The notes under the pieces were generated by a model that saw nothing but the letters and a program-made list of their open reading frames with translations, had not been told where the DNA came from and did not search any database. Source: Wenyingzhuangia heitensis (GTDB lineage Bacteria; Bacteroidota; Bacteroidia; Flavobacteriales; Flavobacteriaceae). Taken from it: a stretch of 64,000 bases of DNA. The stretch covers positions 1,488,001 through 1,552,000 of the forward strand of contig NZ_JAASQL010000001.1 of the NCBI RefSeq assembly GCF_011762155.1. Direction: 5' to 3'. Shown here one piece after another: positions 1 to 64,000 of this stretch. How positions within the stretch are numbered: the stretch's first letter is position 1; each line of letters starts with the position of its first letter. Position numbers and translations under genes: made by a program.

Positions 1-1
1 T

Positions 2-1738
2 GCACAAAGTGGAGGGAGTGAAATACATGTAATTGATACTGAAAAATCAGGTTGGAAATCTGCTTATGAAGCTTTAAAACCTAAAGGGAAAATAGAGCAA
101 ATTATAGACAATACTGCTAAAATAAGAAAGGATTTGGAAAATTATAAAAAGCCAAAATCGGAAAGAGATCCTTTGCCTGTTTATTTTATGACTTCTCAAA
201 CAAAAAACGGAGTCGCTAAAAAAACGGCAGATGAAATAAAATCAAAATACCAAAGTCCTGTATTTTTAGGAGGTAGTCATATGTCTCAAGCAGAAAATTG
301 GGATAGGTCTGCCATGCCAAATGAAAAGTATAAAAAGAGAAAAGACAGAAGACGAAAGTATGTGTATTCTCAAGAACAAGCAGTAGATCATATTACGAAA
401 TGGTACAAAGGAGAACCTGGAATTGCATACTGGGGAGGACATGGTAATGATCCGTACATGTTTCAATTAAGTACTACTAAAAAAATAATTGACTATGCTG
501 ATGGTAAAAAAACAGTATTAATATACCCTGAATTAGAAGATCATACGAAAGATTTTGCTTGGGTAATGGACGATTTGTTTTATCCGTTGGCAAAGTATGC
601 ACAAGGTAAAAATGCAAATATCTTTGTGCGTACCAAACATAACTTTTGGCAAGGGAATATTTACTTGCCAATGTGGGAACCTGTAATGGATGGAGGTTTT
701 TCTGAAGTTTTTGTGCCTTCTATGGAAGAGACTACGGACAAAGCCATGGATATTAGTATTGCTGGTAGAGCAGGAGTATGGGCAAGTGGAGCTTTTAATA
801 GCTGGGGAACTCGTGCAGTACCAGACAACCCAAGTTTTGATAGATCTAGACAATTTAGCAACCAAAGATTACCAAATCATTTTTTACGTCATTTGGTGTT
901 TCATATGGCTAACGGTGCTCAGTATATTAACAATTTAGCAGTAGATTCAGATTATATTAGTGTGTTGTGGGAGTTGGTAGCTAAAGGAGCTTTGTATGTA
1001 CCCAAACCGAATGAAATTGTAAGTTTTTCGCCAGTGCATTTAAGTATGATGACTCCAGATCATGAATTTATAGAAAGAGGAAGCAATGCAAAATGGTCTA
1101 CATTTTACGAAGAAAGTAAAGAGTCTTATTTTGATAATTTTGTTTTTAGTAGACAAAACGGAACTTGGCCAGCAGCAAAAGTAACTCCTTGGGATTTTTC
1201 TAGCTACGCTGGAAACGTTAAAGACCGTCGTCAAAACTTTTTACCAAATTATTCAAATGGATTGGTATTAATTACACCACCTCAAGCAGGCACATCGGCT
1301 AGTAAAACAGCTAAGAGAAAACCTTTAAAAGAGAACTTAAATCCTATTTATAAAAATATTTTAAAGGAATATTATACAGATGGTCATTATTACTATTCGG
1401 CAGACGGAACTCAAAAATACAATGCAAACGAGTATTACAAAACAATAGAAAAAGATATTAAGGAAAGCGCTAATAAATTACCGTTAACTGTTACAGGTGA
1501 TGTTGCTTGGGTGGTGGCTCAAACATCTCCTACCAATTTAAGATTAACGCTTATAGATGGAGGTTATTTAAACCCGAGTGATAAAGTTGCTACAGTAAAA
1601 TTACATACCATACAACCAAAAAGCATGACTGATATTTTAAATGGAGAAACTTTTGATACTAACAAATCAGAAATAAAAATAGAAATTCCGTGTGGAGCTT
1701 TTCGATTTATTGATATAGAATTAAAGAAAAGTTTATAG
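2..1738 (+). CDS. GH150-like (lambda-carrageenase-like) protein, C-terminal part, 5' end outside window
   Basis: The reading frame is open from base 2, so the gene starts upstream of the window; an internal TTG near 134 is not a real start because the frame before it matches the paralogue at 3388-6309 (AQSGGSEIHV against SCQSGGSQIHI). What remains is the end of the propeller domain and the whole C-terminal module. Conserved blocks seen: YWGGHGNDPY, PELEDH, SMEETTDKAMD, WGTRAVPDNP. It is the closest relative of the next GH150-like gene. By architecture shared with the full-length paralogues it is probably an endo-acting lambda-carrageenase-type hydrolase (GH150 enzymes cleave beta-1,4 links with inversion). 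The family call is by recalled architecture, not by a search. A strong terminator follows. Confidence 0.6.
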   Translation, partial: AQSGGSEIHVIDTEKSGWKSAYEALKPKGKIEQIIDNTAKIRKDLENYKKPKSERDPLPVYFMTSQTKNGVAKKTADEIKSKYQSPVFLGGSHMSQAENWDRSAMPNEKYKKRKDRRRKYVYSQEQAVDHITKWYKGEPGIAYWGGHGNDPYMFQLSTTKKIIDYADGKKTVLIYPELEDHTKDFAWVMDDLFYPLAKYAQGKNANIFVRTKHNFWQGNIYLPMWEPVMDGGFSEVFVPSMEETTDKAMDISIAGRAGVWASGAFNSWGTRAVPDNPSFDRSRQFSNQRLPNHFLRHLVFHMANGAQYINNLAVDSDYISVLWELVAKGALYVPKPNEIVSFSPVHLSMMTPDHEFIERGSNAKWSTFYEESKESYFDNFVFSRQNGTWPAAKVTPWDFSSYAGNVKDRRQNFLPNYSNGLVLITPPQAGTSASKTAKRKPLKENLNPIYKNILKEYYTDGHYYYSADGTQKYNANEYYKTIEKDIKESANKLPLTVTGDVAWVVAQTSPTNLRLTLIDGGYLNPSDKVATVKLHTIQPKSMTDILNGETFDTNKSEIKIEIPCGAFRFIDIELKKSL

Positions 1739-1760
1739 TTTTTAACAAATAACCAATAGT

Positions 1761-1798
1761 AAACAGTGTCTAAACGTAAGTTTTGACACTGTTTTTTT
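1761..1798 (+). terminator. Rho-independent terminator after first GH150-like gene
   Basis: Inverted repeat AAACAGTGTC / GACACTGTTT around a short loop, followed by a T run. It separates the partial GH150-like gene from the next unit. Confidence 0.8.
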
Positions 1799-1921
1799 AT
1801 GTGAATACATTAATTATTGAAATTAAGTCAAAAAAGTACTATGGCTTGTGATTTAGATGTTTATATTTTTTTTAATGATTTATTATTTTTATCGAATATT
1901 ACTAACTAAAAAATTATTAAA

Positions 1922-3196
1922 ATGATAAAAAAACTACTAAAATCAACAATTGTTGTTAGTTTCTTGTTTTTAGGAACAGCATTACAAGCACAAACATTTA
2001 ACTTTAATTTAGATTTACAAGATTGGGCAGTCAGTTGGGGAGCAACAAGTACGGTAACTCACGATGCTTCTGAGGGAGTGTCTGGGAGTGGTTCTTTAAA
2101 ATTAGAAAGAACAGGAGCAAATTCAAACTTTGGAATTAAAAATAACGGTTCTGGAACAGTGGTTACTGGAATAAACGCTACAACGGCTAAATTTATTAAA
2201 CTAGTTTATAAGAATGAAACCAACGGAGTAGAGTTAAGACTAGGGGGAACCAATGGAGATGAAGCCTCTATTAAACCAAATGGAGGGTCTGGAAACATTA
2301 CTTTTTCTATAGGGGCTAATTCAGATGAATATATTACTACTTATTTAGATATGAGTGATTATACTTTGTGGACAGGAGATTTAACCAATTTTTATTTAAT
2401 GGTTAGGCAAAATGAACCAGATACTGTAGGAGATGCTTTTTATTTAGATGAAATTGAATTTTTAACTTCTATGCCAGCCATTACGTATTCAGAGTTTATT
2501 AAAAACCCTGGTTTTGATGGTCCTAGTGGAACCACCCATTTGACTGGTGATAAATCTTTTGTTTCTAGAGGAGTTACATCTAGACAAGCACATGACGGAA
2601 CTCAGAGTTTGAAATTAAATTTTACAGACAATGCAGATTCTTCTTTTTGGACTTTTAGTTCTTATGAAAAAGTGTATGGAAGTGCTTTTAATGCAGGAAG
2701 CACCATTCAGGTAAAAATGTGGGTAAAAACCAATCGTGCTTCTGTAATTAATATGTCATCAAGAGTTAAATTAACCAATGGAGGTGTAGACACAGCAACC
2801 AAGCCTATAGCAAGTGTTTCTACAACTAACACAGCTATGGGATGGGAAGAGTTAACGTTTGATTTAACTTGTCCTGATGCTTTTGATGGAGTAGCTTTTT
2901 GGTTCTCTGTGAACTATAATGAAGGAAGTGCTGAGAATTTAGCAAGTGGAGATCTTGTATATGTAGACCAAATTACAGCAACTATTACAGATGCAACTTT
3001 ATCTACAACTAGCAAAAAAATAGAAGGGGCTTCTATTAATGCTACCAATGGAACAGTTTCTGTTTTGGGAGCAAATTTAGATGCTGTTTACTCAATAACA
3101 GGACAACAAGTGAATAATACAGGATTGTCTAGTGGAGTTTATATTGTTAAAATATCAAAAGGAAACTTACAAAATGCTGTAAAAGTTGTTTTGTAA
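1922..3196 (+). CDS. Secreted two-domain carbohydrate-binding-like protein with type IX secretion tail
   Basis: 424 aa. A signal peptide (MIKKLLKSTIVVSF...LQAQ) is followed by two predicted jelly-roll domains: residues about 24-185, ending in the typical FYLDEIEF strand, and about 190-360, starting FIKNPGFDG and ending VYVDQITATI as in CBM4/9-type modules. The last ~65 residues form a Por secretion (type A) sorting tail: YSITGQQVNNTG, LSSGVYIVKIS, and a final VKVVL. No catalytic motif is seen, so it is probably a surface polysaccharide-binding protein. It has its own terminator and follows a GH150-like gene, an arrangement repeated at 3388-7477. Binding specificity cannot be read from the sequence. 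Confidence 0.7.
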   Translation: MIKKLLKSTIVVSFLFLGTALQAQTFNFNLDLQDWAVSWGATSTVTHDASEGVSGSGSLKLERTGANSNFGIKNNGSGTVVTGINATTAKFIKLVYKNETNGVELRLGGTNGDEASIKPNGGSGNITFSIGANSDEYITTYLDMSDYTLWTGDLTNFYLMVRQNEPDTVGDAFYLDEIEFLTSMPAITYSEFIKNPGFDGPSGTTHLTGDKSFVSRGVTSRQAHDGTQSLKLNFTDNADSSFWTFSSYEKVYGSAFNAGSTIQVKMWVKTNRASVINMSSRVKLTNGGVDTATKPIASVSTTNTAMGWEELTFDLTCPDAFDGVAFWFSVNYNEGSAENLASGDLVYVDQITATITDATLSTTSKKIEGASINATNGTVSVLGANLDAVYSITGQQVNNTGLSSGVYIVKISKGNLQNAVKVVL

Positions 3197-3220
3197 AATT
3201 CTATTTATATAGGGTTTAAA

Positions 3221-3257
3221 AGGGAATTAACGCAAAAGCGTTAATTCCCTTTTTTTA
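3221..3257 (+). terminator. Rho-independent terminator after CBM/T9SS gene
   Basis: Perfect 13-bp stem AGGGAATTAACGC / GCGTTAATTCCCT with an AAAA loop and a following T7 run. Confidence 0.9.
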
Positions 3258-3387
3258 TGCTGTAGCCTAAAAAGTTTTTAAACACTATTTTTTGTACCAA
3301 AAAGCACATTTAATATACGTACAAAATCATCCTATTGTTATTTGCTATGTATTTTTAAATGCTGAACAATTAGTAACAACATTTTTT

Positions 3388-6309
3388 ATGAATTTAAAAA
3401 ACTACTTTTTAATATTACTTCTTTTTTTAGGTAATACATTTATGTTTTCTCAAAAAACATACAATTTTGAAGAGCAATCTGCCAATTGGCAGACAAGTCA
3501 ATCAGATCAATGGAGTTTTACAACAAGTAAATCTTATGAAGGATCAGAATCCTTAAAATATAATGTACCTGCTAATTCATCTACTAAAGAATTGGGGGCT
3601 ATTTATAGTATAGAAACCAATCATACTATTCATAAAGTTAGAACTGCTAATTTTAATAACACGACTACTATTGTTGCAAGTTCTTATGATGGAATTGTAA
3701 TGGCAGTAGGTTTTGATGGAGTTGTTCTTTGGAAAAATTCATTGTCTGGTTTTATGGTGCACGACTTATGGTGTGCCGATATTACAGGAGACGGAAATGA
3801 TGAAGTCTTAATTGCAAATGCAGACGGTACTATTTTTTGTTTAAATGCAATGGGGATTGAGCAATGGCAGTATCAAAAAAATGAAGTGCCAATGTATGCA
3901 GTTACGGTCGTTAAAAAAGAAGGAATCCCTTATGTCGTTGGAGGAAGTTTAGATTTGAATTGTTATTATTTGTCGGCAACAGGATCTTTGGTAAAAGAGC
4001 TAAAATCTGCAGATTATTCTCAAGAAAAAACATGGGGAGATACTACCGCTAAAGACTTTGTGCATTATGCAAATTTTTTAAGACCGTTAAAAAAAGATAC
4101 TACTAATGATTATTTAATAATGCATGCAAGTAACAATCCGTCTCAAGACAAAGGAGCTATTTATGTGTTTGATGTTTTAGAGGATACTCCAATTAAAAGG
4201 GTAGAAACTGAAGCTACAAGTCCTATAGGAGAATTGCGTTTTTCAGATTATAATAACGATGGAACTTCGGAAATATTGATGGGGGCATCTAATCATCAAA
4301 ATAGTGCCAATGTTTCTCGCTTAAATTTAGCAGATGACACAACCGACCAATATAAATTATCAGGATTAGGTTTTGGATATTCTGTAGTACAACCAGAATT
4401 AATTACAGATGTTTCTGCTGATAAATATATGTTTTTAGTAGGAAATCAAATGATGTTGGTGAATAAGGAATTTGATATTGCTAGCCAAGAAAAGTTACAA
4501 ACTAAGTATTCTTATTACGATATGTGGAAAAAGCCAAATTCCAATCAAATTGTTTTGGCGAGTTGCCAAAGTGGAGGAAGTCAAATTCATATTATGGATA
4601 CCGGTAATCCAGATTGGAAAACAGCCTATGAAGCCTTAATTCCAACAGGTAAAATTAAAGATATTATTGATAATACTGCTGCTGTAAGAACAAACTTGGC
4701 TTCCTATTCAAAGCCATCTACCCAAAGAGCTACAAGAGATGTGTTTTTTATGACAGAAGATACAAGTGAAGGATTGGCTAAAACTACGGCAAATAACATT
4801 CGAAATAATTACACAACTCCTATGTTTTTGGGAGGGAGTCATTTTAGCAAAACAGAAAATTGGGACAGATCTACCATGCCTAATGAAAAATATAAAAACA
4901 AAAGAGATGGTAGAAAAAATTATGTTTTAACACAGCAACAATCTATAGATATGATTACTGCTTGGTATGACGAAAGTCCTCAAGGTGATAAAGGAATTGC
5001 TTATTGGGGAGGTCACGGAAACGATCCTTACTTTTTTCAACTAGAAACAAGAAAACAAACTTTAGACTATGCCAGTGGAAAAAAAACAGTCATGATTTTT
5101 CCAGAATTAGAAGATCATTCAGATGATTTTACTTGGGTTATGAATGATTTATTTTATCCGTTAGCACAATATTCAAAAACTAGAAATGCAAATATTTTTG
5201 TAAGAACCAAACATAATTTCTGGCAAGCAAATGTCTATTTACCTATGTGGAGTGGTTTATTGTCTGGAGAGTATGCAGATGTATTTGTACCTTCTATGGA
5301 AGAAACCACTGACAAAGCTATGGATATTAGCATTGCTAGTAGAGTAGGTGTTTGGGCTAGTGGATCTGTAAATGATTGGGGAACTAGAACAGTGCCAGAC
5401 AATCCTAGTTACGATAGGTCTAGACAGTTTTGTCATCAAATGTTACCCAACCATTTTTTACGTCATTTAGTTTATCATATGGCAAATGGAGCAACATATA
5501 TTAACAACTTTGCCGTAGATCCAGATTATATGAGTATTGTTTGGGATTTGGTGGCTAAGGGAGCGTTGTTTGTGCCTAAAGCCAATGAATTATTAAGTAT
5601 ATCTCCGGTACACATTAGTATGTTAGAACCAGATGATGACTTTTTGTTAGAAGGTAGTAGTTTGAAATGGGGAACACATTATGATGAACAATTTTTGAAC
5701 AATAATCCTTTTGTCTTTAGTAGGCAAAATGCCAATTGGATGGGAGCTAAAAATACCCCTTGGGATTTTTCTAGCTATGCAGGAAACGTAAAAGACAGAA
5801 GACAAAATTACTTGCCAAATTATCCTAATGGATTGGTCTTGATTACACCACCACAAACAGGAGCTAATGCAGATGTAACGGCTCCCAGAGGTTTGTTAAA
5901 AGACAATTTGCATCCGTTATACAAAGATATTTTAAAAGAATACTTTACAGATGGACGATATTATTATTCGGCAGATGGAACACAAACATTTAATGCGGAT
6001 CAATTTTATACAACCGTTGAGGCTGATATTAAAGAAAGTGCTAAAAAAATACCATTAACTGTAAGTGGAGATGTCGCTTGGGTAGTAGCACAAACATCAC
6101 CTACCAATTTAAGACTAACAATTATTGATGGAGGTTATTTAAACCCTGAAGACAGAACAGCTTTGGTAACTTTTCAGAGTTTGTCTGCTGTAGGAATGAA
6201 AGATATTTTAGATGGGACTACTTACAATTCGTCAGGGACTGTAGAGGTTAAAATACCAAAAGGATCTTTTAGGTTTTTAGATATTACATTAAGCTCACCT
6301 TTAAATTAA
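3388..6309 (+). CDS. GH150-like (lambda-carrageenase-like) beta-propeller enzyme, copy 2
   Basis: 973 aa from the ATG at 3388, chosen because it opens directly into a signal peptide (MNLKNYFLILLLFLGNTF); the longer frame back to 3292 needs a TTG and an unlikely leader. Residues ~25-60 resemble the first strands of a CBM. Residues ~70-440 are propeller blades with FG-GAP/PQQ-like repeats (DITGDGNDEVLIANADG, DYNNDGTSEILMG). The C-terminal module (~450-973) carries YWGGHGNDPY (H543), PELED (E573, E575, D576) and SMEETTDKAMD (E638, E639), shared by all paralogues. Size and layout match the 942-residue GH150 lambda-carrageenase, predicted to have an N-terminal propeller. It is followed 7 bp later by a T9SS protein. 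A different galactanase specificity is possible. Confidence 0.65.
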   Translation: MNLKNYFLILLLFLGNTFMFSQKTYNFEEQSANWQTSQSDQWSFTTSKSYEGSESLKYNVPANSSTKELGAIYSIETNHTIHKVRTANFNNTTTIVASSYDGIVMAVGFDGVVLWKNSLSGFMVHDLWCADITGDGNDEVLIANADGTIFCLNAMGIEQWQYQKNEVPMYAVTVVKKEGIPYVVGGSLDLNCYYLSATGSLVKELKSADYSQEKTWGDTTAKDFVHYANFLRPLKKDTTNDYLIMHASNNPSQDKGAIYVFDVLEDTPIKRVETEATSPIGELRFSDYNNDGTSEILMGASNHQNSANVSRLNLADDTTDQYKLSGLGFGYSVVQPELITDVSADKYMFLVGNQMMLVNKEFDIASQEKLQTKYSYYDMWKKPNSNQIVLASCQSGGSQIHIMDTGNPDWKTAYEALIPTGKIKDIIDNTAAVRTNLASYSKPSTQRATRDVFFMTEDTSEGLAKTTANNIRNNYTTPMFLGGSHFSKTENWDRSTMPNEKYKNKRDGRKNYVLTQQQSIDMITAWYDESPQGDKGIAYWGGHGNDPYFFQLETRKQTLDYASGKKTVMIFPELEDHSDDFTWVMNDLFYPLAQYSKTRNANIFVRTKHNFWQANVYLPMWSGLLSGEYADVFVPSMEETTDKAMDISIASRVGVWASGSVNDWGTRTVPDNPSYDRSRQFCHQMLPNHFLRHLVYHMANGATYINNFAVDPDYMSIVWDLVAKGALFVPKANELLSISPVHISMLEPDDDFLLEGSSLKWGTHYDEQFLNNNPFVFSRQNANWMGAKNTPWDFSSYAGNVKDRRQNYLPNYPNGLVLITPPQTGANADVTAPRGLLKDNLHPLYKDILKEYFTDGRYYYSADGTQTFNADQFYTTVEADIKESAKKIPLTVSGDVAWVVAQTSPTNLRLTIIDGGYLNPEDRTALVTFQSLSAVGMKDILDGTTYNSSGTVEVKIPKGSFRFLDITLSSPLN

Positions 6310-6316
6310 TTTCATC

Positions 6317-7477
6317 ATGAAGAATAAAATAACACAGAACATTTTTTTGTTGAGCTTGCTGTTAACAATATCTGTTTTTGCACAAGACAAAATAAATATT
6401 TTAGATACAAATTATTACGGGTTTGAAGTCTCTTCTGGTGATGATGGTTGGTGGATGCAGCAACCCGAGAATTTTTCTATAGCAACCAATAAAGGAGCAG
6501 AAGGTTCTAGTAATAGTTTAAAATATACTAACAGCACAAGTTTTACAGGGTCTAAAAAAGCATTTGGAAGTACTACAATATCAGATATGTTAATTGATTT
6601 AGATCCAGGAACGTATACTGTTAAAGCAATGATTTGGTTAGAATCTGGTACAGATATTTCAGCAATAAAAGTGAATTTTAGAACAGATAGTCAAAATGAT
6701 ACCAATGCAGTTTTAGACTTGTCGTCCATAGTAAAAGATAAATGGGTCGCTGTTTCAGTATCCTTCACAACAACATATGCTTTTGCAAACACGAATATTA
6801 GAATTTTAATGGATTCTAGTTATGGAGGAATAGGAACTTTATATTTAGATGATTTGCAATTGTTAAAAGATATTTCAGAAGAAGTTTTAGAAATCCCTTT
6901 TCAAAGTCAAATAGAGACTACAGAAAGTGAAAATATAACTATGGATAAAGGGAGCTATAATATTAGCTTGCAGGTTTTTGTTGATGAAAACACAACTATT
7001 TCTAATTTTTATACACAAGTATTAAATCCTTGGGTAACGTTAAAATGGGATATATCATCTATAGCAAAAAATGAATGGGTTCAGTTAAGCCAAAAAATGA
7101 TTTTATCAAAAGAAGCGACAAATTCTACGTTTAGATTTCAAGTAAATAATCAACCTGAGTTTGGAGGAGGAAAAGGAACTTTTTATGTAGATGAATTAAA
7201 AATAGAAAAGGCAGAAGAAGCAGAATTATCTGTAGGAGAATTACTACCTAATAGAATTGCTTTGTTTACTCCCAATCCAACAAAAGATTATATTAACTTT
7301 AGTGGAGCTGTAGGTGCAACGGTAGAAATATATAACTCTTTAGGTAAAAAAGTAAAAGCATTTAAAATAAGTAATTTAGGACATAGAGAAAACGTTTCTA
7401 ATTTAAGCAGTGGTGTGTTTTATGTTAAAATTTATAGAGAAAAAGAAACGATTGTTAAACAATTAATTATTCATTAA
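6317..7477 (+). CDS. Secreted carbohydrate-binding-like protein with type IX secretion tail
   Basis: 386 aa. Signal peptide MKNKITQNIFLLSLLLTISVFAQ. Two jelly-roll-like regions follow (about 30-185, ending TLYLDDLQLLK, and about 195-300, ending TFYVDELKIEK). The second is shorter than a normal CBM4/9-type module and may be degraded. The final ~75 residues are a type A sorting tail (TPNPTKDYINFSG, VEIYNSLGKKV, LSSGVFYVKIY, KQLIIH). It starts 7 bp after the GH150-like gene and is surely co-transcribed with it. No catalytic residues are recognised; a surface-anchored or secreted glycan-binding partner of the preceding enzyme is the likeliest role. Confidence 0.65.
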   Translation: MKNKITQNIFLLSLLLTISVFAQDKINILDTNYYGFEVSSGDDGWWMQQPENFSIATNKGAEGSSNSLKYTNSTSFTGSKKAFGSTTISDMLIDLDPGTYTVKAMIWLESGTDISAIKVNFRTDSQNDTNAVLDLSSIVKDKWVAVSVSFTTTYAFANTNIRILMDSSYGGIGTLYLDDLQLLKDISEEVLEIPFQSQIETTESENITMDKGSYNISLQVFVDENTTISNFYTQVLNPWVTLKWDISSIAKNEWVQLSQKMILSKEATNSTFRFQVNNQPEFGGGKGTFYVDELKIEKAEEAELSVGELLPNRIALFTPNPTKDYINFSGAVGATVEIYNSLGKKVKAFKISNLGHRENVSNLSSGVFYVKIYREKETIVKQLIIH

Positions 7478-7566
7478 TATTTACCAAACTCTAATTAAAT
7501 AACAATCTGTTTACTCAGAACGACTTCAAGTAAACGCTCACGTACAAAAAAAACAATTAATACAAT

Positions 7567-7574
7567 TAATTTTG
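7567..7574 (+). promoter_or_regulatory. Candidate Bacteroidota -7 box (TAATTTTG)
   Basis: Matches TAnnTTTG about 20 bp before the sulfatase start at 7595, in the 117-bp gap after 7477. No clear TTTG -33 element is visible, so the assignment is weak. Confidence 0.25.
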
Positions 7575-7594
7575 TTTTAAGTATAAATACAAAT

Positions 7595-9055
7595 ATGAAA
7601 AAAACAATCAAGTCAGTATTATTAACAAGTGTTATTTTTTTAGCAGCCTGTAGTCCTAAAGAAAAAAAGGAAACGGTAAAAAACACAAAACCAAACATTG
7701 TGTTGTTTGTGGCCGATGATCATGGTAAAGATGCTTTGGGAAGTTATGGGAATCCAATAATTCAAACTCCTAACTTAGATAGAATGGCATCAGAAGGTGT
7801 CCGTTTTAACAATGCTTATTGTACTAGTGCTAGTTGTGCAGCAAGTAGATCTGTAATTTTAACAGGAAAATTTGGTCATGCAACAGGTTCTTATGGTCAC
7901 GTTCACGATTACCATCACTTTAGTACGTATGATAATGTAAAGTCTTTACCTGTTTTGTTAGAAAAAGCAGGTTATGAAACGGCTAGAATTGGTAAATACC
8001 ATGTAGCTCCAGAAAAAGTATATCATTTTAATACTGTTTTAAAAGCTGACCCTAGAAGTACGCTAGAAATGGCAGATGCTTGTGTAGATGTTATCCAATC
8101 AGAAAAACCATTTTTCTTGTATTTCTGTACCGATGATCCACATAGAGGACATCCATTTGTTTCTGAACCTTGGAATTTGCCCAATACGTTTGGAAATAAA
8201 ACAGAACCTTACCCAGGAGAAAATCAAATTGTATACGATCCTAATGATGTAGTTGTCCCCGATTTTTTACCAGATACTAAAGAAAGTAGAGAAGAAATTG
8301 CTCAATATTACCAAAGTATTTCTAGAATAGATCAAGGTTTTGGTCGATTGATGACTCATTTAAAAGAAGCAGGAAAGATGAATAATACAATTGTTTTTTA
8401 CATTTCGGACAACGGAATGGCTTTTCCTGGTGCAAAAACAACGGTTTATGAACCAGGAATTCAACTACCTTGTATTATTAAAGATCCTACCAAAAAAGGA
8501 AATAAAGGTGGTGTGAATAATGCTAAGATTTCTTGGGTAGACTTAACACCAACTATTTTAGATATGGCTAATGTTCCGTTTGATACAAAAGAATTTCACG
8601 GAAAATCTTTCAACGCTATTATAGAACAAGAAAATCCAAAAGGTTGGGATGAGGTTTATGCATCACACACGTTTCATGAAATTACCATGTATTACCCTAT
8701 GAAAGTAGCAATAGAGGGTAAGTATAAATTGATATGGAATATAGCCTGGCAGTTAGATTATCCTTTTGCTTCAGATTTATGGGCATCTTCTACTTGGCAA
8801 AGTGTGTATAGAAACCATTCAAAAATGTATGGGAACAAAACAGTAGAAGAGTATTTAAAACATGCCGAATTTGAATTGTTTGATTTGGAAAAAGATGCAG
8901 GAGAAACCAACAATTTGGCCGATAAAAAAGAGTATCAAGAAGTATTAAAACACATGAAGGCAAAGCTGAAAAAGTTTCAGTTAGAAACAAGAGATCCTTG
9001 GTTAATTATGTGGGATCATGACAATACTTTACAAGGAACAGGAGTAGATTTATAA
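7595..9055 (+). CDS. S1 family sulfatase, lipoprotein, with CAASR active-site motif
   Basis: 486 aa. Lipoprotein signal with lipobox LAAC (Cys19), so probably membrane-anchored and periplasm- or surface-facing. The alkaline-phosphatase-like fold starts at NIVLFVADDHG (metal-binding Asp pair). The formylglycine Cys is C81 in CAASR; the usual Pro is replaced by Ala, a variant tolerated in some sulfatases. The second metal site is ISDNGMAFPGAK, and the C-terminal subdomain has FELFDLEKDAGETNNL. The pattern is closest to sulfamidase/heparan-sulfatase-like S1 proteins and shares SDxGMxFP with the sulfatase at 44432. Its likely job is removal of one sulfate position from galactan oligosaccharides; the exact position is unknown. 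It lies 35 bp upstream of the FAD oxidoreductase. Confidence 0.85.
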   Translation: MKKTIKSVLLTSVIFLAACSPKEKKETVKNTKPNIVLFVADDHGKDALGSYGNPIIQTPNLDRMASEGVRFNNAYCTSASCAASRSVILTGKFGHATGSYGHVHDYHHFSTYDNVKSLPVLLEKAGYETARIGKYHVAPEKVYHFNTVLKADPRSTLEMADACVDVIQSEKPFFLYFCTDDPHRGHPFVSEPWNLPNTFGNKTEPYPGENQIVYDPNDVVVPDFLPDTKESREEIAQYYQSISRIDQGFGRLMTHLKEAGKMNNTIVFYISDNGMAFPGAKTTVYEPGIQLPCIIKDPTKKGNKGGVNNAKISWVDLTPTILDMANVPFDTKEFHGKSFNAIIEQENPKGWDEVYASHTFHEITMYYPMKVAIEGKYKLIWNIAWQLDYPFASDLWASSTWQSVYRNHSKMYGNKTVEEYLKHAEFELFDLEKDAGETNNLADKKEYQEVLKHMKAKLKKFQLETRDPWLIMWDHDNTLQGTGVDL

Positions 9056-9090
9056 AAATAAAACAAACATATTTTAGAAAGATATATATC

Positions 9091-11046
9091 ATGGAAAGAA
9101 GAAAATTTTTAAGAAATGTAGCAGGGGTAGCCGTAGCATCTAGTGTGTTACCTTTAACAACTTCGTGCAAATCTTTAGAAGGTTCTGCAACAAGCTTAGG
9201 AGCAAGTGGAAATGGAGGAGATGAACAGTGGTATCAATTAGGAACAGGAAAAAAAGTTGCAAACCCAACACGTAAAAAGACAGAGGAGTATGATGTGGTA
9301 GTAGTTGGAGCTGGTATTGCCGGTATTTCTGCAGCAGTAGCTTCTGCAAGAAATGGAGCCAAAACGGTATTGATTAATGATAGACCTGTGTTGGGAGGAA
9401 ATGCTTCTAGCGAAATTCGTGTAACACTAAATGGAGTAAACCGTTTGTCTACAGGGTTGGCAGAACGTGAAACAGGTATTGTTGAAGAAATGATGTTAGA
9501 AAACCGTTTGTACAACCCGCAACAATCTTATCCTGTATGGGATCATATTGTGTACGATTATGTATCTAGAGAACCTAATTTAACCATCATGTTAAATACA
9601 CAGGCTATAGATGCAGAGACTAAAGGAAATAAAATTGTATCTGCTCGTTGTTGGCAATTAACTACAGAAACAGAATTTACCATTAAAGCACCTGTGTTTA
9701 TAGATTGTTCTGGTGACGGATTGATGGCTGCTAAAGCAGGAGCATTGTACAGAACAGGTCGTGAAGGAAAAGCAGAGTTTAATGAATCTTATGCACCAGC
9801 TGAACCAGATGGATGGCAAATGGGAGCTTCAATTTTATTGCAAGGTAGAGATTATGGTAGACCAATGCCTTATACTCCACCTGCATTTGCTAAAAAATAT
9901 GATGGAGACAATGCCAATCACGAAAGAAAAATCAATAATTATTTAGATGGTTATTGGTGGGTTGAGTTAGGGAGTGATCATGATATTATTGATGTGCAAG
10001 AAGACAATAGACATGATTTGATGGGGTATTTACATGGAGTTTGGGATTATATTAAAAATTCAGGAAAATTTCCAGATTCAGAAAATTATGCTTTAGACTG
10101 GGTAGGTTCTTTGCCAGGACGTAGAGAGTCTCGTCGTTTTATAGGTGATCATATGTTGTCTGAAACCGATTTAACTGGGCACAGACATTATGAAGATGCT
10201 ATTGGTTATGGAGGTTGGTCTTTAGATGAACACAATCCAGGTGGAATTCTAGATATTAAGGAAAGACCAAGTTTTTTTCATGAAAAATTTAAAACTGTTT
10301 ATCAAGTACCTTTTAGTTCTTTGTATTCTAAAAATATAGAAAACTTAATGTTTGCCGGACGTAATGCTAGTTTAACACACATTGCTTTGTCGTCTACAAG
10401 AATTCAGGGAACTTGTGCATTAATGGGGCAGGCTGTAGGTACCGCAGCAACTATTTGTGCAAGTAAAGGAATTACACCAAGAGAGGTAAAGCAAAAATAC
10501 ATCAAACAATTGCAAGAAATGTTAATGCGAGATGATGTATATATTCCTAAAGTTGCCGCTAACGACCCTAAAGATTTGGCTAAAAAAGCAAGTGCTGTTT
10601 TTGGTTCTTCAACCAAATCTGGAGCAGCTAAAAATGTAATTAACGGAATTTCTCGTGATATTGATGGGGAAATCAATCACTGGCAGTCTGAAGGTTTGCC
10701 AGCTACTTTTCAAATGGAGTGGGATACACCTATTCAACTGTCAAAAGTTGAGATTAAGTGTGACACCAATTTACACAAAAACATCACCATGCGTAAGCAA
10801 CCTTTGTCAGATTGGCAAAAGAAATCGTTTATAGAAACGGTTCCTCCAGAATTATTAAAAGAATTGGATTTAGAGGTTAGAGTAAATGGAGCTTGGGTAA
10901 AAGTTGGAGTAAAAGATAGAAATATAGCTCGTTTGATAAAATTTAATTTTGATGAAGTTAAAACATCAGCTATTAGAATTCGTTTAAAAGAAACTTACGG
11001 ACATCCTACTGCTAAATTGTTTGAAGTACGTGCGTACGAATCTTAA
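9091..11046 (+). CDS. Tat-exported FAD-dependent oxidoreductase with C-terminal discoidin-like domain
   Basis: 651 aa. The N-terminus MERRKFLRNVAGVAVA is a twin-arginine signal and is followed by a lipobox-like TTSC, so the protein is folded with its cofactor before export and possibly lipid-anchored. Dinucleotide-binding motif VVVGAGIAGISAA (G73, G75, G78). Further FAD-oxidoreductase (GIDA/FAD_oxidored type) landmarks: GGNASSEIR, IDCSGDGLMAAKAG, LMFAGRNAS, and GTCALMGQAVGTAA near the end of the flavin domain. Residues ~500-651 look like an F5/8-type carbohydrate-binding sandwich. Homologues occur in polysaccharide loci but the substrate is not established. The next gene encodes a putatively flavinylated protein that could be its electron partner (inference). 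Confidence 0.8.
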   Translation: MERRKFLRNVAGVAVASSVLPLTTSCKSLEGSATSLGASGNGGDEQWYQLGTGKKVANPTRKKTEEYDVVVVGAGIAGISAAVASARNGAKTVLINDRPVLGGNASSEIRVTLNGVNRLSTGLAERETGIVEEMMLENRLYNPQQSYPVWDHIVYDYVSREPNLTIMLNTQAIDAETKGNKIVSARCWQLTTETEFTIKAPVFIDCSGDGLMAAKAGALYRTGREGKAEFNESYAPAEPDGWQMGASILLQGRDYGRPMPYTPPAFAKKYDGDNANHERKINNYLDGYWWVELGSDHDIIDVQEDNRHDLMGYLHGVWDYIKNSGKFPDSENYALDWVGSLPGRRESRRFIGDHMLSETDLTGHRHYEDAIGYGGWSLDEHNPGGILDIKERPSFFHEKFKTVYQVPFSSLYSKNIENLMFAGRNASLTHIALSSTRIQGTCALMGQAVGTAATICASKGITPREVKQKYIKQLQEMLMRDDVYIPKVAANDPKDLAKKASAVFGSSTKSGAAKNVINGISRDIDGEINHWQSEGLPATFQMEWDTPIQLSKVEIKCDTNLHKNITMRKQPLSDWQKKSFIETVPPELLKELDLEVRVNGAWVKVGVKDRNIARLIKFNFDEVKTSAIRIRLKETYGHPTAKLFEVRAYES

Positions 11047-11185
11047 GAACAATTGGTTTAAAAAAGTACAATAAGTGTTGTTGTTGGTATATTCTATTTG
11101 ATAATTACCAACAGCAAACTTGTTTGTATCTAAAAATATTTCATCAATTTTGGTAGTTGACTTGAGTAAATCTAAAAACACAAAA

Positions 11186-12379
11186 ATGAATCAGAAGCAA
11201 TTCTCTTTTTTTAAAAATAAACAACCAAAAACAACAAGTTTTTGGGTTGTAAAGTTTGTAATGGGGCTTTTGTTTTTGGTTACTGTTTTTGGTTTGCAAT
11301 CAAGTACAACTCCTAACCCACAACAAAAAGTACACAATATAGAAGTGTTTCAGCCTGCTGTAGACAAAGTAAAGCCCATAAACTGTAAGTTAGTTGAAGA
11401 AACTTTACTAGACGGGACACAACGTTTTTATGTAGATGTAAATTCGGTAAACTGCGGAGAAAATATTTGTGAAGTTATTGTAGTTCGAGTTTTTTTTGAT
11501 GAATTAGGAAGGTATCAAAGAATAGATTTAGAGCCAGGAGATGAGTTGGAAAAAGCCAAAGGAAAACCATTTACTAAAGAAGATTATAGCAAACTAGAAG
11601 AAATTTTAAACAATAAAAACTCAGAATTAAAAGTAGTTTTTAAAGAAGACCTAGTAACTAGTGATGTTGTAGAAAGAGGGAATTCTGATATTGATGGAAT
11701 TTCAGGAGCAACCTCCTCTATCAGTCCATCAGAAACAGTAGAAGGTGCCGTATGGACTTGTTACACTCTGTGGCATTGGGCAAATGGAGATGTGGTAAAA
11801 AATATCCGAAAAATTAGAGCACACCAGCTAAAAAACACAGATTTGGTTACTGATTTTTTACAAAGAACAGATTTTGGATATCAACAATTTGCCATAGATT
11901 ATTTAACAGAAAGAAAAGTGTACGATTCTGTAACTGTTTCCGCGGTAAAACAAGAAGGAATACAAGGGGATTATCCTTTATTTAAAGAAGTGCTTTCTTA
12001 TGTAGAACAAAGTCCAGATACCACTTATTACAAAGTAATAAAAGATCTTTTTGAAAAAGGAAATTATAAAAAAAGAGTTGCTTGTTTAAACTCAGTGTCC
12101 TTTTTACAAAAACAACAAAACGCAAGTTTTTTTGATGAATTAAGTACTCAAATAAATACATTCTCTTATCAAGAAGTAGAAATGTTTTTAACCATCCTTC
12201 AACTTAACAGCTATAAGTCTACAGTCTTAAAAACAGAACTGATAAAATTGTTAAACAATTCTAATTTTCTAATTGCCCGAAGAGCCTACTGGTTTATAGG
12301 TAATAATCATTTAGAGTTATCGGAAAATCAACAAAAAAAAGTTTCAGGTTTTCAAAAAAAATACGAAAACAGATTATAA
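11186..12379 (+). CDS. Membrane-anchored protein with ApbE-type flavinylation (FMN-binding) motif and helical repeats
   Basis: 397 aa from the ATG at 11186, chosen over an upstream start at 11120 because it places one transmembrane helix (FWVVKFVMGLLFLVTVFGL) near the N-terminus. Residues ~55-185 resemble an FMN-binding domain and end in DIDGISGATSSIS. The SGAT block with Thr176 fits the Dxx(S/T)GAT(S/T) pattern to which ApbE links FMN covalently. The C-terminal half (~200-397) is mainly helical and HEAT-repeat-like. It lies after the FAD oxidoreductase and 15 bp before GH110, suggesting an extracytoplasmic electron carrier for the oxidoreductase. The flavinylation motif is seen; the electron-transfer role is inferred. 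No ApbE gene is visible here. Confidence 0.6.
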   Translation: MNQKQFSFFKNKQPKTTSFWVVKFVMGLLFLVTVFGLQSSTTPNPQQKVHNIEVFQPAVDKVKPINCKLVEETLLDGTQRFYVDVNSVNCGENICEVIVVRVFFDELGRYQRIDLEPGDELEKAKGKPFTKEDYSKLEEILNNKNSELKVVFKEDLVTSDVVERGNSDIDGISGATSSISPSETVEGAVWTCYTLWHWANGDVVKNIRKIRAHQLKNTDLVTDFLQRTDFGYQQFAIDYLTERKVYDSVTVSAVKQEGIQGDYPLFKEVLSYVEQSPDTTYYKVIKDLFEKGNYKKRVACLNSVSFLQKQQNASFFDELSTQINTFSYQEVEMFLTILQLNSYKSTVLKTELIKLLNNSNFLIARRAYWFIGNNHLELSENQQKKVSGFQKKYENRL

Positions 12380-12394
12380 TAAAATAAAGAAATA

Positions 12395-14221
12395 ATGAAG
12401 TCAGAAAATAAAATATTAAAAGTGTTTTTATGCTTGTTAATTGTCTTATCAACACGTGTAAATGCAAAAGAAATCATCAACATAAAACCAACAAATGGTG
12501 ATGTGACTACTCTTGTTAGAAATGCCATAGAGAACACTAAAGACAAAGATATAAAGTTGGTGTTTGAAAAAGGAACTTATCAGTTTTTGCCTGATTATGC
12601 CAAAGAGCAATTCTCTTTTGTTACCAATCACGGAAATGGGTTAAAGAAAATAATTTTCTTATTTCAAGATTTAAATTCTGTAGAAATAGAAGGAAACGGA
12701 TCGGAGTTTATTTTTCATGGACACACAGCACCGTTTCAGTTTTTAAATTGTAACCATATATCTGTTAAAAATATTACGATAGATTGGGATGTGCCTTTTA
12801 GTTTTCAGGGAGATGTAACGGCTACAAATTCAGAAGAAAAGTGGATAGAAATAAAACCTTATACCAAAGGGTATTCTTGGAAATTACAAAGAGGAAGAAT
12901 TTATTTCCCTAACATAGATAATTTTCATTTTGCATCTTTAGGAAGTACATTAACGTTTGATAAAGACACAAAACAAGTAGCTTACGGAGCTTTAGATTTT
13001 AGTTTACGTCCTAGTAAGGTAGAAAAAAGACCCAACGGGATTTTACGTATTTACGATGAGCATATTAGAAAATATCCAGAAGTTGGAGTGGTTATCCATT
13101 CTAAAGGACCACATGAAGAAAACAGATATGCACCTGCATTCCAAACCAAAAACTCTAGCAATGCTGTTTTTGACAATGTAACTATTCACCACGCATTAGG
13201 AATGGGATTTTTGTTTGAGAGAACTGATGGTATTCAAATCTTGAATTCTGGAATTTACATCAAAGAAGGATCAGATAGAGCTATTTCTACCATTGCAGAT
13301 GCAACTCATTTTGCCAATTGTAAAGGAGGTGTATTGATAGAAAATTGTCGTTTTGAAGGAATGTTAGATGACGGAACCAATGTACATGGAACGTATGTAG
13401 AGGTAAATAAAATCATCAATAAAAATACGGTAAGAGTGTTGTTAAAACATTTTGAACAAACAGGTTTTGAATTTGCAGGTAAAGGAGATGAGGTTTGGTT
13501 TATAAAAACTCCAAACCCAGATAGAGGAGAAGTTGCTGTGGTGTCTAATGTGAAATATGTAAATGAGTATTATTCTGATATTACTTTTTCAAAAGAAGTA
13601 CCATCAGACTTAAAAACGGGAGATATTTTAGAAAATAAAACGTGGAACCCTGTGTTTACCATGAGAGGTTGTACGATTAGAGATCATAGAGCAAGAAATA
13701 TCATCATTAAAACACCTTTAAAAATAATTATAGAAGACAATGATTTATCCTCTATGATGTCGTCTATTATGTTAAGAGGAGAAAGCTATTTTTGGTATGA
13801 ATCTGGAAGTGTAGAAGATGTGGTAATTCGTAACAATCGTTTTAAGCATGTAGCTTATGGTGGAGCCTCAGAACACGCAGTATTAAAGGTTTCTCCTAGA
13901 TTAGGAAAAACATTCAATCAATCTGCTTTGTATGATAGAAACATTGTGTTTGAAAACAATACCATTGAAACTTTTGATAATAGAATTATCTGGGCAGACA
14001 GGCTAGATGGATTGATTGTAAAAGGAAACACCATCAAACAAACAACTACAGAAAAACCTCAATTTCCAAATGCTCCGTTATTTGAGTTGATAAACTGTAA
14101 CAATGTAGAAATTACTAAGAACAGGTACGAAGGAAATGTAACCAATTACTTTAAAGTAGATAAAACATCTGCCAAAACCTTAAAAGTAAAACGCAACAAA
14201 GGTTTTAAGTACAAAAAATAA
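12395..14221 (+). CDS. GH110-like exo-alpha-1,3-galactosidase, parallel beta-helix
   Basis: 608 aa with signal peptide (ends VNA). Right-handed beta-helix repeats dominate: VEIEGNGSEFIFHG, ISVKNITIDWDVPF, AVFDNVTIHHALG, VLIENCRFEG, IIIEDNDLSS, VVIRNNRFKH. The GH110 signature region is ISTIADATHFANCKG then MLDDGTNVHGTY, in which the D325-D326 pair corresponds to the acidic active-site pair of this inverting family. GH110 enzymes remove terminal alpha-1,3-galactose, including from blood group B and, in a marine Pseudoalteromonas, from lambda-carrageenan fragments. Here it would act on the alpha-1,3-linked galactose of carrageenan oligosaccharides. It is the last gene before a terminator and has a paralogue at 17709. 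Confidence 0.8.
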   Translation: MKSENKILKVFLCLLIVLSTRVNAKEIINIKPTNGDVTTLVRNAIENTKDKDIKLVFEKGTYQFLPDYAKEQFSFVTNHGNGLKKIIFLFQDLNSVEIEGNGSEFIFHGHTAPFQFLNCNHISVKNITIDWDVPFSFQGDVTATNSEEKWIEIKPYTKGYSWKLQRGRIYFPNIDNFHFASLGSTLTFDKDTKQVAYGALDFSLRPSKVEKRPNGILRIYDEHIRKYPEVGVVIHSKGPHEENRYAPAFQTKNSSNAVFDNVTIHHALGMGFLFERTDGIQILNSGIYIKEGSDRAISTIADATHFANCKGGVLIENCRFEGMLDDGTNVHGTYVEVNKIINKNTVRVLLKHFEQTGFEFAGKGDEVWFIKTPNPDRGEVAVVSNVKYVNEYYSDITFSKEVPSDLKTGDILENKTWNPVFTMRGCTIRDHRARNIIIKTPLKIIIEDNDLSSMMSSIMLRGESYFWYESGSVEDVVIRNNRFKHVAYGGASEHAVLKVSPRLGKTFNQSALYDRNIVFENNTIETFDNRIIWADRLDGLIVKGNTIKQTTTEKPQFPNAPLFELINCNNVEITKNRYEGNVTNYFKVDKTSAKTLKVKRNKGFKYKK

Positions 14222-14241
14222 GAGGATATTAACGTTTACAA

Positions 14242-14273
14242 AAGAAGCACAATCTATTCAGATTGTGCTTCTT
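14242..14273 (+). terminator. Rho-independent terminator after GH110
   Basis: Stem AAGAAGCACAATC / GATTGTGCTTCTT with a 6-nt loop, then a short T-rich stretch. Confidence 0.75.
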
Positions 14274-14339
14274 AGTTTATATAAGGTGCCCAACTGTTTA
14301 TAACTAACAAGTGTGTTTTTTATAACTTAAAGGAGCTCA

Positions 14340-14347
14340 TAAATTTG
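14340..14347 (+). promoter_or_regulatory. Candidate Bacteroidota -7 box (TAAATTTG)
   Basis: TAnnTTTG match 28 bp before the ATG at 14375 and downstream of the terminator ending at 14273, where a new transcript is expected. The -33 region is T-rich (GTGTGTTTTTT) but lacks a clean TTG. Confidence 0.35.
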
Positions 14348-14374
14348 TAGTCGATTAATATAAAGAATTAAAAA

Positions 14375-16642
14375 ATGAAAAAAATATTTTTAGGATGTCT
14401 TTTGTTGTTGAGCTTTCAGTTTCAAGCGCAGACTTTAGAAAAGCAAGCAAAGGAAAAAATTAAGGATTTAGAAAAGTTAATAAAAAAAGCAGAGAAAAAA
14501 GATATTGATGTTTTAAAAGAAAAAACATCAGTACGAACTGCAGAAGTATTTTTAAAATATGCCAACTGGGACGAGAAAAATATAGAAGCCAATACAAAGG
14601 CTTTTAAGTTGGTTAGAAAGTATAAAGATAATGCTGTAAAAATGGCCAAAGAATTAGCAGATTTTGAACGTAAAGACGTGAACAAAATGCTAGACAAAGC
14701 TATAGAAGAAATTACGTTGGTTACTAAAGGGAAAATTGAAAGACAAACAAGCCCTAATGTAGATTGGAAAAAAGTTTCTGTAGATGGAGATCAGTTAACT
14801 TATAAAAATAAGCCCGTGTTTTTAACAGATTACACTTGGAAACCCAACGTTTCAGAACTGAATGAATACTATGGAAATCAGGATGGTTTTTTTATTACAC
14901 CTTCTTATGTTGCTAAAGAAGACGGAACTATACATCCCTCTAAAATGAAAGAATTGGAAAACAAACCAGACGGTTCTTTAGGTTTTATTTTTTTAAACCA
15001 TAAATCGATTCCTAAATGGGCACCTGCCAAGTATGGAGATAACTTTAAAATGAGAGAAGATACCTATACGGCTTATGATATTGATAATCCTGGGGCTAGA
15101 GAAATTCAAACAAAATTATTAGGAGCTGTTGTACCGCATATGGCAGGAAAAAAGTTTTCAGAATTAGGATATATGTTGTGTAACGAGCCTCACTTTTTTA
15201 CGCAAAAAACAGGAAAAAAAGTTGCTTGGGCATCAGGAGGAGTTTCTCAGTTTACCATTGATAAATTTAAAGTTTGGTTAGAGCAAAAACATACAAATAT
15301 AAAAGCATTAAATACTTTATGGGGAACCAATTTTAAGAATTTTGATGCCGTTACTATTGAGTTACCTATAGACACCAGTTTAAGAGGTACTCCAATGTGG
15401 TACGATTGGTCTTTCTTTAATATGTATAGAGTTACAGCATGGTATCAGTTTTTAAAAGAAGAAATTCAGAAACATGATAAAGAAGCCAAAGTACATTTAA
15501 AAATTATGCCCAATTTGTGGACAGACAACAAAAGAGTTCACGGAATTGATTTAGAGGCTTTAACAGATATGAGTGGTATTATTGGAAATGATTCTGGAGC
15601 CATTAACAACCATATGTGGGGTAAGAAAGAGGAATGGGAAGATCATTATGCTTTTGATTGGAGAGAGTTGTGTATGGGATTTGATTTTATGAAATCTGTA
15701 AGTCCAAACAAGGTGAATTATAATACAGAATTACACTATTTGTCTACAGTAAAATCTAGAGATTTATACCAAGATCCAGCATATGCAAGAGCTACCTTTT
15801 GGTTGGCACATATTTATGGAATGACAGCAAGTCAAATTTGGTATTGGCCAAGAGAGGCAGATGGTGCTATTTCTAGAAAAGCTCAAAACGACAAAGGATA
15901 TGCAGGATCTAACAATCAGCAACCAAGAGTAACCAATGAGGTGTCTATGACAATGATTGATTTGAATGCAAATTCAGAAGAAATTATGGCTATGCAAAGA
16001 CAAAGAAAATCGTTAAGAGTTTTTTATTCTAAAACATCTGCAATTAACAAAAACAAGCACATGGATGATGTGTTTGAATTGTACGAAGGATTGCATTTTA
16101 ACGGAGTTTCTATAGGTTTTGCAACTAAAGATATTATCAAGAAAAAAGACAACAATTCTTGGGATGCTATTTTAGTCTCTAAAACAGAGTTTGTAAAAGA
16201 AGATGAGGTAAAGGCATTACAAACTTATCTAAATAACGGAGGAACTGTTTTTGTTGATAAAATTAGTTTGCAAAAAAACGAATATGGTCAACCTATTCAA
16301 ACCCAATTAAAAGCCACTAAAGGAAAATTAGTTGTTTTAAATTCTACCAAAGAAATAGAACATAAAGCAATGGAGTTTTTAGAGCATAAAAATTTATTGC
16401 CAGAAGTAGTTGTAGAAGAAACAAATAGTTTTGGTACTAAAGGTTGTGTGTGGAGAGTAGTAAAAAACAAAAAAGGAAATCACGTGTTAAGTGTTGTAAA
16501 TGTTGGTAAGTCTGAAGCAACTTTGAACGTTTCCGTAAAAGGAAAAAAACAGATCAAGTGTAAAGATATCATCAAAGGAATAGAGGTAAGTACCACACCA
16601 GTACTAAAACCTTATGAAGTTTATTTTGTAGAAATAGAGTAA
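14375..16642 (+). CDS. GH42-like clan GH-A glycoside hydrolase with N-terminal helical domain
   Basis: 755 aa, signal peptide ending FQAQ. Residues ~20-125 are lysine-rich and helical (EKIKDLEKLIKKAEKK), an unusual leader for a glycosidase. A TIM barrel follows: the GYMLCNEPHFF strand gives the acid/base candidate E271, and NYNTELHYLS gives the nucleophile candidate E452. Residues ~540-690 resemble the glutamine-amidotransferase-like trimerisation domain of GH42 (AILVSKTEFV, LQTYLNNGGTVFVDK). A small beta domain ends the protein. The likely reaction is hydrolysis of beta-galactosidic links in galactan oligosaccharides; GH42-related proteins occur in other carrageenan loci. It could belong to a newer GH42-derived family. 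It sits alone between two terminators and is paralogous to 39236-41566. Confidence 0.65.
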   Translation: MKKIFLGCLLLLSFQFQAQTLEKQAKEKIKDLEKLIKKAEKKDIDVLKEKTSVRTAEVFLKYANWDEKNIEANTKAFKLVRKYKDNAVKMAKELADFERKDVNKMLDKAIEEITLVTKGKIERQTSPNVDWKKVSVDGDQLTYKNKPVFLTDYTWKPNVSELNEYYGNQDGFFITPSYVAKEDGTIHPSKMKELENKPDGSLGFIFLNHKSIPKWAPAKYGDNFKMREDTYTAYDIDNPGAREIQTKLLGAVVPHMAGKKFSELGYMLCNEPHFFTQKTGKKVAWASGGVSQFTIDKFKVWLEQKHTNIKALNTLWGTNFKNFDAVTIELPIDTSLRGTPMWYDWSFFNMYRVTAWYQFLKEEIQKHDKEAKVHLKIMPNLWTDNKRVHGIDLEALTDMSGIIGNDSGAINNHMWGKKEEWEDHYAFDWRELCMGFDFMKSVSPNKVNYNTELHYLSTVKSRDLYQDPAYARATFWLAHIYGMTASQIWYWPREADGAISRKAQNDKGYAGSNNQQPRVTNEVSMTMIDLNANSEEIMAMQRQRKSLRVFYSKTSAINKNKHMDDVFELYEGLHFNGVSIGFATKDIIKKKDNNSWDAILVSKTEFVKEDEVKALQTYLNNGGTVFVDKISLQKNEYGQPIQTQLKATKGKLVVLNSTKEIEHKAMEFLEHKNLLPEVVVEETNSFGTKGCVWRVVKNKKGNHVLSVVNVGKSEATLNVSVKGKKQIKCKDIIKGIEVSTTPVLKPYEVYFVEIE

Positions 16643-16669
16643 AAAGATATAAGTGTACTATAATTAATT

Positions 16670-16698
16670 AAAAGCCTCTGTGTGAACAGAGGCTTTTT
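16670..16698 (+). terminator. Rho-independent terminator after GH42-like gene
   Basis: Stem AAAAGCCTCTG / CAGAGGCTTTTT around a 6-nt loop, ending in T5. Confidence 0.85.
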
Positions 16699-16793
16699 GT
16701 GTGTAAATATACGCTAAGCAACTTTTTTTAAATTTTAGCAGACAGATATTTGATGAAATTAAGCGTATTTCACACTCTATCAAAAAAAGGAAA

Positions 16794-17684
16794 ATGCAGA
16801 CTAAAACTAAATTTATAGGATTCTTTTTATTGTTGTTTATCTTGTTTGGATATGCTCAAAAAAACACTGTTAAAGTAATTCTATTAGCAGGACAGTCTAA
16901 CATACAAGGACATGGAGATTATGATTTGTTAGAGGATTCTGTAAAACAAAGAATTCAGAAAATAGCCCATAGGGTTTATTTAAGTACCTCAGATAATTCT
17001 AAAATTGAACCCAAACCATTGTCTTATTATACGCAAAATGATCGTAGAGGAAAGTATAATTTTCAACATCATTTTGGTCCAGAGATTTTTGTTGGATTAA
17101 CCATGGCAGAAGCTTACCCAAATCAACAATTTTTATTGATCAAAAAAGCAGTAGGGGGTACTTCTTTACACGGAGCTTGGAGTGCTAATTGGACTCAAGA
17201 AAAAGCAAATGTATCAGAAATTGGAGCAGAAAGAAAAGCCCTGCAACTATATAAAGCTCATTTAAAAAATATTGAAAGTAATTTGAATCGTTTAAAACAG
17301 GACGGAAAAAGTTATCAAATTATAGGTTTGGCTTGGATGCAAGGAGAGGCTGATACGAACTCCCAACTAAAAGCAAATAACTACCAACAAAATTTAGAAA
17401 ACCTAATTGCTGCTTACCGAGCAGAATTAGGAAAATTAGATTTTCCTTTTGTAATAGGTCAAATAAATGTGTTACCAAGAAAGTACAAACAAGGTCCAAC
17501 AATAGTCCGAAAAGCTATGGAAACCGTTGCGAATAAAGATACAAATGTAGCTCTTATAAAAACCTCTACAAATCCATCTTGGTTAGATTATCCAAAACAT
17601 TCAGATAACATACATTACAATACAGAGGGGCAGAAACGTTTAGGTACTGATTTTGGAAAAAGATTGATAGAATTTATAAAATAA
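16794..17684 (+). CDS. SASA-family carbohydrate acetylesterase
   Basis: 296 aa with signal peptide (ends YAQ). The catalytic serine lies in LLAGQSNIQGHG (S35), the GQSN block of sialate O-acetylesterase/CE6-like (DUF303) enzymes. GGTSLHGAW and GLAWMQGEAD are the usual middle blocks, and D271/H274 in HSDNIHYNTEG complete the triad. It would remove acetyl or other acyl groups from glycans in the periplasm. Acetyl substitution is not a classic feature of carrageenan, so the natural substrate is open. It begins a likely three-gene transcript with GH110 (24 bp on) and a sulfatase. Confidence 0.8.
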   Translation: MQTKTKFIGFFLLLFILFGYAQKNTVKVILLAGQSNIQGHGDYDLLEDSVKQRIQKIAHRVYLSTSDNSKIEPKPLSYYTQNDRRGKYNFQHHFGPEIFVGLTMAEAYPNQQFLLIKKAVGGTSLHGAWSANWTQEKANVSEIGAERKALQLYKAHLKNIESNLNRLKQDGKSYQIIGLAWMQGEADTNSQLKANNYQQNLENLIAAYRAELGKLDFPFVIGQINVLPRKYKQGPTIVRKAMETVANKDTNVALIKTSTNPSWLDYPKHSDNIHYNTEGQKRLGTDFGKRLIEFIK

Positions 17685-17708
17685 TAAAGAATTATATAAA
17701 ATAAGGAG

Positions 17709-19607
17709 ATGAAGGGATTTAAGAAACAAATTTGGATGCTGTTGTTAGCCGTTGCATTTGTAGGATGTAATCAACACCAAGAAAAAAAGGAACAAAAAGG
17801 AGAAGTCGTAAAGTTTGATAACCGTATTGCTGCTGATGCATCTTATGCGGTAATGAATAGAATTTTAAAAGCTAAAGAAACTCCTATTTCTGAAATAAAA
17901 TTTGAAAAAGGAACTTATCATTTTTATCCCAATAAGGCTTATGAAATGTATCGTAATATTTCCAATCATGATGATCAATTAACCGTGACTCCTTTTCCTA
18001 TTGTGGGACTGGAAAACATTACTATTGATGGACAAGGTTCTACTTTTGTATTTCATGGAGTTATGATTCCTTTTATTATACATCAGAGTAAAAATGTGAG
18101 TGTTAAAAACCTTTCAATAGATTGGGGAATGTCTTTCCATAGTGAAGGTGTGGTTGTGGCAAACGATCAGAAAAATAACACGTATGATTTGCAATATTCT
18201 AAAGAGTATCCCTATGAAATTAGAAATGGTCAATTAACATTTTTAAAAGAATATTACAGTCATAATATGGGACAGTCTATTTTATTTGATCCAAAAACAA
18301 AAGCCGTTGCTTATGCCACCGAGAATTATTCTAATTGGTTTAGTGTTGTTAAAAAAGTACAAGTGCAACAAAATTTAAAGGAGGTAAAATATCCTTATAA
18401 AACAGACAAACAAGATCCAATTCATAGTTATGTTGGAAAAGAATTTAAAGGATATGTAAAAGAAGTGAAACCGGGTGTGGTTAGAGTGTTTAACCATACT
18501 AAAAAACTACCTAAAGTAGGCTTGATTTTAGTAAGTAAAGGAGACAAAACTGTAAATAGAACCTCTCCAGGATTTCATATTACAGAAACGTTTGGGTTTA
18601 ACGGAAACAATGTAAATATCAATCATGCAGGAGGTATGGGGGTTATTGCAGAAAACAGTGCCGATTTAATTTTAGACAATTTTAATGTTGTTCCTTCTAA
18701 AGGAAGAATGGTGTCTTCTACGGCAGATGCTACACACTTTGTAGGGTGTAGAGGAAAAATTCAAATAACCAATAGTACATTTAACAATCAGTTAGACGAT
18801 GCTGCTAATATTCATGGAGCTTATAAAGAAGTTTTTGATGTTATTGATAAGCATACTATAGGAATTCGTTCTGGTCATTTTCAACAAAAAGGATTTTTAT
18901 TAGGATATAAAGGAGATAAAATAGCTTTGGTTAGAGAAGCAGAATCTTTAAGTCCTTATAAAACAATCACTTTAAAATCATACAAAAAAATAAACGGAAG
19001 GTATGCCATTGCTACTTTTGAAGAAGAACTTCCAGAAAGAATTATAGCAGGAGATTTGTTAGAAAATTTAGATGCATATCCAGAAGTTGTCATTAAAAAT
19101 TGTACCATAAGTAGAAACCGTGCAAGAGGTTTGTTGTTAGGATCTAAAAAAAGTACGTTGGTAGAGAATAATTATTTCCATACAGAAATGTCTGCAATTG
19201 TGGGGCCTGCACATGTAGATCATTGGTACGAGGCAAGTGTGTGTGCCAACGTTACTATTAAAAACAATACATTTCAAGATTGTGCGTATGGTGGTCCTAA
19301 TCAAAGTGTAATTGTTTTAACAGCAGAAAAAGATATTAAGGAATTAACTTTTAAAAATATTGTGATAGAAAACAATACTTTTAATCAGTTTGATAATTTA
19401 ATTTTAGACATTGATAAAACAGAAAATTTAGTTTTTAAGGGAAATACAATTACCAATTCAGGAACTTTTCCTCAATTACATCCCAAAAATCCTGCTTTTA
19501 AAGTTCAAAAATCTAAAGACATTCAATTTGTAGATAACACTTATAAAGGAACTGCAAAGCAAATTTTAAAATCAGACAATAGCGTATCTAACTTAAAGTT
19601 TCAATAA
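17709..19607 (+). CDS. GH110-like alpha-1,3-galactosidase, lipoprotein, copy 2
   Basis: 632 aa. Lipoprotein signal with Cys20 (AFVGCNQ), so membrane-anchored, unlike the GH110 copy at 12395. Beta-helix rungs ITIDGQGSTFVFHG, VSVKNLSIDWGMSF, IQITNSTFNN, VVIKNCTISRN, TIKNNTFQDC. The diagnostic block STADATHFVGCRG then QLDDAANIHGAY contains the D363-D364 pair expected of GH110. It differs from copy 1 in a ~60-residue insertion before the signature. Two GH110 copies with different anchoring could act on different sulfation states or at different sites, but that is inference. It starts 24 bp after the esterase and is 21 bp from the following sulfatase. Confidence 0.8.
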   Translation: MKGFKKQIWMLLLAVAFVGCNQHQEKKEQKGEVVKFDNRIAADASYAVMNRILKAKETPISEIKFEKGTYHFYPNKAYEMYRNISNHDDQLTVTPFPIVGLENITIDGQGSTFVFHGVMIPFIIHQSKNVSVKNLSIDWGMSFHSEGVVVANDQKNNTYDLQYSKEYPYEIRNGQLTFLKEYYSHNMGQSILFDPKTKAVAYATENYSNWFSVVKKVQVQQNLKEVKYPYKTDKQDPIHSYVGKEFKGYVKEVKPGVVRVFNHTKKLPKVGLILVSKGDKTVNRTSPGFHITETFGFNGNNVNINHAGGMGVIAENSADLILDNFNVVPSKGRMVSSTADATHFVGCRGKIQITNSTFNNQLDDAANIHGAYKEVFDVIDKHTIGIRSGHFQQKGFLLGYKGDKIALVREAESLSPYKTITLKSYKKINGRYAIATFEEELPERIIAGDLLENLDAYPEVVIKNCTISRNRARGLLLGSKKSTLVENNYFHTEMSAIVGPAHVDHWYEASVCANVTIKNNTFQDCAYGGPNQSVIVLTAEKDIKELTFKNIVIENNTFNQFDNLILDIDKTENLVFKGNTITNSGTFPQLHPKNPAFKVQKSKDIQFVDNTYKGTAKQILKSDNSVSNLKFQ

Positions 19608-19628
19608 GTACTAATAATAGAAATAAAG

Positions 19629-21131
19629 ATGTTAAACTTAAAATCAATTTTCTTTTTTTTCATAAGTTTTTATAGTTGTATACAAGCACAACAAAAACCA
19701 AATATCATTTTTGTTTTGGTAGATGATTTAGGCTATGCAGATGTTGGTTTTAATGGCTCTAAATTTTACGAAACTCCCAATCTAGATAAGTTGGCTAAAA
19801 ACAGTTTGGTCGTTAATAATGCCTATATGTATCCAACGTGTTCACCTTCTAGAACTGGAATTTTTACAGGACAACAATCTTTTAGAACAGGAGTGTATAA
19901 TGTACCTGTATTGGAGCATGGAACGGCAGAAGAAAATATTTTTTCGAGATGGACGGTAACCAAAGATCATGAAATATATGCTGAGCCTTTGGCTAAAAAC
20001 GGATATAAATCTATTCATTTAGGAAAATATCATATTGTAGGGCCTTATCCAAATAAAGAATTGTCACTTGCTTATCCTTTTCAAGAAAAATTATCGCAAC
20101 CAAAGCCAGGAGACTACTCTTGGTTGGCAGAGCATAAAACTAAGGAGGTTTTACAGTTTTACCCACAAGGAAGAGGTTTTATAGAAAATGTTGGAGGAAC
20201 CTATAAAGGAGATCCTGCTTTTGAAATGGGAGGCTATAAAAGTTACAAAGGAGGATATAGAGCTCCTTTTAGCAATCCGTTTGTAAGTAACAAACCTACT
20301 GACGAATGGTTATCGGATCGATTTGCAGATGAAGCGATTCGTTTTATAGGAGAACATAAAAATGAACCCTTTTTTGTGAATTTAGATTTTTATGCAGTAC
20401 ACCAACCTACTAAAAGTAGAAATGATGAATTGTATAAAAAATACAGCAGCAAACCAGGAGATTCTATTACAGGGCAAGGATTAGGAAAACAAAGAGAACA
20501 AATGGCAAGTTATGCCACTATGATTGAATCTGTGGATGATAATATTCAGAAAATAATTGACTATTTAGAAAAAGAAAATTTAAGAGAAAATACGTTAATT
20601 ATAGTAACCTCTGATAATGGATTTAACGGAGGTCAAAGTCATAATAACTTGTTAAGAGGCTATAAAAGGCAAATTTATGAAGGTGGAATTCGTGTCCCTT
20701 TATTAATCAATTGGCCAAATAAAATAAAAGCGAGAAGAACCGATGTTGCTGTGAGTTTACTAGATTTTTTCCCTACGTTTTTAGAGGTAGCCAATATTCA
20801 ATATTCAGCACAAATTTTAGATGGAAACTCTTTGGTTCCGTTATTTAAAAAAGATACAAAAACATTAGAAAAAAGACCTTTGTTTTGGCATTTGGCAAGT
20901 AACAATAAAAAACAAAAAGCCTGTTCTGTAATTAGAAAAAACAATTACAAATTAATTCAGTATTTAGCAACGGGTAAGCTAGAATTATACAACCTAAAAA
21001 AAGATCCAAAAGAGTCTGATAATTTAGTAGAAAAAGAAACTAAAACAACTCAAAAAATGTTGGCTGAGTTGTTAGAATGGAGAAAAAGTAACAAAGTACC
21101 ACTACCACCTAATTCAATTTTAAGGAATTAA
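19629..21131 (+). CDS. S1 family sulfatase (CSPSR)
   Basis: 500 aa, signal peptide ending IQA. N-terminal metal site NIIFVLVDDLGYADVG. Formylglycine Cys C71 in the canonical TCSPSRTGIFTG. A long middle segment (~100-230) precedes ADEAIRFIGEHKNEPFFVNLDFYAVHQP. Second metal site IIVTSDNGFNGGQSHNNLLRG, in which the Asn/His-rich loop may define specificity. C-terminal KLELYNLKKDPKESDNL. Extracytoplasmic exo-sulfatase on carrageenan-type oligosaccharides is the expected role; the sulfate position is not predictable. Last gene of the 16794-21131 run. Confidence 0.9.
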   Translation: MLNLKSIFFFFISFYSCIQAQQKPNIIFVLVDDLGYADVGFNGSKFYETPNLDKLAKNSLVVNNAYMYPTCSPSRTGIFTGQQSFRTGVYNVPVLEHGTAEENIFSRWTVTKDHEIYAEPLAKNGYKSIHLGKYHIVGPYPNKELSLAYPFQEKLSQPKPGDYSWLAEHKTKEVLQFYPQGRGFIENVGGTYKGDPAFEMGGYKSYKGGYRAPFSNPFVSNKPTDEWLSDRFADEAIRFIGEHKNEPFFVNLDFYAVHQPTKSRNDELYKKYSSKPGDSITGQGLGKQREQMASYATMIESVDDNIQKIIDYLEKENLRENTLIIVTSDNGFNGGQSHNNLLRGYKRQIYEGGIRVPLLINWPNKIKARRTDVAVSLLDFFPTFLEVANIQYSAQILDGNSLVPLFKKDTKTLEKRPLFWHLASNNKKQKACSVIRKNNYKLIQYLATGKLELYNLKKDPKESDNLVEKETKTTQKMLAELLEWRKSNKVPLPPNSILRN

Positions 21132-21290
21132 TAACTACTAGTTGTTTACGTTTTTTTGATGATTACAGATGTTAGTAAATACATATGTTGCTTAGTAAAT
21201 TACGGATAGGTACATCTATTAAACTTAGGTATACGAAATCTTACTACAATTTTAGTTTCTTCGTTTTAGATATCTAAAAATAATAAGACA

Positions 21291-22898
21291 ATGTATTGTG
21301 AATTAAAAATTAATAAAACTTTTTTAATAGGATGTATGCTTGGGTTTGCTATATTATTTAGCTCTTGTACTACTCAAAAAACCTACAGTCCTAAAGTAGC
21401 ATCAGGAAAATATATTTTAACCCCCAAAGAAAAAGAAGAACCACAAATTAATGGAGCTGCTGTTTTTGGAGTTACTCCCAATGCACCGTTTTTATACACC
21501 ATACCAGCTACAGGAGTTAGACCTATGGAGTTTTCTGTAAAGAATTTACCTAATGGTTTGCAGGTAAATCAAGAGACTGGAGTTATTAGTGGTCAAATTT
21601 TAGATAAAAAAATAGGAGATCACAAAGTGGTTTTGATAGCCAAAAATAAGGTAGGTGTAGATCAAAAAGAATTCAATATTAAAGTAGGAAACACCATTTG
21701 TTTAACCCCACCTTTAGGATGGAATAGTTGGAATTGTTGGGGACCTTTGGTGACTCAAAAAAATGTAATTGAATCTGCAGAAGCTATGGTTGCTAAGGGG
21801 TTGAATAACTACGGATGGTCATACATAAATATAGACGATGCTTGGCAATCTAAAAGAGGAGGAAAGCACCATGCTATTTTAGCAGATGAAACCAAATTTC
21901 CTGACATGGAAGGTTTGAGTAATCAAGTTCATAACATGGGATTAAAATTAGGAATCTATTCTTCTCCATGGGTAACTACATATGCTGGTTATATTGGTGG
22001 AACTAGTGATTTTGAAGATGGTCATTGGGATCAATCTATGAATGATAAAAACAATCGTAAAAAAGGTGAAAAAAGAACTTTTACGAGAGTAGCTAACTAT
22101 ACTTTTGATGAAAATGATGCCAAACAATGGGCGGATTGGGGAATTGATTATCTAAAATATGATTGGAATCCTAATGAACCTGCTAGTACAATCCGTATGG
22201 CAAATGCTCTTAAAAATAGCGGAAGAGATATTATTTATTCATTATCTAACACTGCCCCTTTAGAAAATGCAGCTCTTTTTGGAGAGGTTGTAAATTGTTT
22301 TAGAACTTATGGAGATTTAAAAGATAGGTGGGATGGAAAAGGAAGTCATAAAAGTATTAGAGACGAATGGATTGCACATAGAGAGTGGATGGAAAAAGGT
22401 TTTTCGGGAGCACCAGGGCATTTTCCTGATCCAGATATGTTAGTGGTGGGAGATGTAAATACCAAAGGAGGTTTACATCCTTCTCGTTTAACTGCCGATG
22501 AACAATATGCTCATGTTTCTTTATGGTCTTTGTGGGCAGCACCTATGTTAATAGGTTGTCCTATAGAAACTATGGATGATTTTACGTTAAATTTATTGAC
22601 TAATGCAGAAGTGTTGGCAATTAATCAAGATGAAATTGCCATTCCAGGAAAAACAATTTATCACGATGCTACTATGGAAATTGTAGTAAAAGAGTTGGTG
22701 GATGGTAGTAAAGCTTTAGGATTGTTCAACTTAAAAAAAGAGTCTCAAACAATTACAGTAACATGGGAGGATTTAGGAATTAAAGGAAGCAAAGAATTAA
22801 GAGATTTGTGGAGGCAAAAGGATATTGGAAAATATAAAGAAACGTTTTCGGCAACAGTACCATCTCACGGTGTTGTCTTGGTGAAAATTAAAAAATAA
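21291..22898 (+). CDS. GH27 alpha-galactosidase with N-terminal Ig-like domain, lipoprotein
   Basis: 535 aa. Lipobox LFSSC (Cys26). Residues ~50-135 are a putative-Ig (He_PIG-type) domain (FSVKNLPNGLQVNQETGVISG). The GH27 barrel starts at PPLGWNSWNCWG, followed by YINIDDAWQ. The nucleophile is D291 in LKYDWN and the acid/base is D342 in FRTYGDLKDRW. A C-terminal beta domain finishes the protein. GH27 members are retaining alpha-galactosidases; in this locus it would release alpha-linked galactose, or act on other alpha-galactosides of the algal wall. Its own terminator follows, so it is probably monocistronic. Confidence 0.9.
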   Translation: MYCELKINKTFLIGCMLGFAILFSSCTTQKTYSPKVASGKYILTPKEKEEPQINGAAVFGVTPNAPFLYTIPATGVRPMEFSVKNLPNGLQVNQETGVISGQILDKKIGDHKVVLIAKNKVGVDQKEFNIKVGNTICLTPPLGWNSWNCWGPLVTQKNVIESAEAMVAKGLNNYGWSYINIDDAWQSKRGGKHHAILADETKFPDMEGLSNQVHNMGLKLGIYSSPWVTTYAGYIGGTSDFEDGHWDQSMNDKNNRKKGEKRTFTRVANYTFDENDAKQWADWGIDYLKYDWNPNEPASTIRMANALKNSGRDIIYSLSNTAPLENAALFGEVVNCFRTYGDLKDRWDGKGSHKSIRDEWIAHREWMEKGFSGAPGHFPDPDMLVVGDVNTKGGLHPSRLTADEQYAHVSLWSLWAAPMLIGCPIETMDDFTLNLLTNAEVLAINQDEIAIPGKTIYHDATMEIVVKELVDGSKALGLFNLKKESQTITVTWEDLGIKGSKELRDLWRQKDIGKYKETFSATVPSHGVVLVKIKK

Positions 22899-22928
22899 CA
22901 TTGTATAAAAAAATACAATCAATTAATA

Positions 22929-22960
22929 AAGGTCTATTACCGCATGTGGTAATAGACCTT
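22929..22960 (+). terminator. Rho-independent terminator after GH27
   Basis: Perfect 13-bp stem AAGGTCTATTACC / GGTAATAGACCTT followed by ATTTTGTTTG. Confidence 0.85.
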
Positions 22961-23074
22961 ATTTTGTTTGTGTTTTTCTATTGTACGGTCAAACACATTT
23001 TTTTAACTAGAAATAACATAACTACTGCTTATTCTCTTTTACTTTATCTTATTAAAATAATTTAATAAGTAATT

Positions 23075-24472
23075 ATGATTAAATATAAAGTAAGCCTGTT
23101 TTTTTGTTTGCTAGCTCTAGCTAGCTTTGCACAAAATAAACCCAATGTTTTACTAATTATGGTAGATGATATGAATGATTGGGTAGGTGCTTTTGGAGGA
23201 CATCCACAGGCTATTACTCCAAACATGGATGCTTTAGCCAAAAAAAGTACAGTGTTTAAACAAGCATATTGTTCAGCAGCATTATGTAATCCATCAAGAA
23301 CAAGTATGTTAACAGGTTATCAACCTTTTAAAACTGGTGTATATGGAAATGTAGAGGTGTTTAGACAAATGCAAGGGTTTGAAAACACAGTAACATTACC
23401 TCAATATTTTGCACAAAATGGATACAAAACGGCTGCTTCTGGAAAAATATTTCACAGTCCAAGAGGAACAGCAAAAGTGCCAAAAGAAGGGAGTGATCCA
23501 GGTTCTTTTCAAACAGAAAACAAAGTAGGTTTAGGAACTCCCTACCCAGACGTTCGTTTTACACATGGTATAAATTTTAAAAGAGCAGGTGTAAAAGGAA
23601 GTAAAACAAGATCTTTTGATTGGGGACCTGTAGTTATTGCAGATGAAAAAACAAATGATTGGAAAACAGCAGAATATGCTTCTCAGTTTTTACAAAAAGA
23701 ACACGACAAACCTTTCTTTTTAGCATGTGGAATTTTTAGACCTCACTTGCCATTGTATGCTCCTAAAAAGTACTTTGACATGTTTGATGAAGATAAAATT
23801 CAATTGCCTAAAGTTTTACAAAATGATTTAGAAGATACAGGTAAAATAGGTCAAAACTGGGCGAGTAATAAATTGCATGCAGAAATTTTAAGAAATAACA
23901 AATGGAAATCTGTAGTAAAAGGCTATTTGGCAAGTTTAGCTTTTGCCGATGCTTGTGTTGGTCATTTGTTAGATAATTTAGAAAAAAGCAAGTATAAAGA
24001 TAATACCATTATTGTGCTAATGGGAGATCATGGTTGGCATTTGGGAGAAAAGGAGCACTACTCTAAACAAACACTTTGGGAAGAATCTGCCAAAACTCCT
24101 TTAATTGTTTTTGATCCTAGCAAAGGAAAACAAGGAGTAAGTATGCGTACTGTTTCTTTAATTGATGTATACCCTACGTTAATTGATTTGTGTGGTTTGC
24201 CTAAAAAAACAGATTTAGATGGAAATAGTTTCAGGCATTTAGTAACCAATCCAAATGGAGAATGGAATCATTCAGCCTTAACCACAAAAGGATTGGGGAA
24301 TCATACCTTACGAAATGAAACGTATAGATACATAGTTTATACGGATGGATTTGAAGAGTTGTACGATCATAGAAACGACCCTATGGAGTGGACTAATATT
24401 GCTAAAAACTCTGAAAACAAAGGAATTATAAGAGAGTTTAGAAAAGAACTAAAAATAATAATGGAAAAATAA
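23075..24472 (+). CDS. S1 family sulfatase, iduronate-2-sulfatase-like (CNPSR)
   Basis: 465 aa, signal peptide ending FAQ. Metal site NVLLIMVDDMNDW; formylglycine Cys C71 in LCNPSRTSMLTG. FRPHLPLYAPKKYFDMF and LMGDHGWHLGEKEHYSKQTLWEE are hallmarks of the iduronate-2-sulfatase-like branch of S1 (S1_7-like). C-terminal EELYDHRNDPMEWTNI. It opens the eight-gene run 23075-37319, 11 bp before the GH82-like gene. It is likely a 2-O-sulfate-directed exo-sulfatase by analogy, but bacterial members act on many positions. Paralogues lie at 25825 and 53712. Confidence 0.9.
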   Translation: MIKYKVSLFFCLLALASFAQNKPNVLLIMVDDMNDWVGAFGGHPQAITPNMDALAKKSTVFKQAYCSAALCNPSRTSMLTGYQPFKTGVYGNVEVFRQMQGFENTVTLPQYFAQNGYKTAASGKIFHSPRGTAKVPKEGSDPGSFQTENKVGLGTPYPDVRFTHGINFKRAGVKGSKTRSFDWGPVVIADEKTNDWKTAEYASQFLQKEHDKPFFLACGIFRPHLPLYAPKKYFDMFDEDKIQLPKVLQNDLEDTGKIGQNWASNKLHAEILRNNKWKSVVKGYLASLAFADACVGHLLDNLEKSKYKDNTIIVLMGDHGWHLGEKEHYSKQTLWEESAKTPLIVFDPSKGKQGVSMRTVSLIDVYPTLIDLCGLPKKTDLDGNSFRHLVTNPNGEWNHSALTTKGLGNHTLRNETYRYIVYTDGFEELYDHRNDPMEWTNIAKNSENKGIIREFRKELKIIMEK

Positions 24473-24483
24473 AGATTAATAAG

Positions 24484-25806
24484 ATGGTTTATAAACAAAT
24501 AATGACATTAATTTCAATGCTTGTTTTTTTTAATTGTTCTACTAATTTAGATAGAGAAATAGTAGATAATGAAGAAAACATAAAGGAAGAAGAAGTAGAG
24601 GAAGAAGGTTTGGTGATTAATGAAGATGATTTTTATATAGCACCCACAAGTTTTGTTGTTTCTAAAAATCTAAAAACAGATTATTCTGTAGATAATGATT
24701 TTGATACAAATGATAGTGAAAACTTACAGAATGCAATCGATTTTATTTCGGATAACGGAGGAGGGAAATTAACAATTCCTGCTGGTAATTATTCTTTTGC
24801 TGAAGTGTTTTTAAAATCTAATGTTCACCTTGAAATTGATGCAAACGCAATAATTAGACCAGCTGAAATTGAAAGTAAAAGAAACAGAAACTATGCAATA
24901 TTTAAAGTAACAAATGATGCTAGTAGTACTCTTGTAGAAAATGTAAGTATTTGCGGTGTTAACGGAAATTTTGTAGTAGATCTTAGAGAAACAGCGACTG
25001 ATTTTTTAAACATCAGAATCATTCAATCCTATAATGTATCTAATTTTAAATATTCAAATATAACTGTACAAGATAATTTTTCTAAATTTTCAACTTTAGA
25101 GTTTAATGGAGTTAAAATAGGAGATCGTGTGTATGGACCAAGAAAAGGAGTTATAAAAAATATTGATTTGTACAATTCAGATTATGGTTATGGTGTTGTA
25201 CAGTTACAGTTGGCTAAAGAGTTATTGTTTAAAAACTTATATGGACAAGGAGGAGCAACGCTAAGAATAGAAACACATAATAAAGTACTAAGAGAACTAG
25301 GTACTTATGATCTTGTAGATGAAATTTATGGTAGAGACATCAGATCAGAAAATGGAAACAGCGCAGTAATGCTATCTCCTCACTTTATAGATCAAGGTAA
25401 AGTAGATATAAGAGGAATAACTTCTATAGGTAGTGGTTTTGCAGTAAGAATAAATAAAGGTTTTGCTTCACCAGAAGAGGCTGAAGAAGGATTGGGAGCG
25501 GGATCATTTAGTAGTAGCTCTATTATAAGAGATGTTTCAGCTAGTTTTTCAATAGACAAAGCACAAATTAAACCTAAACATTATAATTATATGCCTTGTA
25601 GTTTAAGAGAGCATATATCATCAGAACCTATTAGTGATTTTCCACATGGAGATAGTTACAACGGACCATCTATTGCAGCCGTTTTATATACACCAAACTA
25701 TACTATAGATATTAGAGAAAAAGATATTTCTACAGTAGGATTTTCGGATGGTTTAGAAATAGTTACAGATGAAGATCTTAAAAATGACAACGAGTGTAGT
25801 TTGTAA
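24484..25806 (+). CDS. GH82-like (iota-carrageenase-like) beta-helix lipoprotein lacking the catalytic Asp
   Basis: 440 aa. Lipobox FFNC (Cys18), then an acidic linker. A right-handed beta-helix opens with LQNAIDFISDNGGGKLTIPAGNYSF. Residues matching those recalled for Alteromonas fortis iota-carrageenase (Q222, E245, D247, H281) are Q240 (VQLQLAK), E263 (TLRIETHN) and H300 (LSPHF), with spacing 23 and 37 against 23 and 36. The position of D247 is H265. AVRINKGF also matches the family pattern. The fold and family placement are therefore well supported but activity is uncertain; it may cut a different carrageenan or use another base. It is embedded between two sulfatases with gaps under 20 bp. 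Confidence 0.65.
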   Translation: MVYKQIMTLISMLVFFNCSTNLDREIVDNEENIKEEEVEEEGLVINEDDFYIAPTSFVVSKNLKTDYSVDNDFDTNDSENLQNAIDFISDNGGGKLTIPAGNYSFAEVFLKSNVHLEIDANAIIRPAEIESKRNRNYAIFKVTNDASSTLVENVSICGVNGNFVVDLRETATDFLNIRIIQSYNVSNFKYSNITVQDNFSKFSTLEFNGVKIGDRVYGPRKGVIKNIDLYNSDYGYGVVQLQLAKELLFKNLYGQGGATLRIETHNKVLRELGTYDLVDEIYGRDIRSENGNSAVMLSPHFIDQGKVDIRGITSIGSGFAVRINKGFASPEEAEEGLGAGSFSSSSIIRDVSASFSIDKAQIKPKHYNYMPCSLREHISSEPISDFPHGDSYNGPSIAAVLYTPNYTIDIREKDISTVGFSDGLEIVTDEDLKNDNECSL

Positions 25807-25824
25807 AAAATAATAATAAAAAAA

Positions 25825-27228
25825 ATGAATATAAATAATAAAAAAATACTTTTACTGTTAAGTATCTTTTTTACATTCTCAAATGTGAAAATTCAAGGAC
25901 AAAATGCTAAAAAACAGCCAAATATTCTATTTATTCCAGTTGATGATTTGAACCATTGGGTGGAATATTTAAAGGTAAATCCACAGGTTAAAACACCAAA
26001 CTTAGATAGATTGGTTAAGCAAGGGGTGTCCTTTACAAATGCATACAGCGCAGGGGCATCATGCAACCCTTCAAGAACCGCATTAATGTCTGGTAAAAGA
26101 CCTAGTACTTCTGGTTGTTATAAAAATGCTGAGCATTGGCAAGATTATGTAAAAGAAGGAACCGCATTAAACCATGTTTTAAAAAAGAATGGGTACGATA
26201 CCTATGCTACAGGTAAAATATACCATAACATAACAGGTGATTATAAATCAGGTTGGAATGAAGATATCCGACCAGAAGTTCCAAATCCATCTACTCCAGA
26301 AGTAAATTGGAACCCTAAAAAGAAAAAAGATCAAGGATATTACAAACCTGTAGAGATAAGCCTTAAGGATACAGATATACCTGATTGGTATATGGTAGAT
26401 TATTGTGAAAAAATATTAAATAAAAAACATGATAAACCCTTTTTTTTAGCATGTGGTTTTGTAAAACCACATTTACCATGGATTGTACCACAGAAATATT
26501 ATGACATGTTTCCTTTAGAGGATATACAGCTTCCACCTCATTTAAAAAATGATTTGGATGATGTGCCTACTATGGGAAGACGTATAGGTTTTGGAGAAAA
26601 GGAACACAAGAAAATAGTAGGAAATAATATGTGGGAAACTGCAGTACAATCTTATTTGGCAACAATTGCTTATATGGATATGAATTTAGGTAGGCTTTTA
26701 GATGTTGTTGAAAAAAGTGAGTATGCAGATGATTTACAAATCGTTCTTTTTGGAGATCATGGATGGCATTTAGGAGAAAAAGAACATTGGAGAAAGTTTA
26801 CGTTATGGAATCAAGGAACACATACACCTCTTATTTGGGTAGCTCCAGGGATTTCAAAAAAGAATAAAACCTGTGATGCTCCTGTAGATTTGATGAGTTT
26901 ATTTCCGACTATTTGCGAATTAACCAACATAGAAAAACCCTCTTATGTAGAAGGTGTTAGTGTAGTTCCTTTGTTAAAAAACCCTAAAAAGAAATGGGAG
27001 CACGTAGCAATAAGTACGCATGGTTTTAAAAATCATGCAATTAGAACAAAAGAGTGGAGATATATTAGATATAAGGACGGTAGTGAGGAGTTATATGATG
27101 AAATAAACGATCCTAATGAATATAAAAACCTAGCAAGTAACCCTAAAATGCAATCGATAATAAAAAAATTAAAACAACACTTGCCAAAAATTAATAAAGA
27201 AGGAATTAAAAGAGGTTCTAAAAAATAA
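25825..27228 (+). CDS. S1 family sulfatase, iduronate-2-sulfatase-like (CNPSR)
   Basis: 467 aa, hydrophobic leader to about residue 25. Metal site NILFIPVDDLNHW; formylglycine Cys C80 in SCNPSRTALMSG. FVKPHLPWIVPQKYYDMF and FGDHGWHLGEKEHWRKFTLW place it in the same S1_7-like branch as 23075 and 53712. C-terminal EELYDEINDPNEYKNL. Extracytoplasmic desulfation of galactan oligosaccharides is expected. It lies 18 bp after the GH82-like gene and 7 bp before a GH2 gene, so co-expression with both is nearly certain. Confidence 0.9.
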   Translation: MNINNKKILLLLSIFFTFSNVKIQGQNAKKQPNILFIPVDDLNHWVEYLKVNPQVKTPNLDRLVKQGVSFTNAYSAGASCNPSRTALMSGKRPSTSGCYKNAEHWQDYVKEGTALNHVLKKNGYDTYATGKIYHNITGDYKSGWNEDIRPEVPNPSTPEVNWNPKKKKDQGYYKPVEISLKDTDIPDWYMVDYCEKILNKKHDKPFFLACGFVKPHLPWIVPQKYYDMFPLEDIQLPPHLKNDLDDVPTMGRRIGFGEKEHKKIVGNNMWETAVQSYLATIAYMDMNLGRLLDVVEKSEYADDLQIVLFGDHGWHLGEKEHWRKFTLWNQGTHTPLIWVAPGISKKNKTCDAPVDLMSLFPTICELTNIEKPSYVEGVSVVPLLKNPKKKWEHVAISTHGFKNHAIRTKEWRYIRYKDGSEELYDEINDPNEYKNLASNPKMQSIIKKLKQHLPKINKEGIKRGSKK

Positions 27229-27235
27229 ACAAACA

Positions 27236-29866
27236 ATGATTAAGTTATTCTTTAAATTATTATTTGTGATGTTGATCATTACAAAATTTAATAATGTTCA
27301 TGCTCAACAGACTTTTTCTACAGCAGGTTTTTTTGAAGTAGAAAATAGCCAACGAAAAGTGTTTAATTTTAATGTAGGATGGAGATTTTATAAAGGAGAT
27401 GTAGCCAATGCCGAAACCATAAATTTTGATGATACAAATTGGGAAGCAGCAAATTTACCTCATGGATTAGAAATTTTACCAGAAAACGCAAGTGGAGGCA
27501 GAAATTACCAAGGAAAAGCATGGTATAGAAAAGAATTTACGCTTACAGAAAATACAACGTTAAAAAAAAGAGTATTGTATTTTGAAGCTGTAATGGGAGT
27601 GGCAAAGGTTTGGGTAAACGGACAACAAGTTGCAGAACATTACGGTGGTTATTTGCCTTTTGCAGCAGATATTACTGCTGTTTTAAAACCAGGGAAGAAT
27701 ATAGTTGCTGTACTAGCAGACAATAGCGATAGTAAATTGTATCCTCCAGGTAAACAGCAAAATGGACTAGATTTTAGTTATTTGGGAGGAATTTATAGAG
27801 ATACTTATTTGATAGAAACCAACTCCGTTCACGTTACGTTGCCAGAATTAAGTAAAACTGTTGCTGGCGGTGGTGTGTTTCTAGGAACTATAAATGTTGA
27901 TGGAAACAATGCAACCATAGGAATTAGAACAGAAGTTGCTAACAATTCTAAAACCAAGAAATCTATTACCATTAAATCTACGTTAGAAGATGCTAATTAC
28001 AGAGAGATAAAGTCAATAAGCCAATCCATAAAATTATCTGCAGGAAAAAGCAAACAATTGTCTAAAGAATTAAAAGTTAATAATGTTCATTTATGGCATC
28101 CAGACGATCCTTATTTACATTTTGTAAGAACAGATGTTTTGATAAATGGAGAAGTGGTAGATCAAATGCGAACACGTTTCGGAATCCGATTGTTTGAGAT
28201 GAAAGGAGCTGAAGGGGTGTTTGTAAATAAAAAATACATTGGTAAAAAATTAGTAGGAGTCAACCGTCATCAAGATTATGCGTATGTTGGTAATGCGTTG
28301 CCCAATTCTAGTCATTACAGAGATGTAAAATTGTTACGAGAAGGAGGAAGTCATGTCATTCGTGTAGGTCATTATCCACAAGATGATGCCTTTTACGATG
28401 CTTGTGATGAATTAGGAATGTTAACCACAACAGCAAATCCGGGATGGCATTTTTTTAATTTTAAAGCTAAAATATTTGAAGAACGTTTGTATCAAGATTC
28501 TCATAATTTAGTGAGAAAAGATAGAAATAGAGCTTCAATTCTTTTGTGGGAAACCGCTTTAAATGAAACACCTTCTCAGCCAGACCATGCCATGCATAAT
28601 ATGCACAAAGCTGCACATGCAGAATATCCTTTCCCGGGAATGTTTACAGTTACCGATTATGAAGAAGCTAAAAAAGGAGGGTTGGATGTGTATTATCACG
28701 GAAATGATAAAAAGATAAATTCATTTAATAGAGAATTTGGTGATGGAAATGAAGTAGATGATTGGTACTCGCAAAACTCTATGGTTCGTGTAAAACGAGA
28801 ATGGGGAGAACAAGCAATGTTAGAGCAATCATTAAGACAAGCAAAACAACTATCTCAACGATTTAAAACTGATAAAGTTAGAATTGGAGGTGCTATGTGG
28901 GCTGGGATAGATCATCAAAGAGGTTATCATCCAGATCCATTTTTAGGAGGACACTTAAATGTGTTGCGTTTACCTAGGTATACTTATTATTTGTACCAAA
29001 GTCAATTACCTGTAGATTATAAATTAAAGGAAATTAAAACAGGACCAATGATTTATATTACGAACGAATTAACACAACTATCTGGGAGTGACGTAATTAT
29101 TTATAGCAATTGCGATGAAATAAACTTGACTTGGATGGGAAAAGATTATGGAACTCAAAAACCATCAACAGATGCTAGTTATAATGGATTACCACATCCA
29201 CCATTTGTGTTTAAAAATGTTTTCTTTTTAGATAAAATTCGTCATAGAAAAGGAGATCAAAGAGGAGCGGTTAGAAAAATGATTACCGAAGGTTTTGTCA
29301 ATGGAAAATCAGTGATAAAAGAAGAGAAGGTTTATGCTATGAGATCTGAAAAACTAGAATTAAGCATTGCTGATGAAGGTTTAGATTTAATAGCTGATGG
29401 ATCTGATTTTATTCCTGTTAGAGCAACAATAGTTGATAGAAACGGTGTGAAAAAAGTATTGGCAGAAGAGTTTGTTTATTTTGAGGTTGAAGGACCTGCA
29501 GAAATTATTGGAGGAATTAATAACATGGGGAATCCTGCAAAATCTTCATTTGGAATTGCTACAGCTTTGGTAAAAGCAACAGATAAATCTGGAGTTATTA
29601 AAGTTCGTGCCTTTGTAAAAGGACTAAAGTCCTCTGAAATTAGTCTTGAATCAAAACCAATCAAACAAAAAATGTTATTTGATACAGCGTATGAGTCTAC
29701 TTCAAAAAAAGTGGATAAAAACAAAGTAATTATAGAACAAGTTAAAGAAGAAAATCTTCCTACAGATATTAAAAAATTGCAAGAAGAAGTTAAAATGTTA
29801 AAGCTTCAGTTAGTAGGGAAAGATCAAGCTTTAATGGAATTAAGAAGTAATCCAGAAGAAAATTAA
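27236..29866 (+). CDS. GH2 beta-galactosidase-like enzyme with C-terminal coiled coil
   Basis: 876 aa, signal peptide ending VHAQ. Sugar-binding jelly roll (~35-200: FNVGWRFYKGD, NLPHGLEILP, AWYRKEF, LGGIYRDTYL), Ig-like domain, then the TIM barrel with VNRHQDYAYVGNAL. Acid/base E444 in ETALNETP; nucleophile E500 in NREFGD. C-terminal Ig-like domains follow. The last ~40 residues (LPTDIKKLQEEVKMLKLQL) form a short coiled coil, unusual for GH2 and possibly for oligomerisation. Retaining beta-galactosidase (or beta-glucuronidase-like) activity on de-sulfated galactan ends is likely. It overlaps nothing and is 10 bp from the next sulfatase. Confidence 0.85.
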   Translation: MIKLFFKLLFVMLIITKFNNVHAQQTFSTAGFFEVENSQRKVFNFNVGWRFYKGDVANAETINFDDTNWEAANLPHGLEILPENASGGRNYQGKAWYRKEFTLTENTTLKKRVLYFEAVMGVAKVWVNGQQVAEHYGGYLPFAADITAVLKPGKNIVAVLADNSDSKLYPPGKQQNGLDFSYLGGIYRDTYLIETNSVHVTLPELSKTVAGGGVFLGTINVDGNNATIGIRTEVANNSKTKKSITIKSTLEDANYREIKSISQSIKLSAGKSKQLSKELKVNNVHLWHPDDPYLHFVRTDVLINGEVVDQMRTRFGIRLFEMKGAEGVFVNKKYIGKKLVGVNRHQDYAYVGNALPNSSHYRDVKLLREGGSHVIRVGHYPQDDAFYDACDELGMLTTTANPGWHFFNFKAKIFEERLYQDSHNLVRKDRNRASILLWETALNETPSQPDHAMHNMHKAAHAEYPFPGMFTVTDYEEAKKGGLDVYYHGNDKKINSFNREFGDGNEVDDWYSQNSMVRVKREWGEQAMLEQSLRQAKQLSQRFKTDKVRIGGAMWAGIDHQRGYHPDPFLGGHLNVLRLPRYTYYLYQSQLPVDYKLKEIKTGPMIYITNELTQLSGSDVIIYSNCDEINLTWMGKDYGTQKPSTDASYNGLPHPPFVFKNVFFLDKIRHRKGDQRGAVRKMITEGFVNGKSVIKEEKVYAMRSEKLELSIADEGLDLIADGSDFIPVRATIVDRNGVKKVLAEEFVYFEVEGPAEIIGGINNMGNPAKSSFGIATALVKATDKSGVIKVRAFVKGLKSSEISLESKPIKQKMLFDTAYESTSKKVDKNKVIIEQVKEENLPTDIKKLQEEVKMLKLQLVGKDQALMELRSNPEEN

Positions 29867-29876
29867 TTATTAAAAA

Positions 29877-31271
29877 ATGAAAAAAGTGAAAAGAATATCC
29901 GTAGTGATAAGTGCTTTAATGTTAACAATGTTGTTTGTAAACAAGTTAAATGCTCAAGAAAAACCAAATGTTATTTATATTCTAGCAGATGATTTAGGGT
30001 ACGGAGACCTTAGTTGTTACGGACAAAAAATACTGTCGACTCCAAATATTGATAAGTTGGCTAAAAAAGGGATGAAGTTTACAGATCATTATTCTGGTAA
30101 TGCAGTGTGTAGTCCTTCTAGAGCAGTATTGATGACCGGACAAAACCCTGCACATGTATACATTACAGGAAACTCTAAAGAAGAGCCACCTTTGGAAATG
30201 TCTATGACAATTTTACCCGAAATTTTTAAAAACGCAGGATATGCAACGGGAGCTTATGGTAAATGGGGATTAGGAGACACAAGCATGGGAGGAGCAAGAG
30301 ATCCTTTAAACAATGGTTTTGATGAGTTTTATGGATGGAAAACACAAGTAACCGCTCATACCTATTATCCTACAAAAATGGTACACAACGGTAAAGAAGT
30401 TTCAATTAAAAAAGGAACCTATGTGCACGATGAGATTATGGATCATGCGTTTAATTTTATAGAAGAAAACGCAAAAAAGAAACAACCTTTCTTTTGTTAC
30501 ATTCCAACAGCTATACCACATGCAGCCATGCACGCTCCAAAAAAATTACACAACAAATGGAGAAAAAAATTGCCTCAGTTTGACAGTGTAATAGGAGAAT
30601 ACTATGCAGACCCAGAACCAACACCAGATGTAATAAATCCAATAGCGGGGTTTGGTGCTATGGTAGAACATTTAGACAATCAAGTAGGAGCAATAGTAAA
30701 AATGTTAAAAAAATACAAGATAGATAAAAACACCTTAATTATTTTTACGAGTGACAATGGTGCACATCATGAAGGAGGACACGATCCTGAATTTTGGAAT
30801 TCTAACGGACCTTTAAAAGGAGGAAAAAGAGATGTCTACGAAGGTGGAATTAGGGCTCCAATGGTAGCTTATTGGCCATCGGTAATAAAAAAAGGAAGTA
30901 CGACCAACTTACCAAGTGCTTTTTGGGATGTAATGGCTACCATGGCAGATATAACCAAACAACCTACACCAACCCAATGTGACGGGATTTCTTTTTTACC
31001 AACGTTAGAAGGTAAAGTAAAAGAACAGAAAAAAGCAGATTATTTGTATTGGAAATTCACCAATTGGGAAGCTACCAAACAAGCTGTCAGAATAGGGAAT
31101 TACAAAGGTGTTTTAATTCATCAAAATAAGACAAATAAAACAAAAAAGGGAGACTTACCTTTTGAATTGTATGATTTGTCTAAAGATTTGGGTGAAGAAA
31201 AAAACATTGCTACTCAACATCCAGAAGTTGTTGATAAAATGAAGAAAATAATTGCAAAATTAAATAATTAA
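29877..31271 (+). CDS. S1 family sulfatase, arylsulfatase A-like (CSPSR)
   Basis: 464 aa, signal peptide ending LNAQ. Metal site NVIYILADDLGYGDLSCYG; formylglycine Cys C78 in VCSPSRAVLMTG. FGKWGLG-type block (GAYGKWGLGDTS), IPTAIPHAAMHAP, and the second metal site FTSDNGAHHEGGHDPEFWNSNGPLKGGKRDVYEGGIRAP are typical of arylsulfatase A-type S1 enzymes. C-terminal FELYDLSKDLGEEKNI. It is closely similar to 55383-56813 and probably arose with it by duplication. Role: exo-desulfation in the periplasm. It sits 7 bp before a GH2 gene. Confidence 0.9.
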   Translation: MKKVKRISVVISALMLTMLFVNKLNAQEKPNVIYILADDLGYGDLSCYGQKILSTPNIDKLAKKGMKFTDHYSGNAVCSPSRAVLMTGQNPAHVYITGNSKEEPPLEMSMTILPEIFKNAGYATGAYGKWGLGDTSMGGARDPLNNGFDEFYGWKTQVTAHTYYPTKMVHNGKEVSIKKGTYVHDEIMDHAFNFIEENAKKKQPFFCYIPTAIPHAAMHAPKKLHNKWRKKLPQFDSVIGEYYADPEPTPDVINPIAGFGAMVEHLDNQVGAIVKMLKKYKIDKNTLIIFTSDNGAHHEGGHDPEFWNSNGPLKGGKRDVYEGGIRAPMVAYWPSVIKKGSTTNLPSAFWDVMATMADITKQPTPTQCDGISFLPTLEGKVKEQKKADYLYWKFTNWEATKQAVRIGNYKGVLIHQNKTNKTKKGDLPFELYDLSKDLGEEKNIATQHPEVVDKMKKIIAKLNN

Positions 31272-31278
31272 TAAAGGT

Positions 31279-33054
31279 ATGTCAATCATAAGAAATTTTT
31301 TAATCCTTTTTTTTACAATTAGCTCATTACATTCACAATCTTTTATGGTGAATGTACCTGCAAGACAGCAAACTAGTTTAAATGGAAAATGGAAGGTAAT
31401 TATTGATCCTGTTGATGTAGGTATACAAAAATGGAAATCTTTATATAAAGATAAAAAACCTAAAGGAAAATCTAGTTTTGTAGAATATTCTTTTGATGGA
31501 GGTCCTGTTTTTGATGTGCCTGGAGATTTTAATTCGCAACTTCCTGAGTTAAAGTTTTATGAATCTACAGTATGGTACAAAAAAGAAATTCAGATAGTTA
31601 AGAAAAAGGATAAAAGGTTGTTCTTGTATTTTGATGCTGTGAATTATCATGCTGATGTGTATTTAAATTCAGAATTACTAGGAAGTCATGAAGGTGGGTT
31701 CACACCTTTTCAATTTGAAGTTACTGACTTAGTAAAAGAAGGTCTTAACTCCATTATTGTACGTGTAAATAATGAAAGACAGCCTGATGGAGTACCTGCA
31801 ATGGGTTACGATTGGATTAATTATGGTGGAATTACAAGAGATGTAAGATTGATAGAAACCCCAAAGATTTACATTGATGATTATTTTATTCAGTTAGAAA
31901 AATCAAATAAAAAACATGTTTTAGGTTATGTAAAAATAAATGGAGTTAAAAAACCTGAAAAGGTTGAAGTTTTAATTCCAGAAGCAAAAATTAAACACAC
32001 TGTAATGACCGATAACAAAGGTTATGCTGTTGTAAAATTTAATAACAAACTTAAATTATGGAGTCCTGATGATCCAAAACTTTACAAAGTAATCGTAAAA
32101 ACTGCAACGGATAAAGTTGAGGAGAATATTGGATTTAGAACCATTGAAACCAAAGGAGAAGATATTTTATTAAACGGAAAATCAGTTTTTTTAAAAGGAA
32201 TTAATTTTCACGAAGAAAATGCATCAAGAGGAAATCGTGCTTATTCAGAATCAGATGCATTGCAATTGCTAACCAAGGCAAAAGAATTGGGCTGTAATTT
32301 TATTAGAACCGCACACTATCCTCAAAATGAACATATTGTTAGATTGGCAGAAAAAATGGGATTTATGTTGTGGGAAGAAATGCCTGTGTTTCAAACAATT
32401 CAGTTTAAAAACAAATCAACTTCAAAGCTAATTCATAGCACTTTAAAGGAGATGATTAAAAGAGATAAAAACAGATGTGCTGTTGTTATTTGGAGTATTT
32501 CTAACGAAACACACCCAGGTAAACTACGAACAAATTTCTTATCTAACTTGGCAGATACTTGTAGGGGGATTGACAATACACGTTTTGTTTCTTCGGCTTT
32601 ACATAAATATAAAAAAGGGAAATCAGTAATGACTCTAGATGATGATTTGATTGAAAAATTAGATGTTATTGGGTTGAATCAGTATTTAGGTTGGTATGGT
32701 GGATGGCCTGCAGATCCTAAAGATATTCAATGGGAGAGCAAGTATAACAAACCAATGATTATTTCGGAGTATGGAGCAGAGGCTATGTATGGTAGACATG
32801 GGGCTAAAGACGTTGCAAGTTCTTGGTCAGAAGAATATCAGGAACAACTGTATAAAGATCAGTTAACAATGCAAAAAAACATTTCCTTTTTAAGAGGTAC
32901 TTGTGCATGGATTTTATTTGATTTTAGATCAAGTTTAAGATTACATCCTACAAATCAAAATTATTGGAATAGAAAGGGATTGTTATCAGAAAAAGGATAT
33001 CGTAAAAAAGCATGGTATGTTTTAAATGATTTTTACAAATCAAAAAAAGAATAG
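31279..33054 (+). CDS. GH2 short-form glycosidase (beta-glucuronidase/beta-galactosidase-like)
   Basis: 591 aa, short for GH2 and of beta-glucuronidase size. Signal peptide ends LHSQ. Jelly roll ~20-190 (LNGKWKVIIDP, TVWYKKEI, GGITRDVRLIE), Ig-like domain ~195-290, then the barrel from GINFHEENASRGNRAYS. Acid/base E410 in SISNETHPG; nucleophile E497 in IISEYGAEA. The pattern GxxxHEE and SEYGAEA fits the glucuronidase-type subgroup, but no uronic acid is expected in carrageenan, so beta-galactosidase activity is at least as likely. It is 6 bp from the Tat GH36-like gene. Confidence 0.8.
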   Translation: MSIIRNFLILFFTISSLHSQSFMVNVPARQQTSLNGKWKVIIDPVDVGIQKWKSLYKDKKPKGKSSFVEYSFDGGPVFDVPGDFNSQLPELKFYESTVWYKKEIQIVKKKDKRLFLYFDAVNYHADVYLNSELLGSHEGGFTPFQFEVTDLVKEGLNSIIVRVNNERQPDGVPAMGYDWINYGGITRDVRLIETPKIYIDDYFIQLEKSNKKHVLGYVKINGVKKPEKVEVLIPEAKIKHTVMTDNKGYAVVKFNNKLKLWSPDDPKLYKVIVKTATDKVEENIGFRTIETKGEDILLNGKSVFLKGINFHEENASRGNRAYSESDALQLLTKAKELGCNFIRTAHYPQNEHIVRLAEKMGFMLWEEMPVFQTIQFKNKSTSKLIHSTLKEMIKRDKNRCAVVIWSISNETHPGKLRTNFLSNLADTCRGIDNTRFVSSALHKYKKGKSVMTLDDDLIEKLDVIGLNQYLGWYGGWPADPKDIQWESKYNKPMIISEYGAEAMYGRHGAKDVASSWSEEYQEQLYKDQLTMQKNISFLRGTCAWILFDFRSSLRLHPTNQNYWNRKGLLSEKGYRKKAWYVLNDFYKSKKE

Positions 33055-33060
33055 ATAATC

Positions 33061-34512
33061 ATGAATAACAGAAGAGATTTTTTAAAGAAAGTAGGTTTAG
33101 GAAGTGTAGCTATGGCAGGTATGTCTGCAAATGCTATGGGTAAATTAACCGCTGTAGATGGAAGTTTGTTGTTTGATGATAAAGTAATTAAAGGAGAAGG
33201 GAAACAAATTACAATAAAAGTAAAAGCACCGTTGTTTTGTCCGTACCATAGTGTTTCTACAGGTCCTGGACAAAAAGGAGGGAATTCCTATTATTTTTTT
33301 AAGGAGGCTTTTGAACACAACCCTTTTACAATTCAAGCATCTGGAATGTCTGGTTCTCCAGTAATAAAAGATGTTGAAGGGAAATTTGTGGGTTTTATGA
33401 CTACCTTAGGGTATCAAAACTCAACCTATTCTTTTGATGGAAAAGAAACCTTAACCATTCATGTTCCAGAAGGGCAAGAGGTTTTTATTGATGAATCTGG
33501 AATTGGAGATGAAGCTTGGAAAGCATACAACCGAATTATGATGAAAAGGTTGAATGTAGATCCTTACAAACAAACTCCAAAATTTTGGACAGATGTGGAG
33601 TATTGTACTTGGTCAGAACAAAAGATTAGAGCAACTAAAAGACACGAACATTTTCATTTATTAACACATGATTTTGTAGCGGATTATTTAGATAAGATTA
33701 TTGAGTTTGGCTATCCAAAAGGAAAAATGACCTTAGATCATGGTTGGGGGCAATTTCCTGATGGAAGTATCAATTCTGGTTTTGGTTCTTGGGTTCCCAA
33801 TCCTGAAAAATTCCCCGATTTTAGAAAAACGATGGACATGATTAACGAAAAAGGTTTTACCCCTGGTTTGTGGATTGGTTTTCCTAAAATTCATAAAAAT
33901 AGTTTGATTGCTCAGAAGTATCCAGAATTGTTGGGGAATTTTAAACAAGGTTCTACATCAGATAGAAAAGATGACATTCAGTGGTTAAATGCCCAGGCAG
34001 ATATTTTTGATTATGCGACAGAAGTGATTTCTAGATTCCATGCTATGGGAGTGATGAAATTTAAGATAGATATGTCTTACAACACAAAATCGGATATGTT
34101 ACCTATTCATAAAGCGTTGTACAAAGCAGCTAAAATGATAGATGAAAACATAGAAATGGAATTTCATGTACCTGATATTTTCTTTGCAAAATATGCAGAT
34201 GTAGTAAGAACCAACGACGTTTGGTTAAACGACAATTACAATTGGGAAGGACGTGTAAAAACACACTATGAAATTTGTTACAAATCGTCACCAGGTAGAG
34301 GAATCAACTTAGACCATATTGGAGGTAATGATACAGGAGCCATTACAGAAAAAAAGTTTTTAAAACATTTAGAAATGTACAAAACGAAAAAAGGATATCC
34401 TTTGGTTTCTGTATTGCCACATCACTTTGGAAAAAAATGTATCAAAGAAACAGGAGACTATTTATGGAAGTATGAAAAAGGAGCCAAAAATATTTTATCT
34501 GATTTTTATTAG
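33061..34512 (+). CDS. Tat-exported GH36/GH31-like (clan GH-D) glycosidase
   Basis: 483 aa. N-terminus NNRRDFLKKVGLGSVAMAG is a clear twin-arginine signal. Residues ~40-155 form a beta-sandwich. A TIM barrel follows with YCTWSEQK, KMTLDHGWGQFPDGS, GFTPGLWIGFPKIH and MKFKIDMSY; D337 in the last block is the likely nucleophile, equivalent to the KxD nucleophile strand of GH36/GH31. C-terminal DHIGGNDTGAITEKKF may hold the acid/base. It is probably an alpha-galactosidase or related alpha-glycosidase. It is shorter than standard GH36 (about 700 aa) because the C-terminal beta domain is missing. Why a glycosidase without cofactor uses Tat is unclear. It belongs to the 23075-37319 run. Confidence 0.65.
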   Translation: MNNRRDFLKKVGLGSVAMAGMSANAMGKLTAVDGSLLFDDKVIKGEGKQITIKVKAPLFCPYHSVSTGPGQKGGNSYYFFKEAFEHNPFTIQASGMSGSPVIKDVEGKFVGFMTTLGYQNSTYSFDGKETLTIHVPEGQEVFIDESGIGDEAWKAYNRIMMKRLNVDPYKQTPKFWTDVEYCTWSEQKIRATKRHEHFHLLTHDFVADYLDKIIEFGYPKGKMTLDHGWGQFPDGSINSGFGSWVPNPEKFPDFRKTMDMINEKGFTPGLWIGFPKIHKNSLIAQKYPELLGNFKQGSTSDRKDDIQWLNAQADIFDYATEVISRFHAMGVMKFKIDMSYNTKSDMLPIHKALYKAAKMIDENIEMEFHVPDIFFAKYADVVRTNDVWLNDNYNWEGRVKTHYEICYKSSPGRGINLDHIGGNDTGAITEKKFLKHLEMYKTKKGYPLVSVLPHHFGKKCIKETGDYLWKYEKGAKNILSDFY

Positions 34513-34568
34513 AATTTAAAATCCAAAATAGCAAATAAATCAAACTTAGGTTTTATTCTTAATTATAT

Positions 34569-37319
34569 ATGAAAAAAATAGCATGTCTGTTACTTGTTCT
34601 TTTTGGGTTGCAAAATACAAATGCAAATTCAGGAATTAAAAGTATTGAAACCGATTATACCATCATGAAAGTTAGAGTGATGCAGTATAAAAATACAACA
34701 AAAATTATTGGGACTAGTTATGAAGGTACGGTAGTTTGTTATGATTATAGCGGAAAGTTACAATGGAAAAATAAGCTTTCTGGTTTTATGAATAATGATA
34801 TATATTGTGCAGATATAGATAAGGATGGAAAAGACGAAGTACTTGCTCCAAATGCCGATGGAAATATATATTGTTTAGATGACGATGGAAAACTATTATG
34901 GAAATTTAGACAAAATTCAGCTCCTCTTTTATCTGCAACCGTAGTTTCTGATGGAACAACAAAATATGTAGTTTGTGGTGGTTACGATAAAAATGTTCAT
35001 TACCTAACTACAACAGGAAAATTAATAAAATCAATTCCTTCTACTTCTTATAGTATAGAAAAGAAATTCAAAAATCACGCAATCAATTATCTTAGAACAG
35101 TTCAACAAAACGGACAAGAGGTTTTGGTGGTTTTAAGTGCGTTTAATACCAATTACGATCAAGGAGTTTTGTATTATTTTAAGCCTTTAGAAGATAAACC
35201 CTATCAATTTGCAAAAATGAAAGGAAAAGGAGGAGGAGGTTCTTGTCCTGGTACTTTTGCTATAAATGATATTATCCCTGGAAATACAGAAATATTATTA
35301 GGAGGAAATGGGTTGAATAAGTTACAGGTATCAGTTGCTTCAGTAGAAAAGTGTTCAGCCGAAAAAATGAATTTTAGATTTAATAATGAAAGAACTGATC
35401 TTGGAAAAGTAGGATATCGTTTAGCATCAGCAGAAGCAGTACCTTATAAAAATAGTTTTAAGTATTATGTGCTTTTTGGGAGTAGAATGTTTTTGGTAGC
35501 TCCAGAAAAAAATGGAGAGGCAACTGAAATTATTGAAAGTAATTATGCGTTTAATGATATGTGCAAAGATGCTAACAATCAAAAAATACTTTTGGCAAGT
35601 GCACAAAGTGGAGGTAGCTGCATTCATGTATTAGATTATACAAATAATGATTGGAAAAAGGATTTTGAAAAATTAAATCCTCCTGGTAAAATTGCCAAAA
35701 TTTTAATGAATACAAGTGATTTTAGTAAAAAGCTAAGAAAGTTTAAAACTCCAAATTGGGAAAGTCAGAAAGTGACAGTTAAAGTAATGTCTTCAGGTTT
35801 AGAGAAAGAAGAAATAAATGCCTTGGCTAGAGAAAACAGTAAAAACCTTGTTATTATAGAAGATGTAAGAAAATTGTATCCTCATGTAGAAAATTGGGAT
35901 CGTTCAGAAATGGAGAACAAAGTATCTAGAGAAACAAGAGATCATCGTAAAAAATACGATTTAACAAGCAACCAGGCTTTTAGCTCATTTAAAAAAGGAT
36001 TAGATGCTTCGGGTACAGGAATTCAATATTGGCAAGGACACGGTAGAGATGTTTATTTTTATTCGCTACCAACTATAAAGAGAGTAGTAGATTATGCTGG
36101 CGATAAAACGGTAATTCCTGTATTTGCAGAATTAGAACAACACGATGCCGATATAGAATGGATGGTAGAAGATTTTATGTATCCATTAGCAAGTTATTTA
36201 CAAGGAACCAATAGTTTTATTTCTATGAGAAATAAGCATCTATTCTGGCAATCTGTAGTATATACTCCTGCTTGGAAACGTTTGGTTTCTGGTGAGTTTC
36301 CAGATGCTTTTGTTTCTTCTATGGAAGAATCTAACAGTAAAACTATGGACATGAGTATTTCGGGTAGAATGGGCTTGTGGGCAGCAGGATCTATGAATCA
36401 GTGGGGAGCACGTTTTACGCGAGACAATCCTTGTTACGATAGGTTAAGACAATTGTCATATCAAAAAGTACCCAATCATGCTTTGCGAATGTTTGTACAT
36501 CAAATAGCAAGTGGAGCATCAGTAGTACATAATACAAAAGTAAATGCAGCGTATCAAAAAGTATTGTGGGACATGATTGCAAAAGGAATTTTATACGTTC
36601 CTACAAGAAATGAAATTGTAAGTTTTAATCCTGTTCATGTAAGTATGTTAACTCCAGATTCTTTGTTTTTAGAAAGAAATCATGTAAAAGATGTAACGAT
36701 TTACGATGCTGATTTTGAAAAAAATAATCCAATGGTAATTAGTCGTACTACAGGAGTTTTTGCAGGTGCCCCCGTAACAAAGTGGGATTTTTCCAACTAT
36801 GCTTCAGGAGCCAAAGAGCGAAGGTTAGAGTTTTTGCCATCGTACACTAACGGAATGGTTTTAACAACCCCACCAACTGATAAAAATTCTAAAAGAGGAA
36901 CTTTAGAAAGTCACTTACATCCTATTTATAAAAACAATACCAAAGAGTTTTTTACAGATGGAAGAAACTATTATAGTGATGTTGCTAAAACCAAAACATA
37001 CAAAGCAGATGAATATTATACAACAGTTAAAAAAGCAATTGAAGAAGGTGCCCAAAAAATGCCTTTAACTGTTAAAGGACGTGTAGCCTGGGTAACGGCT
37101 CAAACAGCCCCCAAACATTTACGTTTGACTTTGGTTGATGGAGGTTATGTAAATCCGGATGATAGGGTTGCTACTGTTACATTTCATACAGCAAAAGTGA
37201 AAAAAATCATCAATTTATTAACCAATGAAGAAGTGAAATTTAATTCAGAAAAAGCAACAATAATTGTTCCTTGTGGATTGTTTGTGTTTTTAGATATTGA
37301 ATTAAAGAAAGCTTTGTAA
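34569..37319 (+). CDS. GH150-like (lambda-carrageenase-like) beta-propeller enzyme, copy 3
   Basis: 916 aa, signal peptide MKKIACLLLVLFGLQNTNA. Propeller blades at ~25-370 (IIGTSYEGTVVCYDYSG, ADIDKDGKDEVLAPNADGN, YVVCGGYDKNVHYL) with Ca-binding-type DxDxDGxDE loops. The catalytic-module blocks are conserved: YWQGHGRDVY (H491), FAELEQHDAD, SMEESNSKTMD, WGARFTRDNP. Unlike copies 1 and 2 it has no CBM-like N-terminal piece and no adjacent T9SS protein. It ends a run of desulfating and exo-acting genes, suggesting joint regulation. Likely endo-hydrolysis of sulfated galactan; sequence differences around SMEESN may shift specificity. Confidence 0.65.
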   Translation: MKKIACLLLVLFGLQNTNANSGIKSIETDYTIMKVRVMQYKNTTKIIGTSYEGTVVCYDYSGKLQWKNKLSGFMNNDIYCADIDKDGKDEVLAPNADGNIYCLDDDGKLLWKFRQNSAPLLSATVVSDGTTKYVVCGGYDKNVHYLTTTGKLIKSIPSTSYSIEKKFKNHAINYLRTVQQNGQEVLVVLSAFNTNYDQGVLYYFKPLEDKPYQFAKMKGKGGGGSCPGTFAINDIIPGNTEILLGGNGLNKLQVSVASVEKCSAEKMNFRFNNERTDLGKVGYRLASAEAVPYKNSFKYYVLFGSRMFLVAPEKNGEATEIIESNYAFNDMCKDANNQKILLASAQSGGSCIHVLDYTNNDWKKDFEKLNPPGKIAKILMNTSDFSKKLRKFKTPNWESQKVTVKVMSSGLEKEEINALARENSKNLVIIEDVRKLYPHVENWDRSEMENKVSRETRDHRKKYDLTSNQAFSSFKKGLDASGTGIQYWQGHGRDVYFYSLPTIKRVVDYAGDKTVIPVFAELEQHDADIEWMVEDFMYPLASYLQGTNSFISMRNKHLFWQSVVYTPAWKRLVSGEFPDAFVSSMEESNSKTMDMSISGRMGLWAAGSMNQWGARFTRDNPCYDRLRQLSYQKVPNHALRMFVHQIASGASVVHNTKVNAAYQKVLWDMIAKGILYVPTRNEIVSFNPVHVSMLTPDSLFLERNHVKDVTIYDADFEKNNPMVISRTTGVFAGAPVTKWDFSNYASGAKERRLEFLPSYTNGMVLTTPPTDKNSKRGTLESHLHPIYKNNTKEFFTDGRNYYSDVAKTKTYKADEYYTTVKKAIEEGAQKMPLTVKGRVAWVTAQTAPKHLRLTLVDGGYVNPDDRVATVTFHTAKVKKIINLLTNEEVKFNSEKATIIVPCGLFVFLDIELKKAL

Positions 37320-37634
37320 CGTACAATTAGAGAAAATTTATTTTGACTAGTATTAATTATACTGTTTATAGGATGTGTTTGATTTTTTTTAGGAAATAGT
37401 ATTAAGTTTAATGATTTTTTGAATTCAAAAGGTATAGAAACCGATTATACTATTATAAAATTCAAATAAAAATTAACGGAACTAATTAAGAAAAAAAGAT
37501 GTTTTAGAGGTGTTAATTATTTGGAGATTTTAATAGTAATGGCTTGATTTTTTGTAGATGATTGTTGATAACAATATTTACCTTTTTTAAAACATATTAT
37601 AAAATTAAAGTGAACACATCATTAAAAACTCATT
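37320..37634 (+). other. 315-bp intergenic region containing a GH150-like gene remnant
   Basis: No intact gene. Besides the remnant at 37383-37469 the stretch is AT-rich, with no clear hairpin and no full TAnnTTTG box. A promoter for the GH82-like lipoprotein at 37635 would be expected here but is not recognisable by eye. Confidence 0.5.
37383..37469 (+). pseudogene. Remnant of the N-terminus of a GH150-like propeller protein
   Basis: In frame, the bases translate to a short peptide ending KGIETDYTIIKFK then TAA. This matches KSIETDYTIMKVRV at residues ~24-37 of the protein encoded at 34569, including nearly identical codons (GAAACCGATTATAC in both). The preceding residues are hydrophobic, like a signal-peptide end. 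No further propeller sequence follows before 37635. Best read as a leftover of a duplicated copy, truncated by deletion. Confidence 0.55.
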
Positions 37635-38975
37635 ATGGTTATTAAATTCAAACTCTGCTTATTTATTTTTTCAATTTTTGTATTGTCAGCTTGCTCAAAA
37701 TCTAATAGCGAAATAGATAATGCAAACCCTGTAGATCCAGCTGAGGAAGAAAAAGAAGAAGAGGTAGAAGTTGCAGTTGCTAATGAAGAAGATTTTTATG
37801 TAGAAACATGGAATATTGGTGTGACTAAAGATTTAGTAGCGGATTATGGTGCGAATGGTAATGATACTAATAATGATTCAAGTATATTACAAACAGCTAT
37901 TGATGATTTAACAGCTTTAGACAATGGTGGGAAAATTAAGATACCCGCAGGGGTTTATTATTTGGGAAATATAAAGATGAAATCAAAAGTTCATTTGGTT
38001 TTTCATAAAGATGCCATTATACGTCCTATAGTACCAGCTACAGGAAATTGGAGAATTTTTTCATTTGGTAAAAATTCAGAAACTATAGAAGACGTTAGTA
38101 TTAGAGGTGATGGAGGAAAATTCACGATTGATTTTAGAACGCCGGATGTTGCTGTGAATAACAGAGGCCAAGTGTTTTTAGTGCTGAATGTGAACAATTT
38201 TTTAATAGATAGTTTTCATTTGCTAGATAATAATACAATTTTTAATGCTGCAAATTTTGGGTTTACAGAATATGAAGGTTCGTATTATGGTCCTCAAAAT
38301 GGTGTGTTTAAAAATGCAAGTGACGATAGAGCTCATGCAGGGTATGGTGTAGCACAAGTTAGAATAGGAAAACATATTTTGTTTAAAGATGTTGTTGGGA
38401 ATGGAGGTGTAACATTAAGAATTGAATCAGGTTCAGTGCAAATTGTAGACCTGCATGAAGTAACACATAATTTAGGTGTTTTTGATATTGTTGGGCGAAA
38501 TATTTCTGGGTCAAATAGTAATTCTGTAATTATGATATCTCCACATACAATGACTAATGGGAAAGTGGATATAGACAATGTGACTTCAACAAATTGTGCT
38601 ACAGCAGTAAGAGTAGATAAAGGTTTTGAAGAGCACGGTTACCCCGCAGGAACTTTTTCTGATGATTGTAAAGTAACTAATGTAACCGCTAGTTATGGAG
38701 AAAGTGCACAGCTTAATTGGTGGAGAGTAAAGTACTTGCCTTGTGATACGGAAATTAGAGATTTAGTTGCTACAACTTTAAATGTCGATGGAGAAAGTTA
38801 TAATGCACCATCTATAGCAGCAATTATCAACACAGCATCTTCAACAGGAGACGGGATGTTTAATGTTAACTTTTCAAATGTAAAGCAAAATGGGTTTTTG
38901 TATCAATCAAAAACAATGTTGACTCAAGATGATATAACAAATACTACAAAAGACTCATGGCCATATTGTGAATAA
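37635..38975 (+). CDS. GH82-like (iota-carrageenase-like) beta-helix lipoprotein lacking the catalytic Asp, copy 2
   Basis: 446 aa. Lipobox LSAC (Cys20), then an acidic Glu-rich linker. A right-handed beta-helix starts at LQTAIDDLTALDNGGKIKIPAG. Equivalents of iota-carrageenase Q222/E245/H281 are Q241 (GYGVAQVRIGK), E264 (TLRIESGS) and H304 (ISPHTM); the D247 position is G266. AVRVDKGF and the final CDTEIRDL/SYNAPSIAA blocks are shared with 24484-25806, so the two genes are paralogues. Both keep the same three of four recalled active-site residues. Membrane anchoring suggests action at the cell surface or in the periplasm. Activity on iota-, lambda- or hybrid carrageenan is unresolved. Confidence 0.65.
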   Translation: MVIKFKLCLFIFSIFVLSACSKSNSEIDNANPVDPAEEEKEEEVEVAVANEEDFYVETWNIGVTKDLVADYGANGNDTNNDSSILQTAIDDLTALDNGGKIKIPAGVYYLGNIKMKSKVHLVFHKDAIIRPIVPATGNWRIFSFGKNSETIEDVSIRGDGGKFTIDFRTPDVAVNNRGQVFLVLNVNNFLIDSFHLLDNNTIFNAANFGFTEYEGSYYGPQNGVFKNASDDRAHAGYGVAQVRIGKHILFKDVVGNGGVTLRIESGSVQIVDLHEVTHNLGVFDIVGRNISGSNSNSVIMISPHTMTNGKVDIDNVTSTNCATAVRVDKGFEEHGYPAGTFSDDCKVTNVTASYGESAQLNWWRVKYLPCDTEIRDLVATTLNVDGESYNAPSIAAIINTASSTGDGMFNVNFSNVKQNGFLYQSKTMLTQDDITNTTKDSWPYCE

Positions 38976-39235
38976 ATTATAGATAACACTTAAATTATTT
39001 TTTAAATGTATATGCATTAGTTATTTCATTTAAATTTTAGCAACATAAATAAAATCTATTAGAAGAAAAATAGATTAATGAGTCAAAAAAGTATTGTGAT
39101 TGGTTTGTATAAGTATTGTATTAAATTTTGTTTTTTGGTTTAAATGTAAGAATACAATTGATAAACAGTAGAGGACATAGTATATGCACATGTTTTTTTC
39201 TTTTGAATAATATTCAAAAAACAAATAATTTAATC

Positions 39236-41566
39236 ATGAAAAAGAACTGTTTATTAACTATATCACTACTGGTATTTATTCAGTTTTTCTCGGTAAGTGC
39301 TCAAAACTTAACGAAAGAAGCTCATAAAAAAACAGCTACATTAGAGAAACTAATGTCTAAAGCTTCTAAAAAAGGTTTTGATGTAACCAGAGAAGAAACT
39401 ATAATATGGTTTTCAAAAGAATTTTTAAAAATTGCTAAATGGGACGAAAATAATGTTCCTTTTATTCAAGATGCTTTTGAAAGATTTAAACCTTTAAAAG
39501 GAGATAAAGCAGAAATGGCAAAAAATCTCCCTGATTTTGAGCGACAAAAAGTAATAGAAATTTTAGATACAGGAATTAATAACCTTACTATGGTTTTGGA
39601 TGGAACAATTGTAAGACGTCCGGTAGCTAAAGTAGATTGGGAGAATATTGTTGTTGAAAAAGATCAGTTTACGAGTAATGGAAAACCTGTTTTTCTTTAT
39701 GATTATTTCTCAAAATCGATGGGAAATCCTACTTCTGATAAAAATTTATACAACGATCATCTAGGAAATATTGATCACATTGGTGGTTTTACACCCAATT
39801 TACTTAAAGAAGATCGAACATTTAATCAAAATATTTTAAACAAAGTTAAAAATCACCCTGACACAAAGGCTGGTTATCTATTGCTTTGGAATACTAGTTT
39901 TCCTAAATGGATACAAAAAAAAGATCCAGAAGTAACAAAAGGAAGAAATACTTTTATGGGTTTTGATATTGATAATCCACTTATGCATGAAGTTTGGAGT
40001 GATGTAATACAGAAAGCAGGAGAGGTAACCAAAGGAAAAAAAGTAGTACAACTTGGTTATATCTTGGCAAATGAACCTCATTGGCTGTCAGAAAAAGGTA
40101 ACTGGGCTTTTAAGCTTGGTGAAATGAACGAGTTTTCATCATATACATTAACAAAATTTAAAAAATGGTTAGCTGTTAATTATCAGAATAATATCACCGA
40201 ACTTAATAAAAATTGGAAAACAAGCTTTAGTTCTTTTGATACCGTAAAATTCGAATTCCCATTAAGAAAAGACACGAAAGGTACTCCTTTAAGATATGAT
40301 TGGGATCGTTTTAATATGGATAGAGTAGTAGAGTGGTTTGCTTTTTTACAAACAGAACTACATAAAACAAATCCCAAAGGAGATACGCATATCAAGCTAA
40401 TAACTCATTTTTTTACAGATGATGAACGTTCTCACGGAATTGATCTTGAGGCACTAACAGAGTTGACTACAATGATTGGTAATGATGCAAAAACAAGAGA
40501 AAGAGACCTTAGAAGTAATAAATTTGAATCTTGGGAAACAAATTATGCTTACAATTGGGAAGAGCTTTGTGTTTCGTATGATTTTATGGAGTCTGTGGCT
40601 CCTAACAAAATTCACGTCAATTCAGAAACACACTTTTTATCAAGCGTTGCATGGCGTAAATTAGATACATCACCAGCATATGTTAGAAATAACTTTTGGT
40701 TGGCAACGTTACACGGTATGGATGCTGGATTATCTTGGTTTTGGGCAAGAGATCCTGACGGTTCTCCAGAAGATAGATTTGAAAACAATGCAAAATCTAA
40801 AGATAATGCCTTAACAAAATCTTTTGCAGCATCTGTAAATATGCAGCCTCAAGTAGCCAATGAGCTTACCCAGGTAATGATGGATTTAAACAGTTTTTCT
40901 GAAGAAATTATAGCTTTACGTCGTCAACGAAAACCGATTAGATTATTTCATTCAGAAACTTCTGCTATAAACAAGAAACAGCATATGACAGAACAATTTG
41001 ATCTTTATGAGTCTTTGTTTTTTGAAGGTTTACCAGTAGGCTACGCTACAGAAAAGATTATAAAGAAACAAGATAACACTAATTGGGATGTTATACTTGT
41101 TTATAAAACTGAATATGTTACAGACTCGGAATTTAATGAGTTACAAAATTATCTTAATAATGGTGGAAACATTATTATTGATAATGATGCTAGTTTATCG
41201 ATGAATGAATATGGAGAAAAAAGAACAAAAAAACTCTTACAAAATAATGGTAGACTACAGGTTTTAAATACCGATAAGTATGAAGATTTAAAACAATTAG
41301 CGTTAAAATCTATTCCTAGTAATGATGTTGTTTTGTCTGAATCAAACGGACTTAAAAATAAAGGTTGTAGTTGGCGAGTGGTTCCTAATAAAGACGGAGG
41401 TTATTTAATGTCAATTGTTAATTTAGGAAAGAACAAAGCAACATTAAATGTGTCAACAAAAAATGGGGAAAAAGTTACTTGTATAAATATGCTTACAGAA
41501 CAATCTTTAGGAACAACATTCGAACTTGATGTGAATGGAGTGCTATTGCTTAACATTAAAAAATAA
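39236..41566 (+). CDS. GH42-like clan GH-A glycoside hydrolase with N-terminal helical domain, copy 2
   Basis: 776 aa from the ATG at 39236, which starts the signal peptide MKKNCLLTISLLVFIQFFSVSAQ; the frame extends back to 39128 but without a plausible leader. Same plan as 14375-16642: helical Lys-rich domain (~20-130), barrel with LGYILANEPHW (acid/base candidate E280) and HVNSETHFLSS (nucleophile candidate E464), amidotransferase-like domain (VILVYKTEYV, LQNYLNNGGNIIID) and small beta domain. Its codon choice and wording differ from copy 1, so the duplication is not recent. Probable role: beta-galactosidase or exo-galactanase on oligosaccharides. Confidence 0.65.
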   Translation: MKKNCLLTISLLVFIQFFSVSAQNLTKEAHKKTATLEKLMSKASKKGFDVTREETIIWFSKEFLKIAKWDENNVPFIQDAFERFKPLKGDKAEMAKNLPDFERQKVIEILDTGINNLTMVLDGTIVRRPVAKVDWENIVVEKDQFTSNGKPVFLYDYFSKSMGNPTSDKNLYNDHLGNIDHIGGFTPNLLKEDRTFNQNILNKVKNHPDTKAGYLLLWNTSFPKWIQKKDPEVTKGRNTFMGFDIDNPLMHEVWSDVIQKAGEVTKGKKVVQLGYILANEPHWLSEKGNWAFKLGEMNEFSSYTLTKFKKWLAVNYQNNITELNKNWKTSFSSFDTVKFEFPLRKDTKGTPLRYDWDRFNMDRVVEWFAFLQTELHKTNPKGDTHIKLITHFFTDDERSHGIDLEALTELTTMIGNDAKTRERDLRSNKFESWETNYAYNWEELCVSYDFMESVAPNKIHVNSETHFLSSVAWRKLDTSPAYVRNNFWLATLHGMDAGLSWFWARDPDGSPEDRFENNAKSKDNALTKSFAASVNMQPQVANELTQVMMDLNSFSEEIIALRRQRKPIRLFHSETSAINKKQHMTEQFDLYESLFFEGLPVGYATEKIIKKQDNTNWDVILVYKTEYVTDSEFNELQNYLNNGGNIIIDNDASLSMNEYGEKRTKKLLQNNGRLQVLNTDKYEDLKQLALKSIPSNDVVLSESNGLKNKGCSWRVVPNKDGGYLMSIVNLGKNKATLNVSTKNGEKVTCINMLTEQSLGTTFELDVNGVLLLNIKK

Positions 41567-41608
41567 AGTTCTCAATGTAGTTTGTTAATAATTACGTATA
41601 GAATGTTG

Positions 41609-41644
41609 CAAATTGTCTTTAAGCCAAGACTTAAAGGCAATTTG
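41609..41644 (+). terminator. Hairpin after GH42-like gene, possible terminator
   Basis: Stem CAAATTGTCTTTAAG / CTTAAAGGCAATTTG (one G-U pair). No clear T run follows, so it could be a terminator or an mRNA-end stabilising hairpin. Confidence 0.45.
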
Positions 41645-41823
41645 TATTATATAACAGCAATTCTTCTTTTTGAATAAAAATAAATAGTGCAAAGTCTTCG
41701 GATTCGTAATCCTGATTTAATTAATTTAAGAATACATTTAAAAAACTCACAAGAACATTTATATTTTACTTAAAGAATAGATTTGATTAAAAATTTATAA
41801 TAGATGAATTTAAGTAACATAAA

Positions 41824-44376
41824 ATGATCCAAAAACTATTTATACTAGTTTGTTTCTTTACAACAAACTTCATTATTGCACAATCATCTACTTATGTAGC
41901 AGATGATGGCATAATTCGTTGGAAAAAAAATAAAGAGGAAGTATGTCTTTTTGGAACTAATTATTCGGTGCCTTTTGCTTATTGGGATTATAGGGCAGAA
42001 CTTATAGGGAATAATCAAGAAGAAGCTATTGATGAGGATGTGTATCATATTAGCCGTTTGGGATTAGATGGTTTTAGAATTCATGTACAAGAAAATTATA
42101 TTTCTGATGAGTTTGGAAACTTAACATTTAATAGACATTTACAATTGTTTGATTATTTGTTGTTTAAATTAAAAAAGCGTGGTATCAAATTATACATCAC
42201 ACCCATGTATTTAAATGAAGCTCATCCTAGTTCTTTTAATACAAAATATGGAAAGAGTGTGGGATGTTTGTCTAATGAAGCTGCTTTTACTGTTCAAGAA
42301 AACTATTTAAAACAGTTTGTAAATCACGTAAATCCATACACGGGAATTGCTTATAAAAACGATCCTGATATTGTTGCTTTTGAAATTGTAAACGAACCAA
42401 AACATTTTAAAGCTCCTAAGTTGGTAAAAGAGTACATTAATACCATGTATGATGCTATTAGAAGCACAGGTTGTGACGTACCATTAATGTATAATATGAC
42501 TACTTGTGTAGATTTTATAGATGATGTTTTAGCATCTAAAGTAAACGGAGGAAGTTTTCAGTGGTATCCTACAGGTTTAACAGCAAATCAAACACTTAAA
42601 GGAAATTTTTTACCCAATGTAGATCAGTATTTAGTGCCTTTTAATCAACAATTAAAAGAACAGAAAAGACCTAAGTTTATTTATGAATTTAGTCCTGCAG
42701 ATACAGATGCTCCTTATTTATATCCGGCAATGGCAAGAAGTTTTAGAGAAGCTGGTTTTCAGTTTGCAGCACATTTTGCTTATGATCCTTTGCATCAAGC
42801 TCATGCCAATATAGAATATAAAACTCACTTTTTAAACTTAGCTTATACACCTGCAAAAGCAATTGGATTAAAAATTGCTTCAGAGGTATTTCATCAAATA
42901 CCAATGTATAAAACTTATGGTAGATTTCCTAAGAACAATCAATTTGAAGACATTACGCTTAGTCATCAACAAAAGTTGGCTTTTTTAAATACAGATGAAA
43001 AATATTTTTATACCAATACAGTAAAACAAACCCCTAAAAACATTAAAAAATTAAAAGAAATTGCAGGAGTTGGAAATTCTCCAATTGTTGAATATTCAGG
43101 AAATGGAGCTTACTTTTTAGAGAAAATAGCAAAAGGAGTTTGGAGGTTTGAAGTAATGCCAGATGCTTTTTGGGTAAAAGATCCTTTTTTTGTACCGTAT
43201 ACAAAAGGTGAATCTGCAGTCACGTTATCAAGACAACAAAAAGTAAGAATAAAATTAAAAGATTTAGGAGAGAATTTTATTGTAAAAGGTATTAATAAAG
43301 GTAATTTATTGGATGTAAAAGCTGATGTAAATCAGTTTAGAGTTGAGCCAGGAGTATATATAGTATCTAAAAAAGGAATTGAAAACAAGTACAACCCAAC
43401 AGATACTTTAGGGAATATTCAGTTGGGAGAGTTTTATATGCCAACAAGAAAACCTTATCAAGATTATTTGTTACATAAGTCTCCTGTTGAAGTTTCTCTT
43501 ACTGAGAATTTAAAGTTATCAGCAAAAATAATTTCAGAAGAAAAACCAGAACAAGTAGAGTTGATTCTGTTATCAAAAGGAAAAGGTGAGGTGGTTGCAA
43601 TGAATAAAATAGATGAATATTCTTATGAAGCTCAACTCCCAGCAAAGTATACAAATAAGCCTCAAATTATAAGATACTACATAAGTTACAAATTAAAAGG
43701 AGTGTATGTAAGTTATCCGGGTAATAACCAGGATGTTTATTTAGGAGATAGAAGAATTTATACAGATGATTTAAAATTAGATGATTCAGAGCCTTATTAT
43801 ATTAGAGTGGTAGAGCCAGATAATCCTGTTTATTTGTTTAATGCCACAACGGATTGGGAGTCTATTATAAAAATGAAAAGGAGTGATGTTATTCCTGTTT
43901 CGGCATCTATATTTCCTAGTCAGTCTAAAATTAACTTTAGATTTCCTTCTAAAAAGGTAAACGCAGATGAGTTTGCTTTTCGTTTCTATTGTGGTGATAA
44001 AGTTAAAGCTAGAAAAAATGATATCATCAAAAAAAATAAAATAATTATTTACGGACAAGCTAAAGGTTCTAAAGCTCAGGAAATAGAAATTCAGTTGTTA
44101 ATGGAAGATGGTACGGTTTATTCTTCGGTGGTGTCAGTAGGCAATCAATTAGAGAATTATACGGCTTTGTTGAGTGATTTTAAAAAGAGCTCATCAATTT
44201 TAATTCCTAGGCCTTATCCTAAATTTCAAGCATATGATTTAAAATCAGAATCAAAAACAAGACTAAATATACAATCAGTAGCATCAATTCAACTTATCCT
44301 AAAAAAAAGTCCAGAATTTAATAGTTTTAGCAAAAATACAGGGGTAAATATCCTTTGGATTGCTTGTTCTAATTAA
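41824..44376 (+). CDS. GH5-like clan GH-A glycoside hydrolase with C-terminal accessory domains
   Basis: 850 aa, signal peptide ending IIAQ. The TIM barrel spans ~25-390: LFGTNYSVPFAYWDYR, GLDGFRIHVQEN, FEIVNEPKHF (acid/base E191), KFIYEFSPADTDAP (nucleophile E288), FAAHFAYDPLHQ. The NEP and YEF strands match GH5-type retaining enzymes. Residues ~400-640 look like Ig/beta-sandwich domains, and ~660-850 is a further beta domain reminiscent of CBM11-like modules. The family is not certain and the substrate unknown; endo- or exo-acting on a beta-linked galactan is plausible from context. It is the first gene of a run with sulfatase, GH2 and sulfatase. Confidence 0.65.
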   Translation: MIQKLFILVCFFTTNFIIAQSSTYVADDGIIRWKKNKEEVCLFGTNYSVPFAYWDYRAELIGNNQEEAIDEDVYHISRLGLDGFRIHVQENYISDEFGNLTFNRHLQLFDYLLFKLKKRGIKLYITPMYLNEAHPSSFNTKYGKSVGCLSNEAAFTVQENYLKQFVNHVNPYTGIAYKNDPDIVAFEIVNEPKHFKAPKLVKEYINTMYDAIRSTGCDVPLMYNMTTCVDFIDDVLASKVNGGSFQWYPTGLTANQTLKGNFLPNVDQYLVPFNQQLKEQKRPKFIYEFSPADTDAPYLYPAMARSFREAGFQFAAHFAYDPLHQAHANIEYKTHFLNLAYTPAKAIGLKIASEVFHQIPMYKTYGRFPKNNQFEDITLSHQQKLAFLNTDEKYFYTNTVKQTPKNIKKLKEIAGVGNSPIVEYSGNGAYFLEKIAKGVWRFEVMPDAFWVKDPFFVPYTKGESAVTLSRQQKVRIKLKDLGENFIVKGINKGNLLDVKADVNQFRVEPGVYIVSKKGIENKYNPTDTLGNIQLGEFYMPTRKPYQDYLLHKSPVEVSLTENLKLSAKIISEEKPEQVELILLSKGKGEVVAMNKIDEYSYEAQLPAKYTNKPQIIRYYISYKLKGVYVSYPGNNQDVYLGDRRIYTDDLKLDDSEPYYIRVVEPDNPVYLFNATTDWESIIKMKRSDVIPVSASIFPSQSKINFRFPSKKVNADEFAFRFYCGDKVKARKNDIIKKNKIIIYGQAKGSKAQEIEIQLLMEDGTVYSSVVSVGNQLENYTALLSDFKKSSSILIPRPYPKFQAYDLKSESKTRLNIQSVASIQLILKKSPEFNSFSKNTGVNILWIACSN

Positions 44377-44431
44377 ACTTTAAGGCTTAAAAGGTATCTA
44401 AAAATTAGATATTTTATAAAAACCAAAATTA

Positions 44432-45973
44432 ATGTATTATATGAATTTTTATCAAAATTTAAAAATGTTAGTATGTACCACGCTAACATTATTTGTTGTT
44501 GGAGAAAACCATTCACAATCTAAAAAAAACAAAAAACCTAATATTTTATTTTGTATTGCCGATGATGCTTCTATGAAAAGCTTTGGAACTTATGGAGATA
44601 CGTTTATCAATACACCAGCTATAGATAAATTAGCTAAAGAAGGATTAACATTTAACAACGCATACAATTGCAATCCAAAATGTGCACCGGCAAGAGCTTG
44701 TTTGGTAACAGGTAAATATAGTTGGCAATTAAAAGCAGCTACCAATCATTGGCCAAACTTTCCTGAGGAATTTAAATTTTATCCACATTTATTAATGGAA
44801 AAAGGATACAATGTTGGCTTTACAGGAAAAGGGTGGGGACCAGGACAATATACAGGGAAATACAATCCTGCTGGACCTGAGTATAGTGATATTAAATTAA
44901 CACCACCGCATAAAGGAATTAGCAATATAGATTATGCTGCTAATTTTGAGAAATTTTTAAAAGATAAAGGAACAGATGCTCCTTTTTGTTTTTGGTTTGG
45001 TACCAAAGAACCACATCGTTTTTACGAATTAGATTCATGGAAAAAAGAAGGAAAGAAGTTAGTAGATGCTAAAGTGCCTCCATTTTATCCAGATAACGTA
45101 ACGGTTAGAGGAGATATTTTAGATTATGCAGTTGAGGTAGAATGGTTTGATACGCATATAGGAAAAGCAATTAAGTCTTTAGAAAAAAGAGGATTGTTAG
45201 AAAATACATTGGTTGTAATTAGTTCGGATCACGGAATGCCATTTCCTAGAGTAAAGGGTCAAATTTACGAAGAAGGATTTCACGTGCCGTTGATTGCATA
45301 TTGGAAAGGAAAAATTCAAGCAGGAAGAACAGTAGAGGATTTTGTAAATTTTCCTGACATAGCACCAACTTTTATGGAGGTTGCAGGTTACAAACCTCAC
45401 AAACAAATGACAGGTAAAAGTTTTAAAGATATTTTATTTTCAAAAAAATCTGGACAAGTAGATGCTTCTAGAGATCATGTATTGTTAGGTAAAGAAAGAC
45501 ATGATATTGGTAGAGCCAATGAAGATGGAGTTAATTTATCGTATCCTGTAAGAGCCATTCGTAATCAAGATTTTCTATATGTACACAATATTAAACCAGA
45601 AAGATGGCCAGCAGGAAATCCAGAATATGGGTTTAGAAATGTAGACAATTCTCCTACCAAAACATTTTTAATGAATATCAAACCAGAATCTTCGGACTAT
45701 CGTTTTTATACATTGAGTTTTGGGTTAAGAGCAGAAGAGGAATTGTATGATATGAAAAACGATCCTCACTGTATGGTAAACTTAGCACAAAGTCCAATTT
45801 ATAAAGAGTTGTGTAAAAAAATGAGAGCAGAAATGGAAAAGGAATTAACTGCACAAGGAGATCCTAGAACTTTAGGAAATGGAGATATTTTTGATAAGTA
45901 TCCGTACACAGGTAGACAGTTTGATTATTTAACGGGTAAAAGTGTTGGATTTAAAAAGAAAATTAAACACTAA
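44432..45973 (+). CDS. S1 family sulfatase (CAPAR)
   Basis: 513 aa from the ATG at 44432; a second ATG at 44441 is equally possible. N-terminal signal-like segment (MLVCTTLTLFVVG). Metal site NILFCIADDASMKSFG; formylglycine Cys C84 in KCAPARACLVTG. WFGTKEPHRFYE and ISSDHGMPFPRVKGQIYEEGFHVP resemble sulfamidase-like S1 members, as does the 7595 sulfatase. C-terminal EELYDMKNDPHCMVNL. Exo-desulfation of carrageenan oligosaccharides is the expected role. It sits 14 bp before the GH2 gene. Confidence 0.9.
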   Translation: MYYMNFYQNLKMLVCTTLTLFVVGENHSQSKKNKKPNILFCIADDASMKSFGTYGDTFINTPAIDKLAKEGLTFNNAYNCNPKCAPARACLVTGKYSWQLKAATNHWPNFPEEFKFYPHLLMEKGYNVGFTGKGWGPGQYTGKYNPAGPEYSDIKLTPPHKGISNIDYAANFEKFLKDKGTDAPFCFWFGTKEPHRFYELDSWKKEGKKLVDAKVPPFYPDNVTVRGDILDYAVEVEWFDTHIGKAIKSLEKRGLLENTLVVISSDHGMPFPRVKGQIYEEGFHVPLIAYWKGKIQAGRTVEDFVNFPDIAPTFMEVAGYKPHKQMTGKSFKDILFSKKSGQVDASRDHVLLGKERHDIGRANEDGVNLSYPVRAIRNQDFLYVHNIKPERWPAGNPEYGFRNVDNSPTKTFLMNIKPESSDYRFYTLSFGLRAEEELYDMKNDPHCMVNLAQSPIYKELCKKMRAEMEKELTAQGDPRTLGNGDIFDKYPYTGRQFDYLTGKSVGFKKKIKH

Positions 45974-45987
45974 AAAACAAACAAATT

Positions 45988-48450
45988 ATGTTTAAAAAGC
46001 AATTATTAGTGGCTGTTACAATGTTGTTTGTAATCACAGCTTTTGCGCAAAGAGAAAGGTCATCTTTTAACGAAAACTGGAAATTTGCTCGTTTTGGAGC
46101 TATGCCAGATGGTACGACCAAAACAGAACCTAAAGATTTAGACGAAGTTAATTTTGATGATCATGAATGGAGAGCATTAAATTTACCACATGATTGGGGA
46201 ATAGAAGGACCTTTTAGAGCCGATTTACCCAACCAAACAGGAAAGTTGCCTTGGGCAGGAATCGGTTGGTATCGCAAAGTGTTTACTGCTACCAAATCTG
46301 ACTTAAGTAAAAAGGTATTTATAGAGTTTGACGGATCGATGTCTAACACATCCGTATATGTAAACGGAGGTTATGTGGGAGACTGGGCTTACGGATATAC
46401 GTCTTTTCAATTTGAAATTTCTCGTTATTTAAAAGCAGGAAACAATACCATTGCTGTTCGTTTAAACAACAAGCCTGATTCTTCTCGTTGGTATCCAGGT
46501 GGTGGAATTTATAGAAATGTATGGTTGACCAAAACAAATAAAACACATATTGCACATTGGGGGACATTTGTAACTACTCCAAAAGTTTCTGAAAATGAAG
46601 CAACAGTAAGTATTGAAACAGAAATAGCAGGTGATAAAAAAGGAATTCAACTTTTACACGAGGTTTTTACAATAGAAAATAATCCTGTAAAAGTTGCAGA
46701 ACAAAAGGTTCCTTATTTCAAACCAAGTAACATTAAAATTAAAAATCCAAAATTGTGGAATTTAGAAACTCCCAATCTATATACGGTAAAAACAACGTTG
46801 TCTAAAAATGGAAAAGTAGTAGATGTTTACACTTCTACTTTTGGAATTCGCTCTATAAAATATAATAAGGATGGTTTTTTCTTAAATGGGAAAAAAACAG
46901 TCATGAATGGAGTTTGTCAACATCACGATTTAGGGCCTATGGGAGCTGCTGTAAATGTAAGAGGAATGGAACGTCAAATAGAGATTTTAAAATCTTTTGG
47001 AGTCAATGCCATTCGTACATCTCACAATCCACCTGCACCAGAGTTTTTAGAGTTGTGTGATAAGATGGGGGTTTTGGTACAAGTTGAATCATTTGATGTT
47101 TGGGCTAAAGGAAAAGTTGATAATGATTATTCTACTTTATATGGAGCTTGGCATGAGCGTGATTTAATTGCAATGGTTAAAAGAGATCGCAATCATCCCT
47201 CTGTAGTTATGTGGAGTACCGGAAACGAATTGATTGAATTAAGAGAAGGAAACGATGCTCCTATAGCGGCTAAATTGGCAGATATTATTCGCTCTGTAGA
47301 TACAACCAGACCTACTACTTTTGGAAACAGTAGACCAGAAGCAGCAAGTAATGGTTTTGAAAAAACAGCGGATGTTTTTGGATTTAACTACAAGCCACAC
47401 ATGTATGAGGAGTTTAGAAAAAACAATCCTAATATGCCTTTGTACGGTAGTGAAACAGCATCTACTATTAGTTCTAGAGGAGAGTATTTTTTTCCTGTAA
47501 ATTATGACAATAAAAAAAGCGGTAACGGAGGTTTCTTTCAAGTAAGTAGTTACGATTTTTCTGCTCCAAACTGGGCATATACTCCCGACGTAGATTTTGA
47601 GGCAGAAGATAAATATCCTTGGGTTTTTGGACAGTTTGTATGGACAGGTTTTGATTATATTGGAGAACCAACCCCTTATAATAAAGACAAAACCAATTTG
47701 TTAAATTTTTCTGATCCTGCTGAAAAAGCTAGAATGAAAGCCGAATTAGAAAAAATGGGGAAACAAATTCCACCACGTAGTTCGTATTTTGGAATTGTAG
47801 ATTTATGTGGATTTCCAAAAGATAGATATTATTTGTATCAATCTAAATGGAGACCAGAATTGCCAATGGCACATATTTTACCACATTGGAATTGGGAAGA
47901 AAGAATTGGAGAAGTAACTCCTGTTTTTGTCTATACTTCGGGTGATGAAGCAGAATTGTTTTTAAATGGAAAATCTTTAGGAAGAAAAAAGAAAGAACAA
48001 TATCAATATAGATTGATGTGGAAAGAGGTAAAATACACACCAGGAACTTTAAAAGTAGTGTCTTATAAAAACGGAAAAAAATGGGCTACGGATGAGGTTA
48101 AGACAACAGGAAAAGCAACTAAAATTTCTTTAACTGCAGACAGAGCTATTATTGATGCTGACGGACAAGATGTATCGTTTATAACTGTTCAAATTACAGA
48201 TAGAAAAGGAAATATGGTTCCTAGAACACACAATACCGTAAGTTATAAAATTGAAGGTCCTGGAGAAATTATAGCGGTAGGAAATGGAGATCCAACTAGT
48301 CACGAATCTTTTCAAGCTACTACAAGAAAAGTGTTTAATGGGATGGCACTAGTTGTTGTTCGATCTAAGAAAGGAGCAATAGGAAAGATAACAATTACAG
48401 CAACTTCAAAAGGCTTGAAAACAGAAAAATTGAACATTAAAACAAAATAA
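45988..48450 (+). CDS. GH2 beta-galactosidase
   Basis: 820 aa, signal peptide ending AFAQ. Jelly roll (FNENWKFARFG, LPHDWGIEGPF, GWYRKVF, GGGIYRNVWL), Ig-like domain, barrel with GVCQHHDLGPMGAAV and AIRTSHNPPAPEFL. Acid/base E414 in STGNELIE; nucleophile E489 in LYGSETAST. After the barrel comes a DUF4982-like domain (GDEAELFLNGKSLGRKKK) and a bacterial Ig-like domain (ISLTADRAIIDADGQDVSFI). This is the standard layout of Bacteroidota PUL beta-galactosidases. Its stop codon overlaps the next start by one base (TAATG at 48448-48452), implying translational coupling to the sulfatase. Confidence 0.9.
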   Translation: MFKKQLLVAVTMLFVITAFAQRERSSFNENWKFARFGAMPDGTTKTEPKDLDEVNFDDHEWRALNLPHDWGIEGPFRADLPNQTGKLPWAGIGWYRKVFTATKSDLSKKVFIEFDGSMSNTSVYVNGGYVGDWAYGYTSFQFEISRYLKAGNNTIAVRLNNKPDSSRWYPGGGIYRNVWLTKTNKTHIAHWGTFVTTPKVSENEATVSIETEIAGDKKGIQLLHEVFTIENNPVKVAEQKVPYFKPSNIKIKNPKLWNLETPNLYTVKTTLSKNGKVVDVYTSTFGIRSIKYNKDGFFLNGKKTVMNGVCQHHDLGPMGAAVNVRGMERQIEILKSFGVNAIRTSHNPPAPEFLELCDKMGVLVQVESFDVWAKGKVDNDYSTLYGAWHERDLIAMVKRDRNHPSVVMWSTGNELIELREGNDAPIAAKLADIIRSVDTTRPTTFGNSRPEAASNGFEKTADVFGFNYKPHMYEEFRKNNPNMPLYGSETASTISSRGEYFFPVNYDNKKSGNGGFFQVSSYDFSAPNWAYTPDVDFEAEDKYPWVFGQFVWTGFDYIGEPTPYNKDKTNLLNFSDPAEKARMKAELEKMGKQIPPRSSYFGIVDLCGFPKDRYYLYQSKWRPELPMAHILPHWNWEERIGEVTPVFVYTSGDEAELFLNGKSLGRKKKEQYQYRLMWKEVKYTPGTLKVVSYKNGKKWATDEVKTTGKATKISLTADRAIIDADGQDVSFITVQITDRKGNMVPRTHNTVSYKIEGPGEIIAVGNGDPTSHESFQATTRKVFNGMALVVVRSKKGAIGKITITATSKGLKTEKLNIKTK

Positions 48451-49958
48451 TGAAACATTTTTATAAAAATATATTTACGTTACTAGTTCTTTTTCTAGCG
48501 ACCACAGTTACCAAGTTAAACGCACAAAAACAGCCCAATGTAGTCGTTTTAATGGCAGATGATATTGGTTTGGGAGATTTAAGCTTTTATCAAAAAGAAA
48601 GAGGAGAAAAAAAGCTAACAGTACATACACCTAATATTGATAAATTAATTGATCAAGGAATGCGTTTTACCGATGCACATTCCCCTGCTTCCTTATGTGC
48701 TCCAACGCGTTTTTCTATGTTAACGGGGAATTATTCTTATAGAAACCAAAGACCGTTTGGAGTTTGGACTCCAGAAGCAAATGCTTTAATTGATGCTAAT
48801 GGATTTACAACAAGTGCTCGTATTGCTAAAAAAGGAGGATACACTACTGCCTTTTTTGGAAAATGGGGATTAGGTGGTTCTTGGGTTAGAAAAAAAGGAG
48901 AAAAGATAAATCATGCTTATTTAAACGGAGGAGCTTTAAGTTATGGGTTTGATTATGCATTGGAATTGCCCGAAGGAATTCAGAACATACCTTTTGCCTT
49001 TTATGAAAATAGAGAATGGATGAAATTAGCTTCAAGTTCAGTTTTAAAAGAGTTGGATGCGAATCAAACAGGGTATGCAACTTCTAAAAAACATTTAACA
49101 CGTGGTGGTTTGGGAGATTCTAATTGGGATCCAAAAGAAGCAGGAAGTATTTTGGCTCACAAAGCTGTAGACTACATCAATAAGCAAAAAAAGAACCAAC
49201 CCTTTTTTATGTATTACTGTAGCCAGGCAGTACATATTCCGCATGAACCACCTGCAAAATTTGATACTATTAAAGTAGCAGGAGCAACTCCAGGAAAACA
49301 TGGAGATATGATTTATGAATTGGATTTACAAGTAGGTTTACTAGTAGAGGCTTTAAAGAAAACAGGAGCTTATGAAAACACTTTGTTCATCTTTACATCG
49401 GACAACGGTGGTTTGTCTTTTGATAAAGACATGAAAAAAGCAGGACACGATACCAGTAACGGATTATCGGGTAGTAAAGGTTCTATTAATGAAGGAGGTC
49501 ATAGAGTTCCGTTTGTAGCAGTTTGGCCTGGGGTGATTCAACCAAAATCTATTAGTAATGAACCTATTGTTGGGCAAGATGTTGTAGCTACTTTAGCAGC
49601 TTTATCAAATCAAACTTTAGATAAAACCAAAGTGTTAGATTCGGCTGATTTGTTACCATACTTTAGAGGAACAGCAAAAGAAAAGGCACATACTTATTTA
49701 ATGCATCAATCTGCAGGAGGACCGACTTTTGCGATAAGAGATGGAGATTGGAAATTGATTTTAAAATCAGATATTAAGAAGAAAGTGAATAAATTGGGGA
49801 ACTTAACCCATGTAGCCTTGTTTAATTTAAAAGATAATTTGTCAGAAGACGAAGCTAAAAACTTAATTAACAATTCTAAATATGCAAAAAGAATTGCCGA
49901 AATGAAAACGACCTATATTGAATTAAGAAAAACAGGAAGAAGTACTGTTGTAAATTAA
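48450..49958 (+). CDS. S1 family sulfatase (CAPTR)
   Basis: 502 aa, signal peptide ending LNAQ. Metal site NVVVLMADDIGLGDLSFY; formylglycine Cys C83 in LCAPTRFSMLTG, a CxPTR form seen in galactose/GalNAc-6-sulfatase-like S1 enzymes. FGKWGLGGSW, FMYYCSQAVHIPHEPP and FTSDNGGLSFDKDMKKAGHDTSNGLSGSKGS form the second metal and substrate regions. The ATG overlaps the stop of the upstream GH2 gene, so the two products are probably made in fixed ratio. 6-O-desulfation is a reasonable guess by motif only. A terminator follows. Confidence 0.9.
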   Translation: MKHFYKNIFTLLVLFLATTVTKLNAQKQPNVVVLMADDIGLGDLSFYQKERGEKKLTVHTPNIDKLIDQGMRFTDAHSPASLCAPTRFSMLTGNYSYRNQRPFGVWTPEANALIDANGFTTSARIAKKGGYTTAFFGKWGLGGSWVRKKGEKINHAYLNGGALSYGFDYALELPEGIQNIPFAFYENREWMKLASSSVLKELDANQTGYATSKKHLTRGGLGDSNWDPKEAGSILAHKAVDYINKQKKNQPFFMYYCSQAVHIPHEPPAKFDTIKVAGATPGKHGDMIYELDLQVGLLVEALKKTGAYENTLFIFTSDNGGLSFDKDMKKAGHDTSNGLSGSKGSINEGGHRVPFVAVWPGVIQPKSISNEPIVGQDVVATLAALSNQTLDKTKVLDSADLLPYFRGTAKEKAHTYLMHQSAGGPTFAIRDGDWKLILKSDIKKKVNKLGNLTHVALFNLKDNLSEDEAKNLINNSKYAKRIAEMKTTYIELRKTGRSTVVN

Positions 49959-49985
49959 AAATGTATTAGAAATTATTATACAATG

Positions 49986-50020
49986 GACCAGAAAAAGTTA
50001 GACTATTTCTGGTCTTTTTT
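49986..50020 (+). terminator. Rho-independent terminator after CAPTR sulfatase
   Basis: Stem GACCAGAAA / TTTCTGGTC with an 11-nt loop and a T6 run. Confidence 0.85.
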
Positions 50021-50052
50021 AATACTTAATAACTTATCATAAATAAAATAAA

Positions 50053-50883
50053 ATGAGATCAAAAAAGACACCTATTATTTTTCTTTTAAGCGTAATGATT
50101 ACTTTTTTAACCTATGCTCAACAGGTAAATAGAACTAAAATTTTATTAGTAGGAGACAGTACTACTATAGGAACTATGCCTAGAGAAGTAAAACCAGAAG
50201 GTCCGCACTTAGAACAAATGATTACACAATTAGCTGCGGTAGAAGGTTTGCCAGCGTTAGAAGTGATAAACGCAGGTAAAGGAGGAGAAACCGCAAAAAG
50301 ATTGTTGGGAAGTAAGCATTATCAAGAAACGATAGCGAATGTAAAAGATGTGGATTACATCTTTTTAAGAATGGGGATTAACGATTGGTTCAAATGTAAA
50401 GATTTCAAGAAAGAGTTTCCTGTTCAAATGAGAGCCTTAATTCGTCAGCTAAAAAAAGACCATCCTAAAGCTGTTTTGTTTTTGGCAACCATTACTAGTT
50501 TTATGCCTCCAGAAGAATGTGAAAAAGTAAATGATTTGATTTTTAAAATAGCCAAAGAAGATCATATAGAAGTGTTAGATATTTTTACTCCGTATAACAA
50601 TTATTTACTAGCCAATGGTAGAAATAGTTTAAATGTACGTCAGTGTTATTTAAAAGACATTCCAAAAAAGTATCACAATTGGCTAAAACCTTATACTTAT
50701 TTTAGAAAAGGATGGGGAAACAAACCTGATGGATATGTAGTTAAAGTAAATGATATGTCTTTAGATCCTCTTTTTGGAAGCCATGTAAAATCATGGTATT
50801 TTGATAGACATCCAAATTCTACAGGATATAACTTAATAGCTTTTGAAACAGTACAGTTTTTAAAAAAGAAGTTAAAAAATTAA
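50053..50883 (+). CDS. SGNH/GDSL-type carbohydrate esterase
   Basis: 276 aa, signal peptide ending TYAQ. Block I ILLVGDSTTIG (Ser36), block II Gly in NAGKGGETAK, block III Asn in LRMGINDWF, and block V D251-x-H253 in FDRHPNSTGY form the complete SGNH site. The layout is close to rhamnogalacturonan-acetylesterase-like enzymes (CE12-type), with an extra segment ~185-235 (PKKYHNWLKPYTYF). It would remove acyl groups from a glycan outside the cytoplasm. It heads a likely transcript with a GH150-like gene 111 bp on. Confidence 0.8.
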   Translation: MRSKKTPIIFLLSVMITFLTYAQQVNRTKILLVGDSTTIGTMPREVKPEGPHLEQMITQLAAVEGLPALEVINAGKGGETAKRLLGSKHYQETIANVKDVDYIFLRMGINDWFKCKDFKKEFPVQMRALIRQLKKDHPKAVLFLATITSFMPPEECEKVNDLIFKIAKEDHIEVLDIFTPYNNYLLANGRNSLNVRQCYLKDIPKKYHNWLKPYTYFRKGWGNKPDGYVVKVNDMSLDPLFGSHVKSWYFDRHPNSTGYNLIAFETVQFLKKKLKN

Positions 50884-50994
50884 GAAATAAATGCATCCAC
50901 ACAATCTATGGACTTGTAGAGACATTCTAACTTAAACCCACAAAACAATAAACTGTCCTATTTAAACTTATTGATTAAATATGAATTTTGATAT

Positions 50995-53700
50995 ATGAAA
51001 AAAATTAAAAACAGTTTAAAGGTTTTAAAAAAGCAAGGGGTTTTATTGTTGCTAAGTGTTGTTTTTTGCAATGCTGCAAATGCAAAAAATTCAGCATCGG
51101 ATAATTTTTTCACACAAGAAACAACAGTTAGAAATGCAGTTGTAGCTTCTGTAAAAAATAAAGAAGTTTTGTATGTTTCTAGTTTAAGTGATGGTGTGGG
51201 GTGTTATACTTTAGAAGGAAAAAACTTGTGGAGTGCTACCATTGAAACTCCAGCCGTAATTTTTGAAATTGAAGCAGCAGACATAGATGATGATGGGAAC
51301 GATGATTTGTTAGCGGCATCAGCAAACGGAACCATATACTGTTGGTCTAGTAAAGGAAAATTATTATGGAAATTTACACCAGATCATAAAGTTCGTTTTT
51401 CTGAAATTGCAGTGGTTAAAAACAACAACAAACTACAGATTTTTGCAGGAGGAAATGATTATAAATTATACGAGCTAGATGCCAAAGGGAAACAGGTTTC
51501 TACTACAAAAATTAGTGGAGTGGTAAGAAAAATAGAAGCTGGAAACTTTACAAGTAAAAACAAGCAAGATATTTTTTTAATGACTTATTCTCATGATAAG
51601 TTCCGTTGGGAATTTATGGGGGTTCTAGACTCTCAGTCTAAAAAAGTTTTAAAAGAAGCAAATTACAGAAATCCAAAGCTTAAAAGTTTGAGTAAAGCAA
51701 TGGTTACTAATATTTCTATATCGGACATTAACAAAGATGAATTAGATGATATTTTATTTTTTGGAGATATTTCTTTTGTACCCTTATTTACAGGGCTTAA
51801 TTCAAGTTTTGAAGTAATTGCAGAATACAAAGCAACCAGAAAAGACAATCAAAGATATGGACACTCTAAAGGAATTAGTTTATTGCCACTTAGAGATGAA
51901 ATTATGTTTCAGTTTGGTGGAATTATGTACCAATTAGATTTGTCGGGTAAACTGATAGAAAAATTTGGAACTAGATATGCTAAAAATGATGAAATTGTTT
52001 TTAGTGATTTTGCTGTTGCTTCCAAATCTAAAGAATTAATAGCTGCAGGAGAAGTAGATGGAGGAAGTGGAATTTATAAGTATGATTTAACTAAAAATAG
52101 TTGGGCTACTATTTCACAAAAACTGCAAGGAACCATGGAACAGGTAGAAGGTAACTTAGAGCTGTTGTACAAACAAATATTAGATTTTAAAATGCCTAGC
52201 TACCAACAAAAATCTAATCAAGATTGGGTAATGGTTACCAGTAAAAAAGTAGATGCAAAGGTGAACAAAATCAAAGGGAATAACATTCAATTTGTTATTC
52301 AAAAATCACCTAAAGAAGGTACCGATAGGAGTCATATGGTAGCTGTTATGGGAAAAATAGCATTAAAAAAAGACAAAAGAGGAAAATATCAAGATTCTAG
52401 AGAAGACATTGTAAATATGGCTAGAACTTATGAAAAACAAGGACAGCCTTTTACGTTTTGGGCAGGACATGGAAATGATCCTTTTTACATTCAGATAGAA
52501 ACATTAGAGCAAATTTTAGAAGTGGCACCCACTACTTGTAGAGGTTTTGTGTATGCCGAAATGGACAATGTAGATGACCCAAGAGTAGTGCATTTTGTAA
52601 AAGAATACATTCCAAGGTTGGCCAAAGCAATCAGAAAGCACAAGAAAGCCAAGTTATATTTTAGATACAAAAATACATTTTGGGCATTGACAAATAAATT
52701 GCCTTTATGGCAAGAGCTGTTCTTTTCTAAAAAGTACAATGATATTTTAGCTCCCGCATCAGAAGACACGAGTTCTAGAACTCAAGATATTAATTTAAGT
52801 GGGAGAGTAGGAATGTTTGTAGCAGGTTATATAGATGATTTTGCCATGCGTTTGGTAGATGACAACCCAACAAGTTGGAGACCTTTATCACCAGGAGGAC
52901 AACGTTCTTTTTCGCCGTATTTAAGACAAGGAGTTATGATGGCTGCTTATGGAGCTAAACACGGAGTAATTATAGATAACAACTTTACCAAAGGAGCTGG
53001 ATTAAATATATTATTTGGGTTGATGAAATCTGGAGCTTTGCCAATGGTTAAAAAAGAAGATATTTTATCTATTGGTTCTTGGCATTTAATTAAAGAAGTA
53101 GATGAACATTTGATACATACCATAGACAATCATCACTCTTTAAAACAATACAAGCCTACAGATGATCAAGATTTGTTTTCGGTAACGCAAATGCATTGGG
53201 CAGGAACTAATATCCCCGAACACGATTATTCTAAAATTGCTTTAGGAGTAGATTACAGATGGTTAAATTATATGCCATTAATGCCAAACGGAATGGTGCC
53301 AATTGCTCCTATTGAATATGCGAAAGAATTAGAAAAAAATAACATTCCTTATAGTGTAAGTAATGGGTCTAAAGGTTTTTCTAACGGAAAATTAATTTCG
53401 GCAAAAGAGTATGCAACAGAGTTTAAAGAAATTGTAGCTAAAGGAAAATTAGCGTTGCCAGTTGAGGTAAAAGGTGCTTCTTGGAGTGCTATTCGTATTG
53501 ATAAAAACCACATTCGTGTAATTCTAGTTGACCCTGGTTATATTGAGCCTAAAGATAGAAATGTTACGATTACATTTAATGGAAAAAAACCTACATCTGC
53601 TATTGACATTCTATCCAAAGAAAAGATTGATATTAAAGGAAATACCATCAATACAAAAGTGCTTGCTGGTTCTTTAAAATTTATTGATTTGACATATTAA
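50995..53700 (+). CDS. Divergent GH150-like beta-propeller protein, copy 4
   Basis: 901 aa. A long N-terminal signal (MKKIKNSLKVLKKQG then VLLLLSVVFCNAANA). Propeller with AADIDDDGNDDLLAASANGTIYCW and SDINKDELDDILFFGD loops. The catalytic module keeps FWAGHGNDPF (H492), YAEMDNVDDP, ASEDTSSRTQDINLSGRVGMF and VDDNPTSW but is far less similar to the others than they are to each other: PELED becomes AEMDN and SMEE becomes ASED. The acids at these sites persist in altered form, so it is likely active but on a different linkage or sulfation pattern. It sits 11 bp before a sulfatase. Assignment to GH150 itself is less sure than for copies 1-3. Confidence 0.55.
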   Translation: MKKIKNSLKVLKKQGVLLLLSVVFCNAANAKNSASDNFFTQETTVRNAVVASVKNKEVLYVSSLSDGVGCYTLEGKNLWSATIETPAVIFEIEAADIDDDGNDDLLAASANGTIYCWSSKGKLLWKFTPDHKVRFSEIAVVKNNNKLQIFAGGNDYKLYELDAKGKQVSTTKISGVVRKIEAGNFTSKNKQDIFLMTYSHDKFRWEFMGVLDSQSKKVLKEANYRNPKLKSLSKAMVTNISISDINKDELDDILFFGDISFVPLFTGLNSSFEVIAEYKATRKDNQRYGHSKGISLLPLRDEIMFQFGGIMYQLDLSGKLIEKFGTRYAKNDEIVFSDFAVASKSKELIAAGEVDGGSGIYKYDLTKNSWATISQKLQGTMEQVEGNLELLYKQILDFKMPSYQQKSNQDWVMVTSKKVDAKVNKIKGNNIQFVIQKSPKEGTDRSHMVAVMGKIALKKDKRGKYQDSREDIVNMARTYEKQGQPFTFWAGHGNDPFYIQIETLEQILEVAPTTCRGFVYAEMDNVDDPRVVHFVKEYIPRLAKAIRKHKKAKLYFRYKNTFWALTNKLPLWQELFFSKKYNDILAPASEDTSSRTQDINLSGRVGMFVAGYIDDFAMRLVDDNPTSWRPLSPGGQRSFSPYLRQGVMMAAYGAKHGVIIDNNFTKGAGLNILFGLMKSGALPMVKKEDILSIGSWHLIKEVDEHLIHTIDNHHSLKQYKPTDDQDLFSVTQMHWAGTNIPEHDYSKIALGVDYRWLNYMPLMPNGMVPIAPIEYAKELEKNNIPYSVSNGSKGFSNGKLISAKEYATEFKEIVAKGKLALPVEVKGASWSAIRIDKNHIRVILVDPGYIEPKDRNVTITFNGKKPTSAIDILSKEKIDIKGNTINTKVLAGSLKFIDLTY

Positions 53701-53711
53701 TAAATTAGAAA

Positions 53712-55220
53712 ATGAAAAATTTAGCTTTAACCCTTTTTTTATGTTTGAGTAGCTTATGTGTTAATGCCCAGCAGAAACCCAATGTATTGTTTATAGCCAT
53801 AGATGATATTAATGATTGGATTGAACCTTTAGGTGGAAACAAACAAGCCATTACTCCTAGTATGGATAAGTTTGCCAAACAAGGAGCGATGGTGTTTAAA
53901 AATGCAGTATGTGCGGCTCCTATTTGTGGTCCATCTAGATCTGCTATATTGTCTGGTTTTTTACCTAGTACCTCTGGGGTGTATGGTAATTCACAGGATA
54001 TGATTTTTTCTGATGTCGTACAAAAAAATGCAACGTTACCAGAATACTTTTCTAAAAACGGGTATCATACACTTTCTAATGGTAAAATGTTTCACAAGCA
54101 TGGAACTAAAAACGGAAAGACTGATTTTGGTGCTTGGGCTTTTGATGAATTTGCAAGAGCAAGAAGGTATAATAATGACAAAGCAGATAGCAAATATGTA
54201 ACTTCTTCTAAAGCAGGAGTTATTAACGGAAAGAAAAGTCCTGAGTTTAAGGAGAAAAAAAGCAAATTAAGCTGGGGGCCTACTAAAGATTCTTTTGAAG
54301 AAATGGTAGATTATGGAGTGGCAGATTGGGCTACAAAGCAGTTGTCTAGAGATTTTGATAAACCATTTTTTATGTCTGTAGGATTCATAAAACCCCATTT
54401 ACCTTGGTTTGTTCCTAAGGAGTTTTTTGATATGTATGATGTAAATGAAATAGATGAGATTATTGTTAAAGAAAATGATTTGGATGACATTACCAATGAA
54501 AATGGTAAACAATTATTTAAGCCAACGGTAGAATTTAATTGGGTTAAAAAACACAATTTAGGAAAAGAAGCTACCAAAGCTTATTTGGCTAGTATTTCTT
54601 TTGCAGATAGATGTTTAGGTATGGTCTTAGATGCGCTAGAAAAGAGTGGGCATGCAGACAATACCATTGTAATGATATGGGGAGATCATGGTTGGCATTT
54701 AGGAGAAAAATCACGTTATTTAAAAAATACGCTGTGGTCAGAAGCAGTAAAACCTCCTTTAATGGTGAGATTGCCAGGAATGAAAAAAACAATCTACTGT
54801 GAAAGTCCTGTGAGTTTGTTAGATATGTATCCTACATTGGTAAGTTTATGTGATTTGCCTACAAAGAAAAATATAGAAGGGCATGATTTTTCTAAACTAT
54901 TAAAGAATCCAAAAGCAAAATGGGAGTTTCCTGGGGTAACTATTTCGTCTAGTGGTACCTCTGTGCTAACGGAAGAGTATCATTATATTCAATATGTTTC
55001 TGGAGGAGAAGAGTTGTATGACGTACAAAAAGATCCAAGAGAATGGGATAATTTAATTCAACAAACGAAATATAAAAAAGTTGTAAAAGAATTAAAAAAA
55101 TGGGTTCCAAAAGATAGAGTTAAACCTAAAAAGGAACATTACAAAAAGCCTAAAAATTATGTAGATGCAGATCAAGATCCTACAATAAAAGAAAGTAGAA
55201 ATTTGAGCGAGTTAGAGTAA
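53712..55220 (+). CDS. S1 family sulfatase, iduronate-2-sulfatase-like (CGPSR)
   Basis: 502 aa, signal peptide ending VNAQ. Metal site NVLFIAIDDINDW; formylglycine Cys C72 in ICGPSRSAILSG. FIKPHLPWFVPKEFFDMY and IWGDHGWHLGEKSRYLKNTLW group it with 23075 and 25825. A ~45-residue tail rich in Lys/Pro (PKDRVKPKKEHYKKPKN) extends beyond the usual end. Extracytoplasmic exo-sulfatase. It is 11 bp after the divergent GH150-like gene, whose products may be its substrate (inference). A terminator follows. Confidence 0.9.
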   Translation: MKNLALTLFLCLSSLCVNAQQKPNVLFIAIDDINDWIEPLGGNKQAITPSMDKFAKQGAMVFKNAVCAAPICGPSRSAILSGFLPSTSGVYGNSQDMIFSDVVQKNATLPEYFSKNGYHTLSNGKMFHKHGTKNGKTDFGAWAFDEFARARRYNNDKADSKYVTSSKAGVINGKKSPEFKEKKSKLSWGPTKDSFEEMVDYGVADWATKQLSRDFDKPFFMSVGFIKPHLPWFVPKEFFDMYDVNEIDEIIVKENDLDDITNENGKQLFKPTVEFNWVKKHNLGKEATKAYLASISFADRCLGMVLDALEKSGHADNTIVMIWGDHGWHLGEKSRYLKNTLWSEAVKPPLMVRLPGMKKTIYCESPVSLLDMYPTLVSLCDLPTKKNIEGHDFSKLLKNPKAKWEFPGVTISSSGTSVLTEEYHYIQYVSGGEELYDVQKDPREWDNLIQQTKYKKVVKELKKWVPKDRVKPKKEHYKKPKNYVDADQDPTIKESRNLSELE

Positions 55221-55234
55221 AACTATAAAATGTA

Positions 55235-55280
55235 GAAAAAACACAAACCCTTAGAATTCCTATGGATTTGTGTTTTTTTT
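55235..55280 (+). terminator. Rho-independent terminator after CGPSR sulfatase
   Basis: Stem ACACAAACCC / GGATTTGTGT (one mismatch) with T8 following; A-rich upstream arm could pair with the T run. Confidence 0.75.
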
Positions 55281-55382
55281 GCTTTAGAATATATTAATAA
55301 CAACAAAATATAAACATATAACGACACTATCTTGATCTTGTTTTAAGAATTTTGTTAGACTTAAGAATAAATTCAATTAAAA

Positions 55383-56813
55383 ATGAACAAATTAAAATTA
55401 GTAGCAATTTGTATAGTACTGCTAACAGCATGCAAAGCCAAAACAAATTCAGATAAAAAAGTAGCGACCAAACCAAACATCATTTACATAATGGCAGATG
55501 ATTTAGGGATTGGAGATTTAGGAACTTATGGTCAACAAAAAATAAGCACTCCAAATATTGATGCTTTGGCTACAAACGGAATTAAATTTACACAACACTA
55601 TAGTGGATCTGCAGTTTGTGCTCCTTCAAGATCATCTTTAATGACAGGACAGCATACAGGACATACTCCAATTAGAGGAAATAAAGAAGATACTATAAAT
55701 GGCGGACAAGTTCCATTACCTGCCAATTCTATTACCATTGCCGAATTATTAAAAGGAGCTGGTTATACTACAGGAATGTTTGGTAAATGGGGATTAGGTT
55801 TTGGAGAAGGAGATCCTAATAAACAAGGTTTTGATGAGTTTTATGGTTATAACGATCAAAAATTAGCACACCGTTATTACCCAGCTTATTTAAATCACAA
55901 TCAGGAAATAGATTCTTTAGAAGGAAACGATTGGACAAACACGGTGATTTATGCTCAGGATAAAATTCAAGAAAAAACGTTAGAATTTATTTCAGAAAAT
56001 AAAGAAAAACCATTCTTTGCATACGTGCCTTTAGTATTGCCACATGCAGAATTGATATCACCTAAAGATTCAATATTACAAAAGTACATTGGTAAGTTTG
56101 ATGAGGTTCCTTACAAAGACCATCCATACTCGTCTGATTATGGTCCTAATATGATAGAGTACAAATATTGCACACAAGAGATTCCGTATGCAGTTTTTGC
56201 TTCTATGGTAGATAGAATGGATACTTATGTTGGGCAAATTGTAGCGAAAGTAAAAGAGTTAGGTTTAGAAGATAATACCCTTATTATGTTTACAAGTGAT
56301 AACGGAGCACATGATGCAGGAGGGGCAAACCCAAAATATTTTAACAGTACTGCAGGATTAAGAGGTATAAAAAGAGATTTGTATGAAGGTGGGATTAGAG
56401 CTCCTTTTGTGGCTACATGGCCAGGAAAAATTAAACCAGGAACTTTAACAAATCATGTTTCTGCTTTTTGGGATGTAATGCCAACTTTGGCTGAGATAGT
56501 AGGGGTGGAAACACCTAAACAAAGTGATGGAATTTCTTTTTTACCAACATTGTTAAATCAAAAAGAGCAAAAACAACATGACTATTTGTATTGGGAATTT
56601 AATATCAAAGGAGGTCGTAAAGCAGTTCGTTTAGGTAAATGGAAAGGAGTTATTTACAAGACATCAAATAAAAAATCTGAAATTGAATTGTACGATTTAG
56701 AAGCTGATGTTGAAGAAACAAATAATGTTGCTAAAGACCATCCAGAAGTAGTGGCTAAAATTGAAAAAATAATGTTAGAAGCTAGAACAGAGAGTAATTT
56801 ATTTAAATTATAA
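55383..56813 (+). CDS. S1 family sulfatase, arylsulfatase A-like, lipoprotein (CAPSR)
   Basis: 476 aa. Lipobox LTAC (Cys17). Metal site NIIYIMADDLGIGDLGTYG; formylglycine Cys C79 in VCAPSRSSLMTG. FGKWGLGFGEGDP, VPLVLPHAELISP and FTSDNGAHDAGGANPKYFNSTAGLRGIKRDLYEGGIRAP match the sulfatase at 29877 closely, but this copy is lipid-anchored. C-terminal IELYDLEADVEETNNV. Paired with a GH2 gene 12 bp downstream, as the 29877 copy is paired with a GH2 gene 7 bp downstream, suggesting a duplicated sulfatase-GH2 cassette. Confidence 0.9.
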   Translation: MNKLKLVAICIVLLTACKAKTNSDKKVATKPNIIYIMADDLGIGDLGTYGQQKISTPNIDALATNGIKFTQHYSGSAVCAPSRSSLMTGQHTGHTPIRGNKEDTINGGQVPLPANSITIAELLKGAGYTTGMFGKWGLGFGEGDPNKQGFDEFYGYNDQKLAHRYYPAYLNHNQEIDSLEGNDWTNTVIYAQDKIQEKTLEFISENKEKPFFAYVPLVLPHAELISPKDSILQKYIGKFDEVPYKDHPYSSDYGPNMIEYKYCTQEIPYAVFASMVDRMDTYVGQIVAKVKELGLEDNTLIMFTSDNGAHDAGGANPKYFNSTAGLRGIKRDLYEGGIRAPFVATWPGKIKPGTLTNHVSAFWDVMPTLAEIVGVETPKQSDGISFLPTLLNQKEQKQHDYLYWEFNIKGGRKAVRLGKWKGVIYKTSNKKSEIELYDLEADVEETNNVAKDHPEVVAKIEKIMLEARTESNLFKL

Positions 56814-56825
56814 AAGACTAACTAA

Positions 56826-59800
56826 ATGAAATATTTTAAGCTACTTGTTGCCTTTTGTTTTTCAATTTCTGTTGCTGCACAGCAACACATCAATTTTGAT
56901 AAGGACTGGAAATTTATTCAGAAAGATGTTTCTGGAGCAGAACAAATAAATTATAAAGATACCGATTGGAGAGAACTAAACTTACCTCATGATTGGAGTA
57001 TTGAAGGAGAGTATGATGAAACCCATCCTATGGGAGATCAGTGCGGTTATTTACCTGCGGGTTTTGGTTGGTATAGAAAAACGATTACCGTTCCTAAAGA
57101 ATGGAAAAACAAACATGTAGAAATTGCTTTTGAAGGTGTTTTTATGAACAGCACCGTATGGGCAAATGGACAAAAATTAGGAAACAGACCTTACGGATGG
57201 GTTTCTTTTGCCTATGATATTAGTGAAATTGCTCAGAATTCTGAAAGCATTACGTTTGCTGTTCGTGTAGATAATAATTTACAACCATCAGCAAGATGGT
57301 ATACAGGGAGTGGAATTTATTCACATGTTTGGATGGATGTAAAAAATAAAACTCACATTGCTAGAGATGGAGTTTTTGTAAAAACCAAAGGAGATGCTGT
57401 TTCTGTTGCGACAGAGTTTATCAACAAACAAGATAAAAAGCAAAAGGTAACCTTAAAAACTACAGTTGTAGATGCTGATGGAAATAAAATCATTTCTAAA
57501 TCATCTAAAATTAAAGTGGATAAGAATGCTAAAATAAAAGTAGATACTGATTTACAGATAGAAAACCCAAAATTGTGGTCTACACACAATCCATATTTAT
57601 ATACGTTGGTTTCAGAAGTTGTTGTAAAAGGGAAAACACAAGATGTAGTAAAAACTAAGTTTGGTGTTAGAGATGTGGAGTGGAAACCAGCTTCAGGAAT
57701 TTGGATTAATGGAGAAAATGTAAAATTACAAGGAGTTTGTAATCATCAAGATGCAGGGCCTTTGGGAGCTGCCGTACCCGATAAAATTATTCGTTACAGA
57801 ATTCAGCAATTAAAAGACATGGGAGTCAATGCTATTAGAACTTCTCACAATCCGCAAACTCCAATCTTTTATGATATTTGTGACGAGTTAGGAATGTTGG
57901 TCATGGATGAGGTTTTTGATGGTTGGTTAAAAAAAGCACCACAAGATTATGGGGCTCGTTTTTTTGACCAATGGTGGAAAAAAGACTTAACAGATTGGAT
58001 CAAGAGAGATCGCAATCATCCGTCTATTATTATTTACAGTGTAGGAAATGAAACTCATGGAGAAATAGGAGCAGACTTGGTGAAAACTTGTCATGAATTA
58101 GACAATACTAGACCCGTAACGTCTGGGCATTCAGGGTCAGAATACATGGATGTAATGGGAGTGAATGGACACAGTGAAAAAAAAGGATTTTTTGATCATT
58201 TAGAAGAAGAGCAAGATGGTAAGGTTTTTATAGGAACCGAAAACACACATACGTGGCAAGTAAGAGGTTTTTACAGAACCAAAACGTGGTTTAGAGACGG
58301 ATACCCTAGCAAAAAACAAAAACCATATGCTTTACCAGATTTAACAGAAAAAGAAGTGTTTACACATGATTGGATTGATGACATTAACAGAACCAATCAC
58401 AAACAAATATTTAACTCTAGTTACGACAATGCTATGGTGCGAGTTTCGTCTCGTTTAAATATTGCTCAGTTAAGAGATATTCCGGCTTATGCAGGTTCTT
58501 TCCGTTGGACAGGTCACGATTATATTGGAGAAGCAGGTTATGTACACGGAGGATGGCCTTTTAAAGCGTTTATGGGAGGTGCTATTGATTTGTCAAATTT
58601 TGAAAAAGATTTGTATTACTTGTATCAAAGTCAATGGACTACCAAATCCATGGTCCATATATTGCCACATTGGACACACCCTAAAGTTGCATTGGGGACT
58701 GAAATTCCAGTTTGGGTCTATTCCAATTGCGATGAGGTGGAGTTGTTTTTTAACGGACAATCTTTAGGGAAACAAAAACCAGGAAAAGAGTGGTTAAAAA
58801 TGCAATGTGAATGGAAGGTGAAATGGCAACCAGGAACTTTAAAAGCAATTGGTTATAAAAACGGAAAAAAGATTACGGAAGAAGTTATTAGAACTGCCAA
58901 TGCTCCTACAAAAATTGAATTGTCTGTAGATGGAGAGACTTTAGAGAATAAAGCAAATGATTTGGTTCAGGTTCGTGTAACCACTACCGATGCTAAAGGA
59001 GAGTTTTATCCGTATGGAGAAAATAGAACCTATTTTAAAGTGTTAGGATCCGGAAAAATAAAAGCTTTAGGAAACGGAAGTCCTGTAGATGTAGAGCAGC
59101 ATGTAGGGCCTAATAACAGAAAAGCTTTTTATGGATTAACAAGAGCGTTTATAGAATCTACAGATACTGATGGAGCTATCAATTTATTGGCGAGCTGTAT
59201 TTTGGGAGAAAAGAAACAAATTACATCAAACCAAGTAAGTATTGATACTAAAATCATCAATTTAAGAGGAAAAAAAGTACAACCTAATATTAAAGTCTAC
59301 TACACTACAAACGGAGATATACCTACAGAATCTTCTACTGCATACACACAAAGTTTTGAGGTAGCTTTAGAGACTACCATAAAAGCATTGGTGGTTGTAG
59401 ATGGTGAAAAAGCCTATGTTTTAGAAGAAAAATTCGGAAAAAAAGAAGGATTTACTTGGAACAAAAATTCAGGTGAATATGTAGTGGCTGGAGAGCAAGC
59501 CGAAGATGCCAAAATTACCAATGGTAAAGTTATTTTAAAAGACAAGTTGGTGAGAGGAAAAGGATATGTAAAATTACACAATGTAGTAGGGGCTTCTTTA
59601 GAATGGTATCAAGAAAATGATGGAGGAGCAGGAGAAGCTGATTTGTATATTCGCTATAGCGGAAAATACAAAGATGCTCAAGGAACTTACATAAAGGTAA
59701 TAGTAAACGGAAAAATTGTAGACGATAAATTCTTTTTAAGAAACACCAGAAATACCGGTAATTTTTGGAACAAAGTAAAACTTCCTATTCAGATAGATAG

Positions 59801-59873
59801 AGGAGCAAATACCATTGTTTTAGAAACGGTAGAAGACAAAGGAATTTTAATTGATGAGATCTTAATCAATTAA
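56826..59873 (+). CDS. GH2 beta-galactosidase with C-terminal chitobiase-C-like and CBM-like domains
   Basis: 1015 aa, signal peptide ending VAAQ. Jelly roll (FDKDWKFIQKD, LPHDWSIEGEYDE, GWYRKTI, WYTGSGIYSHVW), Ig-like domain, barrel with GVCNHQDAGPLGAAV and AIRTSHNPQTPIFY. Acid/base E409 in SVGNETHGE; nucleophile E472 in IGTENTHTW. After the DUF4982-like (CDEVELFFNGQSLGKQK) and Ig-like domains come a chitobiase-C-like unit (~815-880, YYTTNGDIPTESS) and a CBM6-like sandwich (~885-1015, ADLYIRYSG). The binding domains suggest action on polymer or long oligosaccharide ends. The gene ends at a bidirectional terminator facing the regulator. Confidence 0.9.
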   Translation: MKYFKLLVAFCFSISVAAQQHINFDKDWKFIQKDVSGAEQINYKDTDWRELNLPHDWSIEGEYDETHPMGDQCGYLPAGFGWYRKTITVPKEWKNKHVEIAFEGVFMNSTVWANGQKLGNRPYGWVSFAYDISEIAQNSESITFAVRVDNNLQPSARWYTGSGIYSHVWMDVKNKTHIARDGVFVKTKGDAVSVATEFINKQDKKQKVTLKTTVVDADGNKIISKSSKIKVDKNAKIKVDTDLQIENPKLWSTHNPYLYTLVSEVVVKGKTQDVVKTKFGVRDVEWKPASGIWINGENVKLQGVCNHQDAGPLGAAVPDKIIRYRIQQLKDMGVNAIRTSHNPQTPIFYDICDELGMLVMDEVFDGWLKKAPQDYGARFFDQWWKKDLTDWIKRDRNHPSIIIYSVGNETHGEIGADLVKTCHELDNTRPVTSGHSGSEYMDVMGVNGHSEKKGFFDHLEEEQDGKVFIGTENTHTWQVRGFYRTKTWFRDGYPSKKQKPYALPDLTEKEVFTHDWIDDINRTNHKQIFNSSYDNAMVRVSSRLNIAQLRDIPAYAGSFRWTGHDYIGEAGYVHGGWPFKAFMGGAIDLSNFEKDLYYLYQSQWTTKSMVHILPHWTHPKVALGTEIPVWVYSNCDEVELFFNGQSLGKQKPGKEWLKMQCEWKVKWQPGTLKAIGYKNGKKITEEVIRTANAPTKIELSVDGETLENKANDLVQVRVTTTDAKGEFYPYGENRTYFKVLGSGKIKALGNGSPVDVEQHVGPNNRKAFYGLTRAFIESTDTDGAINLLASCILGEKKQITSNQVSIDTKIINLRGKKVQPNIKVYYTTNGDIPTESSTAYTQSFEVALETTIKALVVVDGEKAYVLEEKFGKKEGFTWNKNSGEYVVAGEQAEDAKITNGKVILKDKLVRGKGYVKLHNVVGASLEWYQENDGGAGEADLYIRYSGKYKDAQGTYIKVIVNGKIVDDKFFLRNTRNTGNFWNKVKLPIQIDRGANTIVLETVEDKGILIDEILIN

Positions 59874-59887
59874 AAGCTAGAAAACAC

Positions 59888-59930
59888 AATACAAAACGCT
59901 CCTAAATTTAATTTAGGAGCGTTTTGTATT
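59888..59930. terminator. Bidirectional terminator between GH2 and regulator
   Basis: Near-perfect 20-bp palindrome AATACAAAACGCTCCTAAAT / ATTTAGGAGCGTTTTGTATT between convergent genes, with A and T tracts serving both directions. It touches the regulator's stop codon (59929-59931 on the minus strand). Confidence 0.85.
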
Positions 59931-61539
59931 ATAATTTGGAAATTAAATTGTGTAAATTATCATCTTTATTCAGTTTCATTTTTTTACGAAGCCTGTACCT
60001 AGAGGTGTTTACGCTTTCCATAGAAATTCCTAGTAATTGAGAAATATCTTTGCTAGAAAAATTTAATTTAATCAAAGCACACAAGCGCTGATCTTTACGA
60101 GTTAGCTCTGGATAGGTGCTGGTAAGTGTTTGATAAAACTTTTTGTTTACAGAAGTAAAACGAGCATTAAACTCTTCCCAGTCGTGACTTTTATTAATTT
60201 TTATAAGGTTTATAATTTGGTTGATAATCTTGTTATCAGCTCCTTCTATAGTCAACAGCTTATCTTTAATTTGTAAAATCAATTCATCTTTCTGAATTAA
60301 TTGCAATGCTGATGAAGTTAATTCTTTGTTTTTAAGTTCTAAAACTTCAGTGTTTTTTTCGTGACTTAGTTTTTGTTTGTGAATAAAATTATCTTTTTCT
60401 GTCTTTCTTTTGTTAAACAAATACCAAACAATAATTCCAGAAATAATAAGAAGTGATCCTATTGAAATAGAGAGAATTAAGTTTCGTAAAAAAAGGTTTT
60501 TTTGCTCTTGCTCTAGTTCTATTATTTTACTTTTTTCAATAGCTTTTTTTTGTTGTTCTAATTCAACTCTGTAATTGTCCTTAATTTCTAAAATATTACT
60601 GTTATTCATACTTCTGGCTCCAAAAAGTTCTTCATCCATTTTTTTGGAACGTTTTAAGTATTGATAGGCGATGTCTAATTGACCCATAACCAAATACAGT
60701 TCACTTAATTTTTCGTAAGTTTTTGGAATGTAATTTTGATGACTTTTGTATTTTTCTGAATAAAATAAAGATTTTAAATAATAGCTTTCACTTAACTTAT
60801 ATTCATGCTTACTTAAATAAATATCTCCTAAAATAGAATATAACATGACTAAATAAGATGAATTTTTGATTATAAAAAAACGTTCTACTTCTTTTAAAAT
60901 TTTAATAGCTTGGTCTACCTTTCCTTGATAAAAATAAATATAAGCTTGTTCTGCTTGTGTAAAAGGAGTAGTTCCATTTAGAAATTTGTCTTTGCTATAG
61001 CTTATACAGCTATCTAAATATTTTTGAGCTTTACCATAATTACCATTTTCTCTATGGTGACTGGATAAAAGATAAAAGTTGTTAACTAATTTACTTTTAG
61101 GTTGTTTTTGTTTTCTTAAAATATTTAAAGAAGCATCAAAATATTTTTCTGCCTTTACATCTTTATTAAACATACTATATAAAACCCCTAGTCCTGTATA
61201 AATTTCACCCAAATACGTACTGTCTGCTGTTTTGTTTGCTAAAATTAGGGCATCCCAATAACTGTCGTAAGACTGTGCATAATGTCCTTTGTTGGTACTT
61301 ATTTTTGAAATATTTAATGCTGCATTAATTGCTTTTAAAGTATCATTTTCTTTTAAAAATTGTTGTTTTTGTACCTGGTAAAAAATTAAAAGACTATCTG
61401 AATTAATCGTGTTTGGTGTAACTTTTTTTTCTTTAGGGGAAAAAGTGAGGTGTTGTTTGTTTTGTGCATTCAAATTATAAAAAGGATACATTATAATTAG
61501 ATACAGAATAAAGTAGTAAGGACTTAAATAATTTTTCAT
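59929..61539 (-). CDS. Membrane-bound TPR / LuxR-type HTH transcriptional regulator
   Basis: 536 aa. Signal peptide ending LNAQ; TPR-like helices over ~75-310 (YLGEIYTGLGVLYSMF, YLDSCISYSKD, YLKSLFYSEKY); one transmembrane helix ~353-376 (SIGSLLIISGIIVWYLF); a coiled coil; then a C-terminal LuxR-like helix-turn-helix in the last ~60 residues (LTRKDQRLCALIKLNFSSKDISQLLGIS, SRYRLRKKM). The TPR part would be periplasmic and the HTH cytoplasmic, so it can pass a signal across the membrane. This class is common in flavobacteria. It is the only regulator here, lies opposite to all the enzymes, and probably controls them, but its target sites are unknown. Confidence 0.85.
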   Translation of the reverse strand: MKNYLSPYYFILYLIIMYPFYNLNAQNKQHLTFSPKEKKVTPNTINSDSLLIFYQVQKQQFLKENDTLKAINAALNISKISTNKGHYAQSYDSYWDALILANKTADSTYLGEIYTGLGVLYSMFNKDVKAEKYFDASLNILRKQKQPKSKLVNNFYLLSSHHRENGNYGKAQKYLDSCISYSKDKFLNGTTPFTQAEQAYIYFYQGKVDQAIKILKEVERFFIIKNSSYLVMLYSILGDIYLSKHEYKLSESYYLKSLFYSEKYKSHQNYIPKTYEKLSELYLVMGQLDIAYQYLKRSKKMDEELFGARSMNNSNILEIKDNYRVELEQQKKAIEKSKIIELEQEQKNLFLRNLILSISIGSLLIISGIIVWYLFNKRKTEKDNFIHKQKLSHEKNTEVLELKNKELTSSALQLIQKDELILQIKDKLLTIEGADNKIINQIINLIKINKSHDWEEFNARFTSVNKKFYQTLTSTYPELTRKDQRLCALIKLNFSSKDISQLLGISMESVNTSRYRLRKKMKLNKDDNLHNLISKL

Positions 61540-61717
61540 GTTAAGCTGGGAAAAACAAAAATCTATAGATTAAAAAGAACTAAAAGTAAAAAGTTATTTA
61601 TAAATATATGTAATTGCTGCATTCATAAATGGTTTTGTCTATACTATTTCTATAGAATAATTAATTCTGTATAGGTTAAAACGGTATTAAACATTGCAAA
61701 ATACACTAGTTGATCTC

Positions 61718-61725
61718 TAATTTTG
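61718..61725 (+). promoter_or_regulatory. Candidate Bacteroidota promoter (TTG ... TAATTTTG) upstream of GH50-like gene
   Basis: TAATTTTG matches the -7 consensus TAnnTTTG, with TTG at 61694-61696 spaced 21 bp upstream, a usual distance. It lies in the 282-bp divergent gap between the regulator and the GH50-like gene and would give a ~90-nt leader. Confidence 0.4.
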
Positions 61726-61821
61726 AAGAATGGACAGATAGAAGTGTTGATATAAAATTAATTTTTTAATTAACGTATTTGTGCTTTTTAAAGTTTATAA
61801 AACAAACGATTAATAAGAATT

Positions 61822-64000
61822 ATGATGAGTCTGAAAAGTAATGTTTTGGTAGTTTTTAGTGTTTTATGTTTGGCAGTTTCTATACATGCCCAAAAACATA
61901 AAACTATTTGGGATGGGCAAAAACAAATCCAGCTATTGGATTTTGAAAGCAAAAAAGAATTGAAAATTATAAAACCGTTAATAAGTAAAATAACCTTGGT
62001 TAATGGCAATGGAGTTACCAGTGGAACCAAAGCTCTAAAAATAAATTTTAAAGCTGATGAAAAAGTTAGTGGTATTGATATTCATCCTACAAGCACATGG
62101 AAAACTAGTAAATTAGGCGATTTCTGTTTTGTTTTTGATGCGGCTAACCTCTCCAATGTTTCAGCTAATATTTGGGTAGAGGTTTTTTCTGCCAAAGGAG
62201 GTTCTGCAAGAAGAATAGCGTTGTTACCTGCAAACAAAGAACAGACCTATTATTTTGAATTAAAAGGATCTGGAGTAAAAAAAGAAAATGGAATACGTAA
62301 CAATCCAGCTCCTTGGAAATCAAATTCCATCATGATGATGAATAACAATGCTAGAAATCAAATTGATGTATCACAAATTTCAAGAATCAGAATTAGTGTC
62401 AGAAATAATTACGATGATAAAATTATAGTTCTAGATAATATTCGTTTGGTTACATCTCCTAAAAAAGATCCTAATTATTTAATTGGTTTTGTAGATAAGT
62501 TTGGTCAAAATGCCAAGGTTGATTTTCCTTTAAAAGTTACATCAGACAAACAGTTAAAAGAAATAGCAGATAAAGAATTAAAGACATTGGCGGTTTCTAA
62601 ACCGATGTCTGATAGAAGTAAATTTGGAGGGTGGAAAAAAGGTCCTAAATTAAAAGCAACAGGTTATTTTAGAACAGAAAAATACAATGGGAAATGGGGA
62701 TTGGTAGACCCAGAAGGGTTTTTATATTTTTCTAACGGAATTGCCAATGTTCGTATGGCAAACTCAACCACTTTTACGGGTATGGACTATAAAAATGAGG
62801 CTATTCGTCACAGAGATCCAAAAGATATAATCCCAGAAGACTCTAAAGATATTGTAGCCATACCAAATAAAATAAGAAAAACAGCATTTAATGCTTATCC
62901 TTGGAGACGAAAAATGTTCTTGGAACTACCGTCTTATGAGGATCCATTGGCAAATCATTATAGTTATCGTCGTGAATCGCATGTGGGAGATATAAAACAA
63001 GGAGAAACCTATAGCTTTTATAGAGCAAATTTAGAAAGAAAATACGGTGAACAATTTGCAGGTTCTTACCTAATGAAATGGCGAGATGTTACTATTGACC
63101 GTATGTTAGATTGGGGTTTTACTTCTTTTGGAAATTGGGCTGGAGAAGAATTTTATGGTAGTAAACGTATGCCTTATTTTGCAAATACTTGGGTTATTGG
63201 AGATTTTAAAACAATTGGAAAAGGAACTTGGCATAATATGGGCGATCCTTTTGATTCTGAATTTGCAAACAGAACAAAATTTGCAATTACTAAGGTTGCA
63301 AATCAGGTAAAAAATAGTCCATGGTGTGTAGGTGTATTTGTAGATAATGAAAAAAGTTGGGGAAACCCAGGGAGTTTTAAATCACGTTATATACTAGCTT
63401 TAGATGCTCTTGAAATGGCAGATGTTGAACTACCAATCAAGCAAGTTTATATGAGTTTTTTAAAAGAAAAATACAAAACCGCAAGTAAATTAAGTAGTGC
63501 TTGGAATGTGAAAATTGATTCGTGGACTACATTGTCAAAAGGAATGTCTTTTCACAAAATTAAGAATCCAAATAAAAAAATAGCTGAAGATTTAGGAGTG
63601 ATGGTAGAAATTTATGCTACTAAATATTTTCAAATTGTTCACGATGAATTACAAAAACAACTACCCAATCATTTGTATTTAGGGTGTCGTTTAACAGCAT
63701 GGGGAATGACTCCAGAGGTGCGTAAAGCTGCTGCTAAATATGTAGATGTATTTAGTTTTAACTATTACAGAGAAGCTTTTGGTAAAAAGTTTTGGAGTTT
63801 TATGGAAGGTATAGATAAGCCTGCTATGATTGGTGAATTTCATTATGGAGCTTCCTCAGATACGGGTTTCCTTTTTCCAGGAAATATCCAAACAACAGAC
63901 CAGACTGATAGAGCTCGTTTGTACAAGCAGTATGTAAATCAAGTAATAGACAATCCTTATTTTGTAGGGGTTCACTGGTTTCAATATTTCGATTGTAATA
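61822..64000 (+). CDS. GH50 beta-agarase-like enzyme with N-terminal CBM-like domain, 3' end outside window
   Basis: Open from the ATG at 61822 (alternative ATG 61825) to the window end, 726 codons visible. Signal peptide ends IHAQ. Residues ~30-205 form a jelly-roll domain ending IVLDNIRLVTSP. The GH50 barrel begins at GYFRTEKYNGKWGLVDPEGFLYFSNGI. Acid/base E510 in VFVDNEKSWGNP and nucleophile E672 in MIGEFHYGASSDTG are the GH50 signatures, with GVHWFQYFD just before the edge. Characterised GH50 enzymes release neoagarobiose or similar from agarose. In this locus it may act on a beta-1,4-linked galactose of carrageenan or of agar-type hybrid chains. Transcribed divergently from the regulator. 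Confidence 0.8.
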   Translation, partial: MMSLKSNVLVVFSVLCLAVSIHAQKHKTIWDGQKQIQLLDFESKKELKIIKPLISKITLVNGNGVTSGTKALKINFKADEKVSGIDIHPTSTWKTSKLGDFCFVFDAANLSNVSANIWVEVFSAKGGSARRIALLPANKEQTYYFELKGSGVKKENGIRNNPAPWKSNSIMMMNNNARNQIDVSQISRIRISVRNNYDDKIIVLDNIRLVTSPKKDPNYLIGFVDKFGQNAKVDFPLKVTSDKQLKEIADKELKTLAVSKPMSDRSKFGGWKKGPKLKATGYFRTEKYNGKWGLVDPEGFLYFSNGIANVRMANSTTFTGMDYKNEAIRHRDPKDIIPEDSKDIVAIPNKIRKTAFNAYPWRRKMFLELPSYEDPLANHYSYRRESHVGDIKQGETYSFYRANLERKYGEQFAGSYLMKWRDVTIDRMLDWGFTSFGNWAGEEFYGSKRMPYFANTWVIGDFKTIGKGTWHNMGDPFDSEFANRTKFAITKVANQVKNSPWCVGVFVDNEKSWGNPGSFKSRYILALDALEMADVELPIKQVYMSFLKEKYKTASKLSSAWNVKIDSWTTLSKGMSFHKIKNPNKKIAEDLGVMVEIYATKYFQIVHDELQKQLPNHLYLGCRLTAWGMTPEVRKAAAKYVDVFSFNYYREAFGKKFWSFMEGIDKPAMIGEFHYGASSDTGFLFPGNIQTTDQTDRARLYKQYVNQVIDNPYFVGVHWFQYFDCN

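Follow-up and report, generated by a model that had tools for sequence, protein, structure and literature searches.

A predicted exported FAD oxidoreductase and a putative flavinylated partner encoded together in bacterial glycan loci: a possible extracytoplasmic redox pair

Results

Two neighboring flavin-related genes lie within a lambda-carrageenan locus. We analyzed a pair of genes, here called gene A and gene B, in a 64,000-nucleotide stretch of the Wenyingzhuangia heitensis genome (the window; Table 1). An earlier note had placed the pair between a sulfatase and a GH110, and profile matches support both assignments. These two neighbors are context and not the core of the pair, and neither is an electron-transfer partner. 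Across the window, three GH150 lambda-carrageenase-type, two GH110-type, four GH2 and nine sulfatase genes were found among the 30 of 33 open reading frames of at least 150 amino acids that were scanned. The co-occurrence of GH150, GH110, GH2 and S1 sulfatases identifies a lambda-carrageenan utilization locus, a description that applies to the locus and not to the pair itself.

Table 1 Features of the gene pair and its immediate neighbors (positions within the window)
Feature	Position	Strand	Basis or remark
S1-type sulfatase	7595..9055	+	directly upstream of gene A, 35 bp gap; PF00884 E 4.1e-50; active-site CAASR
Gene A, FAD-dependent oxidoreductase	9091..11046	+	PF12831 profile match; 651 aa
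Twin-arginine signal-like N-terminus of gene A (MERRKFLRN...TTSC)	9091..9168	+	RR in relatives
GAGIAG dinucleotide-binding motif, gene A aa 73-78	9307..9324	+	sequence motif
C-terminal beta-rich domain of gene A	after ~residue 500	+	part of 9091..11046
Gene B, predicted covalent-FMN carrier	11186..12379	+	397 aa from ATG at 11186
N-terminal hydrophobic helix of gene B, aa 17-40	11234..11305	+	AlphaFold2 model
Flavinylation motif DGISGAT, gene B aa 170-176, predicted FMN on Thr176	11693..11713	+	motif and conservation
WTCYTLWH signature of gene B, aa 190-197, helix after the flavinylation motif	11753..11776	+	alignment
HEAT-like helical domain of gene B, aa 202-392	11789..12361	+	AlphaFold2 model, Foldseek
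GH110-type protein (GLAA-B barrel, beta-helix)	12395..14221	+	15 bp downstream of gene B; PF23763, PF23764

Gene A belongs to the FAD_oxidored family PF12831, which it matches along the entire profile (positions 1-416 of 416; E 3.3e-89; 300.5 bits against a cut-off of 27). A Tat-type N-terminus and the GxGxxG motif, both read in this gene by the earlier note, are present. Of 22 aligned relatives, 20 have an arginine pair among their first 12 residues, the exceptions being L028, in which the start was placed too far upstream, and L021:538, and the motif glycines G73, G75 and G78 are unchanged across the 22 sequences. The N-terminal segment runs into TTSCKS, a candidate lipobox as judged by eye. 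The structure model of gene A is poor (mean pLDDT 72), and for this reason no catalytic residues were assigned. Top Foldseek rows include fumarate reductase/complex II flavoproteins, with query-length TM-scores of 0.21-0.28. Such matches, which are general to fumarate reductases, other reductases and monooxygenases and have low TM-scores, were not used to infer a function. In sequence searches, similarity to flavocytochrome c is confined to the nucleotide-binding region.

Gene B has no significant match in Pfam, NCBIfam or PDB. The ATG listed in Table 1 was used as its start; a longer open reading frame begins with a TTG at 11120. The hydrophobic helix predicted at the N-terminus is probably a signal anchor or signal peptide, and the protein is thus probably exported or membrane-anchored; by eye, some of its relatives resemble Sec-signal proteins or lipoproteins. 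In the AlphaFold2 model the protein is helical from about residue 202 onward, and the best 50 of 769 Foldseek matches to the whole model are mostly helical-repeat proteins of the TOG/HEAT type (best E 7.5e-3). The conserved cysteines and histidine of the family comprise those of the WTCYTLWH signature together with C90 and C95. The spacing of C90, C95, C192 and H197 is suggestive of a metal site, which we do not claim; C90 is lost in one, C192 in two and H197 in one of 31 relatives.

Gene B carries a conserved flavinylation motif. The seven-residue ApbE motif, as given in PMC12052999, is D-x-x-[S/T]-G-A-[S/T], which residues D170 to T176 of gene B fit exactly; the acceptor had been correctly numbered as Thr176 in the earlier note, and the N-terminal helix it described is likewise present in the model. 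D170 and T176 are each invariant in all 31 gene-B relatives. The strict pattern D..[ST]GAT occurs in 25/31 gene-B reading frames versus 1/303 other reading frames from the same neighborhoods, and five relatives (L021, L028, L034, L060 and L062) depart from it at one position while retaining the acceptor threonine. A flavinylation motif in an exported protein is what is expected of an ApbE substrate, and gene B has this combination, with export judged from the N-terminal helix and by eye. In the AlphaFold2 model the loop holding the motif (160-175) has a pLDDT below 50.

Similarity to known FMN carriers is limited to this motif. The FMN_bind profile PF04205 scores gene B below its cut-off (13.6 bits versus 22, E 0.11; 16.2 bits in the genome search), and gene B is therefore not a member of that family as defined. 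FMN_bind is nevertheless the Pfam family reached by most gene-B members (10 of 23), with a best E no better than 0.013, and among PDB profiles of FMN domains the top-scoring match (8p2b, E 0.61) extends over the motif region and no further. With hhalign, gene B aligned to NqrC-type FMN_bind sequences across the motif at 82-87% probability, which fell to 0.2% against 26 such sequences when the motif was masked, so that similarity outside SGAT was not detected by this comparison. Profile-based homology to FMN_bind was accordingly rejected, the alignment being confined to the motif.

Two of 29 neighborhoods have a gene for ApbE (PF02424) next to or within the pair: in L060 it directly follows gene pair A/B, and in L061 it separates A from B (E 1.8e-78 and 2e-77). 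The W. heitensis genome encodes one ApbE (E 6.1e-80). All 29 gene-B genomes encode ApbE, which is weak evidence because 260 of 395 background genomes do so as well.

Genes A and B are kept together across distantly related bacteria. The earlier note had suggested a survey of co-occurrence, and the pairing proved widespread. Of 21 gene-B loci, 20 have gene A as an immediate neighbor, among them loci of a planctomycete and of gammaproteobacteria; in the remaining locus (L023) the contig begins inside gene B. In L018 gene A is a fragment cut by the contig end, and in L029 it is split by an in-frame stop. Among 395 genomes searched from the phylum of the window, all nine gene-B matches have gene A beside them. 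In 11 of the 18 loci measured, using start codons chosen by us, the two genes touch or overlap (gap of zero or less). Pairwise distances for A are correlated with those for B (r 0.88, n=27, with L018, L029 and L059 removed beforehand; best of 2000 permutations 0.42), for which co-inheritance alone would suffice. Chance does not account for the pairing.

Where gene-A relatives carry a Tat-type or Sec-type N-terminus, gene B mostly accompanies them. Six relatives with no signal-like N-terminus, and thus cytoplasmic in appearance, form their own branch with no gene B directly adjacent, although for two of them (G182 and G190) a complete pair is located some 10-12 kb away. Four members of the exported clade also lack an adjacent gene B (L008/L063, L009/L064, L067 and L021:538); their genomes carry gene B elsewhere, in the case of L021 about 5.5 kb away. 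For L053, a gene-A relative of the second clade, no gene B was found in its genome.

The pair occurs in several kinds of glycan loci. The direct neighbor of gene A is a sulfatase of the type in the window in 12 of the 19 loci of the first set that could be tested and in two of eight in the second. GH110 homologues are present in 7/29 neighborhoods and GH127 homologues in 3/29, one of the latter confirmed by Pfam. A divergent subfamily of the pair is found in other glycan loci, two of which (L055 and L060) have genes for GH29 alpha-L-fucosidases; a homologue of these also occurs in a clade I locus, L019. A role confined to galactans is therefore too narrow a reading. Transporter genes adjoin the pair or a gene-A relative in three loci, namely PF00083 (L063), CstA (L056) and SSF (L021). 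CstA, of a pyruvate/peptide transporter family, was considered as a third component and rejected, since its homologues were too few (4/29 neighborhoods, one confirmed by Pfam).

Discussion

Gene B recalls the ApbE-flavinylated FMN_bind carriers of PF04205, such as NqrC, RnfG, PplA and the fumarate-reductase-like fusions, in its probable export or anchoring, the DxxSGAT motif, the adjoining ApbE genes in two genomes and an FAD oxidoreductase as partner. It differs from them in falling under the family cut-off, in showing no detected similarity past the motif, in its own C90/C95/WTCYTLWH signature and HEAT-like domain, and in a partner from PF12831 instead of PF00890. We infer, with about even confidence, that A and B together make up a two-flavin electron chain outside the cytoplasm, oxidizing galacto-configured sugars derived from glycans. 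Gene A would be exported folded, with its FAD, via the Tat-type signal, and would oxidize a hydroxyl of a sugar or oligosaccharide released by the neighboring sulfatases and hydrolases. The target would most likely be galacto-configured, namely D-galactose in sulfated galactans for the subfamily in the window and possibly L-fucose for some members of other subfamilies. ApbE would flavinylate gene B on Thr176, and the resulting covalent FMN would accept electrons from the FAD of gene A and hand them on to the membrane or to a further carrier. The resulting keto-sugar may then be eliminated, hydrolyzed or imported. A more specific version, which we regard as distinctly unlikely, is a periplasmic oxidative route for galacto-configured glycans that are branched or sulfated, in which A oxidizes a hydroxyl near a glycosidic bond or sulfate (e.g. 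at C4 or C3) and B draws off the electrons; at sites that hydrolases cannot attack, the carbonyl would permit elimination of the sulfate or sugar, B then founding a new class of ApbE substrates.

Electrons might instead run the other way, with B feeding them from the membrane to A, which would reduce a sugar (unsaturated or keto) or a different organic acceptor in the manner of flavinylated fumarate-reductase-like respiratory enzymes. According to PMC8238504, several characterized enzymes of this kind that are associated with FMN-binding domains, namely the reductases of fumarate, urocanate and methacrylate, are extracytosolic and respiratory, and the low-scoring fold matches of gene A include this group. 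We consider this direction unlikely, given that gene A belongs to PF12831 and resembles flavocytochrome c only through its nucleotide-binding region, and that the pair sits in catabolic glycan clusters. It is quite improbable that gene B is unflavinylated, the DxxSGAT loop being structural and B serving as a binding or assembly partner of A through its HEAT-like domain. The restriction of FMN_bind similarity to the motif and the five relatives off the strict pattern are consistent with such a role, but the invariance of D170 and T176, the acceptor threonine kept in the deviating sequences and the two clustered ApbE genes argue for modification. Very improbable is a non-sugar task in which the pair provides oxidizing power, for example for making or repairing the formylglycine of neighboring sulfatases. 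Of 27 testable loci, 14 have a window-type sulfatase directly adjoining gene A, sulfatase genes of this type are also next to two paralogues of gene A in this genome (L063 and L064), and no anSME scored above the curated cut-off in this genome; against this, the genome encodes a formylglycine-generating enzyme homologue (PF03781, E 4.5e-63), and the other 13 testable loci have no such sulfatase directly adjoining gene A.

The proposed two-flavin oxidation has a partial analogy in the LacABC lactose 3-dehydrogenase and the DUF1080/PF06439 3-keto-glycoside route, described in PMC9007349 as periplasmic, membrane-linked glycoside oxidation. The likeness is one of analogy only, and the electron partner differs, being in the case of gene A a putative FMN protein. 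No PF06439 3-keto-glycoside hydrolase lies beside the pair in eight genomes, and the pair is not assigned to that route. This genome has 11 PF06439 matches, one of which lies outside the window at a distance of 2.5 kb from a paralogue of gene A; a link through this family was rejected.

The earlier note had read the pair as a redox step in sulfated galactan breakdown. What stands of this is a predicted exported flavin pair with a flavinylation motif, often beside sulfatases and galactan hydrolases, and with a pairing conserved in other genomes, the lack of which the note had named as a refutation; a necessity for carrageenan breakdown is not supported. The lambda-carrageenan cascade of Pseudoalteromonas distincta is all-hydrolytic, with ten hydrolases and five sulfatases, and a search of the text gave no mention of an oxidoreductase, flavin or FAD (PMC12549532). 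The window already holds the same kinds of enzymes (GH150/GH110/GH2/S1), and in the P. carrageenovora GH150 plasmid, which was the only replicon searched, neither gene A nor gene B had a match, at E 1e-20 and E 1e-5 respectively.

Surveys of extracytoplasmic flavinylation, as outlined in PMC8238504 and PMC11334425, took ApbE and PF04205 as their queries and later included a small number of other domains; a carrier below the PF04205 cut-off and tied to a PF12831 enzyme could easily be missed. Since the pair is kept together in distantly related bacteria, it may represent a redox step of glycan breakdown that has been overlooked. If true, this would add such a step to the extracellular part of the process, give the exported PF12831 clade a testable role and make gene B an easily assayed new ApbE substrate. 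Among the matches listed in a search of open-licence papers, none describes the A and B pair in its title or the start of its abstract. In a figure of PMC5698469, genes abbreviated FR/SR and UNK may correspond to genes A and B.

A gene pair within a carrageenan locus

The window (contig C1, 1488001-1552000, of a 3.67 Mb genome) is a large locus of lambda-carrageenan type, in which a Pfam scan covered 30 of the 33 ORFs of at least 150 aa, leaving out those at 39128, 50995 and 59929. The positions that an earlier note had assigned to gene A, a predicted exported FAD oxidoreductase with a twin-arginine-type N-terminus, and gene B, a predicted covalent-FMN carrier, were borne out by the ORF listing of the window. 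Gene A matched the full PF12831 profile, as did three other genes in W. heitensis. Gene B occurs once, and searches against Pfam, NCBIfam and PDB sequences yielded nothing significant for it. The genome also encodes one ApbE, the flavin-attaching enzyme, and one clear FMN_bind protein (NqrC-like by eye) distinct from gene B. Wenyingzhuangia (L015) and Ochrovirga (L016) share the arrangement of sulfatase, A, B, GH110 and GH42-like, and in each a GH150 gene lies upstream of it. In L018, a Flavobacteriaceae MAG, the contig begins within gene A, and the stretch A, B, GH110, GH42-like is retained.

Genes of the locus by position in the window
Feature	Window position	Basis
Gene A	9091-11046 (+)	Pfam
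Gene B	11186-12379 (+)	
GH150-type proteins	134-1738, 3388-6309, 34569-37319	Pfam
GH110-type	12395, 17709	Pfam
GH2	27236, 31279, 45988, 56826	Pfam
Sulfatases (9 among scanned ORFs)		Pfam
No Pfam match at E 1e-6 (4 ORFs, 424-850 aa)	1922-3196, 24484-25806, 37635-38975, 41824-44376	

Unlike the other two, the first GH150-type protein has the middle and C-terminal domains without the beta-propeller, being either a shortened variant or cut near the start of the window.

Genes A and B are found together across distant hosts

A pattern-based scan of genome contigs with gene B returned 21 loci, in 20 of which gene A adjoins it; the contig of the remaining locus (L023) starts within gene B. In L018 the end of the contig leaves only a fragment of gene A, and in Dyadobacter (L029, 6032-9103) it is interrupted by an in-frame stop while gene B occupies two overlapping frames, reflecting either decay or sequencing error. 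According to the records, hosts include flavobacteria, Flammeovirga, Reichenbachiella and Dyadobacter as well as a planctomycete (L020), Microbulbifer, Colwellia and Catenovulum. Of 395 genomes drawn independently from the phylum of the window, eight contained gene B, nine copies in all, and each copy adjoins a gene-A-type ORF recognised by our own profile (L057 and L059 additionally by Pfam); gene B precedes gene A in L060, and ApbE lies between them in L061. Among 72,556 plasmids, two records match at least 80% of gene A and both carry gene B, adjacent in Flammeovirga and separated by a sulfatase in Persicobacter; gene B was not found in the 12 records whose gene-A matches are only partial and more distant. 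The genes touch or overlap (gap of 0 or less, with start codons chosen by us) in 11 of 18 loci, and the distance matrix of A is correlated with that of B (r 0.88, n=27), as expected from co-inheritance.

On the Flammeovirga plasmid (L127, 11246-15057), a redoxin-domain gene immediately precedes gene A, and gene B is annotated as a hypothetical protein. Next to the pair in L026 and L062 are genes resembling, by eye, CoA-transferases, an enoyl-CoA hydratase and an aldehyde dehydrogenase, with a Pfam-confirmed solute-binding-like protein nearby in L062.

Gene B is a candidate ApbE substrate

The gene B motif DGISGAT (aa 170-176) fits exactly the minimal ApbE motif defined experimentally, D-x-x-[S/T]-G-A-[S/T] (PMC12052999). 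D170, the predicted acceptor T176 and C95 do not vary across 31 aligned relatives, 30 of which retain C90. Among 29 neighbourhoods searched, ApbE was found directly adjoining the pair in L060 and within it in L061 (PF02424, E ~1e-78 each), and in no others. All 29 gene-B genomes encode ApbE, which says little alone, since 260 of 395 background genomes do as well. Comparison with FMN_bind (PF04205), a known ApbE substrate domain, cut both ways: hhalign gave 82-87% probability across the motif, which we counted in favour of flavinylation, whereas low FMN_bind scores (10 of 23 gene-B members match, best E 0.013) and the disappearance of profile similarity once the motif was masked were counted against it. 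Weighing both sides, we class gene B, from sequence, as a candidate substrate of ApbE rather than a member of FMN_bind.

Presence of gene B follows, with exceptions, the predicted location of gene A

In the tree of 39 gene-A relatives, long branches make it uncertain how the clades connect; L059 could not be placed. Clade I, including gene A of the window, has Tat-type N-termini. Clade II carries signals that look Sec-type by eye, plus an additional N-terminal stretch, and has gene B adjacent except in L053. Six relatives in a third clade have no signal-like N-terminus, and none has gene B directly beside it (within 0.6-1.5 kb of visible flank for five, more for one, L056). Two of their genomes (G182 and G190) carry a complete pair about 10-12 kb away, and in W. 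heitensis the signal-less relative coexists with the pair of the window; gene B was not found by genome search in the remaining three, G150, G249 and G253. This pattern of predicted signals is consistent with gene B acting where the oxidoreductase sits outside the cytoplasm. Exceptions are two W. heitensis clade I genes that adjoin sulfatases (C1:1559975 and C2:47149), L067 and L021:538, all without adjacent gene B. A single gene B may serve more than one oxidoreductase.

In L059 (5519-8689) the gene-A relative next to gene B is 1057 aa long and has two segments that resemble nucleotide-binding motifs, one near aa 47 and the other near aa 408. Just beyond the window (L063, G000:C1:1552001-1571000), about 13 kb contain Agarase-CBM, xylose-isomerase-like, sulfatase, sugar transporter, SDR and PF06439 3-keto-disaccharide hydrolase genes along with a gene-A paralogue.

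Proposed function and relation to known systems

Most likely, gene A would oxidise a hydroxyl of a sugar, with gene B as the outlet for its electrons. The main rival is the reverse direction, in which gene A acts reductively, because known flavinylated partners of comparable kind include respiratory reductases, as described in the text of PMC8238504. Our guess at the substrate is galacto-configured residues, based in clade I on GH110, GH127, GH16 and sulfatase neighbours, and on GH29 fucosidases found in two loci of clade II and, by homology, in clade I locus L019; the remaining loci gave no hint of this kind.

The main texts of two flavinylation surveys (PMC8238504, PMC11334425) do not mention polysaccharide, sulfatase or sugar. 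We judge the pair to be an instance of flavinylation-based extracytoplasmic electron transfer in which the carrier type and the partner are new. A lambda-carrageenan cascade described as complete comprises ten hydrolases and five sulfatases, and the terms oxidoreductase, flavin and FAD were not found in its text (PMC12549532). In the legend of a carrageenan-locus figure, genes are labelled 'FR/SR' and 'UNK' (PMC5698469), which are possibly genes A and B.
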